Assembly (NCBI RefSeq): GCF_004785795.1
Contig: NZ_SRRO01000001.1
Coordinates: forward strand, 3,224,001 to 3,288,000
Source of the DNA: Nocardioides eburneiflavus
GTDB lineage: Bacteria; Actinomycetota; Actinomycetes; Propionibacteriales; Nocardioidaceae
DNA length: 64,000 nt
Direction of reading: 5' to 3'
The notes under the pieces were generated by a model. That model saw only the letters and a program-made list of their open reading frames with translations, was not told the DNA's origin and did no database searches. A program made the position numbers and the translations under genes. Positions 1 through 64,000 of this stretch are shown here, piece by piece (within the stretch, counting starts at the first letter, position 1; each line of letters starts with the position of its first letter).

Positions 1-317
1 AGGGGGTCTCGTTGCCCAGCGTGCAGGATGCGCTGACCCAGGTCGCCTCGGGTCGGATCGACGGGGTCTTCTACGACACCACGTCCCTGAGCTGGGCGGA
101 CAAGCAGCAGCCGGGAACCTTCGAGGTACTCACCCCCCAGGTGAACTCGAACGACAACGCGGTGGCGCTCGGCAAGGGCTCCGCGCTCACGCCGGCTGTC
201 CAGGCGGCGCTTCAGTCGATCATCGACAGCCCGATCTATGCGGATGCCCTCGAGCGTTGGGGATTCGACGGGCTCGGGATCGACGAGGCGACGATGTCCG
301 TCGCCGAGGAGGAGTGA
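1..317 (+). CDS. Amino-acid ABC transporter substrate-binding protein, C-terminal part
   Basis: About 105 codons of a periplasmic-binding-protein family 3 lipoprotein are visible; the 5' end is outside the window. The residues are identical to the C-terminus of the complete protein at 9473-10402. That copy supplies the identification: a lipobox, then a family-3 solute-binding fold for polar amino acids. The protein would capture an amino compound outside the membrane and deliver it to the permease and ATPase encoded next. The permease gene follows after 74 bases. The upstream half cannot be judged, so this copy may be whole or truncated. Confidence 0.9.
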   Translation, partial: GVSLPSVQDALTQVASGRIDGVFYDTTSLSWADKQQPGTFEVLTPQVNSNDNAVALGKGSALTPAVQAALQSIIDSPIYADALERWGFDGLGIDEATMSVAEEE

Positions 318-391
318 TCTCCCGGGGGGACGGCACTCGGGTGGCCGCCTCCGTCCGGGACGCGGCCACCCTTAACGGAAAGGAACCGACC

Positions 392-1309
392 ATGTTGGAG
401 ACATTGGGGGAGGACAAGCCCCGCCTTCGACTCAGGCGACCGGTGGATTATCTGTCGTGGGTGTTGACGGTCGGCCTCCTCGCGGGGCTGGCGTACACCC
501 TGGTCACGAACGAGAATTATCGATGGCCGGTCGTGCTGGAGTACTTCACGGCCGCGTCGATCATCAGCGGGATCGGGATCACGCTGATCCTGACCATCAC
601 CAGCATGGTTCTTGGGATTCTCCTCGGCTTGGTGCTGGCGATCATGCGCGCGTCCTCCCAACCCCCGGTGTCTGCGTTGGCGCGGCTGTACATCACGTTC
701 TTTCGAGGCACCCCGGTGCTGGTCCAGTTGATCTTCTGGTTCAACCTCGCCGCGCTGTATCCCCGCCTCTCGATCGGCGTGCCCGGTACCGACATCTCGA
801 TGCCGGTGAACGTCAACCAGCTGCTCAGCCCGATGACGGCGGCGATCATCGGCCTGACCCTGAACCAGGCGGCCTACATGGCCGAGATCATCCGCGGCGG
901 CTTTGCCGCGGTGGGGCGCGGGCAGCTCGAGGCCGCCGAGTCCCTGGGCATGCACGGGTTCACGAAACTCCGGATCGTGGTGATCCCCCAGACGATGCCC
1001 TCGATCATCCCGCCTACCGGGAACCAGTTCATCGGCATGCTCAAGGAGACCTCGCTGGTCAGCGTCCTCGGGGTCGCCGACCTGTTGCAGAGTGCGCAGT
1101 CGATCTACGCCCGGACCTACGAGACCATCCCGCTGCTCATCGTGGCCAGCCTCTGGTACCTGATCATGACCATGACCCTGAGCGTCCCGCAGTCGATGAT
1201 CGAGCGGCACTTCTCCCGGTCCACCCGTGTTCCCCGCTCGAGCCGCTCGGCCACTGGCACAGCCGCTCGCCCCGTTCTCGAGGTCGCACCGAAGGAGTCG
1301 TTGCTGTGA
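392..1309 (+). CDS. Polar amino-acid ABC transporter permease (copy 1)
   Basis: Inner-membrane subunit of a His/Glu-type importer, 305 aa. After a short polar N-terminus there are hydrophobic helices starting near residue 20. The conserved cytoplasmic EAA loop ([18 protein letters not shown]) lies in the second half; it contacts the ATPase. The ATG at 392 is preferred because GGAAAGG sits just upstream; the open frame extends further 5' without any family sequence. Only one permease gene is present, so a homodimer is likely. The stop overlaps the GTG start of the ATPase (GTGA). Identical to 10477-11394. Confidence 0.93.
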
Positions 1310-2073
1310 ACGCCGAAGGAACCATCGTCGGTCGCAAGCTCTGCAAGAGCTTCGGCAGCAACCACGTGCTGCGTGGGATCGACTTCGAGGTCGAGGCGGG
1401 GGAGATCTCCTGCATCATCGGCCCGAGCGGCTCGGGCAAGTCGACGCTCTTGCGCTGCCTGAACGGGCTGGAGACCCTGGACCGCGGTGTGCTCAAGGTG
1501 AACGGGGAGCACTTCGGCTACGTCGAGCACCCGCATGCCTTCCACGCACTGAGCGCACGGCGCCTGGCCCGGCAGCGCACCCGGATCGGCATGGTCTTCC
1601 AGCAGTTCAACCTCTTCCCCAACCTGACCGCGCTGGACAACGTGATGGTCGGGCCGGTCCAGGTCAAGAAGGCCGCCCGAGCCCAGGCGCGTGAACACGC
1701 ACGCGCGCTACTGGCGAAGGTGGGGCTCAGCCAATGCGAGAAGCAGTACCCGGCACAGCTATCAGGCGGTCAACAGCAACGCGTCGCGATCGCCCGGGCC
1801 CTGGCCATGGAACCAAGCATCCTGCTCTTCGACGAGCCGACCAGCGCCCTGGACCCGGAAAAGGTCGGCGAGGTCCTCGACGTCATGCGCGACCTGGCCG
1901 GCGCCGGAATGACCATGGTCGTGGTCACCCACGAGATGGGCTTCGCCCGAGAGGTCGCGAACAACCTGCTCTTCATGGACGACGGCATCGTCGTAGAACG
2001 CGGAGACGCACGCGCCGTACTGTCCGACCCCCGCGAACGCCGCACCCAAGAGTTCCTCGAACGAGTCCTCTGA
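1306..2073 (+). CDS. Polar amino-acid ABC transporter ATP-binding protein (copy 1)
   Basis: Cytoplasmic ATPase of the importer, 255 aa, the usual length for GlnQ/HisP-type subunits. Visible motifs: Walker [11 protein letters not shown]-loop QQFNLFPN, signature LSGGQQQR, Walker [13 protein letters not shown] and the switch histidine in THEMG. The GTG start at 1306 overlaps the permease stop and has a GAAGGAG ribosome site. A long open frame continues upstream through the permease gene in another frame, but it has no meaning there. A hairpin follows the stop directly in this copy but not in copy 2. Confidence 0.95.
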
Positions 2074-2074
2074 A

Positions 2075-2096
2075 GGCGCGAGACGGGACTCGCGCC
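2075..2096 (+). terminator. Hairpin after ATPase gene, copy 1
   Basis: GGCGCGAG pairs with CTCGCGCC around a six-base loop, two bases after the stop. It lacks a T-run, as is common in high-GC genomes. It starts exactly where the long repeat ends, so copy 2 has no such hairpin. Confidence 0.6.
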
Positions 2097-2311
2097 CGAG
2101 TCTGGGGTACGGACCCACTGACCCTTGGCCGACGGCGCCCATTCGTCTAAGCCGTCCACCTCCAACGCACACCCATGTGGGCGGGGCAGCGTCGCCCCGA
2201 CCTCCGTCCTGGCCAGCTATGGCCAGCCCCTCCACGGCTGGAAGACGCTCCCGCCAGAGCAGATGCTGAGCTTCGCTCGGGCGAGGCGGCGGACCCCGCT
2301 AGCCTGCGAGC

Positions 2312-3190
2312 ATGCTGGATGTTCATCGCCTCGTCCTCTTGCGCGAGGTGCGCCTTCGAGGCAGCATCTCGGCCGCGGCGCGAGCGCTGTCGTACACCCC
2401 CTCGGCGGTCTCCCAGCAACTCTCGCTGCTTGAGAAGGAAGCGGGGGTTCCGCTCCTGGAGAAGGTGGGCCGAGGCGTTCGGCTAACGCCTGGCGCTGAG
2501 GAACTGGTGCACCACGCCGAACAGATCCTGTCGATTCTCGAACGCGCCGAGGCCGACTTGGCCGCGAGCGATACCCAGGTCCGTGGAACTTTGAACCTGG
2601 CGGCGTTCACAACCATCAGCCGCAACACGGTCCCTCGAGTGATCGCTGCATTGGGGAGGCAACATCCCGCCCTGGACGTTCGGTTCCGACAGGTGGAGCC
2701 CGAAGAAGGATTGCTATTGCTGTCGTCCCGGCGCGTTGATGTTCTGGTAGTCGACAGTTACCCGGGAACATCGGCACCTGTGCAGGACGAGATACACGTG
2801 GACCTGTTGCTGAACGACCCCATCCGCGCGTACCTGCCGACCGGAGCGGATGACGGCACGCTGGAGGGGCTCCGCCGCTTACGGTGGGTCCTTGAGCCCA
2901 GCGGCTCGGAGGCCCACGCGTGGGTTCTTGGAGTGTGCCGACAGCACGGCTTCGAGCCGAATGTCGCCTATGAGTCCGCCGACCTGATGTTCCATTTGCG
3001 GATGGTAGAGGCGGGTTTGGCGGCGGCGTTCCTGCCCGATCTACTAGTGCGCGGGGAGAAAGCCTCGATGGAGCCGAGTGCTTTGCTCGACACACGCCAG
3101 CGCCGCCAGATCTCGTTGATCTGTCGCGCTGGAGCCGAACGACGGCCAGCGGTCGTCGCATGCCGAGACGCGTTCGCTGAACACTTGTAG
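2312..3190 (+). CDS. LysR-family transcriptional regulator
   Basis: 292 aa. An N-terminal winged helix-turn-helix (residues about 1-60; ARALSYTPSAVSQQLSLLE is the recognition region) is followed by a LysR effector-binding domain. It precedes the aminotransferase operon on the same strand. The gap of about 200 bases holds two small hairpins and a palindrome that fits a LysR box. I infer control of the 3388-9343 genes, with an amino compound as likely inducer. The subgroup resembles IciA/ArgP-like or generic amino-acid LysR proteins; the exact effector is unknown. Confidence 0.9.
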   Translation: MLDVHRLVLLREVRLRGSISAAARALSYTPSAVSQQLSLLEKEAGVPLLEKVGRGVRLTPGAEELVHHAEQILSILERAEADLAASDTQVRGTLNLAAFTTISRNTVPRVIAALGRQHPALDVRFRQVEPEEGLLLLSSRRVDVLVVDSYPGTSAPVQDEIHVDLLLNDPIRAYLPTGADDGTLEGLRRLRWVLEPSGSEAHAWVLGVCRQHGFEPNVAYESADLMFHLRMVEAGLAAAFLPDLLVRGEKASMEPSALLDTRQRRQISLICRAGAERRPAVVACRDAFAEHL

Positions 3191-3245
3191 GGGATATCCC
3201 CGGCGCGGGCCCAGAATTTGGGTCGCCGCCAGGTTCCATCGCCTG

Positions 3246-3291
3246 TGCGCCCTTCGGGCGGTGACGCTGTTGCGCCCTTCGGGCGGTGACG
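3246..3291. repeat. Tandem 21-bp repeats, each with a small hairpin
   Basis: The same 21 bases occur at 3246-3266 and 3271-3291. Each contains CGCCC-TT-CGGGCG, a tight stem-loop. They lie shortly after the LysR stop codon and may act as a double terminator. Confidence 0.7.
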
Positions 3292-3311
3292 GCAGGGGTC
3301 GCGAAGACATT

Positions 3312-3330
3312 GTGTTAGCAGTTCTAACAC
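3312..3330. promoter_or_regulatory. Palindromic operator, probable LysR box
   Basis: GTGTTAG-N5-CTAACAC is a perfect 19-bp inverted repeat. Its core has the T-N11-A layout typical of LysR sites. It sits 58 bases before the aminotransferase start, downstream of a LysR gene. Binding by that regulator is inferred. Confidence 0.6.
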
Positions 3331-3387
3331 GTTGGCTTCATTATCTTGCGCTTTTTTTGTCGCGTTGGGCGTCCTAGCGTCAGGTCC

Positions 3388-4614
3388 ATGACGTGGAAGA
3401 CGAAGAGCACCTCGGCCGTTGGCAGACCTCCGCTCGCTGCCCGGTCGGCCAACCTGGTTGGTTCGGTCATTGATTCCTCGACGTCGCTTCTGGCGCGTCA
3501 GACGCACGACATCGTGCGCTTCGCGATGGGCGCTCCCAGTGACGATCTGATGCCCATCGAGCTACTGGACCGGTATGCCGCACACGCCGTGGCAGGCAAG
3601 TACAGCTATGGCGCCTCGGAGGGCGAACCCGATCTGATCGACGAGATCCTCAAGCTCCAGGCGGAGCGCAGTTGGTCCAGCGCTGCTGACCGGATCACGA
3701 TCACGACAGGGGGCATGCAGGGCCTCGACCTGGCATGCAAGCTGTTCGTCGATCAGGACGACCTCGTGATCGTTGAAGGCCCGACCTATACCAACGCCAA
3801 CGCCACCGCGTTGTCCTACGGGGCTGACCTGCTCGAGGCAGGGGTCGACGAGGACGGTCTCGTCGTGGAGGCGTTGCCCGAGCTGGTCGCGCGAGCCGGG
3901 CGCACGCCGAAGGCGATCTATGTGATCCCCAACTTCCAGAACCCGTCTGGTGTCACGCTGTCGCTGCGCCGACGCGAGCTACTGCTGGAGCTTGCCGAGC
4001 AATGGGACGCGGTCATCATCGATGACGATCCCTACGGTCTGCTGCGGTTCGAGAACAGTCCGATCCCAACACTGAATGAGCTCGACCCGGGCAACCCCCG
4101 CATCTTCTCGGTGCGCACCTTCTCCAAGATCCTGGCGCCCGGACTCCGGGTGGGCTGGGTAGATGCCGACCCCAGCCTCCAGCCACTGCTCATCAACGCG
4201 AAGCAGGCCATGGACACGTGCACGAGTGTCCCGGCACAGCGCACGGTCACCGATTTCCTTGCCGGCGGGCATCTGCAACCACACCTGGACAGAGTTCTGA
4301 GCCTCTATCACGAGCGCAAGAACGCTATGCGTGCCGCGCTCCAGTGCCACTTCGGGGACGCCGTTCGAGCGACCGAACCGGATGGCGGATTCTTCCTCTG
4401 GGCGACATTCGCTGACCCAGAGGTGGATACCGAGGCCCTGTTCGAGACCGCCCTGGCCAAGGGTGTCGCCTACATTCCAGGACCGGCGTTCTCGACCAAC
4501 GACCACTTCCACGACGCCCTGCGCCTGTGCTTTGCGACGTCCACGCCGGACCGCATCGACGAGGGCGTCGCGCGACTCAAGAGCGCTGTCGACACGTTCG
4601 GGGGCATCTCGTGA
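3388..4614 (+). CDS. PLP-dependent aminotransferase, class I/II
   Basis: Fold-type I aminotransferase of 408 aa that resembles the catalytic half of MocR or 2-aminoadipate aminotransferases but has no HTH domain. The PLP lysine is K247 in RTFSKILAPGLRVGW; upstream are NFQNPSGV and DDDPYG, typical of the family. It would transfer an amino group from an amino acid or amine to a 2-oxo acid. The ATG at 3388 is preferred over an in-frame TTG at 3346, which would add residues unlike the family. The stop overlaps the SDR start (GTGA). Substrate not determinable. Confidence 0.88.
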   Translation: MTWKTKSTSAVGRPPLAARSANLVGSVIDSSTSLLARQTHDIVRFAMGAPSDDLMPIELLDRYAAHAVAGKYSYGASEGEPDLIDEILKLQAERSWSSAADRITITTGGMQGLDLACKLFVDQDDLVIVEGPTYTNANATALSYGADLLEAGVDEDGLVVEALPELVARAGRTPKAIYVIPNFQNPSGVTLSLRRRELLLELAEQWDAVIIDDDPYGLLRFENSPIPTLNELDPGNPRIFSVRTFSKILAPGLRVGWVDADPSLQPLLINAKQAMDTCTSVPAQRTVTDFLAGGHLQPHLDRVLSLYHERKNAMRAALQCHFGDAVRATEPDGGFFLWATFADPEVDTEALFETALAKGVAYIPGPAFSTNDHFHDALRLCFATSTPDRIDEGVARLKSAVDTFGGIS

Positions 4615-5351
4615 GCCGCCGCACCGCCATCGTCACTGGATCGACGTCCGGAATCGGTCACGATGTCGCTCGACGACTCCACGCCGATGGATTCAACGTC
4701 GTCATCACCGGCCGTGATCGGCAGCGCGGGGAGAAGGTCCGCGAAGAGCTCGGGCCGAACGCCGCATTCGTTGCCCAGGACCTAACCGCGCCCGGCGCGC
4801 CAGCAGAGCTCGCTGCCGCGGCGATCGACCAATACGGACGCCTCGACGTGGTGGTCAACAACGCCGCCCTGGACCACACTGGCGACCTGCTCGACGTGCC
4901 CGTGGCCGACGTTCGGCACCTCTTCGAGGTCAACGCGATCGCGGCGATCGCGGTCTTGCAGGAAGGCGCCAAGCGCATGGAGCGCGGCGGGGCCATCATC
5001 AACATCACGTCCCGACTGGCCTCGATCGGCGTTCCCACCATGGCGATCTACAGCGCCTCCAAGGGCGCCCTCAAGGCCTTGACCGCCGCCGCCGCAGTCG
5101 AGCTCGCGCCCCGCAACATTCGTGTCAACGCAGTCGCGCCCGGCATGACCCGGACGCCCCTCTTCGACACCTGGCTCAACGCGCAGGCCGACCCCGAGCA
5201 GACCCAACGTGGCGTCGTCGCGGACATCCCGCTCGGACGACTGGCTGACCCCCGCGACGTCGCAGCCGCCGTCGGGTTCCTCGCCTCCGAGGAGGCGTCG
5301 TACATCACCGGAGTCACCATTCCGGTCGACGGCGGCTATACGGCCCGCTAA
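4611..5351 (+). CDS. SDR-family oxidoreductase
   Basis: Short-chain dehydrogenase, 246 aa. The nucleotide-binding glycine motif TGSTSGIG is at the N-terminus. Catalytic Tyr147 and Lys151 lie in YSASKG, with a serine-containing INITSR strand before them. The C-terminus ITGVTIPVDGGYTAR is standard. It likely interconverts a hydroxyl and a keto group with NAD(P)H. The GTG start at 4611 is coupled to the aminotransferase stop. It belongs to the same transamination operon, so a hydroxylated amino compound or its keto product is the plausible substrate. Confidence 0.9.
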   Translation: MSRRTAIVTGSTSGIGHDVARRLHADGFNVVITGRDRQRGEKVREELGPNAAFVAQDLTAPGAPAELAAAAIDQYGRLDVVVNNAALDHTGDLLDVPVADVRHLFEVNAIAAIAVLQEGAKRMERGGAIINITSRLASIGVPTMAIYSASKGALKALTAAAAVELAPRNIRVNAVAPGMTRTPLFDTWLNAQADPEQTQRGVVADIPLGRLADPRDVAAAVGFLASEEASYITGVTIPVDGGYTAR

Positions 5352-5387
5352 CCACCCCCACCTATGCCCAGAAGAAGAGACGCCACC

Positions 5388-6662
5388 ATGTCCGCGACAC
5401 GCACCATCCTTGACGGTCCCGCCCTGTGGTCGGCCCAGGCCCACATACCGTCGGTCCTGGGACGCCAGCTCGTGATCGAGCGTGGAGAAGGCTCCTACCT
5501 TCACACAACCGACGGGCGACGCCTCTTTGACGGCACCGCAGGCCTGTGGCACGCGAACATCGGGCACGCCCATCCTGCCTTGGCTGAGGCTGCGCACGTC
5601 CAGATGTTGAAGCTGGAGACCTACCACATCTTTGCGCGGTTCGTGAACGACCAGGCCCTGGGCCTCGCCGAACGGCTCGCCGGGCTGTCCCCCGTCGACG
5701 ATCCGAAGGTGATTCTAAACTCCGGTGGGTCCGACGCGATCGATGTGGCGTGCAAGCTCGCCCGACGCCACTGGCAGCGTGAGGGCCTGCCCTCGAAGAC
5801 CATGATCCTGAGCCGCGAACACGCGTACCACGGGCTCCACGCCTACGGCACCAGCATCGCGGGGCTCGACTTCAATCGGGAGGGATACGGCACGGAGTCG
5901 TTGGTGCCCGAGACTGCACGCGTCCCGGTCCACGACGCCGATGCGCTCGCCGGCACCATCGCAAGCATCGGTGCCGAGAATATCGCCGCGTTCGTGACCG
6001 AGCCGATCCAGGGCACGGGCGGCGTCAATCCACCAGGGCCCGGCTACCTCGAATCCGTTCAGCAGCTGTGTCGTCAGCACGACATCTTGCTCATCCTCGA
6101 CGAGGTCATCACCGGTTTCGGACGCACCGGCACCATGTTTGCTGCCGAGCGATTCGGTCTCGAACCTGACCTCGTCACCTTCGCCAAGGGCGTCACCTCT
6201 GGGTACGCGCCGCTGGGCGGCGTCCTCGTCGCACCGAAGATCTGGCAGCCGTTCTACATCGACGACGTCGACACGCCGATCTTCCGCCACGGCGCGACGT
6301 ACTCGGGTCATGCCACCGCCTGCGCGGTTGCCATGGCCAACCTCGACGTGCTGGAACAGGACAACCTGCTCCAGCGCGTCGCGGAGCTCGAGCTGCTCCT
6401 TGACGGCCTGCTCAAGCAGCTTCAGGCGCGCCGCCCTAGCGTCCGCGAGGTGCGGGTCGGCGGGTTGCTGGGCGGGGTCACCCTCACCGACGACATCCCC
6501 GCCGAGAGTGCCGCCGACGCGCTCATCGAGCTCGGCTTCATCTCGCGGCCGCTGCGCGGCAACACCCTGCAACTGAGCCCGCCCTTTATCACCACGGATG
6601 ACGAGCTCATCCAGTTCCTCGACGCCATCGACCACGTCCTCTCCGCCAAGGAAGCCGAATGA
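5388..6662 (+). CDS. Class III (omega) aminotransferase
   Basis: 424 aa, full length for omega-amino acid:pyruvate or GABA-type aminotransferases. PLP lysine K267 is in TFAKGVTSGYAPLGG. The aspartate motif ILDEVITGFGRTG and the glycine-rich SGGSDAIDVACKLA segment are present. It would convert an amine or omega-amino acid to an aldehyde while aminating pyruvate or 2-oxoglutarate. The next two genes encode an aldehyde dehydrogenase and alanine dehydrogenase, which favours pyruvate as acceptor. The start at 5388 is chosen; an in-frame ATG at 5364 is possible. The stop overlaps the ALDH start (ATGA). Confidence 0.9.
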   Translation: MSATRTILDGPALWSAQAHIPSVLGRQLVIERGEGSYLHTTDGRRLFDGTAGLWHANIGHAHPALAEAAHVQMLKLETYHIFARFVNDQALGLAERLAGLSPVDDPKVILNSGGSDAIDVACKLARRHWQREGLPSKTMILSREHAYHGLHAYGTSIAGLDFNREGYGTESLVPETARVPVHDADALAGTIASIGAENIAAFVTEPIQGTGGVNPPGPGYLESVQQLCRQHDILLILDEVITGFGRTGTMFAAERFGLEPDLVTFAKGVTSGYAPLGGVLVAPKIWQPFYIDDVDTPIFRHGATYSGHATACAVAMANLDVLEQDNLLQRVAELELLLDGLLKQLQARRPSVREVRVGGLLGGVTLTDDIPAESAADALIELGFISRPLRGNTLQLSPPFITTDDELIQFLDAIDHVLSAKEAE

Positions 6663-8161
6663 CCTCCGACGTTGCCCCACGCCCCGCCGCCGTACTGGCC
6701 GACGGCGCGAAGCCCGAGCGGGTCCGTGCCGCCGACGCCGTGCTGCGGAGCCTGTCCTTGCCGCCCGGCACGGACCGCTTCGACGTGCTCAACCCCGCAG
6801 ATGATCGGGTCATCGCGACCCTGCCCGAGACTGGCCCGACCGCCGCGCTCGAAGCAGTCGCGCTGGCCGATGAAGCGGGGCGGGACTGGGCAGCCACGAC
6901 ACCTCGCGTACGGGCCGACATCTTGCGACGGTGGTACGACCTGCTCGTCGAGAACGCCGAAGACATCGCGCTGCTGATCACACGGGAGATGGGCAAGCCG
7001 CTGGCAGAGGCGCGCGCCGAGGTCGGCTACGGCAGCGACTTCGTGCGCTGGTACGCGGAGGAGGCGGTACGTCCTGGCGGGAACGTCCGAGATGTCCCTG
7101 CCGGCGGCGGAACCCTGTTCACCCGCCGTGCGCCGGTGGGACTCTCGGTTCTGATCACGCCGTGGAACTTCCCGCTCGCTATGGCCACCCGCAAAATCGC
7201 GCCGGCGTTGGCCGCCGGGTGCCCGGTGCTCATCAAGCCCGCGAGCCTCACGCCATTGACCACTTACCACTGCGTCGCTCTCGCCCACCAGGCAGGTCTG
7301 CCCGAGAACCTGATCCAAGTCATCAGCACCACCGACGCGTCGACGTTCAGCGAGACGGTCCTTCGGGATCCGCGAGTGCGCAAGGTGTCCTTCACCGGCT
7401 CGACCGGCGTCGGCAAGGTGCTGCTACGTCTGGCAGCCGACAACGTGCTGCGCTCCTCGATGGAGCTCGGCGGTAACGCGCCGCTGATCGTGTTCGACGA
7501 CGCCGATCTCGAACGAGCCGTGGACGGCGCCTTCACCGCGAAGATGCGCAACGGCGGCCAGTCCTGCATCGCGGCCAACCGGATCTATGTCCAGGACGGC
7601 ATCGCGGACGCGTTCGTCGAGGGGCTCACCGAGAGGATGTCGGCGGTCATCGCCGGCGACGGACTCGCCGACAACGTCACCGTGGGCCCCCTCATCGACC
7701 GCAGGGCCGTGGCACACATGCAGCGCCTCGTCGACGACGCGGTGTCGCGCGGTACGACCGTGCGTGCCGGCGGCCGGATGCTCGAGGGCCCGGGAAACTT
7801 CTTCGCCCCCACCGTGATCGACCATGTGCCCACCGGCGCCGACATCGCCACCACCGAGATCTTCGGTCCCATTGCCGCCATCCAGCGCTTCAGCACCGAG
7901 GCCGACGTCCTCCGACGCGCAAACGCAACCGAGTTCGGACTCGCCGGCTACGTGTTCACCGAGAACCTCGACCGCGCCCTCAACGTGGCAGACACCCTCG
8001 AGACCGGACTGGTCGGCATCAACCAAGGCGTTCCCTCCAACGCAGCCGCGCCCTTCGGCGGGGTCAAGCACTCCGGGCTCGGCCGCGAGGGCAGCGCCGA
8101 AGGACTTGAGGAGTACCAGGAGGTCCGCATGTACAACCTCGCCCGCCGCGCCACCGCCTGA
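6659..8161 (+). CDS. NAD(P)-dependent aldehyde (semialdehyde) dehydrogenase
   Basis: 500 aa, complete ALDH. Catalytic Cys303 is in GGQSCIAANR and the general base Glu269 in MELGGNAPL; the coenzyme motif FTGSTGVGK and the TPWNFPLAM strand are clear. It looks most like succinate-semialdehyde dehydrogenases. It probably oxidises the aldehyde made by the class III aminotransferase, with which it is translationally coupled. It is strongly similar throughout to the ALDH at 29138-30622, so the two appear to be recent paralogues. Confidence 0.92.
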   Translation: MTSDVAPRPAAVLADGAKPERVRAADAVLRSLSLPPGTDRFDVLNPADDRVIATLPETGPTAALEAVALADEAGRDWAATTPRVRADILRRWYDLLVENAEDIALLITREMGKPLAEARAEVGYGSDFVRWYAEEAVRPGGNVRDVPAGGGTLFTRRAPVGLSVLITPWNFPLAMATRKIAPALAAGCPVLIKPASLTPLTTYHCVALAHQAGLPENLIQVISTTDASTFSETVLRDPRVRKVSFTGSTGVGKVLLRLAADNVLRSSMELGGNAPLIVFDDADLERAVDGAFTAKMRNGGQSCIAANRIYVQDGIADAFVEGLTERMSAVIAGDGLADNVTVGPLIDRRAVAHMQRLVDDAVSRGTTVRAGGRMLEGPGNFFAPTVIDHVPTGADIATTEIFGPIAAIQRFSTEADVLRRANATEFGLAGYVFTENLDRALNVADTLETGLVGINQGVPSNAAAPFGGVKHSGLGREGSAEGLEEYQEVRMYNLARRATA

Positions 8162-8227
8162 GTACTCCAGCCGGACTGCACCCGTCCGAGCCCATCGCCC
8201 AACACATCAGCATCGAAGGAGAAAACC

Positions 8228-9343
8228 ATGCGTATCTCGACCGTCAAGGAGATCAAGACGAGGGAGGCTCGCGTCGGCATCGTTCCGGCCGGCGTCGCGG
8301 TCCTCGTACAAGACGGCCACGACGTCTTCGTGGAGCGCGACGCCGGTGCGGTCGCTGGCTTCTCGGACGCGGACTATGAGGATGCCGGCGCCAAACTGGT
8401 CGATCAGGCCGAGGCCTGGGCGAACGCCGAACTGCTGGTCAAGGTCAAGGAGCCCATCGCCGAGGAGTACCAGTTCCTGCGCGAAGACCTGACGCTGTTC
8501 ACCTACCTGCACCTCGCCGCAGACCGTCCGCTGACAGAGGCCCTGCTGAACGCAAGGACGCTGGGGATCGCGTACGAGACCGTGCAGGACAGCACCGGTC
8601 TGCCGCTGCTCACCCCGATGAGCGAGATTGCCGGCCGGCTCGCCGCACACGCGGCGGCTACCTACCTCACCGCGCCCGAAGGGGGCCCGGGTCGCCTGCT
8701 GGGCGGTTCGCCAGGCGTCGCCCCGTGTCGGGTGGTGGTCATCGGCGGCGGCGTCGTTGGCACTCAGGCCGCGCTTCTCGCGCTGGGTATGCAGGCGGAG
8801 GTCACCGTGCTCGACACGTCCGGGACCAGGATCCGAGAACTCGACAACCTGCTGAACGGGCGCGCCCGCGTCGTGATGAGCGACCCCGCCACGCTCGCCC
8901 ACGAGCTCAGCACGGCCGACGTCGTCATCGGCGCCGTTCTGGTCCCCGGCAAGGCGGCACCCCAGGTGGTCTCCCGCGGTGATCTCGCTCTACTGCGTCA
9001 GGGTGCCCTGCTCATCGATGTCGCCATCGACCAGGGCGGGGCATTCGAGACATCACGGCCCACCACCTACGCCGACCCGATCTACGAGGTCGACGGTGTC
9101 CGGCACTACTGCGTCGCGAACATGCCCGGCGGCGTACCGCAGAGCTCGACTCGCGCGCTCACCAACGCGACGTTCCCACACCTGCGGCGGCTCGCGAGCC
9201 TCGGGCCGTATCGGACCATCGTCGAGGACCCGGTACTGGCGTCGGGGGTGAACACCTGCGGCGGGGCGATCATCCACGCTGGAGTTGCAGAAGCCCTGCC
9301 TGAACTTCCGCACGCTTCCCTCGGGTCGATGTTGAGCATCTGA
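8228..9343 (+). CDS. ald: Alanine dehydrogenase
   Basis: 371 aa, the family length. It interconverts L-alanine plus NAD with pyruvate, ammonia and NADH. Seen: the pyruvate-binding lysine in KVKEP, the catalytic histidine in YLHLA, the NAD motif GGGVVGTQAA, the aspartate in DVAIDQGG and the signature ANMPGGVPQSSTRALTNAT. The ATG at 8228 follows GAAGGAG. Next to a pyruvate-type aminotransferase it would release ammonia from alanine and regenerate pyruvate. The gap to the ABC transporter is 129 bases. Confidence 0.96.
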   Translation: MRISTVKEIKTREARVGIVPAGVAVLVQDGHDVFVERDAGAVAGFSDADYEDAGAKLVDQAEAWANAELLVKVKEPIAEEYQFLREDLTLFTYLHLAADRPLTEALLNARTLGIAYETVQDSTGLPLLTPMSEIAGRLAAHAAATYLTAPEGGPGRLLGGSPGVAPCRVVVIGGGVVGTQAALLALGMQAEVTVLDTSGTRIRELDNLLNGRARVVMSDPATLAHELSTADVVIGAVLVPGKAAPQVVSRGDLALLRQGALLIDVAIDQGGAFETSRPTTYADPIYEVDGVRHYCVANMPGGVPQSSTRALTNATFPHLRRLASLGPYRTIVEDPVLASGVNTCGGAIIHAGVAEALPELPHASLGSMLSI

Positions 9344-9472
9344 TCCAGCCCTGTCTGGGGCGTTTTGACCCCTCCGGTGCCGTGGCAGCGGTCTAGCCGA
9401 TGTCAGGTGCACGACGTCCGAGCGGCGTGCGCTGTGTGCCGGGGACAACCTCTAATGAGAAGAGTAACGAGC

Positions 9473-10402
9473 ATGTTTACGAGTTCGCGAAACGTTTTGA
9501 CTGTGGCGGTTGTTGCCGCGGTGCTGATGCTGAGTGGGTGTGGGGGTGGTTCGAAGGCTCAGGGCCGCGAGGTCGGGGCCGGCGAGCACACCGATGACAT
9601 CTCCAGCGGGGTGGAGGTCGATGCCGGCGCTGCGGCGCTGGTGCCTGCGGATGTGAAGGAGGAGGGTGTCCTCCTGGTCGCCATGGATCTGACGAGCCCC
9701 CCGTCGGAGTTCTTGGCCTCGGACAACAAGACGCCGATCGGGTTCAACCCGGACATGGCGCGGCTGATCGCGAAGAAGCTCGGCCTGGAGCTGAAGATGG
9801 AGAACGTCAAGTTCGACACGATCATCCCGGGCCTTGAGGGCGGTCGGTATGACCTGACGGTGTCCTCGATGGCGGTGACCGAGGACCGGATGAAGGTGCT
9901 CGACATGATCGACTACGTGAGCAATGGCTCGTCGATCGCAGTCGGGGATGGCAACCCGGACGGCCTGACTCCCGACACGTTGTGTGGGAGAAGCATCGGC
10001 GTGCAGTCGGGTTCGGTGCAGGAGATCGAGCGGCTTCCGTTGCTGTCCGCTGAGACGTGCGACGCGAAGGGGAAGCCGGCGATCAAGGGGGTCTCGTTGC
10101 CCAGCGTGCAGGATGCGCTGACCCAGGTCGCCTCGGGGCGGATCGACGGGGTCTTCTACGACACCACGTCCCTGAGCTGGGCGGACAAGCAGCAGCCGGG
10201 AACCTTCGAGGTACTCACCCCCCAGGTGAACTCGAACGACAACGCGGTGGCGCTCGGCAAGGGCTCCGCGCTCACGCCGGCTGTCCAGGCGGCGCTTCAG
10301 TCGATCATCGACAGCCCGATCTATGCGGATGCCCTCGAGCGTTGGGGATTCGACGGGCTCGGGATCGACGAGGCGACGATGTCCGTCGCCGAGGAGGAGT
10401 GA
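9473..10402 (+). CDS. Amino-acid ABC transporter substrate-binding lipoprotein
   Basis: 309 aa, family 3 solute-binding protein. A type II signal peptide ends in the lipobox L20-S-G-C23, so it is membrane anchored. Two binding lobes follow; NPDMARLIAKKLGLELK and the GRYDLTVSSMAVTEDR segment are characteristic of polar amino-acid binders. The ATG at 9473 has GAGAAGAG eight bases upstream; ATG 9455 is an alternative. The last 105 codons lie in the long repeat and match the partial copy at the window start. It forms an operon with the permease and ATPase and follows ald. Confidence 0.93.
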   Translation: MFTSSRNVLTVAVVAAVLMLSGCGGGSKAQGREVGAGEHTDDISSGVEVDAGAAALVPADVKEEGVLLVAMDLTSPPSEFLASDNKTPIGFNPDMARLIAKKLGLELKMENVKFDTIIPGLEGGRYDLTVSSMAVTEDRMKVLDMIDYVSNGSSIAVGDGNPDGLTPDTLCGRSIGVQSGSVQEIERLPLLSAETCDAKGKPAIKGVSLPSVQDALTQVASGRIDGVFYDTTSLSWADKQQPGTFEVLTPQVNSNDNAVALGKGSALTPAVQAALQSIIDSPIYADALERWGFDGLGIDEATMSVAEEE

Positions 10403-10476
10403 TCTCCCGGGGGGACGGCACTCGGGTGGCCGCCTCCGTCCGGGACGCGGCCACCCTTAACGGAAAGGAACCGACC

Positions 10477-11394
10477 ATGTTGGAGACATTGGGGGAGGAC
10501 AAGCCCCGCCTTCGACTCAGGCGACCGGTGGATTATCTGTCGTGGGTGTTGACGGTCGGCCTCCTCGCGGGGCTGGCGTACACCCTGGTCACGAACGAGA
10601 ATTATCGATGGCCGGTCGTGCTGGAGTACTTCACGGCCGCGTCGATCATCAGCGGGATCGGGATCACGCTGATCCTGACCATCACCAGCATGGTTCTTGG
10701 GATTCTCCTCGGCTTGGTGCTGGCGATCATGCGCGCGTCCTCCCAACCCCCGGTGTCTGCGTTGGCGCGGCTGTACATCACGTTCTTTCGAGGCACCCCG
10801 GTGCTGGTCCAGTTGATCTTCTGGTTCAACCTCGCCGCGCTGTATCCCCGCCTCTCGATCGGCGTGCCCGGTACCGACATCTCGATGCCGGTGAACGTCA
10901 ACCAGCTGCTCAGCCCGATGACGGCGGCGATCATCGGCCTGACCCTGAACCAGGCGGCCTACATGGCCGAGATCATCCGCGGCGGCTTTGCCGCGGTGGG
11001 GCGCGGGCAGCTCGAGGCCGCCGAGTCCCTGGGCATGCACGGGTTCACGAAACTCCGGATCGTGGTGATCCCCCAGACGATGCCCTCGATCATCCCGCCT
11101 ACCGGGAACCAGTTCATCGGCATGCTCAAGGAGACCTCGCTGGTCAGCGTCCTCGGGGTCGCCGACCTGTTGCAGAGTGCGCAGTCGATCTACGCCCGGA
11201 CCTACGAGACCATCCCGCTGCTCATCGTGGCCAGCCTCTGGTACCTGATCATGACCATGACCCTGAGCGTCCCGCAGTCGATGATCGAGCGGCACTTCTC
11301 CCGGTCCACCCGTGTTCCCCGCTCGAGCCGCTCGGCCACTGGCACAGCCGCTCGCCCCGTTCTCGAGGTCGCACCGAAGGAGTCGTTGCTGTGA
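10477..11394 (+). CDS. Polar amino-acid ABC transporter permease (copy 2)
   Basis: 305 aa, residue-for-residue the same as the protein at 392-1309. It has the same hydrophobic helices, EAA loop and GGAAAGG ribosome site, and lies 74 bases after the complete lipoprotein gene. This copy belongs to an intact lipoprotein-permease-ATPase operon, so it is certainly expressible. The GTGA overlap with the ATPase is kept. Confidence 0.94.
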
Positions 11395-12158
11395 ACGCCG
11401 AAGGAACCATCGTCGGTCGCAAGCTCTGCAAGAGCTTCGGCAGCAACCACGTGCTGCGTGGGATCGACTTCGAGGTCGAGGCGGGGGAGATCTCCTGCAT
11501 CATCGGCCCGAGCGGCTCGGGCAAGTCGACGCTCTTGCGCTGCCTGAACGGGCTGGAGACCCTGGACCGCGGTGTGCTCAAGGTGAACGGGGAGCACTTC
11601 GGCTACGTCGAGCACCCGCATGCCTTCCACGCACTGAGCGCACGGCGCCTGGCCCGGCAGCGCACCCGGATCGGCATGGTCTTCCAGCAGTTCAACCTCT
11701 TCCCCAACCTGACCGCGCTGGACAACGTGATGGTCGGGCCGGTCCAGGTCAAGAAGGCCGCCCGAGCCCAGGCGCGTGAACACGCACGCGCGCTACTGGC
11801 GAAGGTGGGGCTCAGCCAATGCGAGAAGCAGTACCCGGCACAGCTATCAGGCGGTCAACAGCAACGCGTCGCGATCGCCCGGGCCCTGGCCATGGAACCA
11901 AGCATCCTGCTCTTCGACGAGCCGACCAGCGCCCTGGACCCGGAAAAGGTCGGCGAGGTCCTCGACGTCATGCGCGACCTGGCCGGCGCCGGAATGACCA
12001 TGGTCGTGGTCACCCACGAGATGGGCTTCGCCCGAGAGGTCGCGAACAACCTGCTCTTCATGGACGACGGCATCGTCGTAGAACGCGGAGACGCACGCGC
12101 CGTACTGTCCGACCCCCGCGAACGCCGCACCCAAGAGTTCCTCGAACGAGTCCTCTGA
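11391..12158 (+). CDS. Polar amino-acid ABC transporter ATP-binding protein (copy 2)
   Basis: 255 aa, identical to the protein at 1306-2073, with all ATPase motifs intact (Walker [22 protein letters not shown]). It closes the importer operon that starts at 9473. No hairpin follows the stop; the repeat ends here and unrelated sequence begins, so the original terminator may have been lost at the junction. Confidence 0.95.
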
Positions 12159-12331
12159 AGCGTCAGGGTCAGCATCATTCCAAGCGAAGGGACCCATGAC
12201 AGGCGATTGGAAAGGGGCTTTATGCGGAGTCTCCATGGCTGTCCGCCTCCTGCCACTTCGAGGCCTCGTAGCCGCCGGCAGAATCCCTCCCGCCCCGACC
12301 AACGGGCCGATGCAGGGTCGGATTGCTCCCA

Positions 12332-12405
12332 TCAACGCTTCTTCTGCTGGCCCAGGATGTAGCAGGCGAGGACCTGCGGGTAGATGTCGGGCAGGCGTCG
12401 ATGTC
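12332..12405 (-). pseudogene. Possible 3' remnant of an unidentified gene
   Basis: Reading the minus strand gives RRLPDIYPQVLACYILGQQKKR and a stop at 12332-12334. This looks like a genuine hydrophobic-then-basic protein C-terminus, but nothing upstream continues it. The 303 bases between the repeat end and the LysR gene hold nothing else I recognise. It may be debris from the junction event. Confidence 0.3.
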
Positions 12406-12461
12406 GCCGAGCTCGCACCGGGCCGGTGGGAGAACAGGACCGACTCGAGGAGCCCCACTCG

Positions 12462-13364
12462 TTATGCCGGTTCGGAATCGTTCTCGAGCTCTCTCGCCTT
12501 CGCCTGCAGCCATGCGGTCAGCTGGCGGACGCGGCCGTCCTGCTCGGGTGGTTGCCGGCTGAGGAGGTGGTAGCTGGTGCCGTCGGGGACGAACCCGAAG
12601 GGTGCGACGAGCTGCCCTCGCGCGAGGTCGTCGCACACGACGGCGAACGGCGCGATGGCGACTCCGACGCCGGCCGCAGCGGCCTGGACGGTTAGATAGA
12701 AGTGCTCCAGCGTCTGCTCGGAGGCCGGCTCTGCCTTCAAGCCGGTGATGCGTCGCCAGTCGTCCCATGCCTCTGGTCGGGTGGCGGTGTGCAGAAGGGC
12801 CACCTGCGAGACGCAGCCCGCTGCGGCGAGGGGCGGCGCGAGATCGGGCCGACAGACCGGTCCGATCCGCTCCTCGAACAAGCGAGTCCGGCTCGCCCCC
12901 TCGGCGAACAGGAAGTCGTCTCGGCGGATGGCGAGGTCGACGTCGTCCCGTTCGAAGGAGACCGGGCCACCGGCTGCGGACAGGTGGACGGCGGCGTCCG
13001 GCACCTCCGCGGCCAGCTCGGGGAGCCGGGGAATGAGCCACCGCATCAGGAGGGTGGGCTCACACGAGAGGGTGAGCGGTCCCGTGGGTGTGCGATGTGA
13101 GATCTGCTGGCCTGCCGCATCGATCTGATCGAGCGCGTCCCGGATGACGGCGGCCAGCTGACGAGCCTGGGGGGTCGGGCGCAAGGCGCGCGTCTGTCGC
13201 TCGAACAGTGACGTCCCGAGGGATCGTTCGAGGTTCTGGACCTGTCGGCTGACCGCGCCGTGCGTGACGTGCAGCTCTTGGGCCGCCGCGGTCATGCTCG
13301 CGTGCCGGACGGTCGCTTCGAAGGGGAGCAGCGCATTCAACGGAGGAAGGGCCGCCCATCTCAT
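12462..13364 (-). CDS. LysR-family transcriptional regulator, GcvA-like
   Basis: 300 aa. The N-terminus LNALLPFEATVRHASMTAAA followed by ELHVTHGAVSRQVQNLE is typical of the GcvA/AmpR subgroup; the C-terminal part is the effector domain. It is transcribed away from the acid-sugar kinase gene. The 112-base gap contains a perfect palindrome, which suggests that it controls the divergent kinase-PdxA operon and itself. The effector is probably the acid sugar or a phosphorylated form; this is inferred from context. Confidence 0.9.
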   Translation of the reverse strand: MRWAALPPLNALLPFEATVRHASMTAAAQELHVTHGAVSRQVQNLERSLGTSLFERQTRALRPTPQARQLAAVIRDALDQIDAAGQQISHRTPTGPLTLSCEPTLLMRWLIPRLPELAAEVPDAAVHLSAAGGPVSFERDDVDLAIRRDDFLFAEGASRTRLFEERIGPVCRPDLAPPLAAAGCVSQVALLHTATRPEAWDDWRRITGLKAEPASEQTLEHFYLTVQAAAAGVGVAIAPFAVVCDDLARGQLVAPFGFVPDGTSYHLLSRQPPEQDGRVRQLTAWLQAKARELENDSEPA

Positions 13365-13376
13365 GCGTGAACTTTA

Positions 13377-13393
13377 CTCACAGATCATGTGAG
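13377..13393. promoter_or_regulatory. Palindromic operator between divergent genes
   Basis: CTCACA-GATCA-TGTGAG is a perfect inverted repeat 12 bases upstream of the LysR start and about 84 bases before the kinase start. The location is right for a LysR site controlling both directions; binding is inferred. Confidence 0.55.
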
Positions 13394-13476
13394 AAGGAAT
13401 CGTTTGTCCTGCTTCTTTCCCATGACCCACTATTGATCTGGTCACAACGACGCACGGCGCACGGGAAGGTGGGGAC

Positions 13477-14670
13477 ATGACGTCAAGCAACGACGTGCTG
13501 TCGCGCATCGCCATCCTCGCCGATGACCTCACGAGCGCCGGGGACGGTGCCGCGCCGTTCCGCCAGGCAGGCCACGACGCCCGCATCTTCCTCACCCCCA
13601 CCGCAGAGCCGTCGCGGCACGCCGTCGGCGTGAGCGCGTTCGACCTGGGGAGCCGTGTGCTGGACGAGGACGCCGCCATTGTACGCATCAAGCGGGCCGC
13701 CCGCCGGAACGCCAGCGCCGACGTGCTCCTCAAGACCGTGGACTCAACCCTGCGCGGTCACGTCGCGGCAGAGCTCCGGTCTGCATGGGCGGGATCGCGC
13801 AAGCGTGCCGCCATCCTCGCCCCCGCCTTCCCCGCTGAGGGCAGAGTGACGGTGGCCGGCGTCCAGTACGTACGGGGGGTACCCGTCCACGAGAGTGACT
13901 ATGGCCGTGACCCGGCACATCCCGTGCGGTGCTCGGACCTCGCAACATTATTCCCGGACGCCGTTCTCTCGCAGCGGGATGAGGCAGCCGAGCTGCCCGA
14001 GCTGGTCGACAACGGCAACCTGATCGTCTACTCCGCCTCCGAAGATGGCGACCTCGACGTCCTGGTGGCCGCGGTACCGCGACTCGACGAGGTCTTGTGG
14101 GTGGGCTCCCCAGGGCTGGCGGCCGCCCTTGCCCGAAGGTGTGCACGTGCCTCGGGCAGCGCTGGACGACTGCCCGCTCGGGCCCGACGTCCCCTGATCG
14201 TGGTCGGCAGCACCAACCCGGCATCCCGACGGCAGCTGACCGAGCTGCTCGCCCGCGGCGACGTCCAGGGTGTCACCGTCGGCGTCGACCCGACGCCCGC
14301 CGTGGAGGCGCTGCGACGCGCGACGGCCCCCATCCTCGCCGTGCAGACACCGGGTGAACGCCACACTCCGCAGACCGCACACGCACTCGCCCGCTCTCAG
14401 GCGGCCGTCGTCCAGGCGCTGACCGAGGACCTCACGGTCGACGCTCTCGTGATCACCGGGGGAGAAACCGCCACCACCGTGCTCGAGCCCCTTGGCGCCA
14501 CCGGCATCGACCTGCTCGACGAGCCCGAACCCGGCGTCGTCCGCGGATCCTTGACCGGCCCACTCCCCATTCCCGTGCTGATCAAGGCCGGCGGCTTCGG
14601 CGACGACGCCTTGCTCCTGCGCCTGTGCCACCTCGTCCGACACCAACCCGACCTAGGAGAAGATGCATGA
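13477..14670 (+). CDS. Four-carbon acid-sugar kinase family protein (DUF1537)
   Basis: 397 aa, matching the DtnK/OtnK/LtnK family that phosphorylates four-carbon acid sugars such as threonate and erythronate. The N-terminal motif is ILADDLTSAGDGAA. The C-terminal nucleotide-binding part has VITGGETATTVLEPLG and a LIKAGGFGDD end, all diagnostic. It is the first gene of an operon with a PdxA-type dehydrogenase, the arrangement known for D-threonate catabolism. The specific epimer cannot be read from sequence. The stop overlaps the next start (ATGA). Confidence 0.92.
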   Translation: MTSSNDVLSRIAILADDLTSAGDGAAPFRQAGHDARIFLTPTAEPSRHAVGVSAFDLGSRVLDEDAAIVRIKRAARRNASADVLLKTVDSTLRGHVAAELRSAWAGSRKRAAILAPAFPAEGRVTVAGVQYVRGVPVHESDYGRDPAHPVRCSDLATLFPDAVLSQRDEAAELPELVDNGNLIVYSASEDGDLDVLVAAVPRLDEVLWVGSPGLAAALARRCARASGSAGRLPARARRPLIVVGSTNPASRRQLTELLARGDVQGVTVGVDPTPAVEALRRATAPILAVQTPGERHTPQTAHALARSQAAVVQALTEDLTVDALVITGGETATTVLEPLGATGIDLLDEPEPGVVRGSLTGPLPIPVLIKAGGFGDDALLLRLCHLVRHQPDLGEDA

Positions 14671-15656
14671 CACCGATCGCCATCACCATGGGTGACCCCT
14701 GCGGAATCGGCCCCGAGATCACGCTCAAGGCGTGTGCCGATCCCCAACGGACAGTGCCCGTCCTCGTCATCGGCGACGTGGAGGTCCTCGCCCGCGCCAA
14801 CGAGATCGTTGGCACGAACCTGACCATCCGCCCTGTCGCATCGGTCGACCAGGCGGAGCTCGCACCCGGCACTGTGGACGTCCTTGCCGCGAGCAGCCTT
14901 CCGGCTGACCTGTCCTGGGGCGCCCTCGACGCCCGTGCCGGAGCGGCGTCCTTCGAGTACGTGCGCCGCGGCATCGAGCTGGCGATGGCCAACGAGATTC
15001 GCGCTCTCGTCACCGCGCCGATCAACAAGGAAGCACTCCGCATGGCCGGAGTCCCCTATCCCGGGCACACCGAGATCCTGGCCGACCTGTCCGGCACAAC
15101 GCACTACGCGATGATGCTGGCCACCGACGAGCTCCGGACGGTCCTGGTCACCGTGCACGAGTCTCTCCGCACCGCAATCGACGCGATCACCACGGACCGC
15201 GTGCTCGACATCATCCGCCTCACCCACAGCACACTGCAGCGCAGCGGCTTGCCCATGCCCCGCATCGCCGTCGCCGGCCTCAACCCCCATGCAGGGGAGA
15301 ACGGCCTGTTCGGCAGGGAGGACCTGGACATCATCGCCCCGGCCATCGCGGCAGCGCAGAGCGAAGGCATCGAGGCCAGCGGCCCCTGGCCCGCTGACAC
15401 CATCTTCATGCGAGCCCGCACCGGCTCCTTCGACGTGGTGGTCGCGCAGTACCACGACCAGGGCCTCATCCCCATCAAGTACCTCGGGATCGAGCACGGC
15501 GTGAACATCACCATCGGCCTCCCCTTCGTCCGCACCAGCGTCGACCACGGCACCGCCTTCGACATCGCCGGTCTCGGCACGGCCGACCACACCAGCCTGC
15601 TCGCCGCCCTGACCCACGCCGACCGGTTGTCCTCAGGGGCACCGGCCCGCCGATGA
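14667..15656 (+). CDS. PdxA-family 4-phospho acid-sugar dehydrogenase
   Basis: 329 aa, PdxA/PdxA2 family. Motifs: TMGDPCGIGPEI at the start, PGHTEILADLS, AGLNPHAGENGLFG, YHDQGLIPIKYLG, and a C-terminal IGLPFVRTSVDHGTAFDIAG. The histidines of these motifs bind the divalent metal. Coupled to a DUF1537 kinase, this is more likely the catabolic PdxA2 type than the vitamin B6 enzyme; the former oxidatively decarboxylates 4-phosphothreonate to dihydroxyacetone phosphate. ATG 14667 has AGGAGAAG upstream. No other B6 genes are nearby. Confidence 0.9.
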   Translation: MTPIAITMGDPCGIGPEITLKACADPQRTVPVLVIGDVEVLARANEIVGTNLTIRPVASVDQAELAPGTVDVLAASSLPADLSWGALDARAGAASFEYVRRGIELAMANEIRALVTAPINKEALRMAGVPYPGHTEILADLSGTTHYAMMLATDELRTVLVTVHESLRTAIDAITTDRVLDIIRLTHSTLQRSGLPMPRIAVAGLNPHAGENGLFGREDLDIIAPAIAAAQSEGIEASGPWPADTIFMRARTGSFDVVVAQYHDQGLIPIKYLGIEHGVNITIGLPFVRTSVDHGTAFDIAGLGTADHTSLLAALTHADRLSSGAPARR

Positions 15657-15700
15657 CCGCCGACCCTGATCAGCCCAAGACAGAAAGCCGAAGAACCACC

Positions 15701-16360
15701 ATGGACTTCATCTTCATGCTCACCCGCGACGACCGCACCGTCACCGACTGCCTCGAGGTGCTCGACACCATCGAGGACCTCGGCATCACCCACATCGGGT
15801 TCAAGGACATCGGCGTCGACCCCAGCACCCTCGCCAAGCTCCACAGCCGCATCAAGGACATGGGCGCCACCACCTACCTCGAGGTCGTCAGCACCAATCG
15901 GGACCAGGCTCTTGCCTCGGTGCGGACGGCCACCGACCTCGGCGTCGACTGGCTGATGGGCGGCACCTGGATCGAGGAGACCCTCGACCTCCTGCGGGGG
16001 ACGTCGATCGGCTACCTGCCCTTCCCGGGAGAACCAGTGGGGCACCCCACTCGCCTCGCCGGCGACCCCGACCGCATCGCCGATGACTGCCGACGAGCGG
16101 AGGCTGCTGGCTGCGCCGGCGTCGACCTGCTGGCATACCGCGCCACCGACGCCGACCCTCTCGACCTGGTCCGCGCCGCCCGCGCCGCCACGACCGGCCG
16201 GCTGGTCGTCGCCGGCTCCATCACCGGTATCGACCAGATCCAGGCACTCGCAGCGGCCGGGGTCGACGCCTTCACCATCGGATCCGCCGCCTTCGACGGG
16301 TCGCTGCAGCCGCACGCCGGCACCCTCCGGGCCCAGCTGGCCCCGGTGGTCGGCCTGTAG
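15701..16360 (+). CDS. Phosphate-binding TIM-barrel protein of unknown function
   Basis: 219 aa, predicted small alpha/beta barrel. Residues such as GFKDIGVD, WLMGGTW, GVDLLAYR and VVAGSITGIDQI recur at strand ends; the terminal AAAGVDAFTIGSAAFDG resembles the phosphate-binding strands of HisA/HisF or aldolase barrels. It follows the kinase and dehydrogenase. An in-frame ATG at 15653 overlaps the PdxA stop, but family-like sequence starts at 15701. I do not recognise a defined reaction. An aldolase, isomerase or decarboxylase acting on the phosphorylated acid-sugar product is a guess. Confidence 0.8.
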   Translation: MDFIFMLTRDDRTVTDCLEVLDTIEDLGITHIGFKDIGVDPSTLAKLHSRIKDMGATTYLEVVSTNRDQALASVRTATDLGVDWLMGGTWIEETLDLLRGTSIGYLPFPGEPVGHPTRLAGDPDRIADDCRRAEAAGCAGVDLLAYRATDADPLDLVRAARAATTGRLVVAGSITGIDQIQALAAAGVDAFTIGSAAFDGSLQPHAGTLRAQLAPVVGL

Positions 16361-16431
16361 ACAGCCAGCTGTTCTCGGCCTCTCCGAAAGGCATTGAGGG
16401 AAGCCTTGTCTGTGCATTTCGGACCCCCGTG

Positions 16432-16490
16432 AGGAAAGGCTCCGCTAAGCCACAGAAGTCACGTTTGGTGGCCTTAGTGGAGCCTTTCCT
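16432..16490 (+). promoter_or_regulatory. Long hairpin in the VIT1 leader
   Basis: About 21 base pairs, with one bulge and G-T pairs, form between 16433-16453 and 16468-16489. The outer stem is AGGAAAGGCTC paired with GAGCCTTTCCT. A second VIT1 leader at 18073 keeps the same outer stem but changes the inner stem with compensating bases. Each arm also resembles an IdeR/DtxR iron box. It could be an operator pair, an RNA structure or the terminator of the preceding operon. Confidence 0.5.
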
Positions 16491-16528
16491 TCGTTGCGGG
16501 GGGTGCCCCGGGAAATTAGAATTCCGGC

Positions 16529-17254
16529 ATGACTCAAACCACACTTTCCCTTTCTGGTCCTGCCGAGGTAGGACATGTCCACGCCGACGTTTCCGGTGGA
16601 TGGCTGCGCGCATCTGTGTTCGGTGCGATGGACGGTCTGGTGACCAACATCGCGTTGGTTTCAGGCGTAGGTGCCGCCGGTGCCAACCCACGTTTCATCG
16701 TGCTCACCGGCATGGCGGGTCTCGTCGCAGGGGCGTTTTCAATGGCAATGGGTGAATACGCATCGGTAAAGACCCAAAATGAACAGGTCGATCGCGAATG
16801 GGCGCGCGAGGTCGATGAGATCCGCACTAATCCGGAAATGGAGGAGCTCGAGCTCGCGCACATGTTTGCCGACATGGGAATGGGCGAAAAGACCGCGCTC
16901 GCGGCGGCCCGTGAGATCCATGCGGACCCTGAGCGGGCGGCGCTCGTGCACGTCACCCACGAGCTCGGCCTGGACCCGGAGGACAAGCCGTCCCCCAAGG
17001 TCGCCGCGATCTCATCCTTCCTCACCTTCTCGCTGGGCGCCCTCGTGCCCCTGATCCCGTTCCTGCTCGGCTTCGCCTCGCTCGCAGCCGGCCTGATCGT
17101 GGGTGCGATCGGACTCTTCGTCGCCGGCGCGGTCGCGTCTCTCGCCACCAGCCAGCGCTGGTGGTGGAGCGCCACCCGTCAGCTCATGTTCGGTGTGCTG
17201 GCCGCCGGTGCAACGTACCTGGTGGGCCTCGCCATCGGCGTGAACGCGAGCTGA
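16529..17254 (+). CDS. VIT1/CCC1-family iron/manganese transporter
   Basis: 241 aa. Two N-terminal membrane helices contain FGAMDGLVTNIALVSGVGAA and MAGLVAGAFSMAMGEYAS, the signature of the family. A charged, acidic cytoplasmic segment of about 65 residues follows (MEELELAHMFADMGMGEKTA). Three more helices lie at residues about 150-241. Relatives move Fe(II) or Mn(II) out of the cytoplasm. The start at 16529 is preceded by an AT-richer leader with a large hairpin. A perfect terminator follows. A damaged, rearranged second copy lies at 17950-18734. Confidence 0.92.
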   Translation: MTQTTLSLSGPAEVGHVHADVSGGWLRASVFGAMDGLVTNIALVSGVGAAGANPRFIVLTGMAGLVAGAFSMAMGEYASVKTQNEQVDREWAREVDEIRTNPEMEELELAHMFADMGMGEKTALAAAREIHADPERAALVHVTHELGLDPEDKPSPKVAAISSFLTFSLGALVPLIPFLLGFASLAAGLIVGAIGLFVAGAVASLATSQRWWWSATRQLMFGVLAAGATYLVGLAIGVNAS

Positions 17255-17280
17255 CGACCACGGTCAATCACAGGACACGC

Positions 17281-17314
17281 AGAGGGGCCCCGCGGAGAGC
17301 CGCGGGGCCCCTCT
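17281..17314 (+). terminator. Terminator hairpin of VIT1 gene
   Basis: AGAGGGGCCCCGCGG and its exact complement form a 15-bp stem with a four-base loop. It occurs again at 17491-17523 and 18761-18794 behind the VIT1 fragments. It may also serve the facing oxidoreductase gene. Confidence 0.85.
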
Positions 17315-17370
17315 CGGCTTGTGGTCGGCTGGGATCAGAGCCGGATCGGCTGGTCGGGTGCACCCAGCCC

Positions 17371-17463
17371 TGGTGGAGCGCCACCCGTCAACTGCTGTTC
17401 GGTGTGCTGGCCGCCGGTGCGACGTACTTGGTCGGGCTCGCCATCGGGGCGAACGTGAGCTGA
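17371..17463 (+). pseudogene. VIT1 3' fragment
   Basis: This encodes the last 31 residues of VIT1 (WSATRQLLFGVLAAGATYLV onwards) with GANVS instead of GVNAS, then the same stop and downstream terminator. No start or membrane partner is present. It is a partial duplication of 17162-17254. Confidence 0.9.
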
Positions 17464-17490
17464 CGGCCCTCGGTCGATCACAGGACACGC

Positions 17491-17523
17491 AGAGGGGCCC
17501 CGCGGAGAGCCGCGGGCCCCTCT
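17491..17523 (+). terminator. Second copy of VIT1 terminator
   Basis: Same hairpin as 17281-17314 but with one G missing in the right arm, so the stem has a bulge. It follows the VIT1 3' fragment. Confidence 0.75.
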
Positions 17524-17547
17524 CGCCATGTGGTCGGCTGGGATCGG

Positions 17548-17876
17548 CTAGCCCGGTGGCAGGAAGGGCCGGACCAGCCGTGCGCGCCTGGCCGCCTTCC
17601 CGGTGCGTTACTCGCAGGCATCGGAGGCGTCGAGGGTCTTGGTGATGAGCCTGGAGGTGATGAATCGGATGGGCTCGGGTTCCCAGTTGCGGGTGGTGTC
17701 TCACCCAGGGAAGCGACGTCAGGTCAGTGCTGTCGTTCAGGATCAGGTCGCGCATGGTGCGGCCGGAGATGTTGGCTGCGGTGACGCCGTGACCTCCGAA
17801 CGCACTCACGAATCCGAGCCCCGTGTTGCGGTCGAAAGTCGTCCTCATGCACCCAGTCGCGGGGGACGCCAGGGGT
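17548..17876 (-). pseudogene. FAD oxidoreductase 3' fragment
   Basis: The minus strand reads MRTTFDRNTGLGFVSAFGG and then GRTMRDLIL, matching residues near the end of the oxidoreductase at 18810-20291. A frameshift follows after LPWV, and then remnants run to a stop at 17548. About the last 110 codons are represented. The N-terminal three quarters are absent. It faces the VIT1 fragment exactly as the intact genes face each other, so the whole VIT1/oxidoreductase junction was duplicated. Confidence 0.88.
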
Positions 17877-17949
17877 TGGTTTGTCGCCAGCCGGGTGTTT
17901 CGTCGGCCTCTCCGAAAAGCAGTGAGGGAAGCCTTGTCCCGCATTCTTT

Positions 17950-18066
17950 CACCCATTGCCATGGAAAACGCCCCCGCGACGAGACCCGCCATGCCGGTGA
18001 GCACGATGAAACGTGGGTTGGCAGCGGGTACGCATCGGTAAATACCCAAAATGAACAGGTCGAGAA
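17950..18066. pseudogene. Displaced VIT1 blocks, one inverted
   Basis: 17950-18023 is the reverse complement of VIT1 codons about 52-76. 18029-18066 is a forward copy of codons about 77-91 with small changes. Both are nearly identical in bases to the intact gene. They are precisely parts that are missing from the broken VIT1 copy just downstream. No open frame could use them here. Confidence 0.85.
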
Positions 18067-18072
18067 TGGGTG

Positions 18073-18140
18073 ACTCCTTTTAGGAAAGGCTCTGATAGGT
18101 CCCCGATGCCAGCCTTGGCGGGGCTAGTGGAGCCTTTCCT
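18073..18140 (+). promoter_or_regulatory. Second copy of the VIT1 leader hairpin
   Basis: The outer stem AGGAAAGGCTC/GAGCCTTTCCT is the same as at 16432. The inner stem is now a CCCCG/CGGGG helix, so bases changed while pairing stayed. The bases after it match the first leader only for ten positions (TTCGTTGCG). Confidence 0.5.
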
Positions 18141-18146
18141 TCGTTG

Positions 18147-18734
18147 CGCTGGACGGTCTGGTGACCAACATCGCGCTGGTTTCAGGCGTCGGTGCCGAAA
18201 TTCCGGCATGACTCAAACCACACTTTCCCTTTCTGGTAATGCCGAGGTAGGAAATGTCCACGCCGACGTTTCCGGGGGCTGGGCGCGCGAGGTCGAGGAG
18301 ATCCGCATTAACCCGGAAATGGAGGAGCTCGAGCTCGCGCACATGTTGCCGACATGGGAATGGGCGAAAAGACCGCGCTCGCGGCGGCCCGTGAGATCCA
18401 TGCGGACCCTGAGCGGGCGGCGCTCGTGCACGTCACCCACGAGCTCGGCCTGGACCCGGAGGACAAGCCGTCCCCCAAGGTCGCCGCGATCTCATCCTTC
18501 CTCACCTTCTCGCTGGGCGCCCTCGTGCCCCTGATCCCGTTCCTGCTCGGCTTCGCCTCGCTCGCAGCCGGCCTGATCGTGGGTGCGATCGGACTCTTCG
18601 TCGCCGGCGCGGTCGCGTCTCTCGCCACCAGCCAGCGCTGGTGGTGGAGCGCCACGCGTCAGCTGCTGTTCGGTGTGCTGGCCGCCGGTGCAACGTACCT
18701 GGGGGGCCTCGCCATCGGCGTGAACGCGAGCTGA
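18147..18734 (+). pseudogene. Rearranged VIT1 copy
   Basis: 18147-18196 copies VIT1 codons 33-49 but lies before the start codon. The gene restarts at 18208 with codons 1-25, then jumps directly to codon 92 at a shared TGG-CGCGC sequence. A one-base deletion (CATGTTTGCC became CATGTTGCC) shifts the frame near 18344. From 18354 the frame is open again to the VIT1 stop and terminator. The first two membrane helices are lost, so a functional transporter is unlikely. A short product from ATG 18354 cannot be excluded. Confidence 0.92.
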
Positions 18735-18760
18735 CGACCACGGTCAACCACAGGACACGC

Positions 18761-18794
18761 AGAGGGGCCCCGCGGAGAGCCGCGGGGCCCCTCT
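18761..18794 (+). terminator. Third copy of VIT1 terminator
   Basis: Perfect copy of the hairpin at 17281-17314. It lies between the VIT1 pseudogene and the end of the facing oxidoreductase gene and can serve both strands. Confidence 0.85.
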
Positions 18795-18809
18795 CGGCTT
18801 GTGGGACTG

Positions 18810-20291
18810 CTAGCCCGGTGGCAGGAACGGCTTCACCAGCCGTGCCCGCTTGGCCGGCTTGCCGGTGCGCTCCTCGTAGGCATCGGAGGCCTCGAGAGTC
18901 TTGGTGATGAGCCTGGCGGCGACGAACCGAAGGGGCTCGGGCTCCCAGCTCCGGCTGCGGTAGCCAACCCAGGGAAGCGACGTCAGGTCCGTGCTCTGGC
19001 CCAGGATCAGGTCGCGCATCGTGCGGCCGGAGATGTTGGCGGCGACGACACCGTGACCGCCGAACGCACCCACGAATCCCAGCCCTGTCTTGCCGTCGAA
19101 CGTCGTCCTCATGCACCAGTCGCGTGGCACGGCCAGGGACCCACCCCAGTGATGGGTGATGCGAGCCTGCGACGCGGCAGGAAACGCTTCGCGCAGGGTC
19201 TCGCACAGACGCTGGAAGACTCCGGCGTCCTGCTCGTTTTGGGGTGACAGGGGGTCGGTCAGTCGGTACGGCGCTCCGCGGCCGCCCAGGGCGATCCGGC
19301 CGTCGATCGTGCGCTGGGAGTAGTAGTAGAGATGCCTCATGTCCGCGACCCCGAGACCGTCTCGCCACCCGAGCTCATCCCAGGTCTCCTGTGAGAGGGG
19401 CTCGGTGGCGACCATCAGGGAGTAGAGGGGCAGGAAGCTGCGTCGGTGACCCCGCTCCCGGATCGTGTAGGACTCCGTGGCTCGCACCACGACATCGGCC
19501 GTGACCCGTCCGTTGCCGCACTGCACCACCTTCGGGCTCACGCGTTCTGCCCGGGTCTGCTCAAAGATCGTGACACCGAGCCGCTCGCAGGCGTCGGCGA
19601 GCCCGCGAGCAAGCCGCGCGGGGTCGACGCGAGCGACATGCGGGGTGAAGCATCCGGCGACAACACCGGCTGCCCCGGGGACGAGCTCGGCACACTCCTC
19701 GGCGGTCAGCAGCCTGATGTCCTCGGGACCGAGTCCGAAACCGTGCTTCGCCTCGACCCTGGCACGGACGCGCTGCGCCTGTGGATCGGTGGTCGCCAAG
19801 GTCAGCGCACCCCCCTTCTTGTAGCCGCAGTCGATCCGCTCCTCAGAGATCACCCGGCCGATCTCGTCGACCCCGTGGTGGGTCTCGCGCTCGGCTCGCA
19901 GGACGGCGTCCCACCCGCTACGTCGTGCGTAGCGCGCCCCGCTGCCCGCAATGCCCGCTGAGACGAAGCCGCCGTTGCGACCGGCCGCGCCGAATCCCGC
20001 GATTTCGGCCTCGATCACGGTGACCCGCAGGGAGGGGTCGGCGGCCTTGAGGTAGTAGGCCGTCCAAAGTCCGGCGAAGCCAGCACCGACGATAGCGACA
20101 TCACAGGTGTGGTCGCCCGACAACTGCTCTCTCGGCGTGAGGTTCGGGACGACCCCCTCGAGCCACAGACTCCGCGACCACGGGGTTTCGGCTGCTGGTG
20201 GAAGCGCGTCGGCGAGTCCTACCGCGCTGGTCTTGGAGGGCTCGACGCGCCCCTGTGGCAGGGTGCCGAGCCATTGGGACTGGAACTTCAT
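18810..20291 (-). CDS. FAD-dependent amine oxidoreductase (DAO family)
   Basis: 493 aa. The N-terminal Rossmann motif is AIVGAGFAGLWTAYYLKAAD, followed by GFGAAGRNGGFVSAG, the layout of gamma-glutamylputrescine oxidase (PuuB) and related amine oxidases. The C-terminal GFVGAFGGHGVVAAN closes the FAD site. It would oxidise a secondary or primary amine to imine and aldehyde with H2O2 release. The ATG at 20291 has GAGGAG upstream on the minus strand. It follows the peptide-type ABC transporter genes. A close paralogue is at 55325-56767, and fragments are at 17548 and 37240. Confidence 0.9.
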   Translation of the reverse strand: MKFQSQWLGTLPQGRVEPSKTSAVGLADALPPAAETPWSRSLWLEGVVPNLTPREQLSGDHTCDVAIVGAGFAGLWTAYYLKAADPSLRVTVIEAEIAGFGAAGRNGGFVSAGIAGSGARYARRSGWDAVLRAERETHHGVDEIGRVISEERIDCGYKKGGALTLATTDPQAQRVRARVEAKHGFGLGPEDIRLLTAEECAELVPGAAGVVAGCFTPHVARVDPARLARGLADACERLGVTIFEQTRAERVSPKVVQCGNGRVTADVVVRATESYTIRERGHRRSFLPLYSLMVATEPLSQETWDELGWRDGLGVADMRHLYYYSQRTIDGRIALGGRGAPYRLTDPLSPQNEQDAGVFQRLCETLREAFPAASQARITHHWGGSLAVPRDWCMRTTFDGKTGLGFVGAFGGHGVVAANISGRTMRDLILGQSTDLTSLPWVGYRSRSWEPEPLRFVAARLITKTLEASDAYEERTGKPAKRARLVKPFLPPG

Positions 20292-20363
20292 TTCGTACTC
20301 CTCAAATTTGCGTAGTGTGCGGCGGCTAAGCAGCCAGTGCGGAGGCATTGGGACAGCCGGAGG

Positions 20364-21380
20364 TCATTGGTCCGAGAAATGGCAGGTGGCGTAGTGGTCG
20401 TCGCCGGGCCAGGCGACCGGGGGCACGGTGGTGCGGCAGATGTCCTGGGCCAGTGGGCAGCGGGGGTGGAACCGGCAGCCGGATGGTGGGTCGATCGGGC
20501 TGGGTGGTTCGCCCTTGAGGCGGGTGATGATCGTGTCGGTGCCTTGCTGTTCCTCGGCCAGGGACGCGGCCAGCAAGACGCGCGTGTAGGGGTGGCGGGG
20601 GTTGGTGAACAGCTCCTCGCGGGGTGCTTCCTCGACGATCTGGCCCAGGTACATGACCGCGACCCGGTCGCACAGGTAGCGCACCACCCGGAGGTCGTGC
20701 GAGATCAGCACCAGGGTCAGGTCGAGCTGGTCCTTCAGCTCGACCAGCAGGTTGAGGATCTGGGCCCGGATCGAGGCGTCGAGCGCGGAGGTGGGCTCGT
20801 CACAGATGAGGAACTTGGGCTTCAGCAGCAGCGCCCGGGCGATGACGAGACGCTGCAGCTGGCCACCGGAGCACTCCCGGGCGTACCGGTCCAGGATGTC
20901 GTCTTCCAGGCCGACCCTCGCCAGCATCTCCGCGATCCGCGCGGTCCGTTCCGCCTGGTCCTTCATCCCGTGGTGCCGCAGCGGAGAGTGCAGGCTGGCG
21001 CCCAGGCGCATCTTCGGGTCGAACGCCCCGTAGGGGTCCTGGAACACGAACTGCATCGAACGTCGCAGTGCCTTGAGCTCCCGGCCCTTGATGCCGGAGA
21101 TCTTCTGGCCGTCGAAGGTGATGTGTCCCGAGTCCGCGGTGACGGCTTGCAGGATGGTGCGGGCCAGGGTGGACTTGCCGCAGCCGGACTCCCCGACGAG
21201 TCCGAGGACCTCGCCCTTGCCGACCTCCAGGGACACCCCGTCCACGGAGTGCACCGTCTTGCCCCGGCCGGCGGGGAAGTGCTTGACCACCCCGTCCAGG
21301 GTCAACAGCGGCTCGTAGGGTCGGGGCCGCTGTCTCGGCTGCGAGACCTCGACGGCCTGGATCGACGCTGGGGTGATCAT
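20364..21380 (-). CDS. Peptide/nickel-type ABC transporter ATP-binding protein (OppF-like)
   Basis: 338 aa. Walker A GESGCGKST, signature CSGGQLQR, Walker [15 protein letters not shown], and the C-terminal oligopeptide extension with the CRFHPRCPLAQDIC cysteine pattern. The last of five transport genes on this strand; it powers uptake together with the ATPase at 21377-22417. The start at 21380 overlaps that gene's stop (ATGA); a longer open frame upstream lies inside the neighbour. The oxidoreductase gene follows after 72 bases, so the transported compound may be its substrate. Confidence 0.93.
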   Translation of the reverse strand: MITPASIQAVEVSQPRQRPRPYEPLLTLDGVVKHFPAGRGKTVHSVDGVSLEVGKGEVLGLVGESGCGKSTLARTILQAVTADSGHITFDGQKISGIKGRELKALRRSMQFVFQDPYGAFDPKMRLGASLHSPLRHHGMKDQAERTARIAEMLARVGLEDDILDRYARECSGGQLQRLVIARALLLKPKFLICDEPTSALDASIRAQILNLLVELKDQLDLTLVLISHDLRVVRYLCDRVAVMYLGQIVEEAPREELFTNPRHPYTRVLLAASLAEEQQGTDTIITRLKGEPPSPIDPPSGCRFHPRCPLAQDICRTTVPPVAWPGDDHYATCHFSDQ

Positions 21381-22417
21381 GATGCCTCCACGGTCTCGGG
21401 TGCCGCGTGGCAGCGGCTGTGGTGGTCGTGGTCGCCGCAGCTGTGCAGCGTCGGCTCCGCGCCACTGCACTGCTCGGAGATGCCCAGCTCGACTGCCTTC
21501 GAACAGCGGGGCAGGAACCGGCAGCCGTGCCCCATCGCCCGCGCCTGGGCGACGCTGCCCGGGATCGAGAACAGCTGGCCGCGCTCGGCCTGCAGCAGCG
21601 AGGCCTTGAGGAGAGCCTCGGTGTAGGGGTGCTGCGGGTTGGTGAAGATGTCCTTGGTCGTCCCGTTCTCCACGATCCGGCCGGCGTACATCACGGCGAC
21701 GCGGTCCGCCATCGTGGACACGATGCCCAGGTCGTGGGTGATCAGCAGGATCGACAGGCCCAGCTCGTCGCGCTTGTGCTTCAACAGGTCCAGGATCTGG
21801 GCCTGCACCGTCACGTCCAGGGCGGTGGTCGGCTCGTCGGCGATCAACAGCTCCGGGTCCGCGGACAACGCGGCCGCGATCATCACCCGCTGCGCCATCC
21901 CCCCGGAGAGCTGGTAGGCGAACGACTTGGCCCGCCGGGCCGGCTCGGGGATCCCGACGTCCCGCAGCATCTCGACCACCCGCGTCTTGGCCTCGCGGCG
22001 GCTCACCTTGCGGTGTCGGCGCAGTGCCTCGGAGACCTGCCCACCCACGCGTGCGGTGGGGTCCAGCATGACCTTCGGCTGCTGAAACAGCATCGCGACC
22101 TTGTTGCCTCGGACCTCGTTGCGTCGCTTCGGCGCCATCGCCAGCACGTCCTCGCCGTCCAGCAGGGCGGTCCCGCCGCTCACCTCTGCCCCCGGTGGCA
22201 GCAGGCCCATCATCGTCAATGCGGTCAGGCTCTTGCCCGATCCCGACTCACCGACGAGTGCCACGATCTCCCCGCGCCCGACGGTCAGGTCCATGCCGTC
22301 GATGGCAGGACCCCCGCCGACCTCGGGGAAGTCGACGCGGAGATCACGGATCTCCAACAGGGGTTCAGCGGCGCGGGTCGGCATCCCGATGTCGACCGTC
22401 TGCACCATCTCACTCAT
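21377..22417 (-). CDS. Peptide/nickel-type ABC transporter ATP-binding protein (OppD-like)
   Basis: 346 aa. Walker A GESGSGKS, signature LSGGMAQR, Walker B LLIADEPTTALD and the H-loop THDLG are present. The C-terminal oligopeptide domain carries CRFLPRCSKAVELGISEQC. The ATG at 22417 is preceded by GAAGGGAAG on the minus strand. It sits 55 bases after the permease gene and is coupled to the OppF-like gene. Peptides, opines, nickel and small amine conjugates are all transported by this family; the binding protein does not settle which. Confidence 0.93.
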   Translation of the reverse strand: MSEMVQTVDIGMPTRAAEPLLEIRDLRVDFPEVGGGPAIDGMDLTVGRGEIVALVGESGSGKSLTALTMMGLLPPGAEVSGGTALLDGEDVLAMAPKRRNEVRGNKVAMLFQQPKVMLDPTARVGGQVSEALRRHRKVSRREAKTRVVEMLRDVGIPEPARRAKSFAYQLSGGMAQRVMIAAALSADPELLIADEPTTALDVTVQAQILDLLKHKRDELGLSILLITHDLGIVSTMADRVAVMYAGRIVENGTTKDIFTNPQHPYTEALLKASLLQAERGQLFSIPGSVAQARAMGHGCRFLPRCSKAVELGISEQCSGAEPTLHSCGDHDHHSRCHAAPETVEAS

Positions 22418-22472
22418 GAAGTCTTCCCTTCAATGGTTCGCTCGATCGGGCTGGTCACGTGGAGCTGGGTGG

Positions 22473-23456
22473 TCACAGGGCTTCTCCCTCGTCGAGGGCC
22501 GACCCGGGGGCGGGCGTGGCCGCGGCGGACGTGCCGGTGGCAGTGGAGCGGGCGCGCCGCGTCTTCCTCTTGTCCAGGCCCTGTCCGATCAGGGTGACGC
22601 TCAGGGCCGAGATGAAGATCGCGAGGCCGGGGAGGATCCCGACCCAGGGGGCGCGTTCCATGTAGGGCTGGGCGTCCAGGAGCATGGCGCCCCAGTCGGA
22701 GTCGGGTGGCTGCACGCCGAGGCCGAGGTAGGACAGGGCGCCGACGGTGATCAGCTTGTGCCCGAACCGCAGGAAGCTCATCGCTGCGACCGGAGGCAAG
22801 GCGTTGAGGATCACGTGGCGGAACAGGATGAACCACTTGGGGGATCCGAGGATCTCTGCGGCCTCGACGTAGTCCTTGGCGTTGATCTCCAGTGCCAGGC
22901 CGCGCATCAGTCTGGCGAAGGGGGTCCACCCGGCGATGGTGAGTGCGGCGATCAGGGTGCCGTAGCCGGTCCCGAACAGGGCGATCAGGAACAGCGCGAC
23001 CACGACGTCGGGGAAACAGACCAGCACGTCGACAGCGCGCATCACCAGCTCGTCCAGCCAGCCACCGCGGCGCGCAGCGAGGGCGCCGAGGATCACGCCG
23101 GAGACCGCGCAGATGACGAGCGTGATCGCGGCGATGGTGACCGAGAACCGGCCGCCCCACATCAACCGCGACAGCACGTCGCGGCCGAGGTGGTCGGTTC
23201 CCAGCCAGTGCTCGGCTGAGGGGCCGGCCAGCCGGTTGCTGATGTCCTGGATGGCTGGGTCGTGCGGAGCGATCCAGGGCGTGAGCACCAGGACCAGGAG
23301 GACCAGTGAGAGCAGTGAGACGCCGAAGGTGAAGGTCCAGTGCCTGCCGCCGAGGCCGCGCACGAGGGACCCGAAGATGTTCGGCCGGGGGGAGGGTGGG
23401 CCGACCCGCCGCCATGGCTCGCGGGTGGTGGGCGGGGGTGCTGTGAGACTAGGCAT
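22473..23456 (-). CDS. Peptide/nickel-type ABC permease (DppC-like)
   Basis: 327 aa. A polar N-terminus is followed by a first helix (VSLLSLVLLVLVLTPWIAPH) and the family motif HWLGTDHLGRDVLSRLMWG, diagnostic of DppC/OppC proteins. Further helices and a cytoplasmic loop (EILGSPKWFILFRHVILN) follow. It pairs with the DppB-like protein to form the channel. The start overlaps the end of the upstream permease gene by 8 bases. Confidence 0.93.
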   Translation of the reverse strand: MPSLTAPPPTTREPWRRVGPPSPRPNIFGSLVRGLGGRHWTFTFGVSLLSLVLLVLVLTPWIAPHDPAIQDISNRLAGPSAEHWLGTDHLGRDVLSRLMWGGRFSVTIAAITLVICAVSGVILGALAARRGGWLDELVMRAVDVLVCFPDVVVALFLIALFGTGYGTLIAALTIAGWTPFARLMRGLALEINAKDYVEAAEILGSPKWFILFRHVILNALPPVAAMSFLRFGHKLITVGALSYLGLGVQPPDSDWGAMLLDAQPYMERAPWVGILPGLAIFISALSVTLIGQGLDKRKTRRARSTATGTSAAATPAPGSALDEGEAL

Positions 23457-24390
23457 TGGTCACCTTGATCGCTGGGTTGAGGACGCTGTAGAGCAGGTCG
23501 GTCACCGTGTTGATCAGCACCGCAAGGGTGAGGATCAGCATCAGCCCGCCCTGGATGACCGGCACGTCGTTGTTGACCACCGCGGTGTAGAGCAGCCGGC
23601 CCATGCCGGGGATGTTGAAGATCACCTCGATCACGACGGCTCCGCCCAGCAGCCCGGCGAACCAGAACGAGAACAGCGTCATCACGGGCAGCATGCTGTT
23701 GCGCATCCCGTGCCGCAGGAGGGTCGCGGGGAAGGACAGCCCGCGGCTGCGAGCTGCCGTGATGTAGGGCGCGGCCAGCACCTCGCTCATCGCTGCCCGG
23801 GTCACCTGGGTGAAGTAGCCCAACGGCCGCAACGACAGCGCGATCGCCGGCATCACGATGAACGCCGGACCGGTCCATCCGCCCGAGGGCAGCCAGCCCA
23901 GGTGTCGGGCGAAGACCAGGACGAGCACCGGACCTACCCAGTACTCCGGTGCTGAGACCGCGCTCTGGGAGATGAAGGTGATGACGTTGTCGAGCCGCCC
24001 ACCCCGCTTCGTGGCTGCGGCGATGCCCAATGGCAGCGCGAACACGAGCGCCAGCAGCAACGCCGCCAGGGCCAGGGTGATGGAGACCGACAGGGCCGGC
24101 GCGACCAGCTCACCTACCGGGGTCCGGCTCGTGTAGGAGAACCCGAAGTCGCCGGTCACTGCCTGCTTCAACCAGTCGAGGTACTGCACGAAGATGGGCC
24201 GATCCAGGCCGAGCTCCAGAGTCAGTGCCTTCACCTGTGTCGGGTCCAGACCGGGGTCGTTCACCCTGGCCTGCAGGATCTTTCGGGCGGGGTCGCCATC
24301 CCCGGCATAGGGGATCAGGAACGCCAGCACCGAGATCACCAGCAAGGTGATCGTCAGGACCAGCAACCTGCGCAGCAAGAACATCAACAT
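23449..24390 (-). CDS. Peptide/nickel-type ABC permease (DppB-like)
   Basis: 313 aa. Begins MLMFLLRRLLVLTITLLVIS, the usual first helix. The long outward loop has LGLDRPIFVQYLDWLKQAVT followed by GDFGFSY, and the C-terminal third carries the EAA-like loop and IFNIPGMGRLLYTA, all typical. The start at 24390 is chosen over 24426 because GGAGG lies 8 bases upstream on the minus strand and the sequence then matches the family start. First permease gene of the transporter operon, 99 bases after the binding-protein gene. Confidence 0.92.
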   Translation of the reverse strand: MLMFLLRRLLVLTITLLVISVLAFLIPYAGDGDPARKILQARVNDPGLDPTQVKALTLELGLDRPIFVQYLDWLKQAVTGDFGFSYTSRTPVGELVAPALSVSITLALAALLLALVFALPLGIAAATKRGGRLDNVITFISQSAVSAPEYWVGPVLVLVFARHLGWLPSGGWTGPAFIVMPAIALSLRPLGYFTQVTRAAMSEVLAAPYITAARSRGLSFPATLLRHGMRNSMLPVMTLFSFWFAGLLGGAVVIEVIFNIPGMGRLLYTAVVNNDVPVIQGGLMLILTLAVLINTVTDLLYSVLNPAIKVTNA

Positions 24391-24489
24391 CGAGGACACC
24401 TCCGGAGTCGCCGTGGTCGGCTGCATGAGCCATTGAGAACGAGGGCCGGCTCGGCGTGACCAGTCGAGCCGGCCCCCTGTGAGCTCGAG

Positions 24490-26022
24490 TCAGCCGAGCG
24501 AGAGCCCTGCAGTGAGCACGTACGCGTCGAGCGGGTGCGGCTGGAAGCCCTTGAGCCCGGCCTGGGTGCCCCAGACAGCCTTCTCGTGCTGGAGCCAGAC
24601 GCTGGCCGCCTCGTCGTTCAGCTTGGCCGCGACTTCCCGGTAGGCCTCGGCGCGGGCGGCCTCGTCCTCGAGGGCGACAGCGTCCTTGATCATCCGGTCG
24701 GTCTCCGGGTCGCAGTACTGAGTCATGTTGTAGCTCCCCTTGCAGGTCCAGTCGGAGAGCAGGTAGCCACCGGGGTCGGCCAAGTCGGTCAGGAAGCCGC
24801 GGGACAGCAGCGTGGCGTCGTAGTCACCCTCGAGCCAGCCCGGCTCCAGAGAGGAGGCCTCGCCTGACTTGATCTCGACCTTGATCCCGAGCTCGGCAAG
24901 CTGGGCCTGGATGACGGTGGCGGCGTCGGGGAGCTCGGGCCGGTCGACGTACGCCTGGAGCTCGAACGTCAGAGACTCGGGGTCGACGCCCGCCTGGTCG
25001 AGCAGTGCGCGCGCCTCGTCCAGGTTGGCTGACGTCGCCTCGGCACCGTCAGGTGCCCAGTCGGTGTCCGGGCCGAAGGGGCCGACGGCAGGCGTGCCGG
25101 CGCCCTCGTAGACACCCTCGACGATCGGCTGTGTGTCCACCGCCTTCTGGATCGCCTGCCGCACCAGCGGGTCGTCGAACGGCGGGCGTGAGTTGTTGAG
25201 CAGCATCACGGTCGTGCGCGGGAGCCCGATCTGGTGAACCTCGAGGTTGGAGTCACCGTCCAGCGAGCCGAGGTTGGCCACGGGGAGGCTCTTGACGATC
25301 TGGACCTCGCCGGACTGGAGCTGGGTGGCCCGGGCGCCACCGTCGACCACGAAACGCACCTCGGCGGTGTCGAGGGCGACGTCGCCGCCCCAGTAGTTCT
25401 CGTTGGCCTTGAGTGCCAGCGACTGCTGCGGCACCTCCTCGGTCACCGTGAAGGGGCCGGTGCACGTGCCTTGGATGTCGATCTGGGCGCCCTCGAAGGC
25501 CTTCGGAGCCAGGATCCCGGTGTTCACACTGGCGACGCGGAGCGGGACCAGAGCGTCGGGGTTGGGTGTGGTGATCTGCACGGTCGACTCATCGGTCGCC
25601 GACACCTTCGCGATGACGTCGGGGTTGAACGAACGCGCGGGCGTCTTCACCTCGAGCAGGTGGTTCAGCGAGCCGGCGACGGCTTCGGCGTCCATCGGCG
25701 TGCCGTCCTGGAACGTGACACCCTCGCGGAGGGCGAACTCCCACGTCGTGGGCTCGACCTGGTTCCACTCGGTCGCCAGCATCGGCTCGGGCTCGCCGTC
25801 GTACCCGATGTTCACGAGCGTCTCCAAGCAGCCCGCCCGGCGCAGCCGGTGCGCGTCATCGGTCTCCGGCGCCCACGCTGCGGCGGGCGGGAGCTGCTCC
25901 GCGTAGACGAGGTGGCCTCCGCCTCCCGCGGCGGCGCCACTGCCGGTGCCGGTGTTCATGCCGCACGCGCTCAGCGACGTTGCGAGGAGGGCGACGCCGG
26001 TCGCCCACAAGGTTCGAGTCAT
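24490..26022 (-). CDS. Family 5 substrate-binding lipoprotein
   Basis: 510 aa. Signal peptide with lipobox L17-S-A-C20, then a glycine/serine linker and the family 5 (OppA/DppA/NikA) fold. Characteristic segments are LREGVTFQDGTPMDAEAV and NNSRPPFDDPLVRQAIQKAV. It delivers the substrate to the permeases encoded downstream. Start 26022 is preferred; the open frame runs 57 bases further but lacks a signal start. The lipoprotein at 34473-36005 has the same length and is clearly a paralogue, but it stands without permeases. Confidence 0.93.
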   Translation of the reverse strand: MTRTLWATGVALLATSLSACGMNTGTGSGAAAGGGGHLVYAEQLPPAAAWAPETDDAHRLRRAGCLETLVNIGYDGEPEPMLATEWNQVEPTTWEFALREGVTFQDGTPMDAEAVAGSLNHLLEVKTPARSFNPDVIAKVSATDESTVQITTPNPDALVPLRVASVNTGILAPKAFEGAQIDIQGTCTGPFTVTEEVPQQSLALKANENYWGGDVALDTAEVRFVVDGGARATQLQSGEVQIVKSLPVANLGSLDGDSNLEVHQIGLPRTTVMLLNNSRPPFDDPLVRQAIQKAVDTQPIVEGVYEGAGTPAVGPFGPDTDWAPDGAEATSANLDEARALLDQAGVDPESLTFELQAYVDRPELPDAATVIQAQLAELGIKVEIKSGEASSLEPGWLEGDYDATLLSRGFLTDLADPGGYLLSDWTCKGSYNMTQYCDPETDRMIKDAVALEDEAARAEAYREVAAKLNDEAASVWLQHEKAVWGTQAGLKGFQPHPLDAYVLTAGLSLG

Positions 26023-26589
26023 TTCCTGGATTCCTTTGCACCAAGCCGGATTTCCGGCGACGAGGCGGGGGGTTGTCACGCGGTGGTCGGGGCCGGACTA
26101 CGGCCACCAGGCCTTGCCGATCGACCGGCCTTCCGCGTTTGCGTCACGCTAGGGACGGGTCTTCAAGGGCGTCCAGACCTCCCGTGGCATCTCCAGACGA
26201 TCTGGTTTCAGTGAAGCAGATCACGACCCGATAGCACAGGAATGTCCGGGCCCAAACGGCCAATCGTCTGACTGCGTCAGACTTGGCTAGGAAGGCCGAG
26301 CCCACAAGCCTGGTGCCTGATCGGCTCCGAGAGGGCCGGAGCTGCCCGGTGTGGCGCAGCCACTGTGGGACTACGGCGCCGTGTCAGACAGATACCGAGG
26401 TACTGGTCGTCTGATTGAGCAAAACGCTGGCGTTCATCACCTTCGTCATCAGATCGTCGCAATCCTGGCATTGATCATGGACGCACCCCGAAAAGTTCTC
26501 CTAGCCTCTCCGTGTCCGAGACGCCGGCCGCTGTTCGGGGGTCGTGCCCGCCTCACCATGTCCAAACCCCTTCGAGGAGACCTCACCAA
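26023..26589. promoter_or_regulatory. Divergent intergenic region with palindromes
   Basis: No gene is visible in these 567 bases between divergent genes. A perfect palindrome GTCTGAC-TGC-GTCAGAC is at 26266-26282. Further half-sites GTCAGAC (26383-26389) and GTCTGAT (26408-26414) lie 18 bases apart. The three-site layout suggests a repressor or Lrp-like activator that controls the transporter and the RidA operon. A similar GGCCAA-A-CGTCTGA sequence occurs near 31774, close to the Lrp gene. Confidence 0.55.
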
Positions 26590-27066
26590 ATGGCTGAGAT
26601 TCACACCCGCAGCAGCTCGGCGACGGAGCGGCTTCAGGCGCTCGGTATGGAGCTCCCCGCCGTGGGTGAGAACACGAAGTACGTGAACCATCGACGTGTC
26701 GACTCGAGCATCCACGTCGCGGGTCAGCTGCCCGACAAGGACGGCGAGCTCCTGGCCCAAGGGACGCTGGGTCACGACGTCGACATCGAGACCGCTCGTG
26801 AGCTGGCCCGCCACGCCGTCGTCAACTGCCTCGCCGTCGCCGCGGACGCGGTCGGCGGCCTGGACAAGGTGCGGATCGTGCAGATGCTGGTCTTCGTAGC
26901 CAGCACACCGGAGTTCGGTCAGCAGTCGACGGTGGCAGACGCGGCCAGCGACCTGCTCATCGACGTGCTCGGGGAGAACGGGCGGCACGCCCGCACGGCC
27001 ATCGGTGTCGCGAGCCTGCCGCGCACCAGCCCGGTCGAGATCCAGATGGTCTGCAGCGCGGCCTAG
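26590..27066 (+). CDS. RidA-family protein (copy A)
   Basis: 158 aa, slightly longer than canonical RidA (about 130). It has the YjgF fold segments VNHRRVDSSIHVAGQLP and VGGLDKVRIVQMLVFVASTP. RidA proteins hydrolyse reactive enamine/imine intermediates such as 2-aminoacrylate. The canonical catalytic arginine near the C-terminus is not in its usual R-V-E context (here SPVEIQM), so it may belong to an Rid subfamily. The gene precedes a D-serine dehydratase-like enzyme whose dehydration chemistry would generate exactly such enamines. The start at 26590 has GAGGAG upstream. Confidence 0.85.
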   Translation: MAEIHTRSSSATERLQALGMELPAVGENTKYVNHRRVDSSIHVAGQLPDKDGELLAQGTLGHDVDIETARELARHAVVNCLAVAADAVGGLDKVRIVQMLVFVASTPEFGQQSTVADAASDLLIDVLGENGRHARTAIGVASLPRTSPVEIQMVCSAA

Positions 27067-27140
27067 GACCGGCCCACCAGCGCTCGTCCCGACTCGCTAG
27101 TCGCGAGGGAAACCCTTCCAACTCTTCTGAGGAGTGCACT

Positions 27141-28247
27141 GTGCACCGGCTTCAACGAGTACTGGACCGCCTGGTCGACCGGGTGGACACACCCTTTCCG
27201 ATCGTGCTGGCGGACGTCATCCAGCGCAACATCGACCGGATGCAGGCCTTCGCGGCCGAGCGGGGTCTGGACGTGCGTCCGCACGTCAAGACCCACAAGT
27301 GCATCGAGATCGGCCGGCGCCAGCTCGAGGCGGGGGCGGTGGGGATCACCGCCGGCAACGTGGGTGAGGCCGAGGTGTTCGCCGGCGCGGGCTTCGACGA
27401 CATCTTCCTGGCCTACCCGGTGTGGCCCTCGGGCACCAAGGGGGAGCGGATCCGCGAGCTGGCCCGGACCACGAGCCTGCGGGTCGGCGTGGACAACGCC
27501 GCGGCGATCGAGGCGCTGGCCGACGCGATGGGCGACGAGCCGGAGCGGCTCCAGGTCGTCATCGAGGTCGACTGCGGTGCCCGCCGCTCCGGAGCCCCGC
27601 CGGAGGCCGCCGGCGATCTCGCCCAGGCCGCCCGCAAGCGTGGACTGGTGCCGGCCGGGGTCTTCACCTATCCCGGGCACGGCAGTTCCGGTCCTGGTTC
27701 GCGGGAGCCGGCCGCGCAGGACCAGGAGGCCGCGCTCACCACCGCCGTACGCAGCCTGAAGAGCGTGGGGATCACCCCGGAGGTGGTCTCTGCCGGGTCG
27801 ACCCCGACGGTGGCGTACGCGACGAGCAGCGTGATCACCGAGATCCGGCCCGGCGAGTACGTGTTCTGCGACCTGAACAACACCCGTCTCGGTGCGTGCG
27901 AGGAGGACCAGATCGCCCTGTTCGTGGCCGCGACGGTGGTCAGCGACTGGGTGCCGGACCAGGTCATCCTCGACGTCGGGACCAAGGCGATGGGCCGCGA
28001 GGGCACCCCGGAGAAGGGCTACGGCGGCGTCGCGGGGAGGAAGGCGGTGCTGGCGAAGCTCAACGAGTACCACGGGTTCCTCGCGGTGCCCGGCGGCGAG
28101 GAGCGGCCGAGCGTGGGCACCGTGGTCCCGGTGGTGCCCAACCACGTGTGCCCGGTGGTGGCCAGCTTCGAGGAGCTGCTGGTCACCGACTCCAAGGGCA
28201 CGACGCTGGAGCGGTGGGAGGTCGCCGCCCGGGGACGCCTCAGCTGA
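27141..28247 (+). CDS. D-serine dehydratase/D-threonine aldolase-like PLP enzyme (copy A)
   Basis: 368 aa, fold type III (alanine-racemase barrel). The N-terminal barrel has the PLP lysine K50 in RPHVKTHKC. The C-terminal beta domain has the metal motif H335-V-C337 in PNHVC. Known DSD1-type D-serine dehydratases coordinate zinc with a His-x-Cys pair, whereas D-threonine aldolases use His-x-Asp; this points to dehydratase chemistry but does not prove it. GTG start with TGAGGAG upstream. Placed between RidA and an SDR. A beta-hydroxy D-amino acid is the likely substrate. Confidence 0.87.
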   Translation: MHRLQRVLDRLVDRVDTPFPIVLADVIQRNIDRMQAFAAERGLDVRPHVKTHKCIEIGRRQLEAGAVGITAGNVGEAEVFAGAGFDDIFLAYPVWPSGTKGERIRELARTTSLRVGVDNAAAIEALADAMGDEPERLQVVIEVDCGARRSGAPPEAAGDLAQAARKRGLVPAGVFTYPGHGSSGPGSREPAAQDQEAALTTAVRSLKSVGITPEVVSAGSTPTVAYATSSVITEIRPGEYVFCDLNNTRLGACEEDQIALFVAATVVSDWVPDQVILDVGTKAMGREGTPEKGYGGVAGRKAVLAKLNEYHGFLAVPGGEERPSVGTVVPVVPNHVCPVVASFEELLVTDSKGTTLERWEVAARGRLS

Positions 28248-28306
28248 CCCTGCGACGACTGCCTGCATCCATTCCCCTTGAACCACCAACCCCAGGAGAA
28301 GACTGA

Positions 28307-29041
28307 ATGAGACTCGAGAACCTCACCGCGCTGATCACCGGCGCCAGCAGCGGGATCGGCGAGGCGGTGAGCTCGCACTTCCGCCGCGAGGGCGCGCGGC
28401 TGCTGCTGACCGGTCGCCGCGAGCAGCTCGACACCGTCCAGCCCGAGGACGTGTACGTCCCCGGAGACCTCAACGACGAGGCGTTCGTCGCCTCCTTGGC
28501 CAAGCAGGCCAAGGAGTCCTTCGGCACCGTCGACGTGGTCGTGCTCAACCACGGACTGCAGGCCGGCGGCCCGCTGACCGAGATGTCCTACGAGGACGCG
28601 CGGGACGTGCTGCACAGCAACCTGCTCAGCTCGTTCCTGGTGATGAAGCACTTCGCCCCGCTGATGCCGGAGTCGGGAGGCTCCTTCGTGCTCGTCGGGT
28701 CCCGGCTCGGCATCGTCGGCAAGCCGGAGGAGGTGCTGTACTCCGCGGCCAAGGGCGGCCTGATCATGCTCGCCAAGGGCGCCGCGATCGAGTGGGCCCC
28801 GCGCAACATCCGGGTCAACGTGGCCGCACCCGGCCTGACCATGACCCCGGTCGTCGAGTCGAACATCCAGCGCCGGCCCGACCCGGAGGCCTACCGCCGA
28901 CAGCGCGAGTCCCAGATCCCGCTACAGCGCCTCGCCACCCCCGAAGAGATCGCCGACGCCGTCCTCTTCCTCGCCTCCTCGGAGTCCTCCTACATCACCG
29001 GAGCCGTCCTCCCCATCGACGGCGGATACACCGCCTTCTAG
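28307..29041 (+). CDS. SDR-family oxidoreductase (copy A)
   Basis: 244 aa. N-terminal [20 protein letters not shown] binds the nucleotide. The catalytic serine region is [11 protein letters not shown]; Tyr and Lys are in YSAAKGG; the C-terminus is [16 protein letters not shown]. It is shorter between the first strands than many SDRs. It ends the RidA-dehydratase-SDR cassette, which recurs at 58390-60823 with high similarity. It would oxidise a hydroxyl or reduce the keto acid made by the preceding enzymes. Confidence 0.9.
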
Positions 29042-29051
29042 AACCCGGTAG

Positions 29052-29141
29052 CAGCACGTGCCATGCGAAGTCAGCAACCAAGAACTCGGCGACCACATCG
29101 CCGCAATCGAGCAGGCAGTCGCCGAGGAGGCGCACCAATGA
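29052..29141 (+). pseudogene. 3' tail of a lost aminotransferase gene
   Basis: Between the SDR stop and the ALDH start the frame reads NQELGDHIAAIEQAVAEEA and stops at 29139-29141. The stop overlaps the ALDH ATG (ATGA). The aminotransferase at 5388-6662 ends in DDELIQFLDAIDHVLSAKEA with the same spacing and the same ATGA overlap to its ALDH. I read this as the last codons of an equivalent gene whose 5' part was replaced by the RidA-SDR cassette. A GTG at 29058 gives at most a 27-residue peptide. Confidence 0.6.
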
Positions 29142-30622
29142 GCACCTTGACCAACAACCACACCCTCATTGCCGCGGATGCGGCCGCCGTCGCACTCGCG
29201 GACCGCGTCATTGCGGGCCTTGGCCTGCCGGGCGACGGCATCGAGGTCGAGGACCCCGCCACGAGCGAGCGCATCGCCTTCATCGAAGACATCCACGTCG
29301 ACGGAGCCCTGCAGGCGGTCGCGACCGCCCATGAGGCAGGTCGTTCCTGGGCTCGCACGACCCCACGCCAGCGTGCTGACGTGCTGCACGCATGGCACGC
29401 GCTGCTCGTCGAGCACACCGAGGACCTGGCCCACCTCATCAGCCGCGAGATGGGCAAGCCCCTGGCGGAGGCGCGAGGTGAGGTCAAGTACGGAAGCGAC
29501 TTCGTGCGCTGGTACGCCGAGGAGGCAGTGCGTCCCGCCGGCAACTTCCGCGAGGCACCCGACGGCGGCGCGAGCATCGTCACCCGCCGCGCCCCAGTCG
29601 GACTCGCGGTGCTCATCACGCCGTGGAACTTCCCGCTCGCGATGGCCACTCGCAAGATCGCGCCCGCGCTCGCCGCCGGCTGTCCGTCGGTCATCAAGCC
29701 CGCCAACCTGACCCCTCTCACCACGATCTTCGCAGTGGAGCTCGCGCGCCGCGCGGGCGTGCCTGCCGACCTCGTTCAGGTCGTGACCACCTCGAACGCC
29801 TCGCAGTTCAGCGAGGCCGTGCTGCGCGACGAGCGCGTGCGGAAGGTGTCGTTCACCGGCTCCACCGAGGTCGGGCGCACGCTGCTGCGGCTTGCTTCTG
29901 ACACGGTGCTGCGCTCCTCGATGGAGCTCGGCGGCAACGCCCCGCTGATCGTCTTCGACGACGCGGACCTCGACCGGGCGATCGAGGGGACGATGGCGGC
30001 GAAGCTACGCAACGGCGGCCAGTCCTGCATCGGGGCCAACCGGATCTACGTCCAGAACGGCATCGCCGCCGCGTTCGCTGAGGGTCTGGCCGAACGCATC
30101 GGTGCTGTCGCGGTGGGGGCGGGTCTCGGATCGGGCACGGAGCTGGGTCCGCTCATCGACGACCGCGCCGTTCGGCAGATGCGCGCCTTCACCAACGATG
30201 CCGTCGCGCGGGGCGCCGAGCTGCTCACGGGTGGCACCGAGCTGGGGCCCGTGGGTCACTTCTTCGCTCCGACGGTGCTCGACCGGGTGCCACCGGACGC
30301 CGAGGTCGCGTGCACCGAGATCTTCGGACCGATCGCGGCCATCCAGCGCTTCGACTCCGAGGCCGAGGTGGTCGCACGCGCGAACGCGACCGAGTTCGGC
30401 CTCGCCGGATACGTGTTCAGCGAGAACATCGACCGGGCACTCAACGTCGCCGACCGCCTCGAGACGGGCCTGGTCGGCATCAACCAGGGAGTGCCCTCCA
30501 ACGCGGCCGCTCCCTTCGGCGGCGTCAAGCAGTCGGGCCTGGGGCGCGAGGGCAGCAGCGAAGGGATGGAGGAGTACCAGTCGGTTCGCTTCTACAACAT
30601 CGCCCGCCGCGAGACACACTGA
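29138..30622 (+). CDS. NAD(P)-dependent aldehyde (semialdehyde) dehydrogenase
   Basis: 494 aa, complete. Catalytic Cys297 is in GGQSCIGANR; the base glutamate is in MELGGNAPL; the coenzyme loop is FTGSTEVGR. It is close to the ALDH at 6659-8161 along the whole length, so both came from one aminotransferase-ALDH module. ATG 29138 has GAGGAGG upstream. Likely oxidises a semialdehyde from amine degradation. An alcohol dehydrogenase gene follows after 3 bases, which suggests an alcohol-aldehyde-acid route. Confidence 0.92.
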   Translation: MSTLTNNHTLIAADAAAVALADRVIAGLGLPGDGIEVEDPATSERIAFIEDIHVDGALQAVATAHEAGRSWARTTPRQRADVLHAWHALLVEHTEDLAHLISREMGKPLAEARGEVKYGSDFVRWYAEEAVRPAGNFREAPDGGASIVTRRAPVGLAVLITPWNFPLAMATRKIAPALAAGCPSVIKPANLTPLTTIFAVELARRAGVPADLVQVVTTSNASQFSEAVLRDERVRKVSFTGSTEVGRTLLRLASDTVLRSSMELGGNAPLIVFDDADLDRAIEGTMAAKLRNGGQSCIGANRIYVQNGIAAAFAEGLAERIGAVAVGAGLGSGTELGPLIDDRAVRQMRAFTNDAVARGAELLTGGTELGPVGHFFAPTVLDRVPPDAEVACTEIFGPIAAIQRFDSEAEVVARANATEFGLAGYVFSENIDRALNVADRLETGLVGINQGVPSNAAAPFGGVKQSGLGREGSSEGMEEYQSVRFYNIARRETH

Positions 30623-30625
30623 GAC

Positions 30626-31642
30626 GTGCGCGCGACCACGATCCACGCCCCGGGCGACATCCGCCTCAGCGACGTACCCGACCCGGCGTTGTCGGCCCCC
30701 ACGGACGCCATCGTGAAAGTGGTCGCAGGCGCGATCTGTGGCTCGGACCTCTGGCCGTACCGCGGTGCGAAGGCAATCACCTCCGGAGCGACCGTCGGCC
30801 ACGAGTGCGTCGGCGTGGTCGAGGAGATCGGGGGAGAGGTGCGGGACTTCCGCCCGGGCGACTTCGTCATCGTGCCGTTCGTCCACTGCGACAACACCTG
30901 CGCCCACTGCCGTGCCGGTGTCCAGTCCGCCTGCGTCAACGCCGGACACACGCGGAGCGGTCAGGGGGAGTACGCCGTCGTCACGCAGGCAGACGGCAGC
31001 CTGGTGAAGACCCGCGGCGTGCCGCACGCCGACCTGGTGCCGTCGCTCCTGACGCTCACGGACGTGATGGCCACGGGCTGGCATGCCGCTGTGTCCGCGG
31101 GCGTGCGTCCGGGCAGCACTGCCGTCGTCGTAGGCGACGGCGCAGTGGGGCTCTGCGCGGTGATCGCCGCGGCACGCATGGGCGCGGAGAAGGTCGTGGT
31201 GCTGTCACGCCACGAGCCACGCCAGCAGCTGGCCCGCGCGTTCGGCGCCACCCATGTGGTCGCCGACCGCGGCGACGCCGCGATCTCCGCTGTCGAGGAG
31301 ATCACCGACGGGATCGGGGCAGACGCGGTGCTGGAATGCGTCGGCACCGCCGAAGCGTTGACCACGGCCCGCCGTGCAGCACGTCCGGGGGCCATCGTCG
31401 GGTACGTCGGTGCTGGCCACGGGGTCGAGATGCCGGTGCGTCCCATGTTCGAGAAGAACGTGGGGCTCGTCGGCGGGATGGCGCCGGTGCGCCGGTACCT
31501 TCCGGACCTCCTCGACCTGGTGCTCGAGGGGGCCATCGACCCGGGGCGGGTGTTCGACCTGACCCTCCCGCTCGACAAGGTGGCGGAGGGATACCGCGCG
31601 ATGCACGAACGTCGCGCGATCAAGGTGCTGCTGCAACCCTGA
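30626..31642 (+). CDS. Zinc-dependent alcohol dehydrogenase (MDR family)
   Basis: 338 aa. The catalytic zinc site is in GAICGSDLWPY and GHECVGVVEEIG. A structural-zinc-like cysteine cluster C-D-N-T-C-A-H-C follows, and the Rossmann motif is VVVGDGAVGLCAV. It would interconvert an alcohol and an aldehyde or ketone with NAD(P). GTG start 3 bases after the ALDH stop, thus the same transcript. Threonine/sorbitol-dehydrogenase-like relatives also fit; the substrate is not evident. Confidence 0.9.
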   Translation: MRATTIHAPGDIRLSDVPDPALSAPTDAIVKVVAGAICGSDLWPYRGAKAITSGATVGHECVGVVEEIGGEVRDFRPGDFVIVPFVHCDNTCAHCRAGVQSACVNAGHTRSGQGEYAVVTQADGSLVKTRGVPHADLVPSLLTLTDVMATGWHAAVSAGVRPGSTAVVVGDGAVGLCAVIAAARMGAEKVVVLSRHEPRQQLARAFGATHVVADRGDAAISAVEEITDGIGADAVLECVGTAEALTTARRAARPGAIVGYVGAGHGVEMPVRPMFEKNVGLVGGMAPVRRYLPDLLDLVLEGAIDPGRVFDLTLPLDKVAEGYRAMHERRAIKVLLQP

Positions 31643-31825
31643 GCCGAACGCGGGGCTTCCAGACGGACCGCTGGTCAACATGCACGGTGCGCACTTCTAC
31701 CGGTGCCGGATGACTAGATGGCCGCCAAGATCGCCTACCGCAAGGGCATTCGGAGCTAGTTCTCCGGTCGGTCGGCCAAACGTCTGAGCGACCCTCGGTG
31801 GCGCGATCGTGCACCTCGGAGATCA

Positions 31826-32320
31826 CTAGCTCGGCAACACGAGCGATCGTTCGGGCGTCTGGTTGAGCACCAGCAGCGTGCGGACGCTGCCGATCCCGGG
31901 AATCCGCCCCCGCAGCTCTTCGGTGACGAAGCGCTGCAAGTGCTCGACGTCGCGCAGTCTCACGAGCAAGAGGAGGTCGACCTCGCCCGCAAGGTCTGCG
32001 GCGTACTCGACCTCGTCCATTGCCTCGAGTATCGGCAGCATCGACGACCACGTCTTCCAGTTGTCCGGGGTGGACCGGATCAGGACCACGGCGCTGACGC
32101 CCAGCCCAACACGCTTCGGGTGGACGGTGACCGTCAGGGCAGTGATGATGCCCTCCTCGCGGAGGCGCGCCAGTCGTGCGTAGGCCGTGGCCCGCGAGAC
32201 GCCGGCCGCATCGCTCAGGGTGCCGATCGGCGCACGGGCGTCCGCCTGCAAGGCACGCAGGAGGGCTAGGTCGATCTCGTCGACCGGACGAGGTGCTGGT
32301 TCGGAGTTCTGGTTCGACAT
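31826..32320 (-). CDS. Lrp/AsnC-family transcriptional regulator
   Basis: 164 aa. Winged HTH at residues about 15-65 (LSDAAGVSRATAYARLARLR) followed by the RAM ligand domain (TPDNWKTWSSMLPILE, EVDLLLLVRLRDVEHLQRFV). It binds amino acids and controls their metabolism. It is convergent with the alcohol dehydrogenase gene; the 183 bases between hold a CGTCTGA motif like that in the 26266 palindrome. A broken fragment of the same N-terminus lies at 40387-40458. The probable target is the 26590 operon. Confidence 0.9.
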   Translation of the reverse strand: MSNQNSEPAPRPVDEIDLALLRALQADARAPIGTLSDAAGVSRATAYARLARLREEGIITALTVTVHPKRVGLGVSAVVLIRSTPDNWKTWSSMLPILEAMDEVEYAADLAGEVDLLLLVRLRDVEHLQRFVTEELRGRIPGIGSVRTLLVLNQTPERSLVLPS

Positions 32321-32882
32321 CGGCGACCACCTGTGGGGGATTCATTGGGATTTGGTGCCCGAGCGGTCCTGAACATCGGTAAGTGCGACGTTCGAATTGA
32401 CGAATCGCCCCTTCGCCGCGGCGGAGCCCCGTCGGACGATCTGGTGCTCTGTCAGTCCAATCTCGCTAGATCGTATCGATCAGTCGGCATGAGGCGCCCG
32501 CTGGACTCGTACTGGGGCCTGAGCCTAGACCTAGGTCGGCGCTGCTGCCTAGCCTGCGGCGACGTGGATCGCGCTTTTGAGGGAGTCGGCTGTGACTGCA
32601 CGATCGACCGCCGTTTTGGTTCGAAGCAACGAGCGTGGTCAACGGTCTTGAGCAGGAGACCCCGATGAGCGCGGCCGCAACCGCCCTCGGAGCGCCGCTC
32701 TGGGGCACCGGACTGAACAGGTCGCTGTGCGTGCTCCAACAGGCCCAGCCGCGAGCCCTAGACGGTATGACGTGACCCCTTCGGCGTGATGGGGTTGCGG
32801 GCCGGGGCCTCACTCACAAGATTCGTGGGTTACCGAGCAGGGGCTGCCTGCTCGGCCTATCCGACAATTGTGGGAGGCCCCG
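32321..32882. other. Intergenic region before the insertion element
   Basis: 562 bases with no convincing gene. A 36-codon frame from ATG 32665 (upstream CAGGAGA, stop at 32773-32775) begins MSAAATALGAPLWGTGLNRS, which could be the start of a gene cut by the insertion element. A perfect inverted repeat CCGAGCAGG-N5-CCTGCTCGG at 32832-32854 lies close before the transposase. Confidence 0.3.
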
Positions 32883-33971
32883 GTGTTTACCGAGCGTACG
32901 AGTGTTGGGCTCGACGTGCACGCCCGATCTGTCGCAGCAGCGGCGATCGATGGCGTCACGGGCGAGCTGTTCCAGACGAAGCTGACCCCGTCCTATGAGC
33001 ATGTCGAGTCGTGGCTGGTCGGCTTGCCGGGATCGGTGGCGGTGGCCTACGAGGCCGGGCCGACCGGTTTCGGGCTGTACCGGCACCTGACCGCTGCCGG
33101 TATCCGGTGCGAGGTCCTCGCGCCGTCGAAGCTGCAGAAACCGGCGGGTGATCGGGTCAAGACCGACGCCAAGGACGCCATCCATCTCGCCAAGCTCCTG
33201 CGCCTCGACGAGATCACGACGGTGTCGATCCCGACCCCGGACCAGGAAGCCGCTCGCAACCTGGTCCGGGCCCGGGAGGACTGCCGCGCCGATCTGATGC
33301 GGGCCCGGCACCGGCTCTCGAAACTGCTGCTGCGCCACGGCATCGTCTACTACGGCGGCCAGGCGTGGACCGGCAAGCACGACATCTGGCTGCGCCACGA
33401 GGCGCTTCCCCAGCTGACCGCGCCCGCGACCCGGCTGACCTTCGACAACGACTACGAGGCCGTGCTCGCAGTGAAGGCCCGACGGAACCGGCTCGACGCC
33501 GCGATCGAGGAGATGGCCGCCGACTCGGAGTTCACCCCCGTCGTGCGCCGGCTCGGCTGTCTGCGTGGGGTCAGCACCCTGACCGGGTTCGGGCTCGCGG
33601 TCGAGATTGGTGACTGGCACCGGTTCACCGGCAACTCCATCGGCACCTTCGTCGGTCTCACCCCCACCGAGCACTCCTCGGGGGAGTCGAAGAACCGCGG
33701 GTCGATCACCAAGACCGGCAACGGCCACGCGCGCCGGCTCCTGGTCGAGGCCGCCTGGCACCACCGCGCCCGCTACCTGGTCGGGAAAGCTCTGCGCGAC
33801 CGCTGGGACCTGGCCCCAGCCCAGGCACGGGTCCGCGGCGATGAGGGCAACCGTCGTCTGCACCAGCGGTGGGTGAAGTTCATCGACCGCCGTAAGACCC
33901 ACAACGTCGCCAACGTGGCCATCGCTCGCGAGCTGGCCGGCTGGTGCTGGTCCCTGGCCGTCATGGACTAA
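32883..33971 (+). CDS. IS110-family transposase
   Basis: 362 aa. The N-terminal RuvC-like DEDD domain shows VGLDVHARS (first Asp, D11), YEAGPTGFGLYR (Glu) and KTDAKDAIHLAKLL (Asp pair). The C-terminal Transposase_20 part has LGCLRGVSTLTGFGLAVEI and the serine region TPTEHSSGESKNRGSITKTG. The GTG at 32883 follows GGGAGG; an in-frame TTG at 32868 is weaker. The frame is intact, so the element may be active. IS110 enzymes are now known to be guided by an RNA from the element's non-coding end. Confidence 0.93.
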   Translation: MFTERTSVGLDVHARSVAAAAIDGVTGELFQTKLTPSYEHVESWLVGLPGSVAVAYEAGPTGFGLYRHLTAAGIRCEVLAPSKLQKPAGDRVKTDAKDAIHLAKLLRLDEITTVSIPTPDQEAARNLVRAREDCRADLMRARHRLSKLLLRHGIVYYGGQAWTGKHDIWLRHEALPQLTAPATRLTFDNDYEAVLAVKARRNRLDAAIEEMAADSEFTPVVRRLGCLRGVSTLTGFGLAVEIGDWHRFTGNSIGTFVGLTPTEHSSGESKNRGSITKTGNGHARRLLVEAAWHHRARYLVGKALRDRWDLAPAQARVRGDEGNRRLHQRWVKFIDRRKTHNVANVAIARELAGWCWSLAVMD

Positions 33972-34195
33972 CACCCCACGATCTGCTTCGTCGCCAACCA
34001 CACCTGGTGGCAGCGCGTGGAGCGACCCGCGATTCACCTATGAGCAGTCCGGCGCACGCCGGGCGACGCTCGCCCCTAGACACGCGAAAACGCTCCAGCC
34101 GAAACCCCGTCTTGCGGTACCCAACCCGCGAATATCAGTCTGACCCGCGCGTCGCGAAGACACGCTCGCCAAGGCGAGGACGACGACGAAGCAAG
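33972..34195. other. Non-coding right arm of the IS110 element
   Basis: About 220 bases after the transposase stop have no open frame of note. In one IS110 subgroup the guide (bridge) RNA is encoded downstream of the transposase and in the other upstream, so either this arm or 32780-32882 could hold it. No homology can be checked here. Confidence 0.35.
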
Positions 34196-34233
34196 AGGCG
34201 CCCGCCCCGCAACCAACGGGGACGGGCGCCTCG
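34196..34233. terminator. Strong hairpin, right arm of IS110 element
   Basis: GAGGCGCCCGCCCCG pairs with CGGGG-A-CGGGCGCCTC, a stem of 15 bp with one bulged A and a loop of about seven bases. It could terminate the transposase transcript or form part of the element end. Confidence 0.6.
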
Positions 34234-34336
34234 CCATGCCCCTTGACAGAAGGCACCTACATATCAGATGAACTGCGGGACATCAGCCGTCATACCCCTT
34301 GATCTGTCCGAAGTTTCCGCGTCTCACCACAACTTT

Positions 34337-34363
34337 GTCCAGCGCCAGTTCGAAACTCTGGAC
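34337..34363. promoter_or_regulatory. Inverted repeat upstream of orphan binding protein
   Basis: GTCCAG and CTGGAC flank a 15-base centre containing AGTT-CGA-AACT, so two nested palindromes share nearly one axis. It lies 110 bases before the lipoprotein start and is a candidate operator. No T-run follows. Confidence 0.45.
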
Positions 34364-34472
34364 TCCTATTGGGCGTAGGCCTAACTTCGAAGTACCGGCG
34401 GGGGGTATGAAGAAGCAGGCGTGGAGAGTTCTCTTCTTCGCCACCCCGGTTCACAGGGACCAAGGAGCTCAC

Positions 34473-36005
34473 ATGGCACGAATTCGTTTGGCAGGCGGGA
34501 TCGCACTGCTAGCAGTGACCGCCTCTGCATGCGGCCTCGGGAATGACGATCGTCCGTCTGGCGCCGGCGATGGGGGCGGCCACCTGGTCTATGCCGAGCA
34601 TCTTCCGCCGGTGGCGGCGTGGGCTCTGGAGTCCAATGACGCGTTCACGCTAACCCGAGCCGGGTGCCTCGAGCCGCTCGTGCAGTCCGAGCTCGACGGG
34701 TCGCTCAGTGAGAAGCTGGCGACGTCGTGGGAGCAGGTTGAGCCCACGGCCTGGGAGTTCCAGCTGCGGGAGGATGTGCAGTTCCAGGACGGCACGCCCA
34801 TGGACGCCGACGCGGTAGTCGGAGCACTCACCCACGTGCTGGAGGCGAAGACGCCGGCACGCTCCTTCAACGCCGAGGTCATCTCCGGTGTGGAGGCGGT
34901 GGACGAGAGCACGATCCGGATCGAGACCAAGCAGCCTGACGTTCTGCTTGCCTATCGGATGGCCAGCCCGAACACCGGCATCCTGGCCCCGAAGGCCTAT
35001 GAGGGCGAGCAGATCGACATCGAGGGCACCTGCACGGGTCCCTTCGAAGTGGTCGAGGAGAACTCCCAGCAGTCGCTCACCCTGGAGCGCAATGAGACCT
35101 ACTGGGGCGGAACCCCCGCGCTTGCCACCGCAGAGATCAGGTTCATCGTCGACGGTGAGGTCCGGGCGACGCAGCTGCAAGCCGGCGAGGTCGACATTGC
35201 GCCGTACCTGCCGGTGGCCCACCTGACACAGCTCGAGGGCAACGACGACCTTGCAGTGACTACGACGGAGCAGCCCCGGACCACGGCCATGATGCTGAAC
35301 AACTCCCGGCCACCGTTCGATGACCCCTTGGTGCGTCAGGCGATCCAGAGGGCGATCGACACCCAAGCCATCGCCGACAGCATCTATGAAGGCGTGATGA
35401 GTCCAGCGATCGGACCGTTCGCGCCAGACCAGCCTTGGGCACCGCAAGACGTCTCTCCAGTGTCACCGGATCTGGACGAGGCCCGGCGTTTGCTCGATGA
35501 GGCGGGGGTCGATCCCAGCGCCCTGTCCTTTCAGCTGATGGCCTACGTCTCGCGCCCGGAGTTCCCCGATGTTGCCGCGGTCATCCAAGATCAGCTCGGA
35601 CAGCTCGGCATCGAGGTGAAGATCCGGTCCGGTGATGCCGCCACGTTCGAACCCGAATGGCTTGCCGGGGACTACGACGCGGCGCTGCTCTCGCGTGGTT
35701 ACCTACTCGATGTCGGTGATCCGGCGGGATATCTGGCCGCCGACTACACCTGCGCCGGGAGTTACAACGTCGCGCACTACTGCGACGAAGAGACCGACAC
35801 TCAGGTCAACCAAGCCCTGCAGAACGAAAACCAGGGCGCGAGGTACGAGACCTACCGCAGCCTCGCTCAGAAGCTGCAGTCCGAGGCGGTCAACGTGTTC
35901 CTCGTGCACGAGTCCGGGGTGGTTGGCGCCACGACGAGCGTCGAGAACTTCGAGCAGCATCCCCTGAACTTCTACGTCTTCACCAAGGACCTCGATGTCA
36001 GTTGA
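34473..36005 (+). CDS. Family 5 substrate-binding lipoprotein, orphan
   Basis: 510 aa. Lipobox A17-S-A-C20 after a hydrophobic signal; then the OppA/DppA fold with LREDVQFQDGTPMDADAV and NNSRPPFDDPLVRQAIQRAI. It matches the lipoprotein at 24490-26022 from end to end, but no permease or ATPase genes are beside it. It may present a related ligand to the 20364-24390 transporter. The start at 34473 has AAGGAG upstream; the open frame extends 5' without signal character. It lies next to the insertion element. Confidence 0.92.
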   Translation: MARIRLAGGIALLAVTASACGLGNDDRPSGAGDGGGHLVYAEHLPPVAAWALESNDAFTLTRAGCLEPLVQSELDGSLSEKLATSWEQVEPTAWEFQLREDVQFQDGTPMDADAVVGALTHVLEAKTPARSFNAEVISGVEAVDESTIRIETKQPDVLLAYRMASPNTGILAPKAYEGEQIDIEGTCTGPFEVVEENSQQSLTLERNETYWGGTPALATAEIRFIVDGEVRATQLQAGEVDIAPYLPVAHLTQLEGNDDLAVTTTEQPRTTAMMLNNSRPPFDDPLVRQAIQRAIDTQAIADSIYEGVMSPAIGPFAPDQPWAPQDVSPVSPDLDEARRLLDEAGVDPSALSFQLMAYVSRPEFPDVAAVIQDQLGQLGIEVKIRSGDAATFEPEWLAGDYDAALLSRGYLLDVGDPAGYLAADYTCAGSYNVAHYCDEETDTQVNQALQNENQGARYETYRSLAQKLQSEAVNVFLVHESGVVGATTSVENFEQHPLNFYVFTKDLDVS

Positions 36006-36175
36006 AGGCGGAACTTGCGCTGAGCAATGACCGACGCGGTCGGGAAGCTAGAAGGATCCCCGGCCACGTCGGACCACCGTGGCGCCTCCTGTTCGTAGGC
36101 GGCTAGTACCCGTTCCCGGACCGGACCAAGTAGTCCGCCGAGCCCGAGCCACCCAATCTCGAGGAAGGCTCACAT

Positions 36176-37132
36176 ATGAGCACCGGACACAACGACAATC
36201 ACATCCACGGGCACGGGCATGGACACGGACACGGGTTGAACGCGCTGGACGCCGTCAACGCCGGCGCACGCTACAGGCGGCCCCTGGCCTGGGCGTTCGC
36301 GATCACCGTCGCCTTCGTCGGGGTCGAGCTTGCCGTCGGCGTCCTGTCCGGCTCTCTGGCGCTGCTCTCTGACGCCGGGCACATGCTGTCGGACGCCGGA
36401 GGGTTGGGCATGTCTTGGGCCGCGATCACCCTGGCCACAGCGGGCACCGCTGCCGCCCACCGCACGTATGGCTGGTACAGGTTGGAGATCTTGGCCGCTC
36501 TGGCCAACACACTGCTGTTGTTCGCGGTCGCCGCCTACGTGGTCTACGAAGCGATCAGCCGGCTCGGTGGTGACCACGAGGTCGCCTCTACCCCGATGAT
36601 CGCGGTCGCCATTCTGGGCCTGGTCATCAATCTGGTCGCGTTCAAGCTGCTGGCGGCCGGTGCCCAGGAAAGCCTCAACCTCCGGGGCGCCTACCTCGAG
36701 GTGATCGCAGACGCGGTCGGCTCCGTCGGCGTCCTGGTCGGCGCGGCCATCATGGCCGCCACCTCCTGGTACTGGATCGACTCTCTGATCGCGATCGGCA
36801 TCGGGATCTTCATCCTGCCCCGTGCCTACAAGCTCGGCCGCGACGCGTTGCGGATCCTGGTCGAGTCCGCGCCCGCCCACGTAGACGTCGACCGCCTCGC
36901 CGCCGACCTGCACACCGTCCCCGACGTCGTCGAGGTTCACGATCTGCACGTGTGGACGATCACCTCAGGAATGGACGCTGTCAGCGTCCACCTCCAGGTG
37001 GATCCCCGTGCTGATACCCATGCCGTCCTGGACCGGGCCCGCGAGCTCCTGCGCGACCGCCACAAGATCAACCACGCCACGGTGCAGGTCGAACCAACCG
37101 ACCATGCGGGATGCAACCTCGTCCAGTGGTGA
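36176..37132 (+). CDS. Cation diffusion facilitator (zinc/cadmium exporter-like)
   Basis: 318 aa. A histidine-rich N-terminus (alternating H-G from residue 9 to 20) precedes six membrane helices and a C-terminal cytoplasmic domain. The TM2 metal site is H69-x3-D73 in SDAGHMLSD. In TM5 the site reads E175-x3-D179 (LEVIADAVGS), where zinc CDFs usually have His; this can change metal preference. It would export a divalent metal in exchange for protons. Stands alone, 170 bases after the lipoprotein gene. Confidence 0.92.
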   Translation: MSTGHNDNHIHGHGHGHGHGLNALDAVNAGARYRRPLAWAFAITVAFVGVELAVGVLSGSLALLSDAGHMLSDAGGLGMSWAAITLATAGTAAAHRTYGWYRLEILAALANTLLLFAVAAYVVYEAISRLGGDHEVASTPMIAVAILGLVINLVAFKLLAAGAQESLNLRGAYLEVIADAVGSVGVLVGAAIMAATSWYWIDSLIAIGIGIFILPRAYKLGRDALRILVESAPAHVDVDRLAADLHTVPDVVEVHDLHVWTITSGMDAVSVHLQVDPRADTHAVLDRARELLRDRHKINHATVQVEPTDHAGCNLVQW

Positions 37133-37239
37133 TGGGAGTCGCCGGCACGGTCGGCCCGGCGGCGTACGACGGCGGCGTACGACGGCAGCGAGCGACCCAA
37201 GCGACTCGCGTCCAGGGCGATTGGACGTCACCTCTCCGG

Positions 37240-37556
37240 GCAGCCGACCGGTGGCCCAAGCGCCACCGATACCCGCATCAATGCCCTCGACCCCCACCGC
37301 GCGGGCGATTCTCGCACTCCGTGCTGGGTCTCGCGCTTGGCGCGGGACGCTGTCCCAACCGCTGGCGCGGGTGTAGTCATGCGTCGCGAGCCTGCCGACC
37401 CCAAGTAACCGTGGCGACAGGCCGCGCCGCCCGCGACCGCTGCCTCGATCACGGTGACCCGGAGGGACGGGGCCGCCCTGACAGCTGCTCCCTCGGCGTC
37501 AGGCCCTGGACCACCCGTCGCCACAGTCTGCGCGGTCACGGGTTGTCGGCAGCTGG
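37240..37556 (-). pseudogene. FAD oxidoreductase remnant, N-terminal part
   Basis: The minus strand shows pieces matching the oxidoreductase at 18810-20291. First comes PPAAETPW-like PPAADNP, then a stop, then RRLWRRVVQGLTPREQL. After a deletion of the FAD motif come PSLRVTVIEA and RETQHGV, then GVEGIDAGIGGA in another frame. Several frameshifts and a stop make it non-functional. The rest of the 567-base gap between the CDF gene and the ALDH gene has nothing I recognise. Confidence 0.82.
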
Positions 37557-37699
37557 GGAGGGCGGCCGCACCATCTGACCCGATTCTTTGGGGCGCTCAC
37601 TGCAAGGCACGACTGCACCACCCTGCTGGTGCAGGAAGGACGGCGCCTCCATGGTCAGATGGTCAGGGAGCGCTCACGGTGGAGCGCGAAGCGTCTCGT

Positions 37700-39133
37700 C
37701 TATCCGTTCAGCTGGCCGCTGAGGTGGTTGATGCACACGACCTTTGGCTGGGTCATCTCCTCGAAGGCGAAGCGCACGCCTTCGCGTCCCATGCTGCCGT
37801 ACTTGAAACCGCCGAAGGGCATCGCGTCGAACCGGTAGTCCGACGAGTCATTGATCATCACGCCACCTGCCTCCAGCAGTCGAGCGGCGGCGAGTGCGCG
37901 ATCCATACTCGCCGTGAAGATGCCGGCGTGCAGGCTGTAGTCGATGGCATTGGCCTGCTCGACAGCGTCCTCGAACGACTCGACGGGCTGCAGCACGACG
38001 ACAGGGGCGAACGCCTCCTCCTGCCAGATCGAGCTGTTCGCCGGGACGCCCTCCAGGACGGCCGGGGTGTAGAGGGAGCCGTGGACGTCGTTGCCGCACA
38101 GCAGAGTCGCGCCCCGTTCCACGGCCGCATCCACCTTCGCCTTCGTGGCGAGGGCTGCCTCCCTAGTGATCATCGGGCCGACATCGGTGCCCTCTTCGAG
38201 GGGGTCGCCGACACGCAGCAGAGCCGTGCGACCGACGAAGGCGTCGCGGAAGCGCTCGTAGACCTGATGGGCGATCAAGATCCGCTGGGTGCCGATGCAG
38301 TTCTGGCCCGCAGCCCAGAACGCGCCCGAGACACAGGAGACCACTGCCTCGTCGAGATCGGCGTCGTCCATCACGATGACCGGGGCGTTGCCTCCGAGGT
38401 CCATGACGAGCTTCTTCAGGCCGGCGGTGCGAGAGATGGCCTCCCCGGTGGCGAATCCGCCGGTGAAGGACACCATGCGCACGTCAGGAGCGGAGACGAT
38501 CGAGGCCGCGAGGTCGGCGTCGCCGTTGACGATGGTGACGACGTCCTCGGGGAGGCCGGCCTCGATCAGGGTGTCGACCAGCCGGAGTGCCGACAGCGGC
38601 GTCAGGGCGGAGGGTTTGAGGATGACCGCGTTGCCGCCTGCGATGGCCGGTCCGAGCTTGTGTGCGACGAGATTGAGCGGATCGTTGAACGGTGTGATCG
38701 CCGCGATGATGCCCAGCGGCTCGCGGGTGAACCAGCCCTGCCGGTTCTCTGAGCCCTCAAACGAGTCGAAGGGGACGACCTCGCCGGCATTGCGTCGGAC
38801 CTCGGCCGCGGACAGAGAGAGAGTGTTGACAGCGCGGGCCACTTCCTTGCGAGCCTGGGTGATGGTCTTGCCGGCCTCACTCACGATCAGCTGCGCGAAG
38901 GACTCCGCGCGCTGCTCGACCAGGCGGGAGGCGAGATCGAGGATGGAGGCCCTGGATGCTCGAGACAGACGGGCCGCCGTACGACGGCCGCCCCTGGCCC
39001 GCTGCAGGATGCTGCCGATGGCGTCGACCCCCACGGTGGGTATCGAGGCGATGATCTCGCCGGTGTAGGGGTTGCGTACGGGCGCCGACTCTCTCTCGAC
39101 CTCGGCGCCGGCTCGCAGGACGGTGTCAGTCAC
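37700..39133 (-). CDS. NAD(P)-dependent aldehyde dehydrogenase
   Basis: 477 aa. ALDH fold with [20 protein letters not shown] and coenzyme loop [12 protein letters not shown]. Catalytic Cys279 is in [11 protein letters not shown]. At the place of the conserved general-base glutamate it has Asp245 ([10 protein letters not shown]). Relatives include lactaldehyde, phosphonoacetaldehyde and non-phosphorylating glyceraldehyde-phosphate dehydrogenases; which applies is unclear. The GTG at 39133 has CAGGAG upstream and overlaps the stop of a decayed gene by 8 bases. A cupin gene lies upstream on the same strand. Confidence 0.88.
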
Positions 39134-39302
39134 GGAAGGTCTCCTGAAGAACTCGCTGGGCGTTGGCGGCGCCGCCGTGGGTCTGGTGACCGTGGATGGC
39201 GATGATGTCTGAGAGCAGGGCATAGGCGGGTCTGTCGACGCCCAATCCCCGCCCAGGGGTGGATGGTGTCGGCGTGGACGCTGGAGCTGCCGTTCCTGGT
39301 CA
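39126..39302 (-). pseudogene. Decayed 3' end of an unidentified gene
   Basis: Two frames join at a probable frameshift near 39241: [18 protein letters not shown] and [18 protein letters not shown], continuing to a stop at 39126-39128. The stop overlaps the ALDH GTG (GTGACTGA), the layout of a translationally coupled operon partner. I do not recognise the family. The rest of the gap up to the cupin gene, to 39460, has no clear coding signal. Confidence 0.5.
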
Positions 39303-39460
39303 ACCACGGCGACGGTGAGGACAGGCACAGGCCACCGCGATGGCTGCACCTGTCAACGCGCTTCGTGTCATCGCGAAACTGCCCGGCGCCTCCGTAGCCG
39401 CCGGCTGTGATGAAAGCGGGGTGACGCGTTCGGTGTCGCCCGCGCCGGATGAGACGGAGC

Positions 39461-39814
39461 TCAGTCGAAGCCGTGGCAGGCAAACTTGCGAATGGTCTCG
39501 GTCACTTCCCACCGCCCCGTCCAGTCCTTAGGCTGCACGATCACGTCGCCGCCGGTGATCTCGAAGCGCCTGCCTGTCGCGTGACAGGTGATGTTCGCGC
39601 GCCCGCTCAGGATGTAGCACACCTCGGTGTCCTCGCGGGGGGTCACCTCCCAGCCACCGGGCTGGCACTCCCAGACGCTCGTCTTGACGACTGGATCGGT
39701 GTCGAACGAAAGCTTGAACGTCTGGGGGTCACCGGAGTCGTAGCCAGGACGGTGTCCGTTGGGCTTCAGTTCCCCGAGGGTCGTGGCTGCGGGCACGTGC
39801 ACGAACGACAGCAT
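39461..39814 (-). CDS. Small cupin-domain protein
   Basis: 117 aa, one beta-barrel of the Cupin_3 (DUF861) type. The region SVWECQPGGWEVTPREDTEV supplies the metal-binding loop, with E-D-T-E-V-C-Y-I-L-S-G as the conserved turn; the second motif is GDVIVQPKDWTGRWEV. The ATG at 39814 has AAGGAGA upstream. It may be a ureidoglycolate-lyase-like or sugar/amino-acid-binding enzyme; the exact role is unknown. It lies upstream of the ALDH, with a decayed gene between. Confidence 0.82.
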   Translation of the reverse strand: MLSFVHVPAATTLGELKPNGHRPGYDSGDPQTFKLSFDTDPVVKTSVWECQPGGWEVTPREDTEVCYILSGRANITCHATGRRFEITGGDVIVQPKDWTGRWEVTETIRKFACHGFD

Positions 39815-40386
39815 TGGTGTTCTCCTTGGTAGGTCTTGCAATCTGCGGCAGAGGCTATGCGATCGGACGGTAGTTTTGTCTCTGCGCCGGACGCTTATGC
39901 GAGTTGCTGACCAAACGCGCGACGATCGGAGTTTTTAGGCGCATGGCTCCATACAGATGACGGGTCACGCTCGGCTGGGGTGTCGCTGACAATGCCGGAA
40001 CTGACACTGGCCACCGGCCGGCGAGCGCTGTATGGCCATCAGCGTCGTGGTCGCCTCCCGGTCACGTCAGCCGCGAGGAGGCTGTCGGCGCCAGTCGGTG
40101 TAGGTCAACACCATCCGGCTGGATCGCCGCCGGCGCCATCGCGGCCTACCCCTGCGAGAAACGCCATCAGGATCAAACTCGACGACCTGAGGCCCCCGGA
40201 AGATCCCCGCAGCGCGGGTAAGGATCAGGCCGTTGTTGGTGACCGGCTGTCGTCGTGGCGAACCGGCCCGCCGGCCAGCACCTGTAGGAGAGCTGGTCGC
40301 CCGAGCCAGCCCTGACGAGAACCAAGGCTCCTCGACCATCCAGGCCAAGCTTGTCGAGCTCGGGGTCGATGGAGAACCAGCACTCC
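39815..40386. other. Intergenic stretch without recognisable genes
   Basis: About 570 bases. Short frames are present on both strands but none has family-like sequence or a ribosome site. The region next to the cupin start is less GC-rich and probably holds its promoter. It ends in an Lrp fragment. Confidence 0.5.
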
Positions 40387-40458
40387 GCACCAGCACCTCG
40401 TCCGATCGACGAGATCGACCTTCCCCTCTGTGTGCCTTGCAGGTGGACGCGTCAGTCG
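40387..40458 (+). pseudogene. Fragment of an Lrp/AsnC gene
   Basis: The plus strand reads APAPRPIDEIDLPL, then after a frameshift LCALQVDAS. This matches residues about 8-28 of the Lrp protein encoded at 31826-32320 (PAPRPVDEIDLALLRALQAD), and the bases are nearly the same. No HTH or ligand domain follows; instead the end of the PucR gene is reached from the other strand. Confidence 0.75.
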
Positions 40459-42053
40459 GCGGTCAGGAGCTGCTGAGCGAGCAGGGCGACATGCAGTGAG
40501 ACTCTGATGTCCGGGTCATCGAGCTTGGCCCCGAGCAGCCGTTCCACCTTGGCGAGTCGGTCGTAGAAGACCGGGCGAGACAAGTGCAGGCTGGCGGCGG
40601 CTTGGGATTTGCTGGCGGGATTCTCGACCAGGGCACGGACTGACCCGATGAGATCGGTCCCTGCCTCGGCGTCGTGACGGCGAAGCGCGCCCAACTCCCG
40701 ATCGACGAACATCACGAGGCGTTCGTCGGTGCCGAGCAGGGTCAGCAGGCCACGCAGATGCACGTCCTCGAGCCGGTGGACGTCAGGACGCGCACCTGCG
40801 TGGGCTTCGTCGCGGACCGAGGCGACCACCTGGCTCGCCTCGCGCAGTGTGCGATCGACTTCCGGGATATCGTTCGCCGGCCGTCCGGCTCCGATGGTGA
40901 CGCGACCCCGGCGGTGAACGCGCGCCGCCAGCTCGTCGACCACCTTGGTGGCGCGAGCTCTTGTCGGCAGCGACAGCAGCGCGCGAACTTCCTGGTCCAC
41001 CTCGCACACCAGGGCCGCGGTGCGGAGGTCGTGTGCTGCGCGGACGGTAGCGGCGATGACCTCCTCGACCCGACTGGCCAGCGGTGTGCTCGTCTCGCCC
41101 GGCATCGGATGGACACGAATGGTGAGTCCGATGAGCTGCCGACCGGTCAGCGGGAGGCCCGCGATTTCGCACCGCCGCTGGACGTCTTTGTCGGTCGGGT
41201 CGTTGAGCAGGCCCAGGATCAGCTCGTGGTGCGTACGGCGAATAACGCTGTCGCGGTGCCGGTCGTGGAGGCGGTGCATGGCCAGCGCTGCCGCGGCTCG
41301 CTCGGCGACGGCTGCCAGGCGTTGCGAGGGTTCCGAAGGTGCCTGCATGACGAGTCGGCCCCAGTCCCTGCCGCGCTTGCCGAGGCGGGTGACGAGCCAT
41401 CCCTGGCTGTGGTCCCACGTCGTGCGGCCCGCGTCCTTGACGCGTCGCGAGCGGATGCGCCAGTCGGCCAGGAAGGGATCGATGTCATCGGGGCCGGCGA
41501 CGTAGTCGACCACGTGGTGGTCCTCGTTCTCGAGCACCACGGCGACGCCGGTGAGCCGCTGGGCGGCTTCGAGGACCTCACGCGGCCCGGCTTCTGCGAT
41601 GCTGAGCTCGGTGAAGGTGTCGTGCACCCGTTGCGCCTTGCGCAGTTCCTCGAGCTGTTCGTCGACCACGCGCTCACCGACGGCCTGGGCGACGGCGGCG
41701 AAGCGCACCACGTGAGGAAGAGTGACCAGCGCAAGCCCGTGCTCGTCGCACGCCTCGACCAGGGCTTCCGGCAGCACAGTCCACCGGCGGCCGAGCTCGA
41801 TGATGACGCCGGCGGCACCGCTGTCCGCCAGCGACGCGGCGAAGCTCCGCAGGCCCTCGTCGCTGTCGGGGAGGGCGATGCCGGTGCTGAGCACCAGGTC
41901 GCCCCCGCGAAGCAGTGGGGCGATGTCGGCCAGCTCGGTGGTGTGCACCCATCGCACCTCGACGCCCAGTCCCGAGTGGCCGGCCACGACCACGGGATCG
42001 CCGGCGCGCACGGGAGCCATGGTGAGGACGTCGGCCACGGTGACGACCGCCAT
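40452..42053 (-). CDS. PucR-family transcriptional regulator
   Basis: 533 aa. The N-terminal PucR sensory domain (VTVADVLTMAPVRAGDPVVV onward) spans about residues 1-125. A GGDEF-like middle follows, then the C-terminal HTH_30 (KSQAAASLHLSRPVFYDRLA), which fits the family length. ATG 42053 has GAGGAGG upstream; an ATG at 42101 is an alternative. It is divergent from mmsA and the omega-aminotransferase, so it probably activates their transcription in response to beta-alanine, pyrimidine/purine breakdown products or a related amine. Confidence 0.92.
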   Translation of the reverse strand: MAVVTVADVLTMAPVRAGDPVVVAGHSGLGVEVRWVHTTELADIAPLLRGGDLVLSTGIALPDSDEGLRSFAASLADSGAAGVIIELGRRWTVLPEALVEACDEHGLALVTLPHVVRFAAVAQAVGERVVDEQLEELRKAQRVHDTFTELSIAEAGPREVLEAAQRLTGVAVVLENEDHHVVDYVAGPDDIDPFLADWRIRSRRVKDAGRTTWDHSQGWLVTRLGKRGRDWGRLVMQAPSEPSQRLAAVAERAAAALAMHRLHDRHRDSVIRRTHHELILGLLNDPTDKDVQRRCEIAGLPLTGRQLIGLTIRVHPMPGETSTPLASRVEEVIAATVRAAHDLRTAALVCEVDQEVRALLSLPTRARATKVVDELAARVHRRGRVTIGAGRPANDIPEVDRTLREASQVVASVRDEAHAGARPDVHRLEDVHLRGLLTLLGTDERLVMFVDRELGALRRHDAEAGTDLIGSVRALVENPASKSQAAASLHLSRPVFYDRLAKVERLLGAKLDDPDIRVSLHVALLAQQLLTAD

Positions 42054-42181
42054 GGGTGCCGCCTCCTCGCATATCCTGAGGGCGACGATCTGTCGCCTCA
42101 TGATGCGGAATCCTACATATTGACCGCCCTTTTCGCGCCTCTTTGCAGGCGACGATGGGAGCCCGACTTTCAAGGAGACAC

Positions 42182-43696
42182 ATGAGCACTGCGATCACGC
42201 ACTGGGCTGACGGATCGGCGTTCCCCGGCGAGTCCGACCTCTGGGCGGACGTCACGAACCCGGCGACCGGCCGGATCACTGGCCGGGTGGCGCTGGCGAG
42301 CCGGGCCGACGCGGATCGCGTCATCGCCTCGGCCAGGAAGGCGGCTCCTGCGTGGGGGCGCATGTCGCTGGCGCGGCGCACCCAGGTGCTGTTCGCGTTC
42401 CGGGAGCTGTTGAACGCTCGCAAGGACGAGCTCGCGGTCCTGATCACCGCCGAGCACGGCAAGGTGCATTCCGACGCGGTGGGGGAGATCTCGCGCGGCC
42501 AGGAGGTCGTCGAGTTCGCGTGCGGGATCGCGCATCTTCTCAAGGGCGGGCACTCCGAGGGGGCATCGACCGGGATCGACGTGCACTCCAAGCGCGATCC
42601 GCTGGGTGTGGTGGGCATCATCAGCCCGTTCAACTTCCCGGCGATGGTGCCGATGTGGTTCTTCCCGGTCGCGATCGCGGCCGGCAACGCGGTGGTGCTC
42701 AAGCCCAGTGAGAAGGACCCGTCCGCTGCACTGTGGATCGCGAGCCTGTGGAAGGAAGCGGGCCTGCCCGACGGCGTCTTCAACGTCCTGCAGGGTGACA
42801 AGGTCGCGGTGGACGCGCTCCTGGAGAGCCCGGACGTCGCCGCCATCAGCTTCGTCGGTTCCACGCCGATCGCCGAGTACGTCTACGAGTCCGCGAGCCG
42901 GCACGGCAAGCGCGTCCAGGCCCTCGGTGGCGCGAAGAACCACATGGTGGTCCTGCCCGATGCGGACCTCGACCTGGCCGCCGACGCCGCGGTCAACGCC
43001 GGCTACGGCAGCGCCGGCGAGCGGTGCATGGCGATCAGCGTGCTGGTCGCCGTCGAGCCGATCGCCGACGACCTCGTGGCCCGGATCGCCGAGCGGACCG
43101 CCACGCTCCGCATCGGTGACGGCAGCAAGGAGCGCGGCGACGCCTCCGACATGGGACCGCTGGTCACGCGCGCGCACCGCGACCGGGTCGCCGGGTTCAT
43201 CGACTCCGGCGAGGCGGCCGGCGCGAAGCTCGTGGTGGACGGCCGCGACGTCGTCGCGGACGGTGACCAGGAGGGGTTCTGGCTCGGCCCCACGTTGTTC
43301 GACCACGTGGCCGCGGACATGGAGATCTACACCGAGGAGATCTTCGGGCCGGTCCTCAGCGTCGTCCGCGTGGCGACGTACGACGAGGCCGTCGCCCTGA
43401 TCAACGCCAACGAGTACGGCAACGGCACGGCGATCTTCACCAACGACGGCGGCGCCGCCCGCCGCTTCGAGCAGGACGTCGAGGTCGGCATGATCGGCGT
43501 CAACGTGCCCGTGCCGGTCCCCGTCGCCTATTACTCCTTCGGCGGCTGGAAGCGCTCACTGTTCGGCGACACGCACGCCCACGGGATCGAGGGCGTCCAC
43601 TTCTTCACCCGCGGCAAGGTCGTCACCACCCGCTGGATCAACCCGGCTGCTCGTCCCGCGGGCGGCCTGGAGCTCGGGTTCCCGCAGAATGATTGA
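42182..43696 (+). CDS. mmsA: Methylmalonate/malonate-semialdehyde dehydrogenase (CoA-acylating)
   Basis: 504 aa, the family length. The sequence KRDPLGVVGIISPFNFPAMV, catalytic Cys282 in GSAGERCMAIS and GGAKNHMVVLPDADLD in place of the usual E-L-G-G-K are hallmarks of MmsA. It converts methylmalonate or malonate semialdehyde to propionyl-CoA or acetyl-CoA, CO2 and NADH. ATG 42182 has AAGGAGA upstream. The downstream aminotransferase overlaps by 8 bases and would supply malonate semialdehyde from beta-alanine. Confidence 0.95.
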   Translation: MSTAITHWADGSAFPGESDLWADVTNPATGRITGRVALASRADADRVIASARKAAPAWGRMSLARRTQVLFAFRELLNARKDELAVLITAEHGKVHSDAVGEISRGQEVVEFACGIAHLLKGGHSEGASTGIDVHSKRDPLGVVGIISPFNFPAMVPMWFFPVAIAAGNAVVLKPSEKDPSAALWIASLWKEAGLPDGVFNVLQGDKVAVDALLESPDVAAISFVGSTPIAEYVYESASRHGKRVQALGGAKNHMVVLPDADLDLAADAAVNAGYGSAGERCMAISVLVAVEPIADDLVARIAERTATLRIGDGSKERGDASDMGPLVTRAHRDRVAGFIDSGEAAGAKLVVDGRDVVADGDQEGFWLGPTLFDHVAADMEIYTEEIFGPVLSVVRVATYDEAVALINANEYGNGTAIFTNDGGAARRFEQDVEVGMIGVNVPVPVPVAYYSFGGWKRSLFGDTHAHGIEGVHFFTRGKVVTTRWINPAARPAGGLELGFPQND

Positions 43697-45098
43697 CGCA
43701 TTGCCGCTCGAGGAGAGCGCGCCCGCGCCCGGGCGGAACGAGACGCTGGCTCGCGCGTACGCCGACCCCGACCGTGCCTACGAGCTGGACCGTCGCCACG
43801 TCTTCCACTCGTGGTCGGCCCAGGCGCAATTGGACCCGATGGTCGTGACCCGGGCCGAGGGCTCCCACGTCTGGGACCGTCACGGCAACAAGCTGCTGGA
43901 CTTCACCTCCCAGCTGGTCTTCACCAACCTGGGGCACCAGCACCCGCGGATCGTCGAGGCGATCCGGCAACAGGCCGCGGACCTGTGCACCGTGGCCCCG
44001 GCGTACGTCAACGGGGCACGGTCGGAGGCGGCCCGGCTGATCGCCAAACACACGCCCGGTCACCTCGACCGCGTCTTGTTCACCAACGGCGGAGCCGACG
44101 CCAACGAGCACGCCATCCGGATGGCGCGTCTGCACACGGGCAAGCACAAGGTGCTCTCCACCTACCGCTCGTACCACGGTGGCACGCAGCTCGCGGTGAA
44201 CGTGACGGGCGACCCGCGCCGGTGGGCCAGTGACAACGGGTCCACCGGGACGGTGCATTTCTTCGGGCCGTTCCTCTACCGCAGCGCCTTCCATGCCACG
44301 ACCGAGGCCGAGGAGTGCGAGCGGGCGCTCGAGCACCTCGAACAGGTCATCGCCCTGGAAGGTGCCTCCACGATCGCGGCGATCATGCTGGAGTCGATCC
44401 CCGGCACCGCCGGCATCATGCTCCCGCCCGCTGGCTACCTCGAGGGTGTACGCGAGCTGTGCGACCGCAACGGCATCCTGCTGATCGCCGACGAAGTGAT
44501 GGCCGGCTTCGGCCGCGCCGGTCGGTGGTTCGCGATCGAGCACGCCGCGGGTGTCGTGCCCGACCTGCTGACCTTCGCCAAGGGCGTCAACTCGGGCTAC
44601 GTCCCGCTCGGCGGGGTCGCGATCAGCGACGAGGTCTACCGGACCTTCGCCGACAAGGCGTACCCCGGCGGCCTCACCTACTCCGGCCACCCCTTGGCAT
44701 GCGCGGCCGTAGTTGCCACGATCGAGACCATGGAGGACGAGGGCATCGTCGAACGTGCCGCACGGCTGGGGGAGGACATCTTCGGGCCCGGCCTCCGGGA
44801 CCTGGCACAGAGACACGAGGGCATCGGCGAAGTGCGCGGCACCGGCGCCTTCTGGGCCATCGAGCTGGTTCGCGATCGAGCGACCAGGGAGCCGCTGGCG
44901 CCGTACGGCCAGTCCAGTCCCGAGATGGGCGCGATCCTCGCCGCCTGCACACGACGCGGGCTGCTGCCGTTCGCCAACTTCAACCGCATCCACGTCGTCC
45001 CGCCGCTGACGATCTCCGACGACGAGGCCCGCACCGGCCTCGCGATCCTCGGAGACGCGCTCACCGAAGCAAGTCCCGCCGGAGGTCCCAGTGCCTGA
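43689..45098 (+). CDS. Class III omega-aminotransferase (beta-alanine:pyruvate type)
   Basis: 469 aa. PLP lysine K298 is in TFAKGVNSGYVPLGG; the aspartate is in LLIADEVMAGFGRAG; TYRSYHGGTQLAVNVTG is typical of the beta-alanine/taurine:pyruvate group. Coupled to mmsA by an 8-base overlap, it most likely makes malonate or methylmalonate semialdehyde. A taurine substrate is less likely because no sulfoacetaldehyde genes are present. The stop region overlaps the start of a truncated ALDH gene. Confidence 0.92.
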   Translation: MIDALPLEESAPAPGRNETLARAYADPDRAYELDRRHVFHSWSAQAQLDPMVVTRAEGSHVWDRHGNKLLDFTSQLVFTNLGHQHPRIVEAIRQQAADLCTVAPAYVNGARSEAARLIAKHTPGHLDRVLFTNGGADANEHAIRMARLHTGKHKVLSTYRSYHGGTQLAVNVTGDPRRWASDNGSTGTVHFFGPFLYRSAFHATTEAEECERALEHLEQVIALEGASTIAAIMLESIPGTAGIMLPPAGYLEGVRELCDRNGILLIADEVMAGFGRAGRWFAIEHAAGVVPDLLTFAKGVNSGYVPLGGVAISDEVYRTFADKAYPGGLTYSGHPLACAAVVATIETMEDEGIVERAARLGEDIFGPGLRDLAQRHEGIGEVRGTGAFWAIELVRDRATREPLAPYGQSSPEMGAILAACTRRGLLPFANFNRIHVVPPLTISDDEARTGLAILGDALTEASPAGGPSA

Positions 45099-45894
45099 AC
45101 AGACCGTCACCTCGCCGAGCGCTGCTCTGGCGGACTCGGTCCTCATGCCGCTGCTGGTCCCGCGCGCGGCGCTGCAGGAGGCCGAGTCCGCGGCCGCCGT
45201 GGCCGCGTCACGGTTCATCATGGGCGATCCGCGGTGCGACTCGACAACGCTGGGCCCACTGGTGTCGGTGCGGCAGCGCGACCGTGTGCGCCAGCACATC
45301 GACCGGGCAGTGGCGGACGGCGCGCGCGTGGTGTGCGGAGGCTCCGAGCCCACGGGGCACTCGACGGGATACTTCGTTCGTCCCACTGTGCTGTCGGACG
45401 TGACCCCCGACCTGGCAATCGCACGAGAGGAAGTCTTCGGTCCGGTGCTGACAATCATCCCGTATGACTCGATCGACGAGGCCGTGACAATCGCCAACAG
45501 CACCGACTGCGGGCTCTCGGCCGCGGTGTGGGGCTCGGACGACACGACCCTGCGCGACGTGGCACGGCGGCTGCGGAGCGGCCAGGTGATCATCAACGGG
45601 GGTGCCTGGAACTTCGTAGCTCCCTTCGGGGGCTACAAGAAGTCCGGGCTGGGACGTGAGTCCGGCACCTGGGGCCTCGAGGAGTTCCTCGAAGTCAAGG
45701 CGCTGCGCTCTGACCGCGCGTCCAGCGCGCACGGTATGCCACGCACCCAGGGTGTCGGCCACGCGGACGACGAAGTGCGCGGCGGCGATGTGCTGCCCGT
45801 CGCGAGGACTCGCCTGAGATTTGAGCCGTGGCGCGCTATTGTCGCGAAAACGTCAGCGAAAGCCATCTCATCGGAGCACAAGGCGCCACGATGA
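45091..45894 (+). pseudogene. Truncated aldehyde dehydrogenase lacking the catalytic cysteine
   Basis: 267 aa frame with a GTG start coupled to the aminotransferase stop. After about 20 residues it enters ALDH sequence just beyond the catalytic cysteine (LLVPRAALQEAE, TTLGPLVSVRQRDRV) and keeps the C-terminal oligomerisation part (EEVFGPVLTIIPYDSIDEAV, PFGGYKKSGLGRESG). The coenzyme domain and the catalytic residues, roughly 290 codons, are deleted in frame. About 60 extra residues of non-ALDH sequence follow. No enzymatic activity is expected. Confidence 0.88.
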
Positions 45895-46226
45895 TCACGG
45901 ACCGTGCGGCCGTGTTGTCCGCGTTTGCGCAGGTCAGAGCAGGTGTCGGCAAGTACGGTCACAAAGCTCGCCGGGGGACAGCACGCACGCCGGAGGCCAG
46001 GGGGTCGCTGGTTCAAATCTCCTTGGACCTTCCTCCTGACATCACCTGTCCGATCTCTTATCGGCGCCGCGGCGGACCTGTGGATGGCCCTGGAAACCGA
46101 CTGCACGACCTCGTTGACCCGCGTGGCCAGCACTCTCGGGCAGGTGCACGCACACGACGAGGAGGTGCGCTTCGTGGCGCAGACTTGAGGGTGTCCAAAA
46201 ACAGGCCAGAAACTATGTCAAGGCCT

Positions 46227-46315
46227 GTCAACCAGCGTCAGCACGAATGCACTAGACGCCAGCGTTTGCCCAGTTCAGGTGGCATTTGACGGCAGAGAGC
46301 GTCAACTGGCGTCAG
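46227..46315. repeat. Pair of short direct repeats
   Basis: GTCAACcaGCGTCAG at 46227-46241 and GTCAACtgGCGTCAG at 46301-46315 differ in two central bases. Inverted half-motifs (GACGCCAG) lie between them. Such iterons next to a tRNA end resemble integrase arm sites. Confidence 0.5.
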
Positions 46316-46339
46316 ACGCTCATTGCACTCGCGGCGGCA

Positions 46340-46377
46340 TCGGAGGGTTGTTGGTTCGAGTCCAACCGGGGGAGCCA
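46340..46377 (+). other. tRNA 3' end (T-arm, acceptor strand and CCA) without a 5' half
   Basis: GTTGG-TTCGAGT-CCAAC forms a perfect T-arm at 46350-46366. It is followed by seven acceptor bases CGGGGGA, a G and CCA. The matching 5' acceptor strand TCCCCCG is not found in the preceding 120 bases, so it is not a complete tRNA gene. Such 3' ends are the usual attachment sites of integrative elements. Confidence 0.7.
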
Positions 46378-46380
46378 GAG

Positions 46381-46422
46381 GAGGGCCTCTGACCCGGGCG
46401 CACGCCCTGGTCAGAGGCCCTC
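46381..46422 (+). terminator. Terminator after the tRNA end
   Basis: GAGGGCCTCTGACC and its exact complement form a 14-bp stem around a 14-base loop, three bases after CCA. Its position suggests the native tRNA terminator was kept. Confidence 0.8.
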
Positions 46423-46586
46423 AGCAGCGTGGTTCCCGTGCCGTTACCCACCGGACCACCGGCCGTCGCTGACGAGCCACCGGGCGTGCTTCGCGTAACC
46501 TCCAGGTTCTCCCCACGTTGGGCTCGGGTGAGCGGGTGACGCAGCCTGGCGCCACCGTGCGAGCGAAATCCAGTGGGGGCACTGCC

Positions 46587-46952
46587 ATGGCGCGAATCCT
46601 TGTCGTCGATGACGAGCCGGACATCTGTGACGCGATGGTCGCCGTCCTGGAGCGGGCAGGGCACGACGTGAGTGTCGCGGGAGACGGGGCGACTGCTGCT
46701 GACCTGCACCATCAACACGAGTTCGACATGATCGTCTCCGACTTCCTCATGCCCGGACTCGACGGGATAGAGCTCGCCAGGGCCGTACGAGCAGACACGA
46801 GACCCGACATTCCGATCCTGCTCGTCACGGCGTCCGCCTCGCACGGTGACATCGCCGAGGCGCGCCAGGCAGGCGTGAGTGCGCACCTGGCGAAGCCATT
46901 CAAGCTGACGGACCTGCGCAACCACGTCGCCGCACTGCTGGCCGCGCCGTAG
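46587..46952 (+). CDS. Single-domain response regulator
   Basis: 121 aa receiver domain only. The acidic pair is in VVDDEPD, the phosphoacceptor Asp is in MIVSDFLMPGLDG, Thr is in LLVTASA and Lys is in AKPFK. There is no output domain. It would relay a signal by protein contact; a partner histidine kinase is not in the window. The ATG at 46587 is chosen since the family sequence begins there; the frame extends 69 bases upstream. Confidence 0.9.
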   Translation: MARILVVDDEPDICDAMVAVLERAGHDVSVAGDGATAADLHHQHEFDMIVSDFLMPGLDGIELARAVRADTRPDIPILLVTASASHGDIAEARQAGVSAHLAKPFKLTDLRNHVAALLAAP

Positions 46953-47174
46953 TCACTCGTCTCGGGGTCGGACACCCCCACGAGCGACCTCGTCGAGGAA
47001 TTCGCGGATCGGCTGGCGCCAGCCGGGTACTGCGTGTCCAGGTCCCTGCGACGTCGCGACTTCACAGGGGCTCAGGTCCGGGTGGTCAAGAAGCGGCCAC
47101 CCGGGCCGTCCCACCGCCGGGGGCTGCCTCCATGCGATCCGTGCGGGTCGCCCACTGGGAGGGAAGGCTGCCGG

Positions 47175-47700
47175 ATGGATCGTCACGAGTTCGGTCGCCG
47201 GCTTGCCGATGCCGCGCACGAGATGTCGGACACGCGCCATCCGACCGATGCCCTCGAGCGCGTCGCGGCGATGGCCGTCGAGCTGATCGGTCCCTGCGAC
47301 GTGGCCGGGGTCTGCGTGCTGCGGCCGGGTCGCGACGACACGTGCGCCCGCACGCACACATCGCTGCAGCTCATGGACGACCTGCACACGGCCTCGGTGA
47401 GGGCCCGGCCATGAGCGGGCGCCGGACCGTGGAGGTGGGCTCCGTCGCCGACCTCGCCCAGGACGCGCCGTGGCCGAGCTGGGGGCGCACGTGGCGGAGC
47501 AGACCGGGTCCGGTCCTACCTCGGGTTCCGGCTGTTCCTCGACGCCGACAGCCTCGGCATGCTCAACCTCTACGCCTACGAGCCTGATGCGTTCGACCAC
47601 GGACCAGCTCGACGGCCTCGTCGTCGCCGCGCATGCGCCGGTGGCCATCAGCGCCGCCGTCGCGCAGCACGTCGTGGACACCGGCACCCTGCGGGGCGCG
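47175..47700 (+). pseudogene. GAF-domain regulator gene broken by frameshifts
   Basis: It starts MDRHEFGRRLADAAHEMSD and continues with a GAF-like beginning (ALERVAAMAVELIGPCDVAG). The rest is spread over three frames: EVGSVADLAQDAP, WPELGAHVAEQ-like WPSWGRT/ELGAHVAEQTG, YLGFRLFLDADSLGMLNLYA, then VVAAHAPVAISAAVAQHV. Together these would form one GAF domain of a GAF-ANTAR type protein, but no ANTAR domain follows. The multiple shifts could be true decay or sequencing errors. Confidence 0.7.
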
Positions 47701-47835
47701 GACGACCGACCTCCCGCCGGACGCCCGGGTCCGGCCACGGCATCCCGGGTTGCCGGGGCGTAACGCTTTCGCGCCCGATGTGAACTGTGCGTTACGCCGA
47801 CCGGTTCCGTCCGCGGCCTGCGACAGGCTGGGGCC

Positions 47836-48669
47836 ATGAGCGTGGAGCACACCGAGGCCGTGGACGTGGGGGTCGACTTCGTCGTACGTCCGGACGGGAC
47901 TGTCGCGGGTGACGACGGGGCATCGGGGGCGCTCGCCGCGGCCCTTCCCTACACCGGTCGCCTGGCACGGCGCATGGGCGAGCTCGTCGGCGCCGGCGAC
48001 CTGCGTGCGCTGGAGGCGTACGGCGCGCACCGGCTCTCGGTGGGGGTGACCTGGACCCCGGCCGGCGAGGGCACCTACCGGGCGGCGCTCCGTCGCCTCG
48101 AGGCCCGCGTCGTGCCGACATACATGGTCGTCGGCGCCGTCGACACCTCCGCCGCCGTGGCGCACTGCGTCGACCGGATCATGACGATCGACGGAGTCCG
48201 CTGGACCTCCGTCGTCACCGCGGGCTCGCGCGTCATCGCGGCCGCTGGGGATCGCCGGGAGCTGCACCACCTCGCCGAGGTCGGCAACCGGATGCTCGCG
48301 ATCCTGCGCTCGCTGGAGGACCAGCACGCCACCGGGTTCATGCGGCTGCACTTCGAGGGGGGTGCGGTCGTCGGCGCGTCGCTCGGGCGCCACGCGATCG
48401 TCACGTACGCCGGGGCGACCAACGACGACGAGCTGCTCGCGGTGATCGACGAGGTCCGTGCGATCCTCGCCGACCACGACCTGTCGACCGTGCCGACCGA
48501 CTTCGACCCCGACGCCGTGGACCTCCACCCCACGGGCGAGGACCCGCAGGGCGACCCGGTGCAGGACATCGAGCCCGCACCGGGGGCGCCGCCTCCGCTG
48601 GTGGGAGCCCGCTTCGCGGGCGCAGGCAAGCGCGAGCCGAGGAAGCCCCGCCGCCGGTTCGGGCGCTAG
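47836..48669 (+). CDS. Hypothetical protein, possible Roadblock/LC7-like domain
   Basis: 277 aa, not recognised with certainty. The middle (RWTSVVTAGSRVIAAAGDRR, then a helical stretch and GFMRLHFEGGAVVGASLG) has the strand-helix pattern of Roadblock/LC7 domains found near small GTPases. The C-terminal 70 residues are acidic, then basic and proline-rich, probably unstructured. It converges with the MFS gene; the stop codons overlap in CTAG. No signal peptide or membrane helix is seen. Confidence 0.65.
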   Translation: MSVEHTEAVDVGVDFVVRPDGTVAGDDGASGALAAALPYTGRLARRMGELVGAGDLRALEAYGAHRLSVGVTWTPAGEGTYRAALRRLEARVVPTYMVVGAVDTSAAVAHCVDRIMTIDGVRWTSVVTAGSRVIAAAGDRRELHHLAEVGNRMLAILRSLEDQHATGFMRLHFEGGAVVGASLGRHAIVTYAGATNDDELLAVIDEVRAILADHDLSTVPTDFDPDAVDLHPTGEDPQGDPVQDIEPAPGAPPPLVGARFAGAGKREPRKPRRRFGR

Positions 48670-49922
48670 CCAGTGGGGGTGGTGGCGGACGTCCGGCACA
48701 GGCTGGGCTGATCGACGTCCGAGCCCCCTCGACGCCTCGGCGACGATCCAGCCCTCGCGACCAGGACGAGGGGGACAGCGATCAGGACGACCCCGGCCAC
48801 GTGCATCGTCGTCTCCACACCCACGACGGCGATCACGGCACCGCCGGTCAGCATGCCCAGCGACGATCCGCCGCTGCCGGCCACGTGCTGCGCGGCGAAT
48901 GCAGTGCGGCGCTCCTCGCCGCTCGTGTGCTCTGTGATCAGCGCGTTCAGCGCGGCGAGCCCGAACGGGATCACGAAGCCCCCGACAGCCGAGGCGACGG
49001 CGAGGGCGAGCAGGGAGCCGTCGAGCCATGGCAGCGCTGCGAACAGCATGCCCAGCACGATCCACTGGCAGACCATCGTCGGCACCCGCGGCAGCCGCGT
49101 CACCACGAGTGGGGTCACCGCCGACCCGGCCAGCGAACCGAGGCCGTACCCGGCCATCCCGGCTGCGACCAACTGTCCCGGCCGACCGGTCTCGGCGCCG
49201 AGGATGGCCAGGCCCAGCGCAAACGCGAACCACCAGAACCAGCCCACGGCTGCCATCGCGATCCCGTCGCCGACGACGGGGTGCGCGCGCAGGACCTCCC
49301 GCACCCGGAGCGGAGCGCTGCCGTTCGTCTCGCGCCGCACGGCGTGACGGCCGACCCCGGAGACGAGGACCGCAGCGAGGAGCACGGCGATGCTGTCCGC
49401 CCACATGAGCGGGATCGCCCCGTGCTGGGTGACCACCCAGGCGGCGACCGGTGGACCCGCGACCATGCTGATCCGGTGGGCGAGGTCCTGCCAGGCCAGG
49501 GCGCGTACGGCGACGTCCGGTCCGATCCGGTCGCCGATGTCGGCGAGCAGGGCACGGGTGGCGGGACCGGCCACCGAGGTGGCGGCACCGGAGATCAGTC
49601 CGCCGAGGCACAGATGGACGACGGACAGGTTGCCGAGCGTCGCCGGGACGGCCACGGTGACGTAGCCGAGCACCTGGACCATGAGGACCGCCGCCAGGGC
49701 CCGCCCGGACGTGAGCCGGTGACGGAGCCGTGCCGACCACCAGGGAGAGGTGAGCAGCGCGATGCCCGAGGACCCGGCCACCAGGCCTGTGGCCCACACC
49801 GAGCCCGTCTGCTGGAGGGCGATCAGGGGCAGGGCGACCTCGGTCATCCGCAGGCCGAGCCAGCTGACGGAGGTCGCCAGCAGGATCCGCAGCGCGTCTC
49901 TCCGCAGCACGTCTCTCGTCAT
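48666..49922 (-). CDS. Major facilitator superfamily transporter
   Basis: 418 aa with about 12 hydrophobic helices, resembling drug-efflux MFS proteins (MFS_3). The loop after TM2 reads WWSARLRHRLTSGRALA, a variant of the MFS A-motif. It is divergent from a LysR gene across 72 bases that contain a LysR-type box, so export of that regulator's effector is plausible. ATG 49922 is used; an alternative start lies 18 bases upstream. Confidence 0.88.
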   Translation of the reverse strand: MTRDVLRRDALRILLATSVSWLGLRMTEVALPLIALQQTGSVWATGLVAGSSGIALLTSPWWSARLRHRLTSGRALAAVLMVQVLGYVTVAVPATLGNLSVVHLCLGGLISGAATSVAGPATRALLADIGDRIGPDVAVRALAWQDLAHRISMVAGPPVAAWVVTQHGAIPLMWADSIAVLLAAVLVSGVGRHAVRRETNGSAPLRVREVLRAHPVVGDGIAMAAVGWFWWFAFALGLAILGAETGRPGQLVAAGMAGYGLGSLAGSAVTPLVVTRLPRVPTMVCQWIVLGMLFAALPWLDGSLLALAVASAVGGFVIPFGLAALNALITEHTSGEERRTAFAAQHVAGSGGSSLGMLTGGAVIAVVGVETTMHVAGVVLIAVPLVLVARAGSSPRRRGGSDVDQPSLCRTSATTPTG

Positions 49923-49980
49923 GCCACGAGGTTCGTCCACGCGAGCCCGCGGCGGTAGCGAGCAGCGACGGAGAGGAGCT

Positions 49981-49997
49981 CATAGACTGCGCCTATG
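49981..49997. promoter_or_regulatory. LysR-type box overlapping the regulator start
   Basis: CATAG-N7-CTATG is a perfect inverted repeat containing ATAG-N7-CTAT (T-N11-A). It overlaps the ATG at 49995 and lies 59 bases before the divergent MFS gene. Autoregulation and control of MFS are inferred. Confidence 0.6.
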
Positions 49998-50873
49998 GGC
50001 TCATACCCGGAGGTGGACGATCTCCGCCTGGTCGACGCCGTCGCCAGGCACGGCTCGCTGGGCGCCGCCGCACGGGAGCTGCTGATCACCCAGCCGTCGG
50101 CCAGCCAACGCCTGGCCGCCCTCGAGCGACGGTGCGGCGTGCGGTTGTTCGACCGCGACACCACCGGGGCGCGGGTCACGGCGGCCGGCCGGGAGATGGT
50201 CGCCGAGGCGGACCACATCCTCGGGCACCTCGGGAGGGTCTTCGAACGCAGCAGGGCGGCGGCGGAGTCGGAGACCCTGACCGTGGGCACCATCCCGAGT
50301 CTCGCCATGCTGGTGTTCCCTGCCCTGCACGTCGCCCTGCCCGGCCTGCGCATCAGCCAGCTCGTGGACCACGGGCCCCGACTCGTCGGCTATGTGGCCG
50401 AGGGATCGCTCGACGCGGCCTTCGTTGCGATCGCCGGGCAGATCGAGCTGCCGAAGGGCGTGACCGGTCAGGCGGTGGGCGTGGACCCGATCGGCGTCCT
50501 GGTGCCGTCGACCTGCGACCTCCGCTCGACCGACCGTCGGCAGCTCGCCGGCAGGACCGTCGTCACCTACACCACCGACTACTCGGGGGAGGACCTCGAC
50601 GGGCGCGTCGCCGCCCTGGGAGCGACGCCCCACCGGGCCGCCACGGCCGAGACCGCGGTGCGCCTGGGGCGCCTCCTCGGCGCGCCCGTGGTCCTGCCGC
50701 GATCACTGTTGCGCACGTACCTGCTCGACAGCGACCGTGAGCTCGCGACCGCCCGGTTCGGAGGACCGCGCCTCTCCTTGGTGACCCGGGTCCCCAGGGC
50801 GTCGTACTGGGCCGACGCCGCGCCCCTCGTCGGGAGGGAGCTCGGGCTCCCGAAGGCTCCCTCGCGAGCCTGA
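49995..50873 (+). CDS. LysR-family transcriptional regulator
   Basis: 292 aa. HTH at residues 5-65 (LGAAARELLITQPSASQRLA), then the effector domain (VGTIPSLAMLVFPALHVALP and following). Divergent from the MFS gene and followed, after about 100 bases with a separate palindrome, by the HAD-lyase-kinase operon. It probably regulates the MFS exporter. A short upstream leader and the box over its start codon suggest autorepression. Effector unknown. Confidence 0.9.
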   Translation: MGSYPEVDDLRLVDAVARHGSLGAAARELLITQPSASQRLAALERRCGVRLFDRDTTGARVTAAGREMVAEADHILGHLGRVFERSRAAAESETLTVGTIPSLAMLVFPALHVALPGLRISQLVDHGPRLVGYVAEGSLDAAFVAIAGQIELPKGVTGQAVGVDPIGVLVPSTCDLRSTDRRQLAGRTVVTYTTDYSGEDLDGRVAALGATPHRAATAETAVRLGRLLGAPVVLPRSLLRTYLLDSDRELATARFGGPRLSLVTRVPRASYWADAAPLVGRELGLPKAPSRA

Positions 50874-50887
50874 GCCGCGGACAAAGA

Positions 50888-50904
50888 CTCAGTTTCAAAC
50901 TGAG
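50888..50904. promoter_or_regulatory. Perfect 17-bp palindrome upstream of HAD operon
   Basis: CTCAGTTT-C-AAACTGAG, extended by GA/AC on the sides, lies 74 bases before the HAD start. The odd-centred dyad is the shape of a TetR, GntR or ROK operator. The ROK regulator that ends the operon is the best candidate. Confidence 0.7.
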
Positions 50905-50977
50905 ACAAAAGGTGCTACGGTTCGTCGTGGGCCCCGCCCCCCCTGTTCTCCCGCCACGCACCGGAAAGGCACACCTC

Positions 50978-51652
50978 ATGAGCACTCCCACGTTCCGTCC
51001 GAAGTACGTCTCGTTCGACTGCTACGGCACCCTGATCAGCTGGCCGATGACCCCGATCACCAAGGAGCTGGTCGGTGACCAGGTCCCGGCCGAGAAGTGG
51101 GACCAGTTCGTCGCCGAGTTCCGCGGCTACCGCTACGACGCGGTGCTCGACGCCTACCAGCCCTACGAGGAGGTGCTGCAGAGCTCGTTCGACCGGGTGT
51201 GCCGCAAGTGGGGGATCGGGTCCGACCCGAGTGCGGGCAAGCGGTTCGCGGACGGTGTGCGGAGCTGGGGTCCGCACCCGGACGTGGTGGAGCCGCTGAA
51301 GAGGATGGCCGAGCACTACAAGCTGGTGATCCTGTCCAACGCCGACGACTCCTTCCTCGCCGAGAGCGTCCCGCGGCTCGAGGCGCCCTTCCACGCGGTC
51401 CTGACCGCCGAGGAGGCCGGCTACTACAAGCCGCGCTACGCCGCGTTCGAGTACATGCTCGACCAGCTCGACGCCACGCCGGACGACTTCGTGCACGTCT
51501 CCTCGCACACCCGCTACGACCCGATGCCGATGCACGACATGGGCTTCCGCAACCTGGTGCTGCTCGACCGCGGCTACGACCCGGTCCCGCCCGGCTACGA
51601 CCTGACCGTGGTGAAGTCCCTCGACGAGCTCAACACGATGCTCGGCATCTGA
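50978..51652 (+). CDS. HAD-family hydrolase (haloacid dehalogenase type II-like)
   Basis: 224 aa. The nucleophile Asp is in VSFDCYGTLI, motif II in VILSNADDS, the lysine in AGYYKPRYAAFE, and the acidic motif in SSHTRYDPMPMHDMG. This is the L-2-haloacid dehalogenase subfamily, but many members are phosphatases or of unknown use. First gene of an operon with a phospho-lyase-like enzyme and a kinase, so a phosphorylated metabolite may be its substrate. ATG 50978 has GGAAAGG upstream. A paralogue is at 56919-57596. Confidence 0.88.
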   Translation: MSTPTFRPKYVSFDCYGTLISWPMTPITKELVGDQVPAEKWDQFVAEFRGYRYDAVLDAYQPYEEVLQSSFDRVCRKWGIGSDPSAGKRFADGVRSWGPHPDVVEPLKRMAEHYKLVILSNADDSFLAESVPRLEAPFHAVLTAEEAGYYKPRYAAFEYMLDQLDATPDDFVHVSSHTRYDPMPMHDMGFRNLVLLDRGYDPVPPGYDLTVVKSLDELNTMLGI

Positions 51653-51694
51653 GGCCCCCACGTTCGTCCACCGACCATCATCAAGGACCCGACC

Positions 51695-53044
51695 ATGTCG
51701 TCCACCCTCAGCAGAGCGATCAAGAGCTTTCCCAACCGGTTCGACCCCGACGTGCTGAGCACGCTGCCGGCGCACCTCCAGGAGACCATCCGGCGGCGCC
51801 ACCAGGTGCTCGGCCCCGGCTACATGCTCATGTACCGGGAGCCGGTGGAGTTCGTGTCGGGTCAGGGCGCCCACTTGTTCGATCACGAGGGGAACGACTA
51901 CCTCGATGTCTACAACAACGTGCCGTGCGTGGGGCATGCGCACCCGCGAGTGGTCGAGGTGGTGTCGCGCCAGCTGGCGGCGGTGAACACCAACACGCGT
52001 TACGTCCAGGAGGCGCTGGTCGACTACGCCGAGCGGCTCCTCGCCACGTTCCCGGCCGGTCTGTCGAGACTGAGCCTGGCGTGCAGCGGGTCGGAGGCCA
52101 ACGACCTGGCCATGCGAGTGGCGAAGTACCACACCGGTGGCGAGGGGATCATCGTGACCCGATGGGCCTATCACGGCATCACCAGTGAGGTCTCGCGGTT
52201 CTCCCCGTCGTTGGGGAAGGGGTCGCCGCTGGGGCCGGGCGTGCGGCTCATCGATCCTCCTGACCCGCGGCTGGTGGCACCGGGGTCCACGCTGGCCGAG
52301 CACATGCGGGCCCAGGTGCGTGACGCGATCGAGGACCTGGAGCGCCACGGCTTCCGACTCGCGGCGCTGGTCACCGACTCCACCTACAGCAGCGACGGGA
52401 TCTTCACCGACCCGGTCGGCTACATGCCGGGCGTGGTGGAGGAGGTGCACGCGGCGGGCGGCGTCTACATCGCCGACGAGGTGCAGTCGGGATTCGCCCG
52501 GTTGGGGGAGGAGATGTGGGGGTTCGCCCGTCACGGTGTGCTGCCGGACATCGTCACCATGGGCAAGCCGATGGGCAACGGGGTGCCGATCTCCGGCGTG
52601 GTGTTCCGCCCGGAGGTCTCGGACGATTTCGGACGGAACGTGCGCTACTTCAACACCTTCGCCGGGAGCTCCATCCCGGTGGCGGCCGGAGCCGCGGTGC
52701 TGGATGTCTTCGAGGAGGAGAACGTGCAGCAGCGCGTCCTCGAGAACGGCACGACGCTGCGTGCCGGGATCGAGGAGATCACCCGCGAGTCGCCCTACGT
52801 CGCCGAGGTACGCGGGCGTGGCCTGTACGTGGGTGTGGAGATCGTGGCCGACCGCGACACGCTCGCACCCGACCGCGGACTCGCCGAGGACGTGATCAGC
52901 GACATGCGGGATCGTCGGGTCCTCATCAGCGGCACGGCCAAGGCAGCGAACGTCCTGAAGATCCGTCCCCCGCTCGCCTTCACCTCCGCCGACGTCACCC
53001 GGTTCCTCGAGACCTTCGCCGAGGTCGCGAAGGAGCGTCTGTGA
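51695..53044 (+). CDS. Class III PLP enzyme resembling amino-alcohol phosphate phospho-lyases
   Basis: 449 aa. PLP lysine K291 is in VTMGKPMGNGVPISGVVF, and CSGSEANDLAMRVAKYHTGG and IADEVQSGFARLG are present. The M-G-K-P-M-G-N-G context and WAYHGIT are those of ethanolamine-phosphate and 5-phosphohydroxylysine phospho-lyases (AGXT2L family) rather than plain aminotransferases. These remove phosphate and ammonia to leave an aldehyde. The next gene encodes an APH-family kinase, the partner expected for such a lyase. A conventional aminotransferase activity cannot be excluded. Confidence 0.85.
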   Translation: MSSTLSRAIKSFPNRFDPDVLSTLPAHLQETIRRRHQVLGPGYMLMYREPVEFVSGQGAHLFDHEGNDYLDVYNNVPCVGHAHPRVVEVVSRQLAAVNTNTRYVQEALVDYAERLLATFPAGLSRLSLACSGSEANDLAMRVAKYHTGGEGIIVTRWAYHGITSEVSRFSPSLGKGSPLGPGVRLIDPPDPRLVAPGSTLAEHMRAQVRDAIEDLERHGFRLAALVTDSTYSSDGIFTDPVGYMPGVVEEVHAAGGVYIADEVQSGFARLGEEMWGFARHGVLPDIVTMGKPMGNGVPISGVVFRPEVSDDFGRNVRYFNTFAGSSIPVAAGAAVLDVFEEENVQQRVLENGTTLRAGIEEITRESPYVAEVRGRGLYVGVEIVADRDTLAPDRGLAEDVISDMRDRRVLISGTAKAANVLKIRPPLAFTSADVTRFLETFAEVAKERL

Positions 53045-54144
53045 GCACACCGCCCCCGAGCGCGGTCGACCGGCTGTTCGCCGAGAGTGGCATGGGCTCC
53101 TCGCACGACCCGATCGAGGTGGGGCTGGTCGGCAGCCTCCTCGCAGAGCACTTCGACCTCGTCGGACGGCTCCACCCGGTGGCGACGGAGAAGGACGACA
53201 CGTTCAGGCTCGAGGCCGAGTCGTCCGGCTACCTCGTCAAGGTCTCGCCACCCGACGAGGCACCGTCGGTGGTGGGGTTGCAGACGGAGGCGATGCGATT
53301 CCTCGAGGCAACGGCGCCGGAGCTGCCCGTGCAGCGGGTGAGGTTGACCGTCGACGGGCGCGACCACGTGGTCCTCGCGTCGAACGACGGCAGGACGCGG
53401 ATCCTGCGGGTCTTCGACTTCGTCGAGGGATCGGTGTGGGCCCAGGCGCACCCGGACGACGAGCTGCTCGCCGTGGTGGGGGAGATGCTCGGCCGCGTCG
53501 ACGTGGCGCTCGAGGCGTTCTGCCACCCGGCGGACCGGCGCGGGCTCGTGTGGGACCTCCGGCACTTCCACCACTTGACGGAGCTCGTCGAGCACACGCC
53601 GGATGCCGGGCACCGGCGTCTGGCCGAGAGGGTGTTCCAGCTCTTCGACGCCACTGTCGTCCCGAGCCTGGAAGACCTCGAGACGCAGGTGATCCACGGT
53701 GACTACAGCCCCTACAACGTGGTCGTCGACGGCCACCGGGAGGGTTACGTCTGCGGTGTCATCGACTTCGGTGACACCGTGCGCAGTGCGGTGATCTTCG
53801 ACCCTGCGGTGGCGATGGCGAACCTGCTCGGCCGGACGGCCGACGACCCATGGCGCGAGGCCTGTGCCTTCGTCGCCGGCTACCAGCGCACGCGGCCGCT
53901 CCGGGACCGCGAGCTGCCGCTGCTGCCAGTGGCCGCTCTGGCCCGACTCACCCTGCGCGGGCTGATCACCCACTGGCGCGCCGAGCGCGTCCCGGAGCGG
54001 CGCGACTACCTCCTGGCCCACGCCAAGGACGACTGGACCAACGTCGAACGTTCCTTGGCCGTGCCGATGGAGGACGTCATCGGCAGGCTCCGGGTGGGTC
54101 GCACCGCTCCCCCGTCCGGGGCACCAGGATCGATAGGGTCGTGA
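53041..54144 (+). CDS. APH-family small-molecule kinase (hydroxylysine/amino-alcohol kinase-like)
   Basis: 367 aa. Bilobal aminoglycoside-phosphotransferase fold. The catalytic loop is VIHGDYSPYNVVVD and the metal site VIDFGDTVRS. The pattern is like hydroxylysine kinase (HYKK) and ethanolamine/homoserine kinases. The GTG start overlaps the lyase stop (GTGA). I infer that it phosphorylates the hydroxyl of an amino alcohol or hydroxyamino acid, which the preceding enzyme then cleaves. An antibiotic-resistance role is unlikely in this setting. Confidence 0.86.
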   Translation: MSTPPPSAVDRLFAESGMGSSHDPIEVGLVGSLLAEHFDLVGRLHPVATEKDDTFRLEAESSGYLVKVSPPDEAPSVVGLQTEAMRFLEATAPELPVQRVRLTVDGRDHVVLASNDGRTRILRVFDFVEGSVWAQAHPDDELLAVVGEMLGRVDVALEAFCHPADRRGLVWDLRHFHHLTELVEHTPDAGHRRLAERVFQLFDATVVPSLEDLETQVIHGDYSPYNVVVDGHREGYVCGVIDFGDTVRSAVIFDPAVAMANLLGRTADDPWREACAFVAGYQRTRPLRDRELPLLPVAALARLTLRGLITHWRAERVPERRDYLLAHAKDDWTNVERSLAVPMEDVIGRLRVGRTAPPSGAPGSIGS

Positions 54145-54145
54145 G

Positions 54146-55315
54146 GTGAACGGCAACCCCACCTCACGCGACCACAACAAGGCGTCGGTCCTCGACGTGG
54201 TGCTGTCACGCGCACCGCTGACGCGCAACGAGCTCATCGCGACCACGGGACTGAGCAAGGCCACGGTGTCCCGAGCCGTGGAGGAGCTCCGTGCGGACGG
54301 CTTCGTCGTCGACGGCGCGCTCGACGAGGTCACGGGTCGTGGCCGCAGGTCCACCTACCTCGACGTGCCCAGCAGCACGGGACACGTCGTCGGCATCAGC
54401 TTCGGCATCCAGAGCACGGCCGTCCTGGTGGCCGACCTGAGAGGTCGCGAGGTGCACCACGTCCTCGTGCCCACCCCCCACCACCTGGACGTGGCGAAGG
54501 CCGCGGAGTGGCTGGTGGGCCTGATGAAGGAGGTGAGCGGGCCGGCGGGGGGGCCGTTGCGCCAGGTCGTCGTCGCCGTGCCCGGCCGGGTCCGGGGAGG
54601 CACGGAGATCTTCGGTTCGGCGGAGCCGGCGCAGGTCTTCGGGGGCTCCGGCCTCCAGCGAGCGCTTGCCGACCTGGTGGCCGCGCCCGTGCTGCTGGAC
54701 AGCGACGCCAACGCGTCCCTGCTCGGGATCCTCACCGAGAACTCCACCCTCGGCAACGCCGTCCTCTTCAGCCTGAGCAGCATCTTGAGCTTCGCCAGCT
54801 GTACGGACCACGAGCTGGTCCGGGGACGTACCCCCGCATTCGGAGACATCGGCGTGCTCTCCTCCGGGGTCGGCGACCAGCCCCTCGACGGGCTGATGAG
54901 CACGAGCGGCCTCCTCCGGTTCGCTCGAGGGCGAGGACTCGACCTCGAGCGCATCGATGAGCTCTGGCAGCGGCAGCACGACGAGGGGTCCCGCGCCGCG
55001 GTCCTGGATGCGTTCACGACGGCACTGGTCACCGCCGTCAGTGCGGTCGTGGTGACGCTCGATCCGGAGTCCGTCTTCCTCGTGGGCCGGTTGACTCCGC
55101 TGGTGGACGAGGTCCTGCCCGAGGTACGACGGCGACTCACCATGAGCCTCCCGACGGTGCCAGAGGTCGAGGTGGCGACCCAGGAGCTGGGTCTGTCAGT
55201 GGCGCGAGGAGCGGTGTACGCGAGCCTCGGGATCGCTCGGGACCGGCTGCGGGAAGCCGTGCTCGAGGCACGTCGTCAGGGCCAGCAGACCGAGCGGTTC
55301 GCGCCGGCCTTCTGA
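54146..55315 (+). CDS. ROK-family transcriptional regulator
   Basis: 389 aa. N-terminal winged HTH (LTRNELIATTGLSKATVSRA), then the ROK fold with VVAVPGRVRGG and LLDSDANASLLG. The zinc-binding cysteine cluster of sugar-kinase ROK proteins is missing, so it is a regulator, not a kinase. GTG start one base after the kinase gene; last gene of the operon. It probably represses the operon through the palindrome at 50888 and senses the catabolised compound or its phosphate. Confidence 0.9.
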   Translation: MNGNPTSRDHNKASVLDVVLSRAPLTRNELIATTGLSKATVSRAVEELRADGFVVDGALDEVTGRGRRSTYLDVPSSTGHVVGISFGIQSTAVLVADLRGREVHHVLVPTPHHLDVAKAAEWLVGLMKEVSGPAGGPLRQVVVAVPGRVRGGTEIFGSAEPAQVFGGSGLQRALADLVAAPVLLDSDANASLLGILTENSTLGNAVLFSLSSILSFASCTDHELVRGRTPAFGDIGVLSSGVGDQPLDGLMSTSGLLRFARGRGLDLERIDELWQRQHDEGSRAAVLDAFTTALVTAVSAVVVTLDPESVFLVGRLTPLVDEVLPEVRRRLTMSLPTVPEVEVATQELGLSVARGAVYASLGIARDRLREAVLEARRQGQQTERFAPAF

Positions 55316-55324
55316 CGGTCGTGG

Positions 55325-56767
55325 TCAGCTCGGCGGCAGGAACGGCTGGACCAGCCGGGCGCGCTTGGCCGGCGTGCCGGTGCGTTCCTCGTAGGCGTCG
55401 GAGGCGTCGAGTGTCTTGGCGATGAGCCGGGACGCGATGAACCGGATGGGCTCGGGCTCCCAGTTGCGCGTGTGGTGTCCCACCCACGGCAGGGACGTGA
55501 GGTCCGTGCTCTCGCCCATGATCAGGTCGCGCATCGTGCGGCCCATGATGTTGGCGGCAGTGACGCCGTGACCACCGAAGGCACCGACGAACCCGAGCCC
55601 GCTGCTGCGGTCGAACGCGAGCCTGGTGCACCAGTCGCGAGGCACGGCCAGGGCACCACCCCAGTGGTGGGTGATGCTGGCCTGTGAGGCAGCGGGGAAG
55701 GCTTCGCGAAGGGTCTCGCAGAGCCGTTGGAAGACGCTGGCGTCCCGCTCGTTCTCGGGCGAGAGGGGGTTGGACAAGCGATAGGGCGCGCCTCGGCCGC
55801 CCAGCGCGATCCGGCCGTCGATCGTCCGCTGGGAGTAGTAGTAGAGGTGCCGCAGGTCCGAGATCCCCATGCCGTCCCGCCAGCCGAGCTCGTCCCAGGT
55901 CTCCTGGGGGAGGGGCTCGGTCGCGATCATGAGCGAGTAGAGCGGCAGGAAGCTGCGCCGCTGGGACCGCTCCTGGATCGTGTAGGCCTCCGTGGCACGG
56001 ATCACGATGTCGGCCGAGATCCGGCCGCTCCGGCACTGCACCACGCGGGGGCCGAGCTGTTCTGCTGGTGTCTGCTCGTAGATCGTGACACCGAGCCGTT
56101 CGCAGGCCTCGGCGAGCCCGCGGGCCAGCCGAGCGGGATCGACGCGAGCGGAGTGCGGCGTGAAGGACCCGGCGAGGACGCCCCCGGCCCCGCGGACGAA
56201 GTCGGCGCACTCGTCGGCGGTCAGGAGTCGGTAGTCGTCGGTCCCGAGTCCGAATCGGTGCTTGGCCTCGGTCCGGGCGCGAAGGCGCTGCACCTGCGGC
56301 TCGGTCGTCGCGAGGTTCAGTGCGCCCTCCTTCTTGTAGCCGCAGTCGATCCCTTCGGCGGCAATGACGCGGCCGATCTCGTCGACACCGCGCTGGGTCT
56401 CCCGCTCGGCTCGCAGGACCTCGTCCCACCCGCTTGCGCGCGCGTAGCGCGCGCCGCTGCCGGCGATTCCGGCCGAAACGAACCCGCCGTTGCGACCGGC
56501 GGCGCCGAATCCCGCGATCTCGGCCTCGACCAGGGTGACCCGCAGGGAGGGGTCCGCTGCCTTGAGGTAGTAGGCGGTCCACAGCCCGGCGAAACCGGCA
56601 CCGACGATCGCGACGTCACACGTGTGGTCGCCCGACAACGGCCGGCGGGGGTTCAGGTCTCCGACCACCCCGTCGAGCCAGAGGCTCCGCGACCACCGGT
56701 TCGCGGCCTCCGGGGGAAGAGCGTCGGGGCCTGCGGTCCGGTCCGTCGGGTGCTCATCTCTCAACAC
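55325..56767 (-). CDS. FAD-dependent amine oxidoreductase (DAO family), second copy
   Basis: 480 aa. N-terminal FAD motif AIVGAGFAGLWTAYYLKAAD and GFGAAGRNGGFVSAGIAGSG; C-terminal GFVGAFGGHGVTAANIMGR. It matches the protein at 18810-20291 almost throughout, differing mainly at the N-terminus. GTG start at 56767 with AAAAGG upstream. Convergent with the ROK gene and divergent from the HAD-GntR-RidA operon; the shared intergenic region carries two palindromes. Likely oxidises an amine produced or taken up by this locus. Confidence 0.9.
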   Translation of the reverse strand: MLRDEHPTDRTAGPDALPPEAANRWSRSLWLDGVVGDLNPRRPLSGDHTCDVAIVGAGFAGLWTAYYLKAADPSLRVTLVEAEIAGFGAAGRNGGFVSAGIAGSGARYARASGWDEVLRAERETQRGVDEIGRVIAAEGIDCGYKKEGALNLATTEPQVQRLRARTEAKHRFGLGTDDYRLLTADECADFVRGAGGVLAGSFTPHSARVDPARLARGLAEACERLGVTIYEQTPAEQLGPRVVQCRSGRISADIVIRATEAYTIQERSQRRSFLPLYSLMIATEPLPQETWDELGWRDGMGISDLRHLYYYSQRTIDGRIALGGRGAPYRLSNPLSPENERDASVFQRLCETLREAFPAASQASITHHWGGALAVPRDWCTRLAFDRSSGLGFVGAFGGHGVTAANIMGRTMRDLIMGESTDLTSLPWVGHHTRNWEPEPIRFIASRLIAKTLDASDAYEERTGTPAKRARLVQPFLPPS

Positions 56768-56831
56768 GGCTACACCTTTTCTCGTCCCAGGGAGGCGCGT
56801 GCCTCCGGTGAATAGGTTCTGACGGAATGTT

Positions 56832-56868
56832 GTTGACAGTCAACCACAGTACACGTATTGTCGACAAT
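56832..56868. promoter_or_regulatory. Two palindromic operators, GntR-type
   Basis: GTTGAC-A-GTCAAC at 56832-56844 and ATTGTCGACAAT at 56857-56868 lie between the divergent oxidoreductase and HAD genes. The second shares TTGTC-ACAA with a site before the glutamate dehydrogenase gene (60840). FadR-type GntR regulators use TNGT-N3-ACNA sites, and such a regulator is encoded at 57643. Confidence 0.7.
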
Positions 56869-56918
56869 CGACCAGCGCGCACCGCCGCTGCGCGAGCCAA
56901 GCTCCCCAGGAGGACCCC

Positions 56919-57596
56919 GTGGTATTCGAGAAGCCGAAGTTCGTGACGTTCGACATGAACGGCACGCTCATCAAGTTCGCCATCAACGACGCGATGCGAG
57001 AGGTCCTCGGCGACCGGCTGCCGGCCGACGTCGCCGACGAGTACCTGCGGATCTGCAAGGCGTACCGGTTCGACGAGTGCATGGGCGACCACAAGCCGTT
57101 CCACCAGATCGTCGCGAGCTCCATGGAGCGCGCCTCGCGCTGGGTGGGCCTGGAGTACCGCCCGGAGGACGCGCGGGCGGTCTACGAGATCGTCCCGACC
57201 TGGGGCCCCTACCCGGGGGTGACCGAGGCGCTGAACCGGTTGGCGGAGGCGGTGCCGCTGGTGATCATCACCAACAGCGACACCGCGCACGCCGAGCAGC
57301 TCTCGAAGAACCTCGATGCACCGTTCGACGTCGTGATCAGCGCCGAGGAGATGGGCACCTACAAGCCACGCATGCGTGCGTTCGAGTACCTGTTCGACAA
57401 GCTCGACGTGACGCCAGGCGAGCTGGTGCACGTCTCGGCCAGCCCGATGTACGACCACCGCACGGCGGCGGCCATGGGCATCGAGGACAAGGTGTACGTC
57501 GATCGTGGCTTCGAGCACGACGAGCACTGGCTCGGCTACGAGCGCATCACCGACATCGCCGACCTCCCGGTCCTCTTCGGCCTGCCGCGTCCCTGA
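56919..57596 (+). CDS. HAD-family hydrolase (haloacid dehalogenase type II-like), second copy
   Basis: 225 aa. Nucleophile Asp in VTFDMNGTLIKF, motif II in LVIITNSDTAH, lysine in GTYKPRMRAFEYLF, acidic motif in SASPMYDHRTAAAMG. It is related to the protein at 50978-51652 but more diverged than the other duplicated pairs. GTG start with AGGAGGA upstream. First gene of the operon that continues with GntR, RidA, the DSD-like enzyme and an SDR. The substrate is unknown; dehalogenation is only one option. Confidence 0.88.
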   Translation: MVFEKPKFVTFDMNGTLIKFAINDAMREVLGDRLPADVADEYLRICKAYRFDECMGDHKPFHQIVASSMERASRWVGLEYRPEDARAVYEIVPTWGPYPGVTEALNRLAEAVPLVIITNSDTAHAEQLSKNLDAPFDVVISAEEMGTYKPRMRAFEYLFDKLDVTPGELVHVSASPMYDHRTAAAMGIEDKVYVDRGFEHDEHWLGYERITDIADLPVLFGLPRP

Positions 57597-57642
57597 CCGG
57601 GCAGCCGCCCACCGCGGTCCGGCGAACCGGGAGGAGCACTGG

Positions 57643-58386
57643 ATGGACGTCACGTTCGCGTGGCAGGAGCAGCGGACGACGACGCCGGAGGGCGTCTACC
57701 GCGTGCTGCGTGCCGCCATCCTCGACGGCAGCGTTCCCCCCGGTGGGCAGCTGCGTGAGGCGCACATCGCTGCGGACCTCGGTATCAGCAGGTCCCCCCT
57801 GCGCGAGGCGCTGACCAGGCTCGAGGAGGAGGGCATGGTCGTGAAGATCCCCTTCCGCGGGGCGTTCGTGGCCGAGGTGAGTGCCGCCGAGGTCGCAGAG
57901 ATCGCCTCGGTCCGCCTGCTCGTCGAGCCGTATGCCGCGGAGCTCTCGATGGAGGCGTTGCGCGGTGACGCGCGCCCGACCCTGGTCCGCACCCTCGAGG
58001 ACCTCGGGCGCGCCACCGAGCAGAACGACATCCCGGCGAGCATCGACGCGCACCTGCGCCTCCACCGGCTCTTCTACGACCTCTCGGGCAACAGCATCCT
58101 GCAGGGCCTCTGGGGCGGGTGGGAGACCAAGCTGCGCCTCTACCTGGCGGCCGACCATCGCTCCTACGCCGACGTGCACGAGATCGCCCGCGAGCACGAG
58201 GCGATGGTCCGCTGCGTGCTGGAGGGAGACGTGGACGGGTTCCGGCGCGAGGTGGCCCGCCACTTCCCGTCCGCGCTCGCCGGGCGGAGCACGGGTCGGG
58301 GACGCGCGAACCCCGCGCCCCACGATGGCGTGTACGGCCAACGATCGACACTTCCGCTGGCCCCGGCGGCGGACAAGGAGACCTGA
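57643..58386 (+). CDS. GntR-family regulator with FCD domain
   Basis: 247 aa. Winged HTH at residues about 15-75 (EAHIAADLGISRSPLREALT), followed by the all-helical FCD domain with a metal-binding pattern (DAHLRLHRLFYDLSGN, EHEAMVRCVLEGD). The last 30 residues look disordered. ATG 57643 has GGGAGGAG upstream. It sits inside the operon, so it probably regulates its own transcript and the divergent oxidoreductase via the 56832-56868 sites. A carboxylate or amino acid is a usual effector. Confidence 0.92.
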   Translation: MDVTFAWQEQRTTTPEGVYRVLRAAILDGSVPPGGQLREAHIAADLGISRSPLREALTRLEEEGMVVKIPFRGAFVAEVSAAEVAEIASVRLLVEPYAAELSMEALRGDARPTLVRTLEDLGRATEQNDIPASIDAHLRLHRLFYDLSGNSILQGLWGGWETKLRLYLAADHRSYADVHEIAREHEAMVRCVLEGDVDGFRREVARHFPSALAGRSTGRGRANPAPHDGVYGQRSTLPLAPAADKET

Positions 58387-58389
58387 CAG

Positions 58390-58866
58390 ATGAGTGAGAA
58401 CCACACCCGGACCGGTTCGGCCCTCGAGCGGATCCGCGCCGTCGGCATGGACCTGCCTCCGGTGGGGACGAGCACGAAGTACGTCAACCACCGAGCCGTC
58501 GGAGAGAGCATCCACGTCGCGGGGCAGCTGCCCTACAAGGACGGGGAGCTGCTGGGGCAGGGCGTCCTGGGTCGGAACGTCGACGTCGAGACCGGTCGCG
58601 AGCTGGCCCGCCACGCGGTGGTCAACTGCCTCGCCGAAGCCGCGGACGCAGTGGGCGGGCTGGACCGCGTCCGGGTCGTGCAGATGCTGGTCTTCGTGGC
58701 CAGCACGCCCGAGTTCGGCCAGCAGTCGACGGTGGCCGACGCGGCCAGTGAGCTGCTCGTCGAGGTGCTGGGCGAGGACGGCCGGCACGCGCGCACGGCC
58801 ATCGGCGTGGCGAGCCTGCCGCGCAACAGCCCGGTCGAGATCCAGATGATCTGCACGACCGCGTAG
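58390..58866 (+). CDS. RidA-family protein (copy B)
   Basis: 158 aa. Same length as copy A at 26590, with the same blocks (STKYVNHRAV, SIHVAGQLPYKDGELLG, VVQMLVFVASTPEFGQQST). By eye roughly three residues in four are the same, lower than for the next two genes. It would hydrolyse enamine or imine products of the neighbouring PLP enzyme. It starts 3 bases after the GntR stop, so the two are co-transcribed. Confidence 0.87.
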   Translation: MSENHTRTGSALERIRAVGMDLPPVGTSTKYVNHRAVGESIHVAGQLPYKDGELLGQGVLGRNVDVETGRELARHAVVNCLAEAADAVGGLDRVRVVQMLVFVASTPEFGQQSTVADAASELLVEVLGEDGRHARTAIGVASLPRNSPVEIQMICTTA

Positions 58867-58926
58867 GACCCACCGAATCCGTCGAACCACCCTTCGACCG
58901 AACCCTTCGACACCGAGGAGCGCACC

Positions 58927-60033
58927 GTGCACCGGTTCCACCACGTACTCGACCGCCTGGCCGGCCGGGTGGACACGCCCTTCCCGATCGTGCTGGCCGA
59001 CGTGATGCAGGACAACATCGACCGGATGCAGGCCTTCGCCGCGGAACGCGGCCTGGACGTGCGTCCGCACGTGAAGACCCACAAGTGCATCGAGATCGGC
59101 CGGCGCCAGCTCGAGGCCGGGGCGGTGGGGATCACCGCCGGCAACGTCGGCGAGGCCGAGGTGTTCGCCGGCGCCGGGTTCGACGACATCTTCCTCGCCT
59201 ACCCGGTGTGGCCCTCGGGCACCAAGGCCGGGCGGATCCGTGAGCTGGCGGGGACCACGAGCCTGCGGGTCGGCGTCGACAACGCCGCGGCCATCGATGC
59301 GCTGGCCGACGCGATGGGCGAGGAGCCCGACCGGCTCCAGGTCGTCATCGAGGTCGACTGCGGTGCCCGCCGCTCCGGCGCTCCGCCAGAGGCCGCCGGG
59401 GACCTCGCCCAGGTCGCCCGCAAGCGTGGGCTGGTGCCGGCCGGGGTCTTCACCTATCCCGGGCACGGCAGTGCCGGTCCGGAGTCGCGGGAGCCGGCCG
59501 CCCAGGACCAGGAGGCCGCGCTCGCCACTGCCGTACGCAGCATCGAGGCCGTGGGGATCACCCCGCAGGTGGTCTCCGCCGGCTCCACCCCGACCGTGGC
59601 GTACGCGACCGACAGCGTGATCACCGAGATCCGTCCGGGGGAGTACGTGTTCTGCGACCTCGACAACACCCGGCTGGGGGCGTGCGCAGAGGACCAGATC
59701 GCGCTCTTCGTGGCAGCGACCGTGGTCAGCGACTGGGTGCCGGACCAGGCCATCCTCGACGTCGGCACCAAGGCCATGGGTCGTGAGGGCACCCCGGAGA
59801 AGGGCTTCGGTGGCGTCGCCGGGAGCAAGGCGGTGCTGTCGAGGCTCAACGAGTACCACGGGTTCCTCGCCGTGCCAGGGGGGGAGGCGCGACCGAGCGT
59901 GGGCACCGTGGTCCCGGTGGTGCCCAACCACGTGTGTCCGGTGGTGGCCAGCTTCGAGGAGCTGCTGGTGACCGACTCCGAGGGCACGACGCTGGAGCGG
60001 TGGGAGGTCGCCGCCCGTGGACGCCTGAGCTGA
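58927..60033 (+). CDS. D-serine dehydratase/D-threonine aldolase-like PLP enzyme (copy B)
   Basis: 368 aa. PLP lysine K50 in RPHVKTHKC and metal pair H335-V-C337 in PNHVC, as in copy A; by eye about nine residues in ten are the same. GTG start with GAGGAG upstream. The His-x-Cys zinc pattern favours a DSD1-type dehydratase, which would convert a beta-hydroxy D-amino acid to an enamine and then a keto acid. An aldolase is the alternative; it would yield glycine plus an aldehyde. Confidence 0.87.
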   Translation: MHRFHHVLDRLAGRVDTPFPIVLADVMQDNIDRMQAFAAERGLDVRPHVKTHKCIEIGRRQLEAGAVGITAGNVGEAEVFAGAGFDDIFLAYPVWPSGTKAGRIRELAGTTSLRVGVDNAAAIDALADAMGEEPDRLQVVIEVDCGARRSGAPPEAAGDLAQVARKRGLVPAGVFTYPGHGSAGPESREPAAQDQEAALATAVRSIEAVGITPQVVSAGSTPTVAYATDSVITEIRPGEYVFCDLDNTRLGACAEDQIALFVAATVVSDWVPDQAILDVGTKAMGREGTPEKGFGGVAGSKAVLSRLNEYHGFLAVPGGEARPSVGTVVPVVPNHVCPVVASFEELLVTDSEGTTLERWEVAARGRLS

Positions 60034-60088
60034 GCGCCCGTACGACCACTGATCACGCATCCACCACGACCCGACGGAGAAACCCACG

Positions 60089-60823
60089 ATGAGACTCGAG
60101 AACCACACCGCGCTGGTCACCGGCGCCAGCAGCGGGATCGGCGAGGCGGTGAGCTCGCACTTCCGCCGCGAGGGTGCGCGGCTGCTGCTGACCGGTCGCC
60201 GCGAGCGGCTCGGCACCGCGCAGCCCGAGGACGTGTACGTCCCCGGAGACCTCAATGACGAGGCGTTCGTCGCGTCCCTGGCCGAGGAGGCGAAGGAGGC
60301 GTTCGGCACCGTCGACGTGGCCGTGCTCAACCACGGACTGCAGGCCGGCGGCCCATTGACGGAGATGTCGTACGAGGACGCCAGGGACGTGCTGCACAGC
60401 AACCTGCTCAGCTCGTTCCTGGTGATGAAGCACTTCGCCCCGCTGATGCCGGCGAGCGGGGGGTCGTTCGTGCTCGTCGGGTCCCGGCTCGGCATCGTCG
60501 GCAAGCCGGAGGAGGTGCTCTACTCCGCGGCCAAGGGCGGCCTGATCATGCTCGCCAAGGGCGCCGCCATCGAGTGGGCCCCGCGCAACATCCGGGTCAA
60601 CGTGGCCGCACCCGGCCTGACCGCGACCCCGGTCATCGAAGCCTCTTTCCAGCGCCGGGACGACCCCGAGGCCTACCGCCGCCAGCGCGAGTCCCAGATC
60701 CCGCTGCAGCGCCTGGCCACCCCCGAGGAGGTCGCAGACGCCGTGCTGTTCCTGGCCTCCCCGGAGTCCTCCTACATCACCGGGGCGGTCCTCCCCATCG
60801 ACGGCGGGTACACCGCGTTCTAG
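60089..60823 (+). CDS. SDR-family oxidoreductase (copy B)
   Basis: 244 aa, nearly the same as copy A at 28307. Nucleotide motif [20 protein letters not shown], catalytic YSAAKGG, C-terminus [15 protein letters not shown]. Last gene of the HAD-GntR-RidA-DSD-SDR operon; homology with copy A ends at the stop codon. It would oxidise or reduce a hydroxy/keto intermediate of the same pathway. The next gene starts after an operator-like site. Confidence 0.9.
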   Translation: MRLENHTALVTGASSGIGEAVSSHFRREGARLLLTGRRERLGTAQPEDVYVPGDLNDEAFVASLAEEAKEAFGTVDVAVLNHGLQAGGPLTEMSYEDARDVLHSNLLSSFLVMKHFAPLMPASGGSFVLVGSRLGIVGKPEEVLYSAAKGGLIMLAKGAAIEWAPRNIRVNVAAPGLTATPVIEASFQRRDDPEAYRRQRESQIPLQRLATPEEVADAVLFLASPESSYITGAVLPIDGGYTAF

Positions 60824-60839
60824 GTCCGACCACGGCCGG

Positions 60840-60849
60840 TTGTCAACAA
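60840..60849. promoter_or_regulatory. Operator-like palindrome before glutamate dehydrogenase
   Basis: TTGTCAACAA, in a GGTTGTCAACAATAGACA context, resembles TTGTCGACAA at 56858-56867. The same GntR protein could control both. A good ribosome site CAGGAGG follows at 60854-60860. Confidence 0.5.
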
Positions 60850-60913
60850 TAGACAGGAGGGCGTATGGTCGCTGCATGCAGCGACCAGCCCTGGCCATGC
60901 GGTGAGCCACGTG

Positions 60914-63900
60914 ATGACCGTCGCGGACCGATCGACCCCCGCGTCGGCACCGCGCGTCACCTGGGAGGCAGGCGAGGGCGGTCTCAGATGCTCGGTCGAG
61001 TGGCCCGGTGACCGGCCCCCGCTCTCGCGGGTGCTGCCCATCTTCGAGCAGCTCGGGCTCGTCCTGGTCGACCACGTGCCGGGCGAGGCGGGGGACAGCT
61101 TCGCGTTCTCGGAGGTCGAGGACCCGAACCTGCCGGAGATGCTGCCACTGCTCGCGGAGGCGTTCGGCGCCGCGTGGGAGGGGCTCGTCGACCGGGACGA
61201 GCTCTCCGCCCTGGTCGTGGAGACCCACCTGGCCCCCAGGCAGGTCCAGCTCGTGCGGGCGGCGTCGCAGTACCTTCGCCAGGCGGGCCTCGGGGCGAGC
61301 ACCTCCTACGTCCGCGGAATCCTGTCGGCCCATCGCGACTTCGTCCGGCACTGGGTCGAGCTGTTCGAGCAGCGGTTCGACCCCGCGGCCGGCACATCGC
61401 CGGGGGAGGGGCTGGCCAACAAGCTCGCGACCTACGCCGATGCGGCGACCACCCGCGACGAGTTCCGGGTCCTGGACTGGTACGTCGGCCTGCTCGACGC
61501 GGTCACGCGGACCAACTACTTCCGCACGGACGCGTCGGGGAGTCCGTCGGCCACGATCGTGCTCAAGCTCGACCCGTCCCGCCTGCCGTTCCCCACTGAC
61601 CCGGCTGTTCACGTCGAGACCTTCGTGCACCACCCGGACGTCGAGGGCCTGCACGTCCGCTACGGCGCGGTTGCCCGCGGTGGCCTGCGCTGGTCCGACC
61701 GCGTCGAGGACTACCGCGACGAGGTGCTCGCCCTGGCGAAGGCCCAGCAGGTCAAGAACTCCCTGATCGTGCCTGCCGGGGCCAAGGGAGCCTTCGTGGT
61801 GAGGAGCCCCCTCGCCGGTCTGGCACCCGACGAGGCGGCGGAGGAGGTCCGCCGCTGCTACCGGTTGTTCGTGCGTGGCCTGCTCGACGTGACCGACGAC
61901 GTCGGTGACGGGGTCGCGCCGCCAGCGGGCGTGCTGGCCACGGACGCGCCCGACCCCTACCTGGTGGTGGCTGCGGACAAGGGCACCGCCGCCTTCTCGG
62001 ACCTGGCCAACGAGGAGTCGACCGCGGCGGGCTTCTGGCTCGACGACGCCTTCGCCTCCGGCGGCTCCACGGGCTTCAACCACAAGGACCTCGGCGTCAC
62101 CGCGCGCGGGGCTTGGGTGGCCGTGCGGCGACACTTCACCGAGCTGGGCGTGGATCCCGAGCGGGACGAGATCACCGTCGCCGGCATCGGCGACATGTCC
62201 GGGGACGTCTTCGGCAACGGGATGCTGCTCTCGAGGACCATCCGGCTGGTCGCCGCGTTCGACCATCGCCACATCTTCATCGACCCCTCCCCGGACCCGG
62301 AGGTGTCGTACGCCGAGCGAGCCCGGCTCGCCGCGCTGCCGCGCTCCTCGTGGGCCGACTACGACCGGACGCTGGTCTCTCCTGGCGGAGGTGTCTTCCC
62401 GCGGTCCGGCCGGGCGGTCACGTTGTCGGCACAGGCGCGCGCGGTGCTCGGCGTCGACGCCGAGGAGCTGTCCGCCGACGAGCTCGTGCAGGCAGTGCTG
62501 AGGGCTCCGGTCGACCTGCTCTGGAACGGTGGGATCGGCACCTATGTCCGGGCGTCGCACGAGACCGACGCCGACGCGGCCGACCGCGGCAACGACCGAG
62601 TCCGGGTCTCGGCCGACGGGCTCCGGTGCCGGGTGGTGGGGGAGGGGGGCAACCTCGGCCTGACCCAGGCCGCCCGCATCGAGCTCGCTCTCGCCGGGGG
62701 ACGCGTGAACGCCGACTTCATCGACAACGTGGCCGGGGTCAACACCTCCGACCGCGAGGTCAACCTCAAGGTCCTCCTGCGCCAGGTCGAGCACGACGGT
62801 CTGATCGATCGCCCCGAACGCGACCGGATCCTCCTCGACGAGTGCGCCGAGGAGGTCGTGGCCGCCGTGCTGGCCGACAGTGAGCGCCAGACGTTGGCCC
62901 TCAGCGTCGCCGAGGCGTACGGCGCCACCGTGCTGGACCGGCACGACCAGGTGATCCGCAACCTGGAGCAGCACGGGCTGGTCCGGGGCCGCGAACAGCT
63001 TCCCGACCACGAGGAGATCGAGCGGCGTCGCGCAGCGGGGCGCGGCCTGACCCGACCGGAGATCGCCGTCGTTCTCGGCCACGCGAAGAACCTCGTCCAC
63101 GAGCTGCTCCTCGACGGGGACGTCCCGGACGACCCGGGCGTGGCGGACGTGCTGACCGGCTACTTCCCCTCGTCGCTGCAGCGGACGTACGCCGACCAGG
63201 TGCTCGACCACCGCCTGGGGCGGGAGATCATCGCCACGCGTCTGGCCAACGACCTCATCGACCGCGTCGGCCCGGGATTCATCTACCGGATCGAGGATCG
63301 CACCGGCGCCAGCACCGACCACGCGATCCGGGCGGTGCTCGTCGTCAAGCGCCTCCTGGGCCTCGATGAGCTGTGGGACGGCCTCGCGCCGTACCCGGTG
63401 GCGCCCACGGTTCCCCTGCGCCAGGCGCTGGAGCGGGCCCTCGAGCACAACGTCGCCTGGTTGGCCCGTCGCACCAGCAGGCTGGGACCGATCGGGGACG
63501 AGGTGGCCTCGTACGACCACTCCGTCGCCCGGCTCCGCGAGGCCCTGACCGCCAACCCGACCGTGACCGACGATCCCTCGCTGGCAGGGAGCCTCGCCGC
63601 ACTGGCGGGGCTCGGCGCCCCGGGGGAGCTGTTGACGGCGTGCCGCGCGGTGGCCCAGATGAACTCCGCGCTCGGCCTCGCGGCCGCGGCGGCCGACAGT
63701 GGCCACGACGTCATCGACCTCGGGGCGGTCTACGCCCGTGTCGGCGAGGCGCTGGGCATGTCCTGGCTCTACACGACCGTGACGATCACGTCGGCCGACC
63801 AGCACTGGGTCCAGCTGGCCAAGGCGGCGCTGCGCGACGAGCTGTCTGCGCTCACCGTCGCGATCGCCACCGACGTGGTCACCGAGGGCGGACTGGAGCG

Positions 63901-64000
63901 GTGGACCCGGCTCCATCGCGACGAGCTGACGCGCACCGCGGCCGCCTACGCCGGGCTGGCGGACAGCGCCGAGCCGGACGTGCCGATGCTCACCGTGGGC
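60914..64000 (+). CDS. NAD-specific glutamate dehydrogenase, large type, 3' end outside window
   Basis: At least 1029 aa, still open at the window end. Conserved blocks: GGLRWSDRVEDYRDEVLALA, QQVKNSLIVPAGAKGAFVV (catalytic lysines), GGSTGFNHKDLGVTARGAW, GIGDMSGDVFGNGMLL and LLWNGGIGTYVRAS. It oxidises glutamate to 2-oxoglutarate and ammonia. It begins near the third ACT-like region of the 180-kDa class, so about 480 N-terminal residues are missing. The start is uncertain: GTG 60902, GTG 60911 and ATG 60914 are in frame, while the strong ribosome site at 60854 points to an ATG (60865) in another frame that stops after 48 codons. Confidence 0.9.
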   Translation, partial: MTVADRSTPASAPRVTWEAGEGGLRCSVEWPGDRPPLSRVLPIFEQLGLVLVDHVPGEAGDSFAFSEVEDPNLPEMLPLLAEAFGAAWEGLVDRDELSALVVETHLAPRQVQLVRAASQYLRQAGLGASTSYVRGILSAHRDFVRHWVELFEQRFDPAAGTSPGEGLANKLATYADAATTRDEFRVLDWYVGLLDAVTRTNYFRTDASGSPSATIVLKLDPSRLPFPTDPAVHVETFVHHPDVEGLHVRYGAVARGGLRWSDRVEDYRDEVLALAKAQQVKNSLIVPAGAKGAFVVRSPLAGLAPDEAAEEVRRCYRLFVRGLLDVTDDVGDGVAPPAGVLATDAPDPYLVVAADKGTAAFSDLANEESTAAGFWLDDAFASGGSTGFNHKDLGVTARGAWVAVRRHFTELGVDPERDEITVAGIGDMSGDVFGNGMLLSRTIRLVAAFDHRHIFIDPSPDPEVSYAERARLAALPRSSWADYDRTLVSPGGGVFPRSGRAVTLSAQARAVLGVDAEELSADELVQAVLRAPVDLLWNGGIGTYVRASHETDADAADRGNDRVRVSADGLRCRVVGEGGNLGLTQAARIELALAGGRVNADFIDNVAGVNTSDREVNLKVLLRQVEHDGLIDRPERDRILLDECAEEVVAAVLADSERQTLALSVAEAYGATVLDRHDQVIRNLEQHGLVRGREQLPDHEEIERRRAAGRGLTRPEIAVVLGHAKNLVHELLLDGDVPDDPGVADVLTGYFPSSLQRTYADQVLDHRLGREIIATRLANDLIDRVGPGFIYRIEDRTGASTDHAIRAVLVVKRLLGLDELWDGLAPYPVAPTVPLRQALERALEHNVAWLARRTSRLGPIGDEVASYDHSVARLREALTANPTVTDDPSLAGSLAALAGLGAPGELLTACRAVAQMNSALGLAAAAADSGHDVIDLGAVYARVGEALGMSWLYTTVTITSADQHWVQLAKAALRDELSALTVAIATDVVTEGGLERWTRLHRDELTRTAAAYAGLADSAEPDVPMLTVG

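Follow-up and report, generated by a model that had tools for sequence, protein, structure and literature searches.

A second VIT1 copy in Nocardioides eburneiflavus with its 5′ half rearranged into displaced and inverted blocks

Tandem gene duplication, with pseudogenisation and gene conversion in its wake, is a familiar course of gene evolution, and for complex local rearrangements in bacteria template switching is the better known source. Eukaryotes are known to undergo chromothripsis-type shattering and end joining, and the scrambled genes of ciliates consist of permuted and inverted coding pieces. Here we describe a locus of Nocardioides eburneiflavus, a soil-type bacterium, in which an intact gene for a VIT1-type metal (iron) transporter (VIT1, copy 1) is followed by a second copy (copy 2) whose pieces stand in another order. 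Like duplicates on the first of these courses, copy 2 is adjacent to its partner, carries a frameshift and shares one homogenised tract with it, whereas ordinary duplicate decay proceeds without the reordering and inversion seen among the pieces of its 5′ half. Short pieces, an inversion and shared sequence at some joins recall MMBIR/FoSTeS and short-patch double illegitimate recombination; copy 2 differs from what such events would be expected to leave in that it uses each piece once, with little loss. The many clustered breaks, the shuffled order and orientation and the single-use pieces resemble chromothripsis-type shattering with end joining, although copy 2 spans hundreds of bases rather than megabases, resides in a bacterium and would owe its form to a mechanism that is proposed here. 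Copy 2 also has in common with ciliate scrambled genes its permuted, inverted coding pieces, some with short shared ends, but as an apparent pseudogene beside an intact gene it is not expected to undergo descrambling. We give about an even chance to a history in which VIT1 was duplicated, the redundant copy went through one clustered episode of breakage and rejoining, and its long 3′ block was later subject to gene conversion.

The genome comprises 4,998,011 bases in two contigs, and the window analysed here is a stretch of 64,000 nucleotides, to which the positions below refer. VIT1 copy 1 (16529–17254, plus strand) encodes 241 amino acids and is intact. It gives a full-length match to the PF01988 profile (E = 1.7e-63; residues 26–233 against profile positions 1–213 of 214) at 214.7 bits, above the curated cut-off of 28.1, and its protein shares 93% amino acid identity with VIT1 of Nocardioides gansuensis. 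Facing VIT1 on the minus strand is a full-length gene for an FAD-dependent oxidoreductase (18810–20348; PF01266), collinear with that of N. gansuensis. In this species, the nearest relative found, the corresponding place contains a single intact VIT1 and a single oxidoreductase gene between the same neighbours; window positions 15865–17353 align with 4353–5825 of its locus (L029), and 18275–20400 with 5266–7382. The two VIT1 copies of the window are thus adjacent, and the extra unit is missing from this outgroup, as in a tandem duplicate. In Nocardioides immobilis (L030), VIT1 is intact and collinear (window 16480–17315), and the oxidoreductase gene is not next to it in the DNA compared. Some VIT1 match occurs in at least 197 of the 215 genomes of the genus set, the own genome included. 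Among the matches listed for these 215 genomes, identities of at least 83% were reached by the own genome and two others, G092 and G101, whose VIT1 loci fall within those of N. gansuensis and N. immobilis, respectively. A scrambled second VIT1 copy was seen in neither of these two nearest relatives found, both of which are intact and collinear, and the arrangement of copy 2 was found in no other genome searched.

To describe this arrangement, we divided copy 1 into consecutive blocks A–G, delimited where copy 2 jumps. Block A (16362–16421) belongs to the leader of the intact gene and is repeated at 17888–17947. Block B (16422–16498) is a leader inverted repeat with 18-nucleotide arms that are 94% complementary, which we take to resemble an iron-regulator box; its 3′ arm and the next bases (GAGCCTTTCCTTCGTTGCGG) do not differ between the window, N. 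gansuensis and N. immobilis, the remainder being variable. Repeat comparison places the start codon and codons 1–27 in block C (16520–16610), codons 31–49 in D (16619–16676), codons 50–76 in E (16677–16756), and codons 91–241, the stop codon and a terminator-like inverted repeat in G (16799–17324), all on the plus strand. Block F (16757–16802) holds codons 77–91, and its last four bases are the start of G. Copy 2 (17869–18804) contains every block once, in the order A, inverted E, F, B, D, C, G. Its first segment, A′ with the joint of the tandem duplication (17869–17947), aligns with copy 1 from 17869, corresponding to 16343, and at 17869–17874 an oxidoreductase tail is joined to the end of the upstream gene. 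There follow E′ on the minus strand (17948–18027) and, on the plus strand and as aligned with copy 1, F′ with a four-base gap near its end (18029–18070), the displaced leader inverted repeat B′ (18072–18148), D′ (18140–18197), which overlaps B′ by nine bases at their join, C′ (18199–18289) and G′ (18280–18804), which bears a one-base deletion at about 18346.

The correspondences between the copies lie well above chance, with BLAST E values from 1e-8 to below 1e-30; that of block B was found at laxer settings only (E = 9e-8). The leader stretch 16375–16410 recurs at 17903–17938 (94%; 47 of 58 bases over block A), and B agrees at 58 of 77 bases (75%). Codons 1–27 recur at 18199–18289 (92%; 84/91), codons 31–49 upstream of the copy 2 start codon at 18140–18197 (93%; 54/58), and codons 50–76 inverted at 18027–17948 (96%; 77/80). 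Codons 77–88, the first 35 bases of F (16757–16791), match 18029–18063 at 97%, the whole length of F agreeing at 36 of 42 bases. Codons 91–241 with the terminator match 18280–18804 at 98%; along G the identical bases number 64/67 in the first part, 299/299 in the middle, 93/97 at the end and 61/62 in the terminator region. A sequence-only reading of this DNA had already placed codons 33–49 ahead of the copy 2 start codon, codons 52–76 upstream and inverted, codons 77–91 upstream and forward, and a duplicated 38-bp leader flank at 16376–16412 and 17901–17938, and had noted the jump from codon 25 to codon 92 at a common TGG and then a common CGCGC; each of these is recovered here, with slightly shifted limits for the pieces. 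Its main contention, that the second copy was broken at several points, with pieces displaced and one inverted, unlike simple decay, gains support, and the two relatives described above do not hold the same blocks as old segments, the outcome it had named as contrary to its claim. The displacement of B, the one-base deletion, the 299-base identity and the near-lossless tiling of copy 1 go beyond what it reported.

Copy 2 is, judging from its sequence, a pseudogene, because its blocks are out of order, which leaves codons 26–90 out of line, and because, beyond about codon 112, the one-base deletion puts the sequence out of frame and stops ensue. An open full-length frame for PF01988 is absent. 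The earlier statement that the second copy keeps codons 92–241 holds for the DNA and fails for the reading frame. On the minus strand, a 261-codon open reading frame at 17264–18049 joins the inverted VIT1 codons 50–76 to part of the oxidoreductase tail and is probably a chance product.

The 299 identical bases (16867–17165 and 18347–18645) lie within the unshuffled, collinear block. The absence of any difference over this length has a probability of 5.7e-7 given the rate seen in the other coding blocks (23/490), and of 7.1e-5 given that of the G end with the terminator alone (5/159). The tract is best read as later gene conversion of the sole long collinear block; alternatively, it could reflect collapse of two copies during polishing or assembly. 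The displaced blocks differ from copy 1 at 3–25% of their sites (coding blocks 3–8%, B 25%), and the VIT1 duplication is, on this evidence, not fresh. In most blocks the two copies have more in common with one another than with N. gansuensis: they share 92% in C, 96% in E and 75% in B, and copies 1 and 2 share with N. gansuensis 88% and 82%, 90% and 88%, and 58% and 64%, respectively. In the middle of G, both copies agree and N. gansuensis differs at 33 of 299 sites. Because the copies are mutually closer and the N. gansuensis locus has no second copy, the duplication would most simply postdate the split from that species. An older date could also apply, since the sites are unpolarised with one outgroup and gene conversion could lower the apparent age of an older duplication.

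Between the two copies lies a diverged fragment (17361–17874, plus strand) composed of a VIT1 3′ end, a terminator-like repeat and an oxidoreductase 3′ tail, 84–86% identical to the resident copy. Both parts had been noticed as duplications: the VIT1 3′ fragment, then given as 17371–17463, extends over 17371–17468 (89%), and the oxidoreductase tail corresponds to 18629–19138 (84%). Across its VIT1 3′ end and terminator-like repeat, the fragment pairs 17371–17545 with 17162–17336 at 90% and a spacing of 209 bases, and this pair lies between copy 1 and the oxidoreductase tail. The oxidoreductase part of the fragment is 85.7% identical to the resident gene; the values for N. gansuensis and for a paralog at 55 kb are 84.3% and 82.9%. 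With 7, 2 and 7 informative sites, respectively, no clear grouping emerges, and a fresh copy of the local oxidoreductase tail was rejected as the fragment's source on these values. Its divergence is about that of the N. gansuensis split, and the fragment appears to be older or foreign. The earlier suggestion that the breaks are recent because base identity is high finds no support: the blocks are 75–98% identical apart from the one tract at 100%, and the tail fragment is about as far from the resident gene as from N. gansuensis.

Our proposed course starts from an ancestral locus in which a single leader–VIT1 unit stood opposite a single oxidoreductase gene. About 1.5 kb, running from where the upstream gene ends into the oxidoreductase gene, would have been duplicated in tandem, giving VIT1 a second, redundant copy. 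Six breaks within about 390 bases would then have cut up the 5′ half of this copy, and its pieces, 46–91 bases long, would have been put together again in the order A, inverted E, F, B, D, C, G. Each would have been used once, with little loss, and some of the joins would have formed on short shared sequence. A candidate route is end joining by Ku and LigD-type proteins. The genome encodes Ku (PF02735, 183.7 bits, above cut-off; 2061931–2062479 of contig C1) and, in the adjoining gene, a ligase of the non-homologous end-joining type (TIGR02779, 248.2 bits, above cut-off; 2062597–2063511), so that end joining is available to it, which speaks for capacity and not for use. Afterwards, gene conversion would have passed sequence between copy 1 and the long collinear block G, while the short shuffled blocks would have drifted.

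How completely the pieces tile copy 1 bears on the manner of the shuffling. If A is limited to its well conserved part, up to 16410, the five middle blocks cover 16411–16801 without overlap and leave 40 of its 391 bases uncovered, 11 of them within 16411–16421, where A and A′ still loosely align. An equally good tiling arose in 7 of 200,000 random placements of the same block lengths (3.5e-5), under a simple null of independent uniform placement in 391 bases and with the blocks themselves defined from the same alignment. The match coordinates have D and E, and E and F, abutting exactly, although the terminal bases of a match may be chance, and the four bases common to F and G (16799–16802) are the sole doubled stretch noted between A and G. 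Each piece is thus used once with little loss, apart from this four-base sharing, as a shuffle by end joining would have it. Microhomology is plain at two of the six joins, B|D (TTCG.TGCG common to both parents) and C|G (TGG and CGCG common to both parents); in an ungapped view the others show little, and by eye that view revealed no recombination repeat common to the block borders. Nor was a border-shared repeat, as a site-specific shufflon would have, present among the 20 direct families and 25 inverted pairs inspected, of 24 and 39 with a minimum length of 12 bases; a site shorter than this may be present. A signed-permutation search gave a minimum of five inversions, or of three mixed inversions and transpositions, for the block order. 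The three-step path obtained implies eight breaks on six borders, counted by hand, and hence two borders broken twice within a few bases.

The tiling and these step counts favour, short of proof, a single clustered episode, most likely, over several unrelated ones. The strictest form of this reading, a conservative micro-shattering in which about 390 bases suffered six breaks and were religated at little loss with order and orientation changed, like chromothripsis in miniature beside an intact copy, is tentative and may well not be correct. For any such break-and-rejoin episode, six breaks in about 390 bases, with tiny fragments escaping nucleases and all being recovered, would be physically demanding. 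Instead, the dying duplicate might have accumulated local inversions and transpositions one after another, each at a short shared sequence. Time for them sufficed, since the displaced blocks differ by 3–25%; a three-step path exists, and small indels in F′ and G′ point to ongoing decay. We nevertheless consider such a series rather unlikely, as it has to break two borders twice within a few bases on the three-step path, and more on the five-inversion path. Nor did a comparable locus appear when 60 hand-spaced stretches of 20 kb, 59 from the chromosome and 1 from the second contig (1.2 Mb in all, about a quarter of this genome), were put through the local-repeat scan used for the VIT1 locus; they yielded 59 local repeat pairs, and one stretch (L101) fell under the cluster rule and was set aside because its four overlapping same-orientation matches join one 73-base and one 63-base patch. 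Replicative template switching, in which pieces of VIT1 would be copied in jumps by an MMBIR/FoSTeS-like process or short-patch illegitimate recombination, would account for the shared sequence at two joins and the one inverted piece, and an intact template lies 1.5 kb away. It is expected, if not always, to repeat and skip stretches, for which reason we place break-and-rejoin ahead of it; the overlap-free middle blocks, the 40 uncovered bases, the rarity of such tiling among the random placements and the single four-base doubling are unfavourable to it, and we consider it unlikely but, like the serial course, a real rival.

An assembly or polishing artefact, for which the 299-base tract could be two collapsed copies, seems very improbable. 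The assembly consists of two contigs, and copy 2 carries the states of N. gansuensis, not those of copy 1, at 8 sites in B and 2 in D; together with the 3–25% differences, this means that the displaced blocks are not simply misplaced copy 1 sequence. We ascribe no function to the shuffled copy. Scarcely credible is a functional rearrangement, drawn from geometry alone, in which E′ would act as an 80-nucleotide antisense to VIT1 mRNA or B′ as a decoy for a leader regulator. E′ is 96% complementary to codons 50–76, and AGGAAAGGCTC is retained in both arms of B′ as the sequence between them diverged. Set against this, no promoter-like site occurs in 16300–18850, where 0.2 would be expected by chance with a consensus that may suit this genome poorly, and the arrangement is absent from all other genomes searched.

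Copy 2 preserves the traces of local DNA shuffling in a bacterium with unusual clarity. If it arose in one event, bacterial repair can reassemble several fragments of less than 100 bases with little loss, and an explanation beyond standard end joining or template switching would be needed. Owing to the intact copy and the outgroup, the breakpoints can be read to within a few bases, which makes the locus a compact test case for the origin of complex local rearrangements.

Of the nine places that 17876–18345 matched in the own genome, one was the query, seven were at copy 1 and one was at a VIT1 paralog, and a dispersed-repeat origin of the blocks was rejected. A mobile origin was likewise rejected: a plasmid collection gave three records, none with 80% query coverage, and viral contigs gave 0 matches to an exact pattern spanning the join of inverted E and F. 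Within 15600–19600, no known RNA family was found at the leader; RF02353 matched weakly at two terminator-like repeats (20.4 and 20.3 bits; gathering score 39).

Further repeats occur in the window. A 2,852-base duplication (1–2075 and 9309–12160, 99.9% identity) has a first copy that begins about 775 bases to the left of the window and a second that ends 4 kb before the VIT1 locus; it is either a recent duplication or an assembly duplicate, and an open reading frame in it resembles, by eye, an ABC-transporter ATPase. Paralogous stretches in the same orientation pair 18812–20212 with 55327–56727 (82%) and 26575–29041 with 58376–60823 (87%), and the VIT1 paralog (73% amino acid identity) lies at about 64152, just beyond the window end; together they may go back to an old duplication of a gene cluster. 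Some 115 bases recur in inverted orientation at 82% identity (32211–32322 and 40480–40367).
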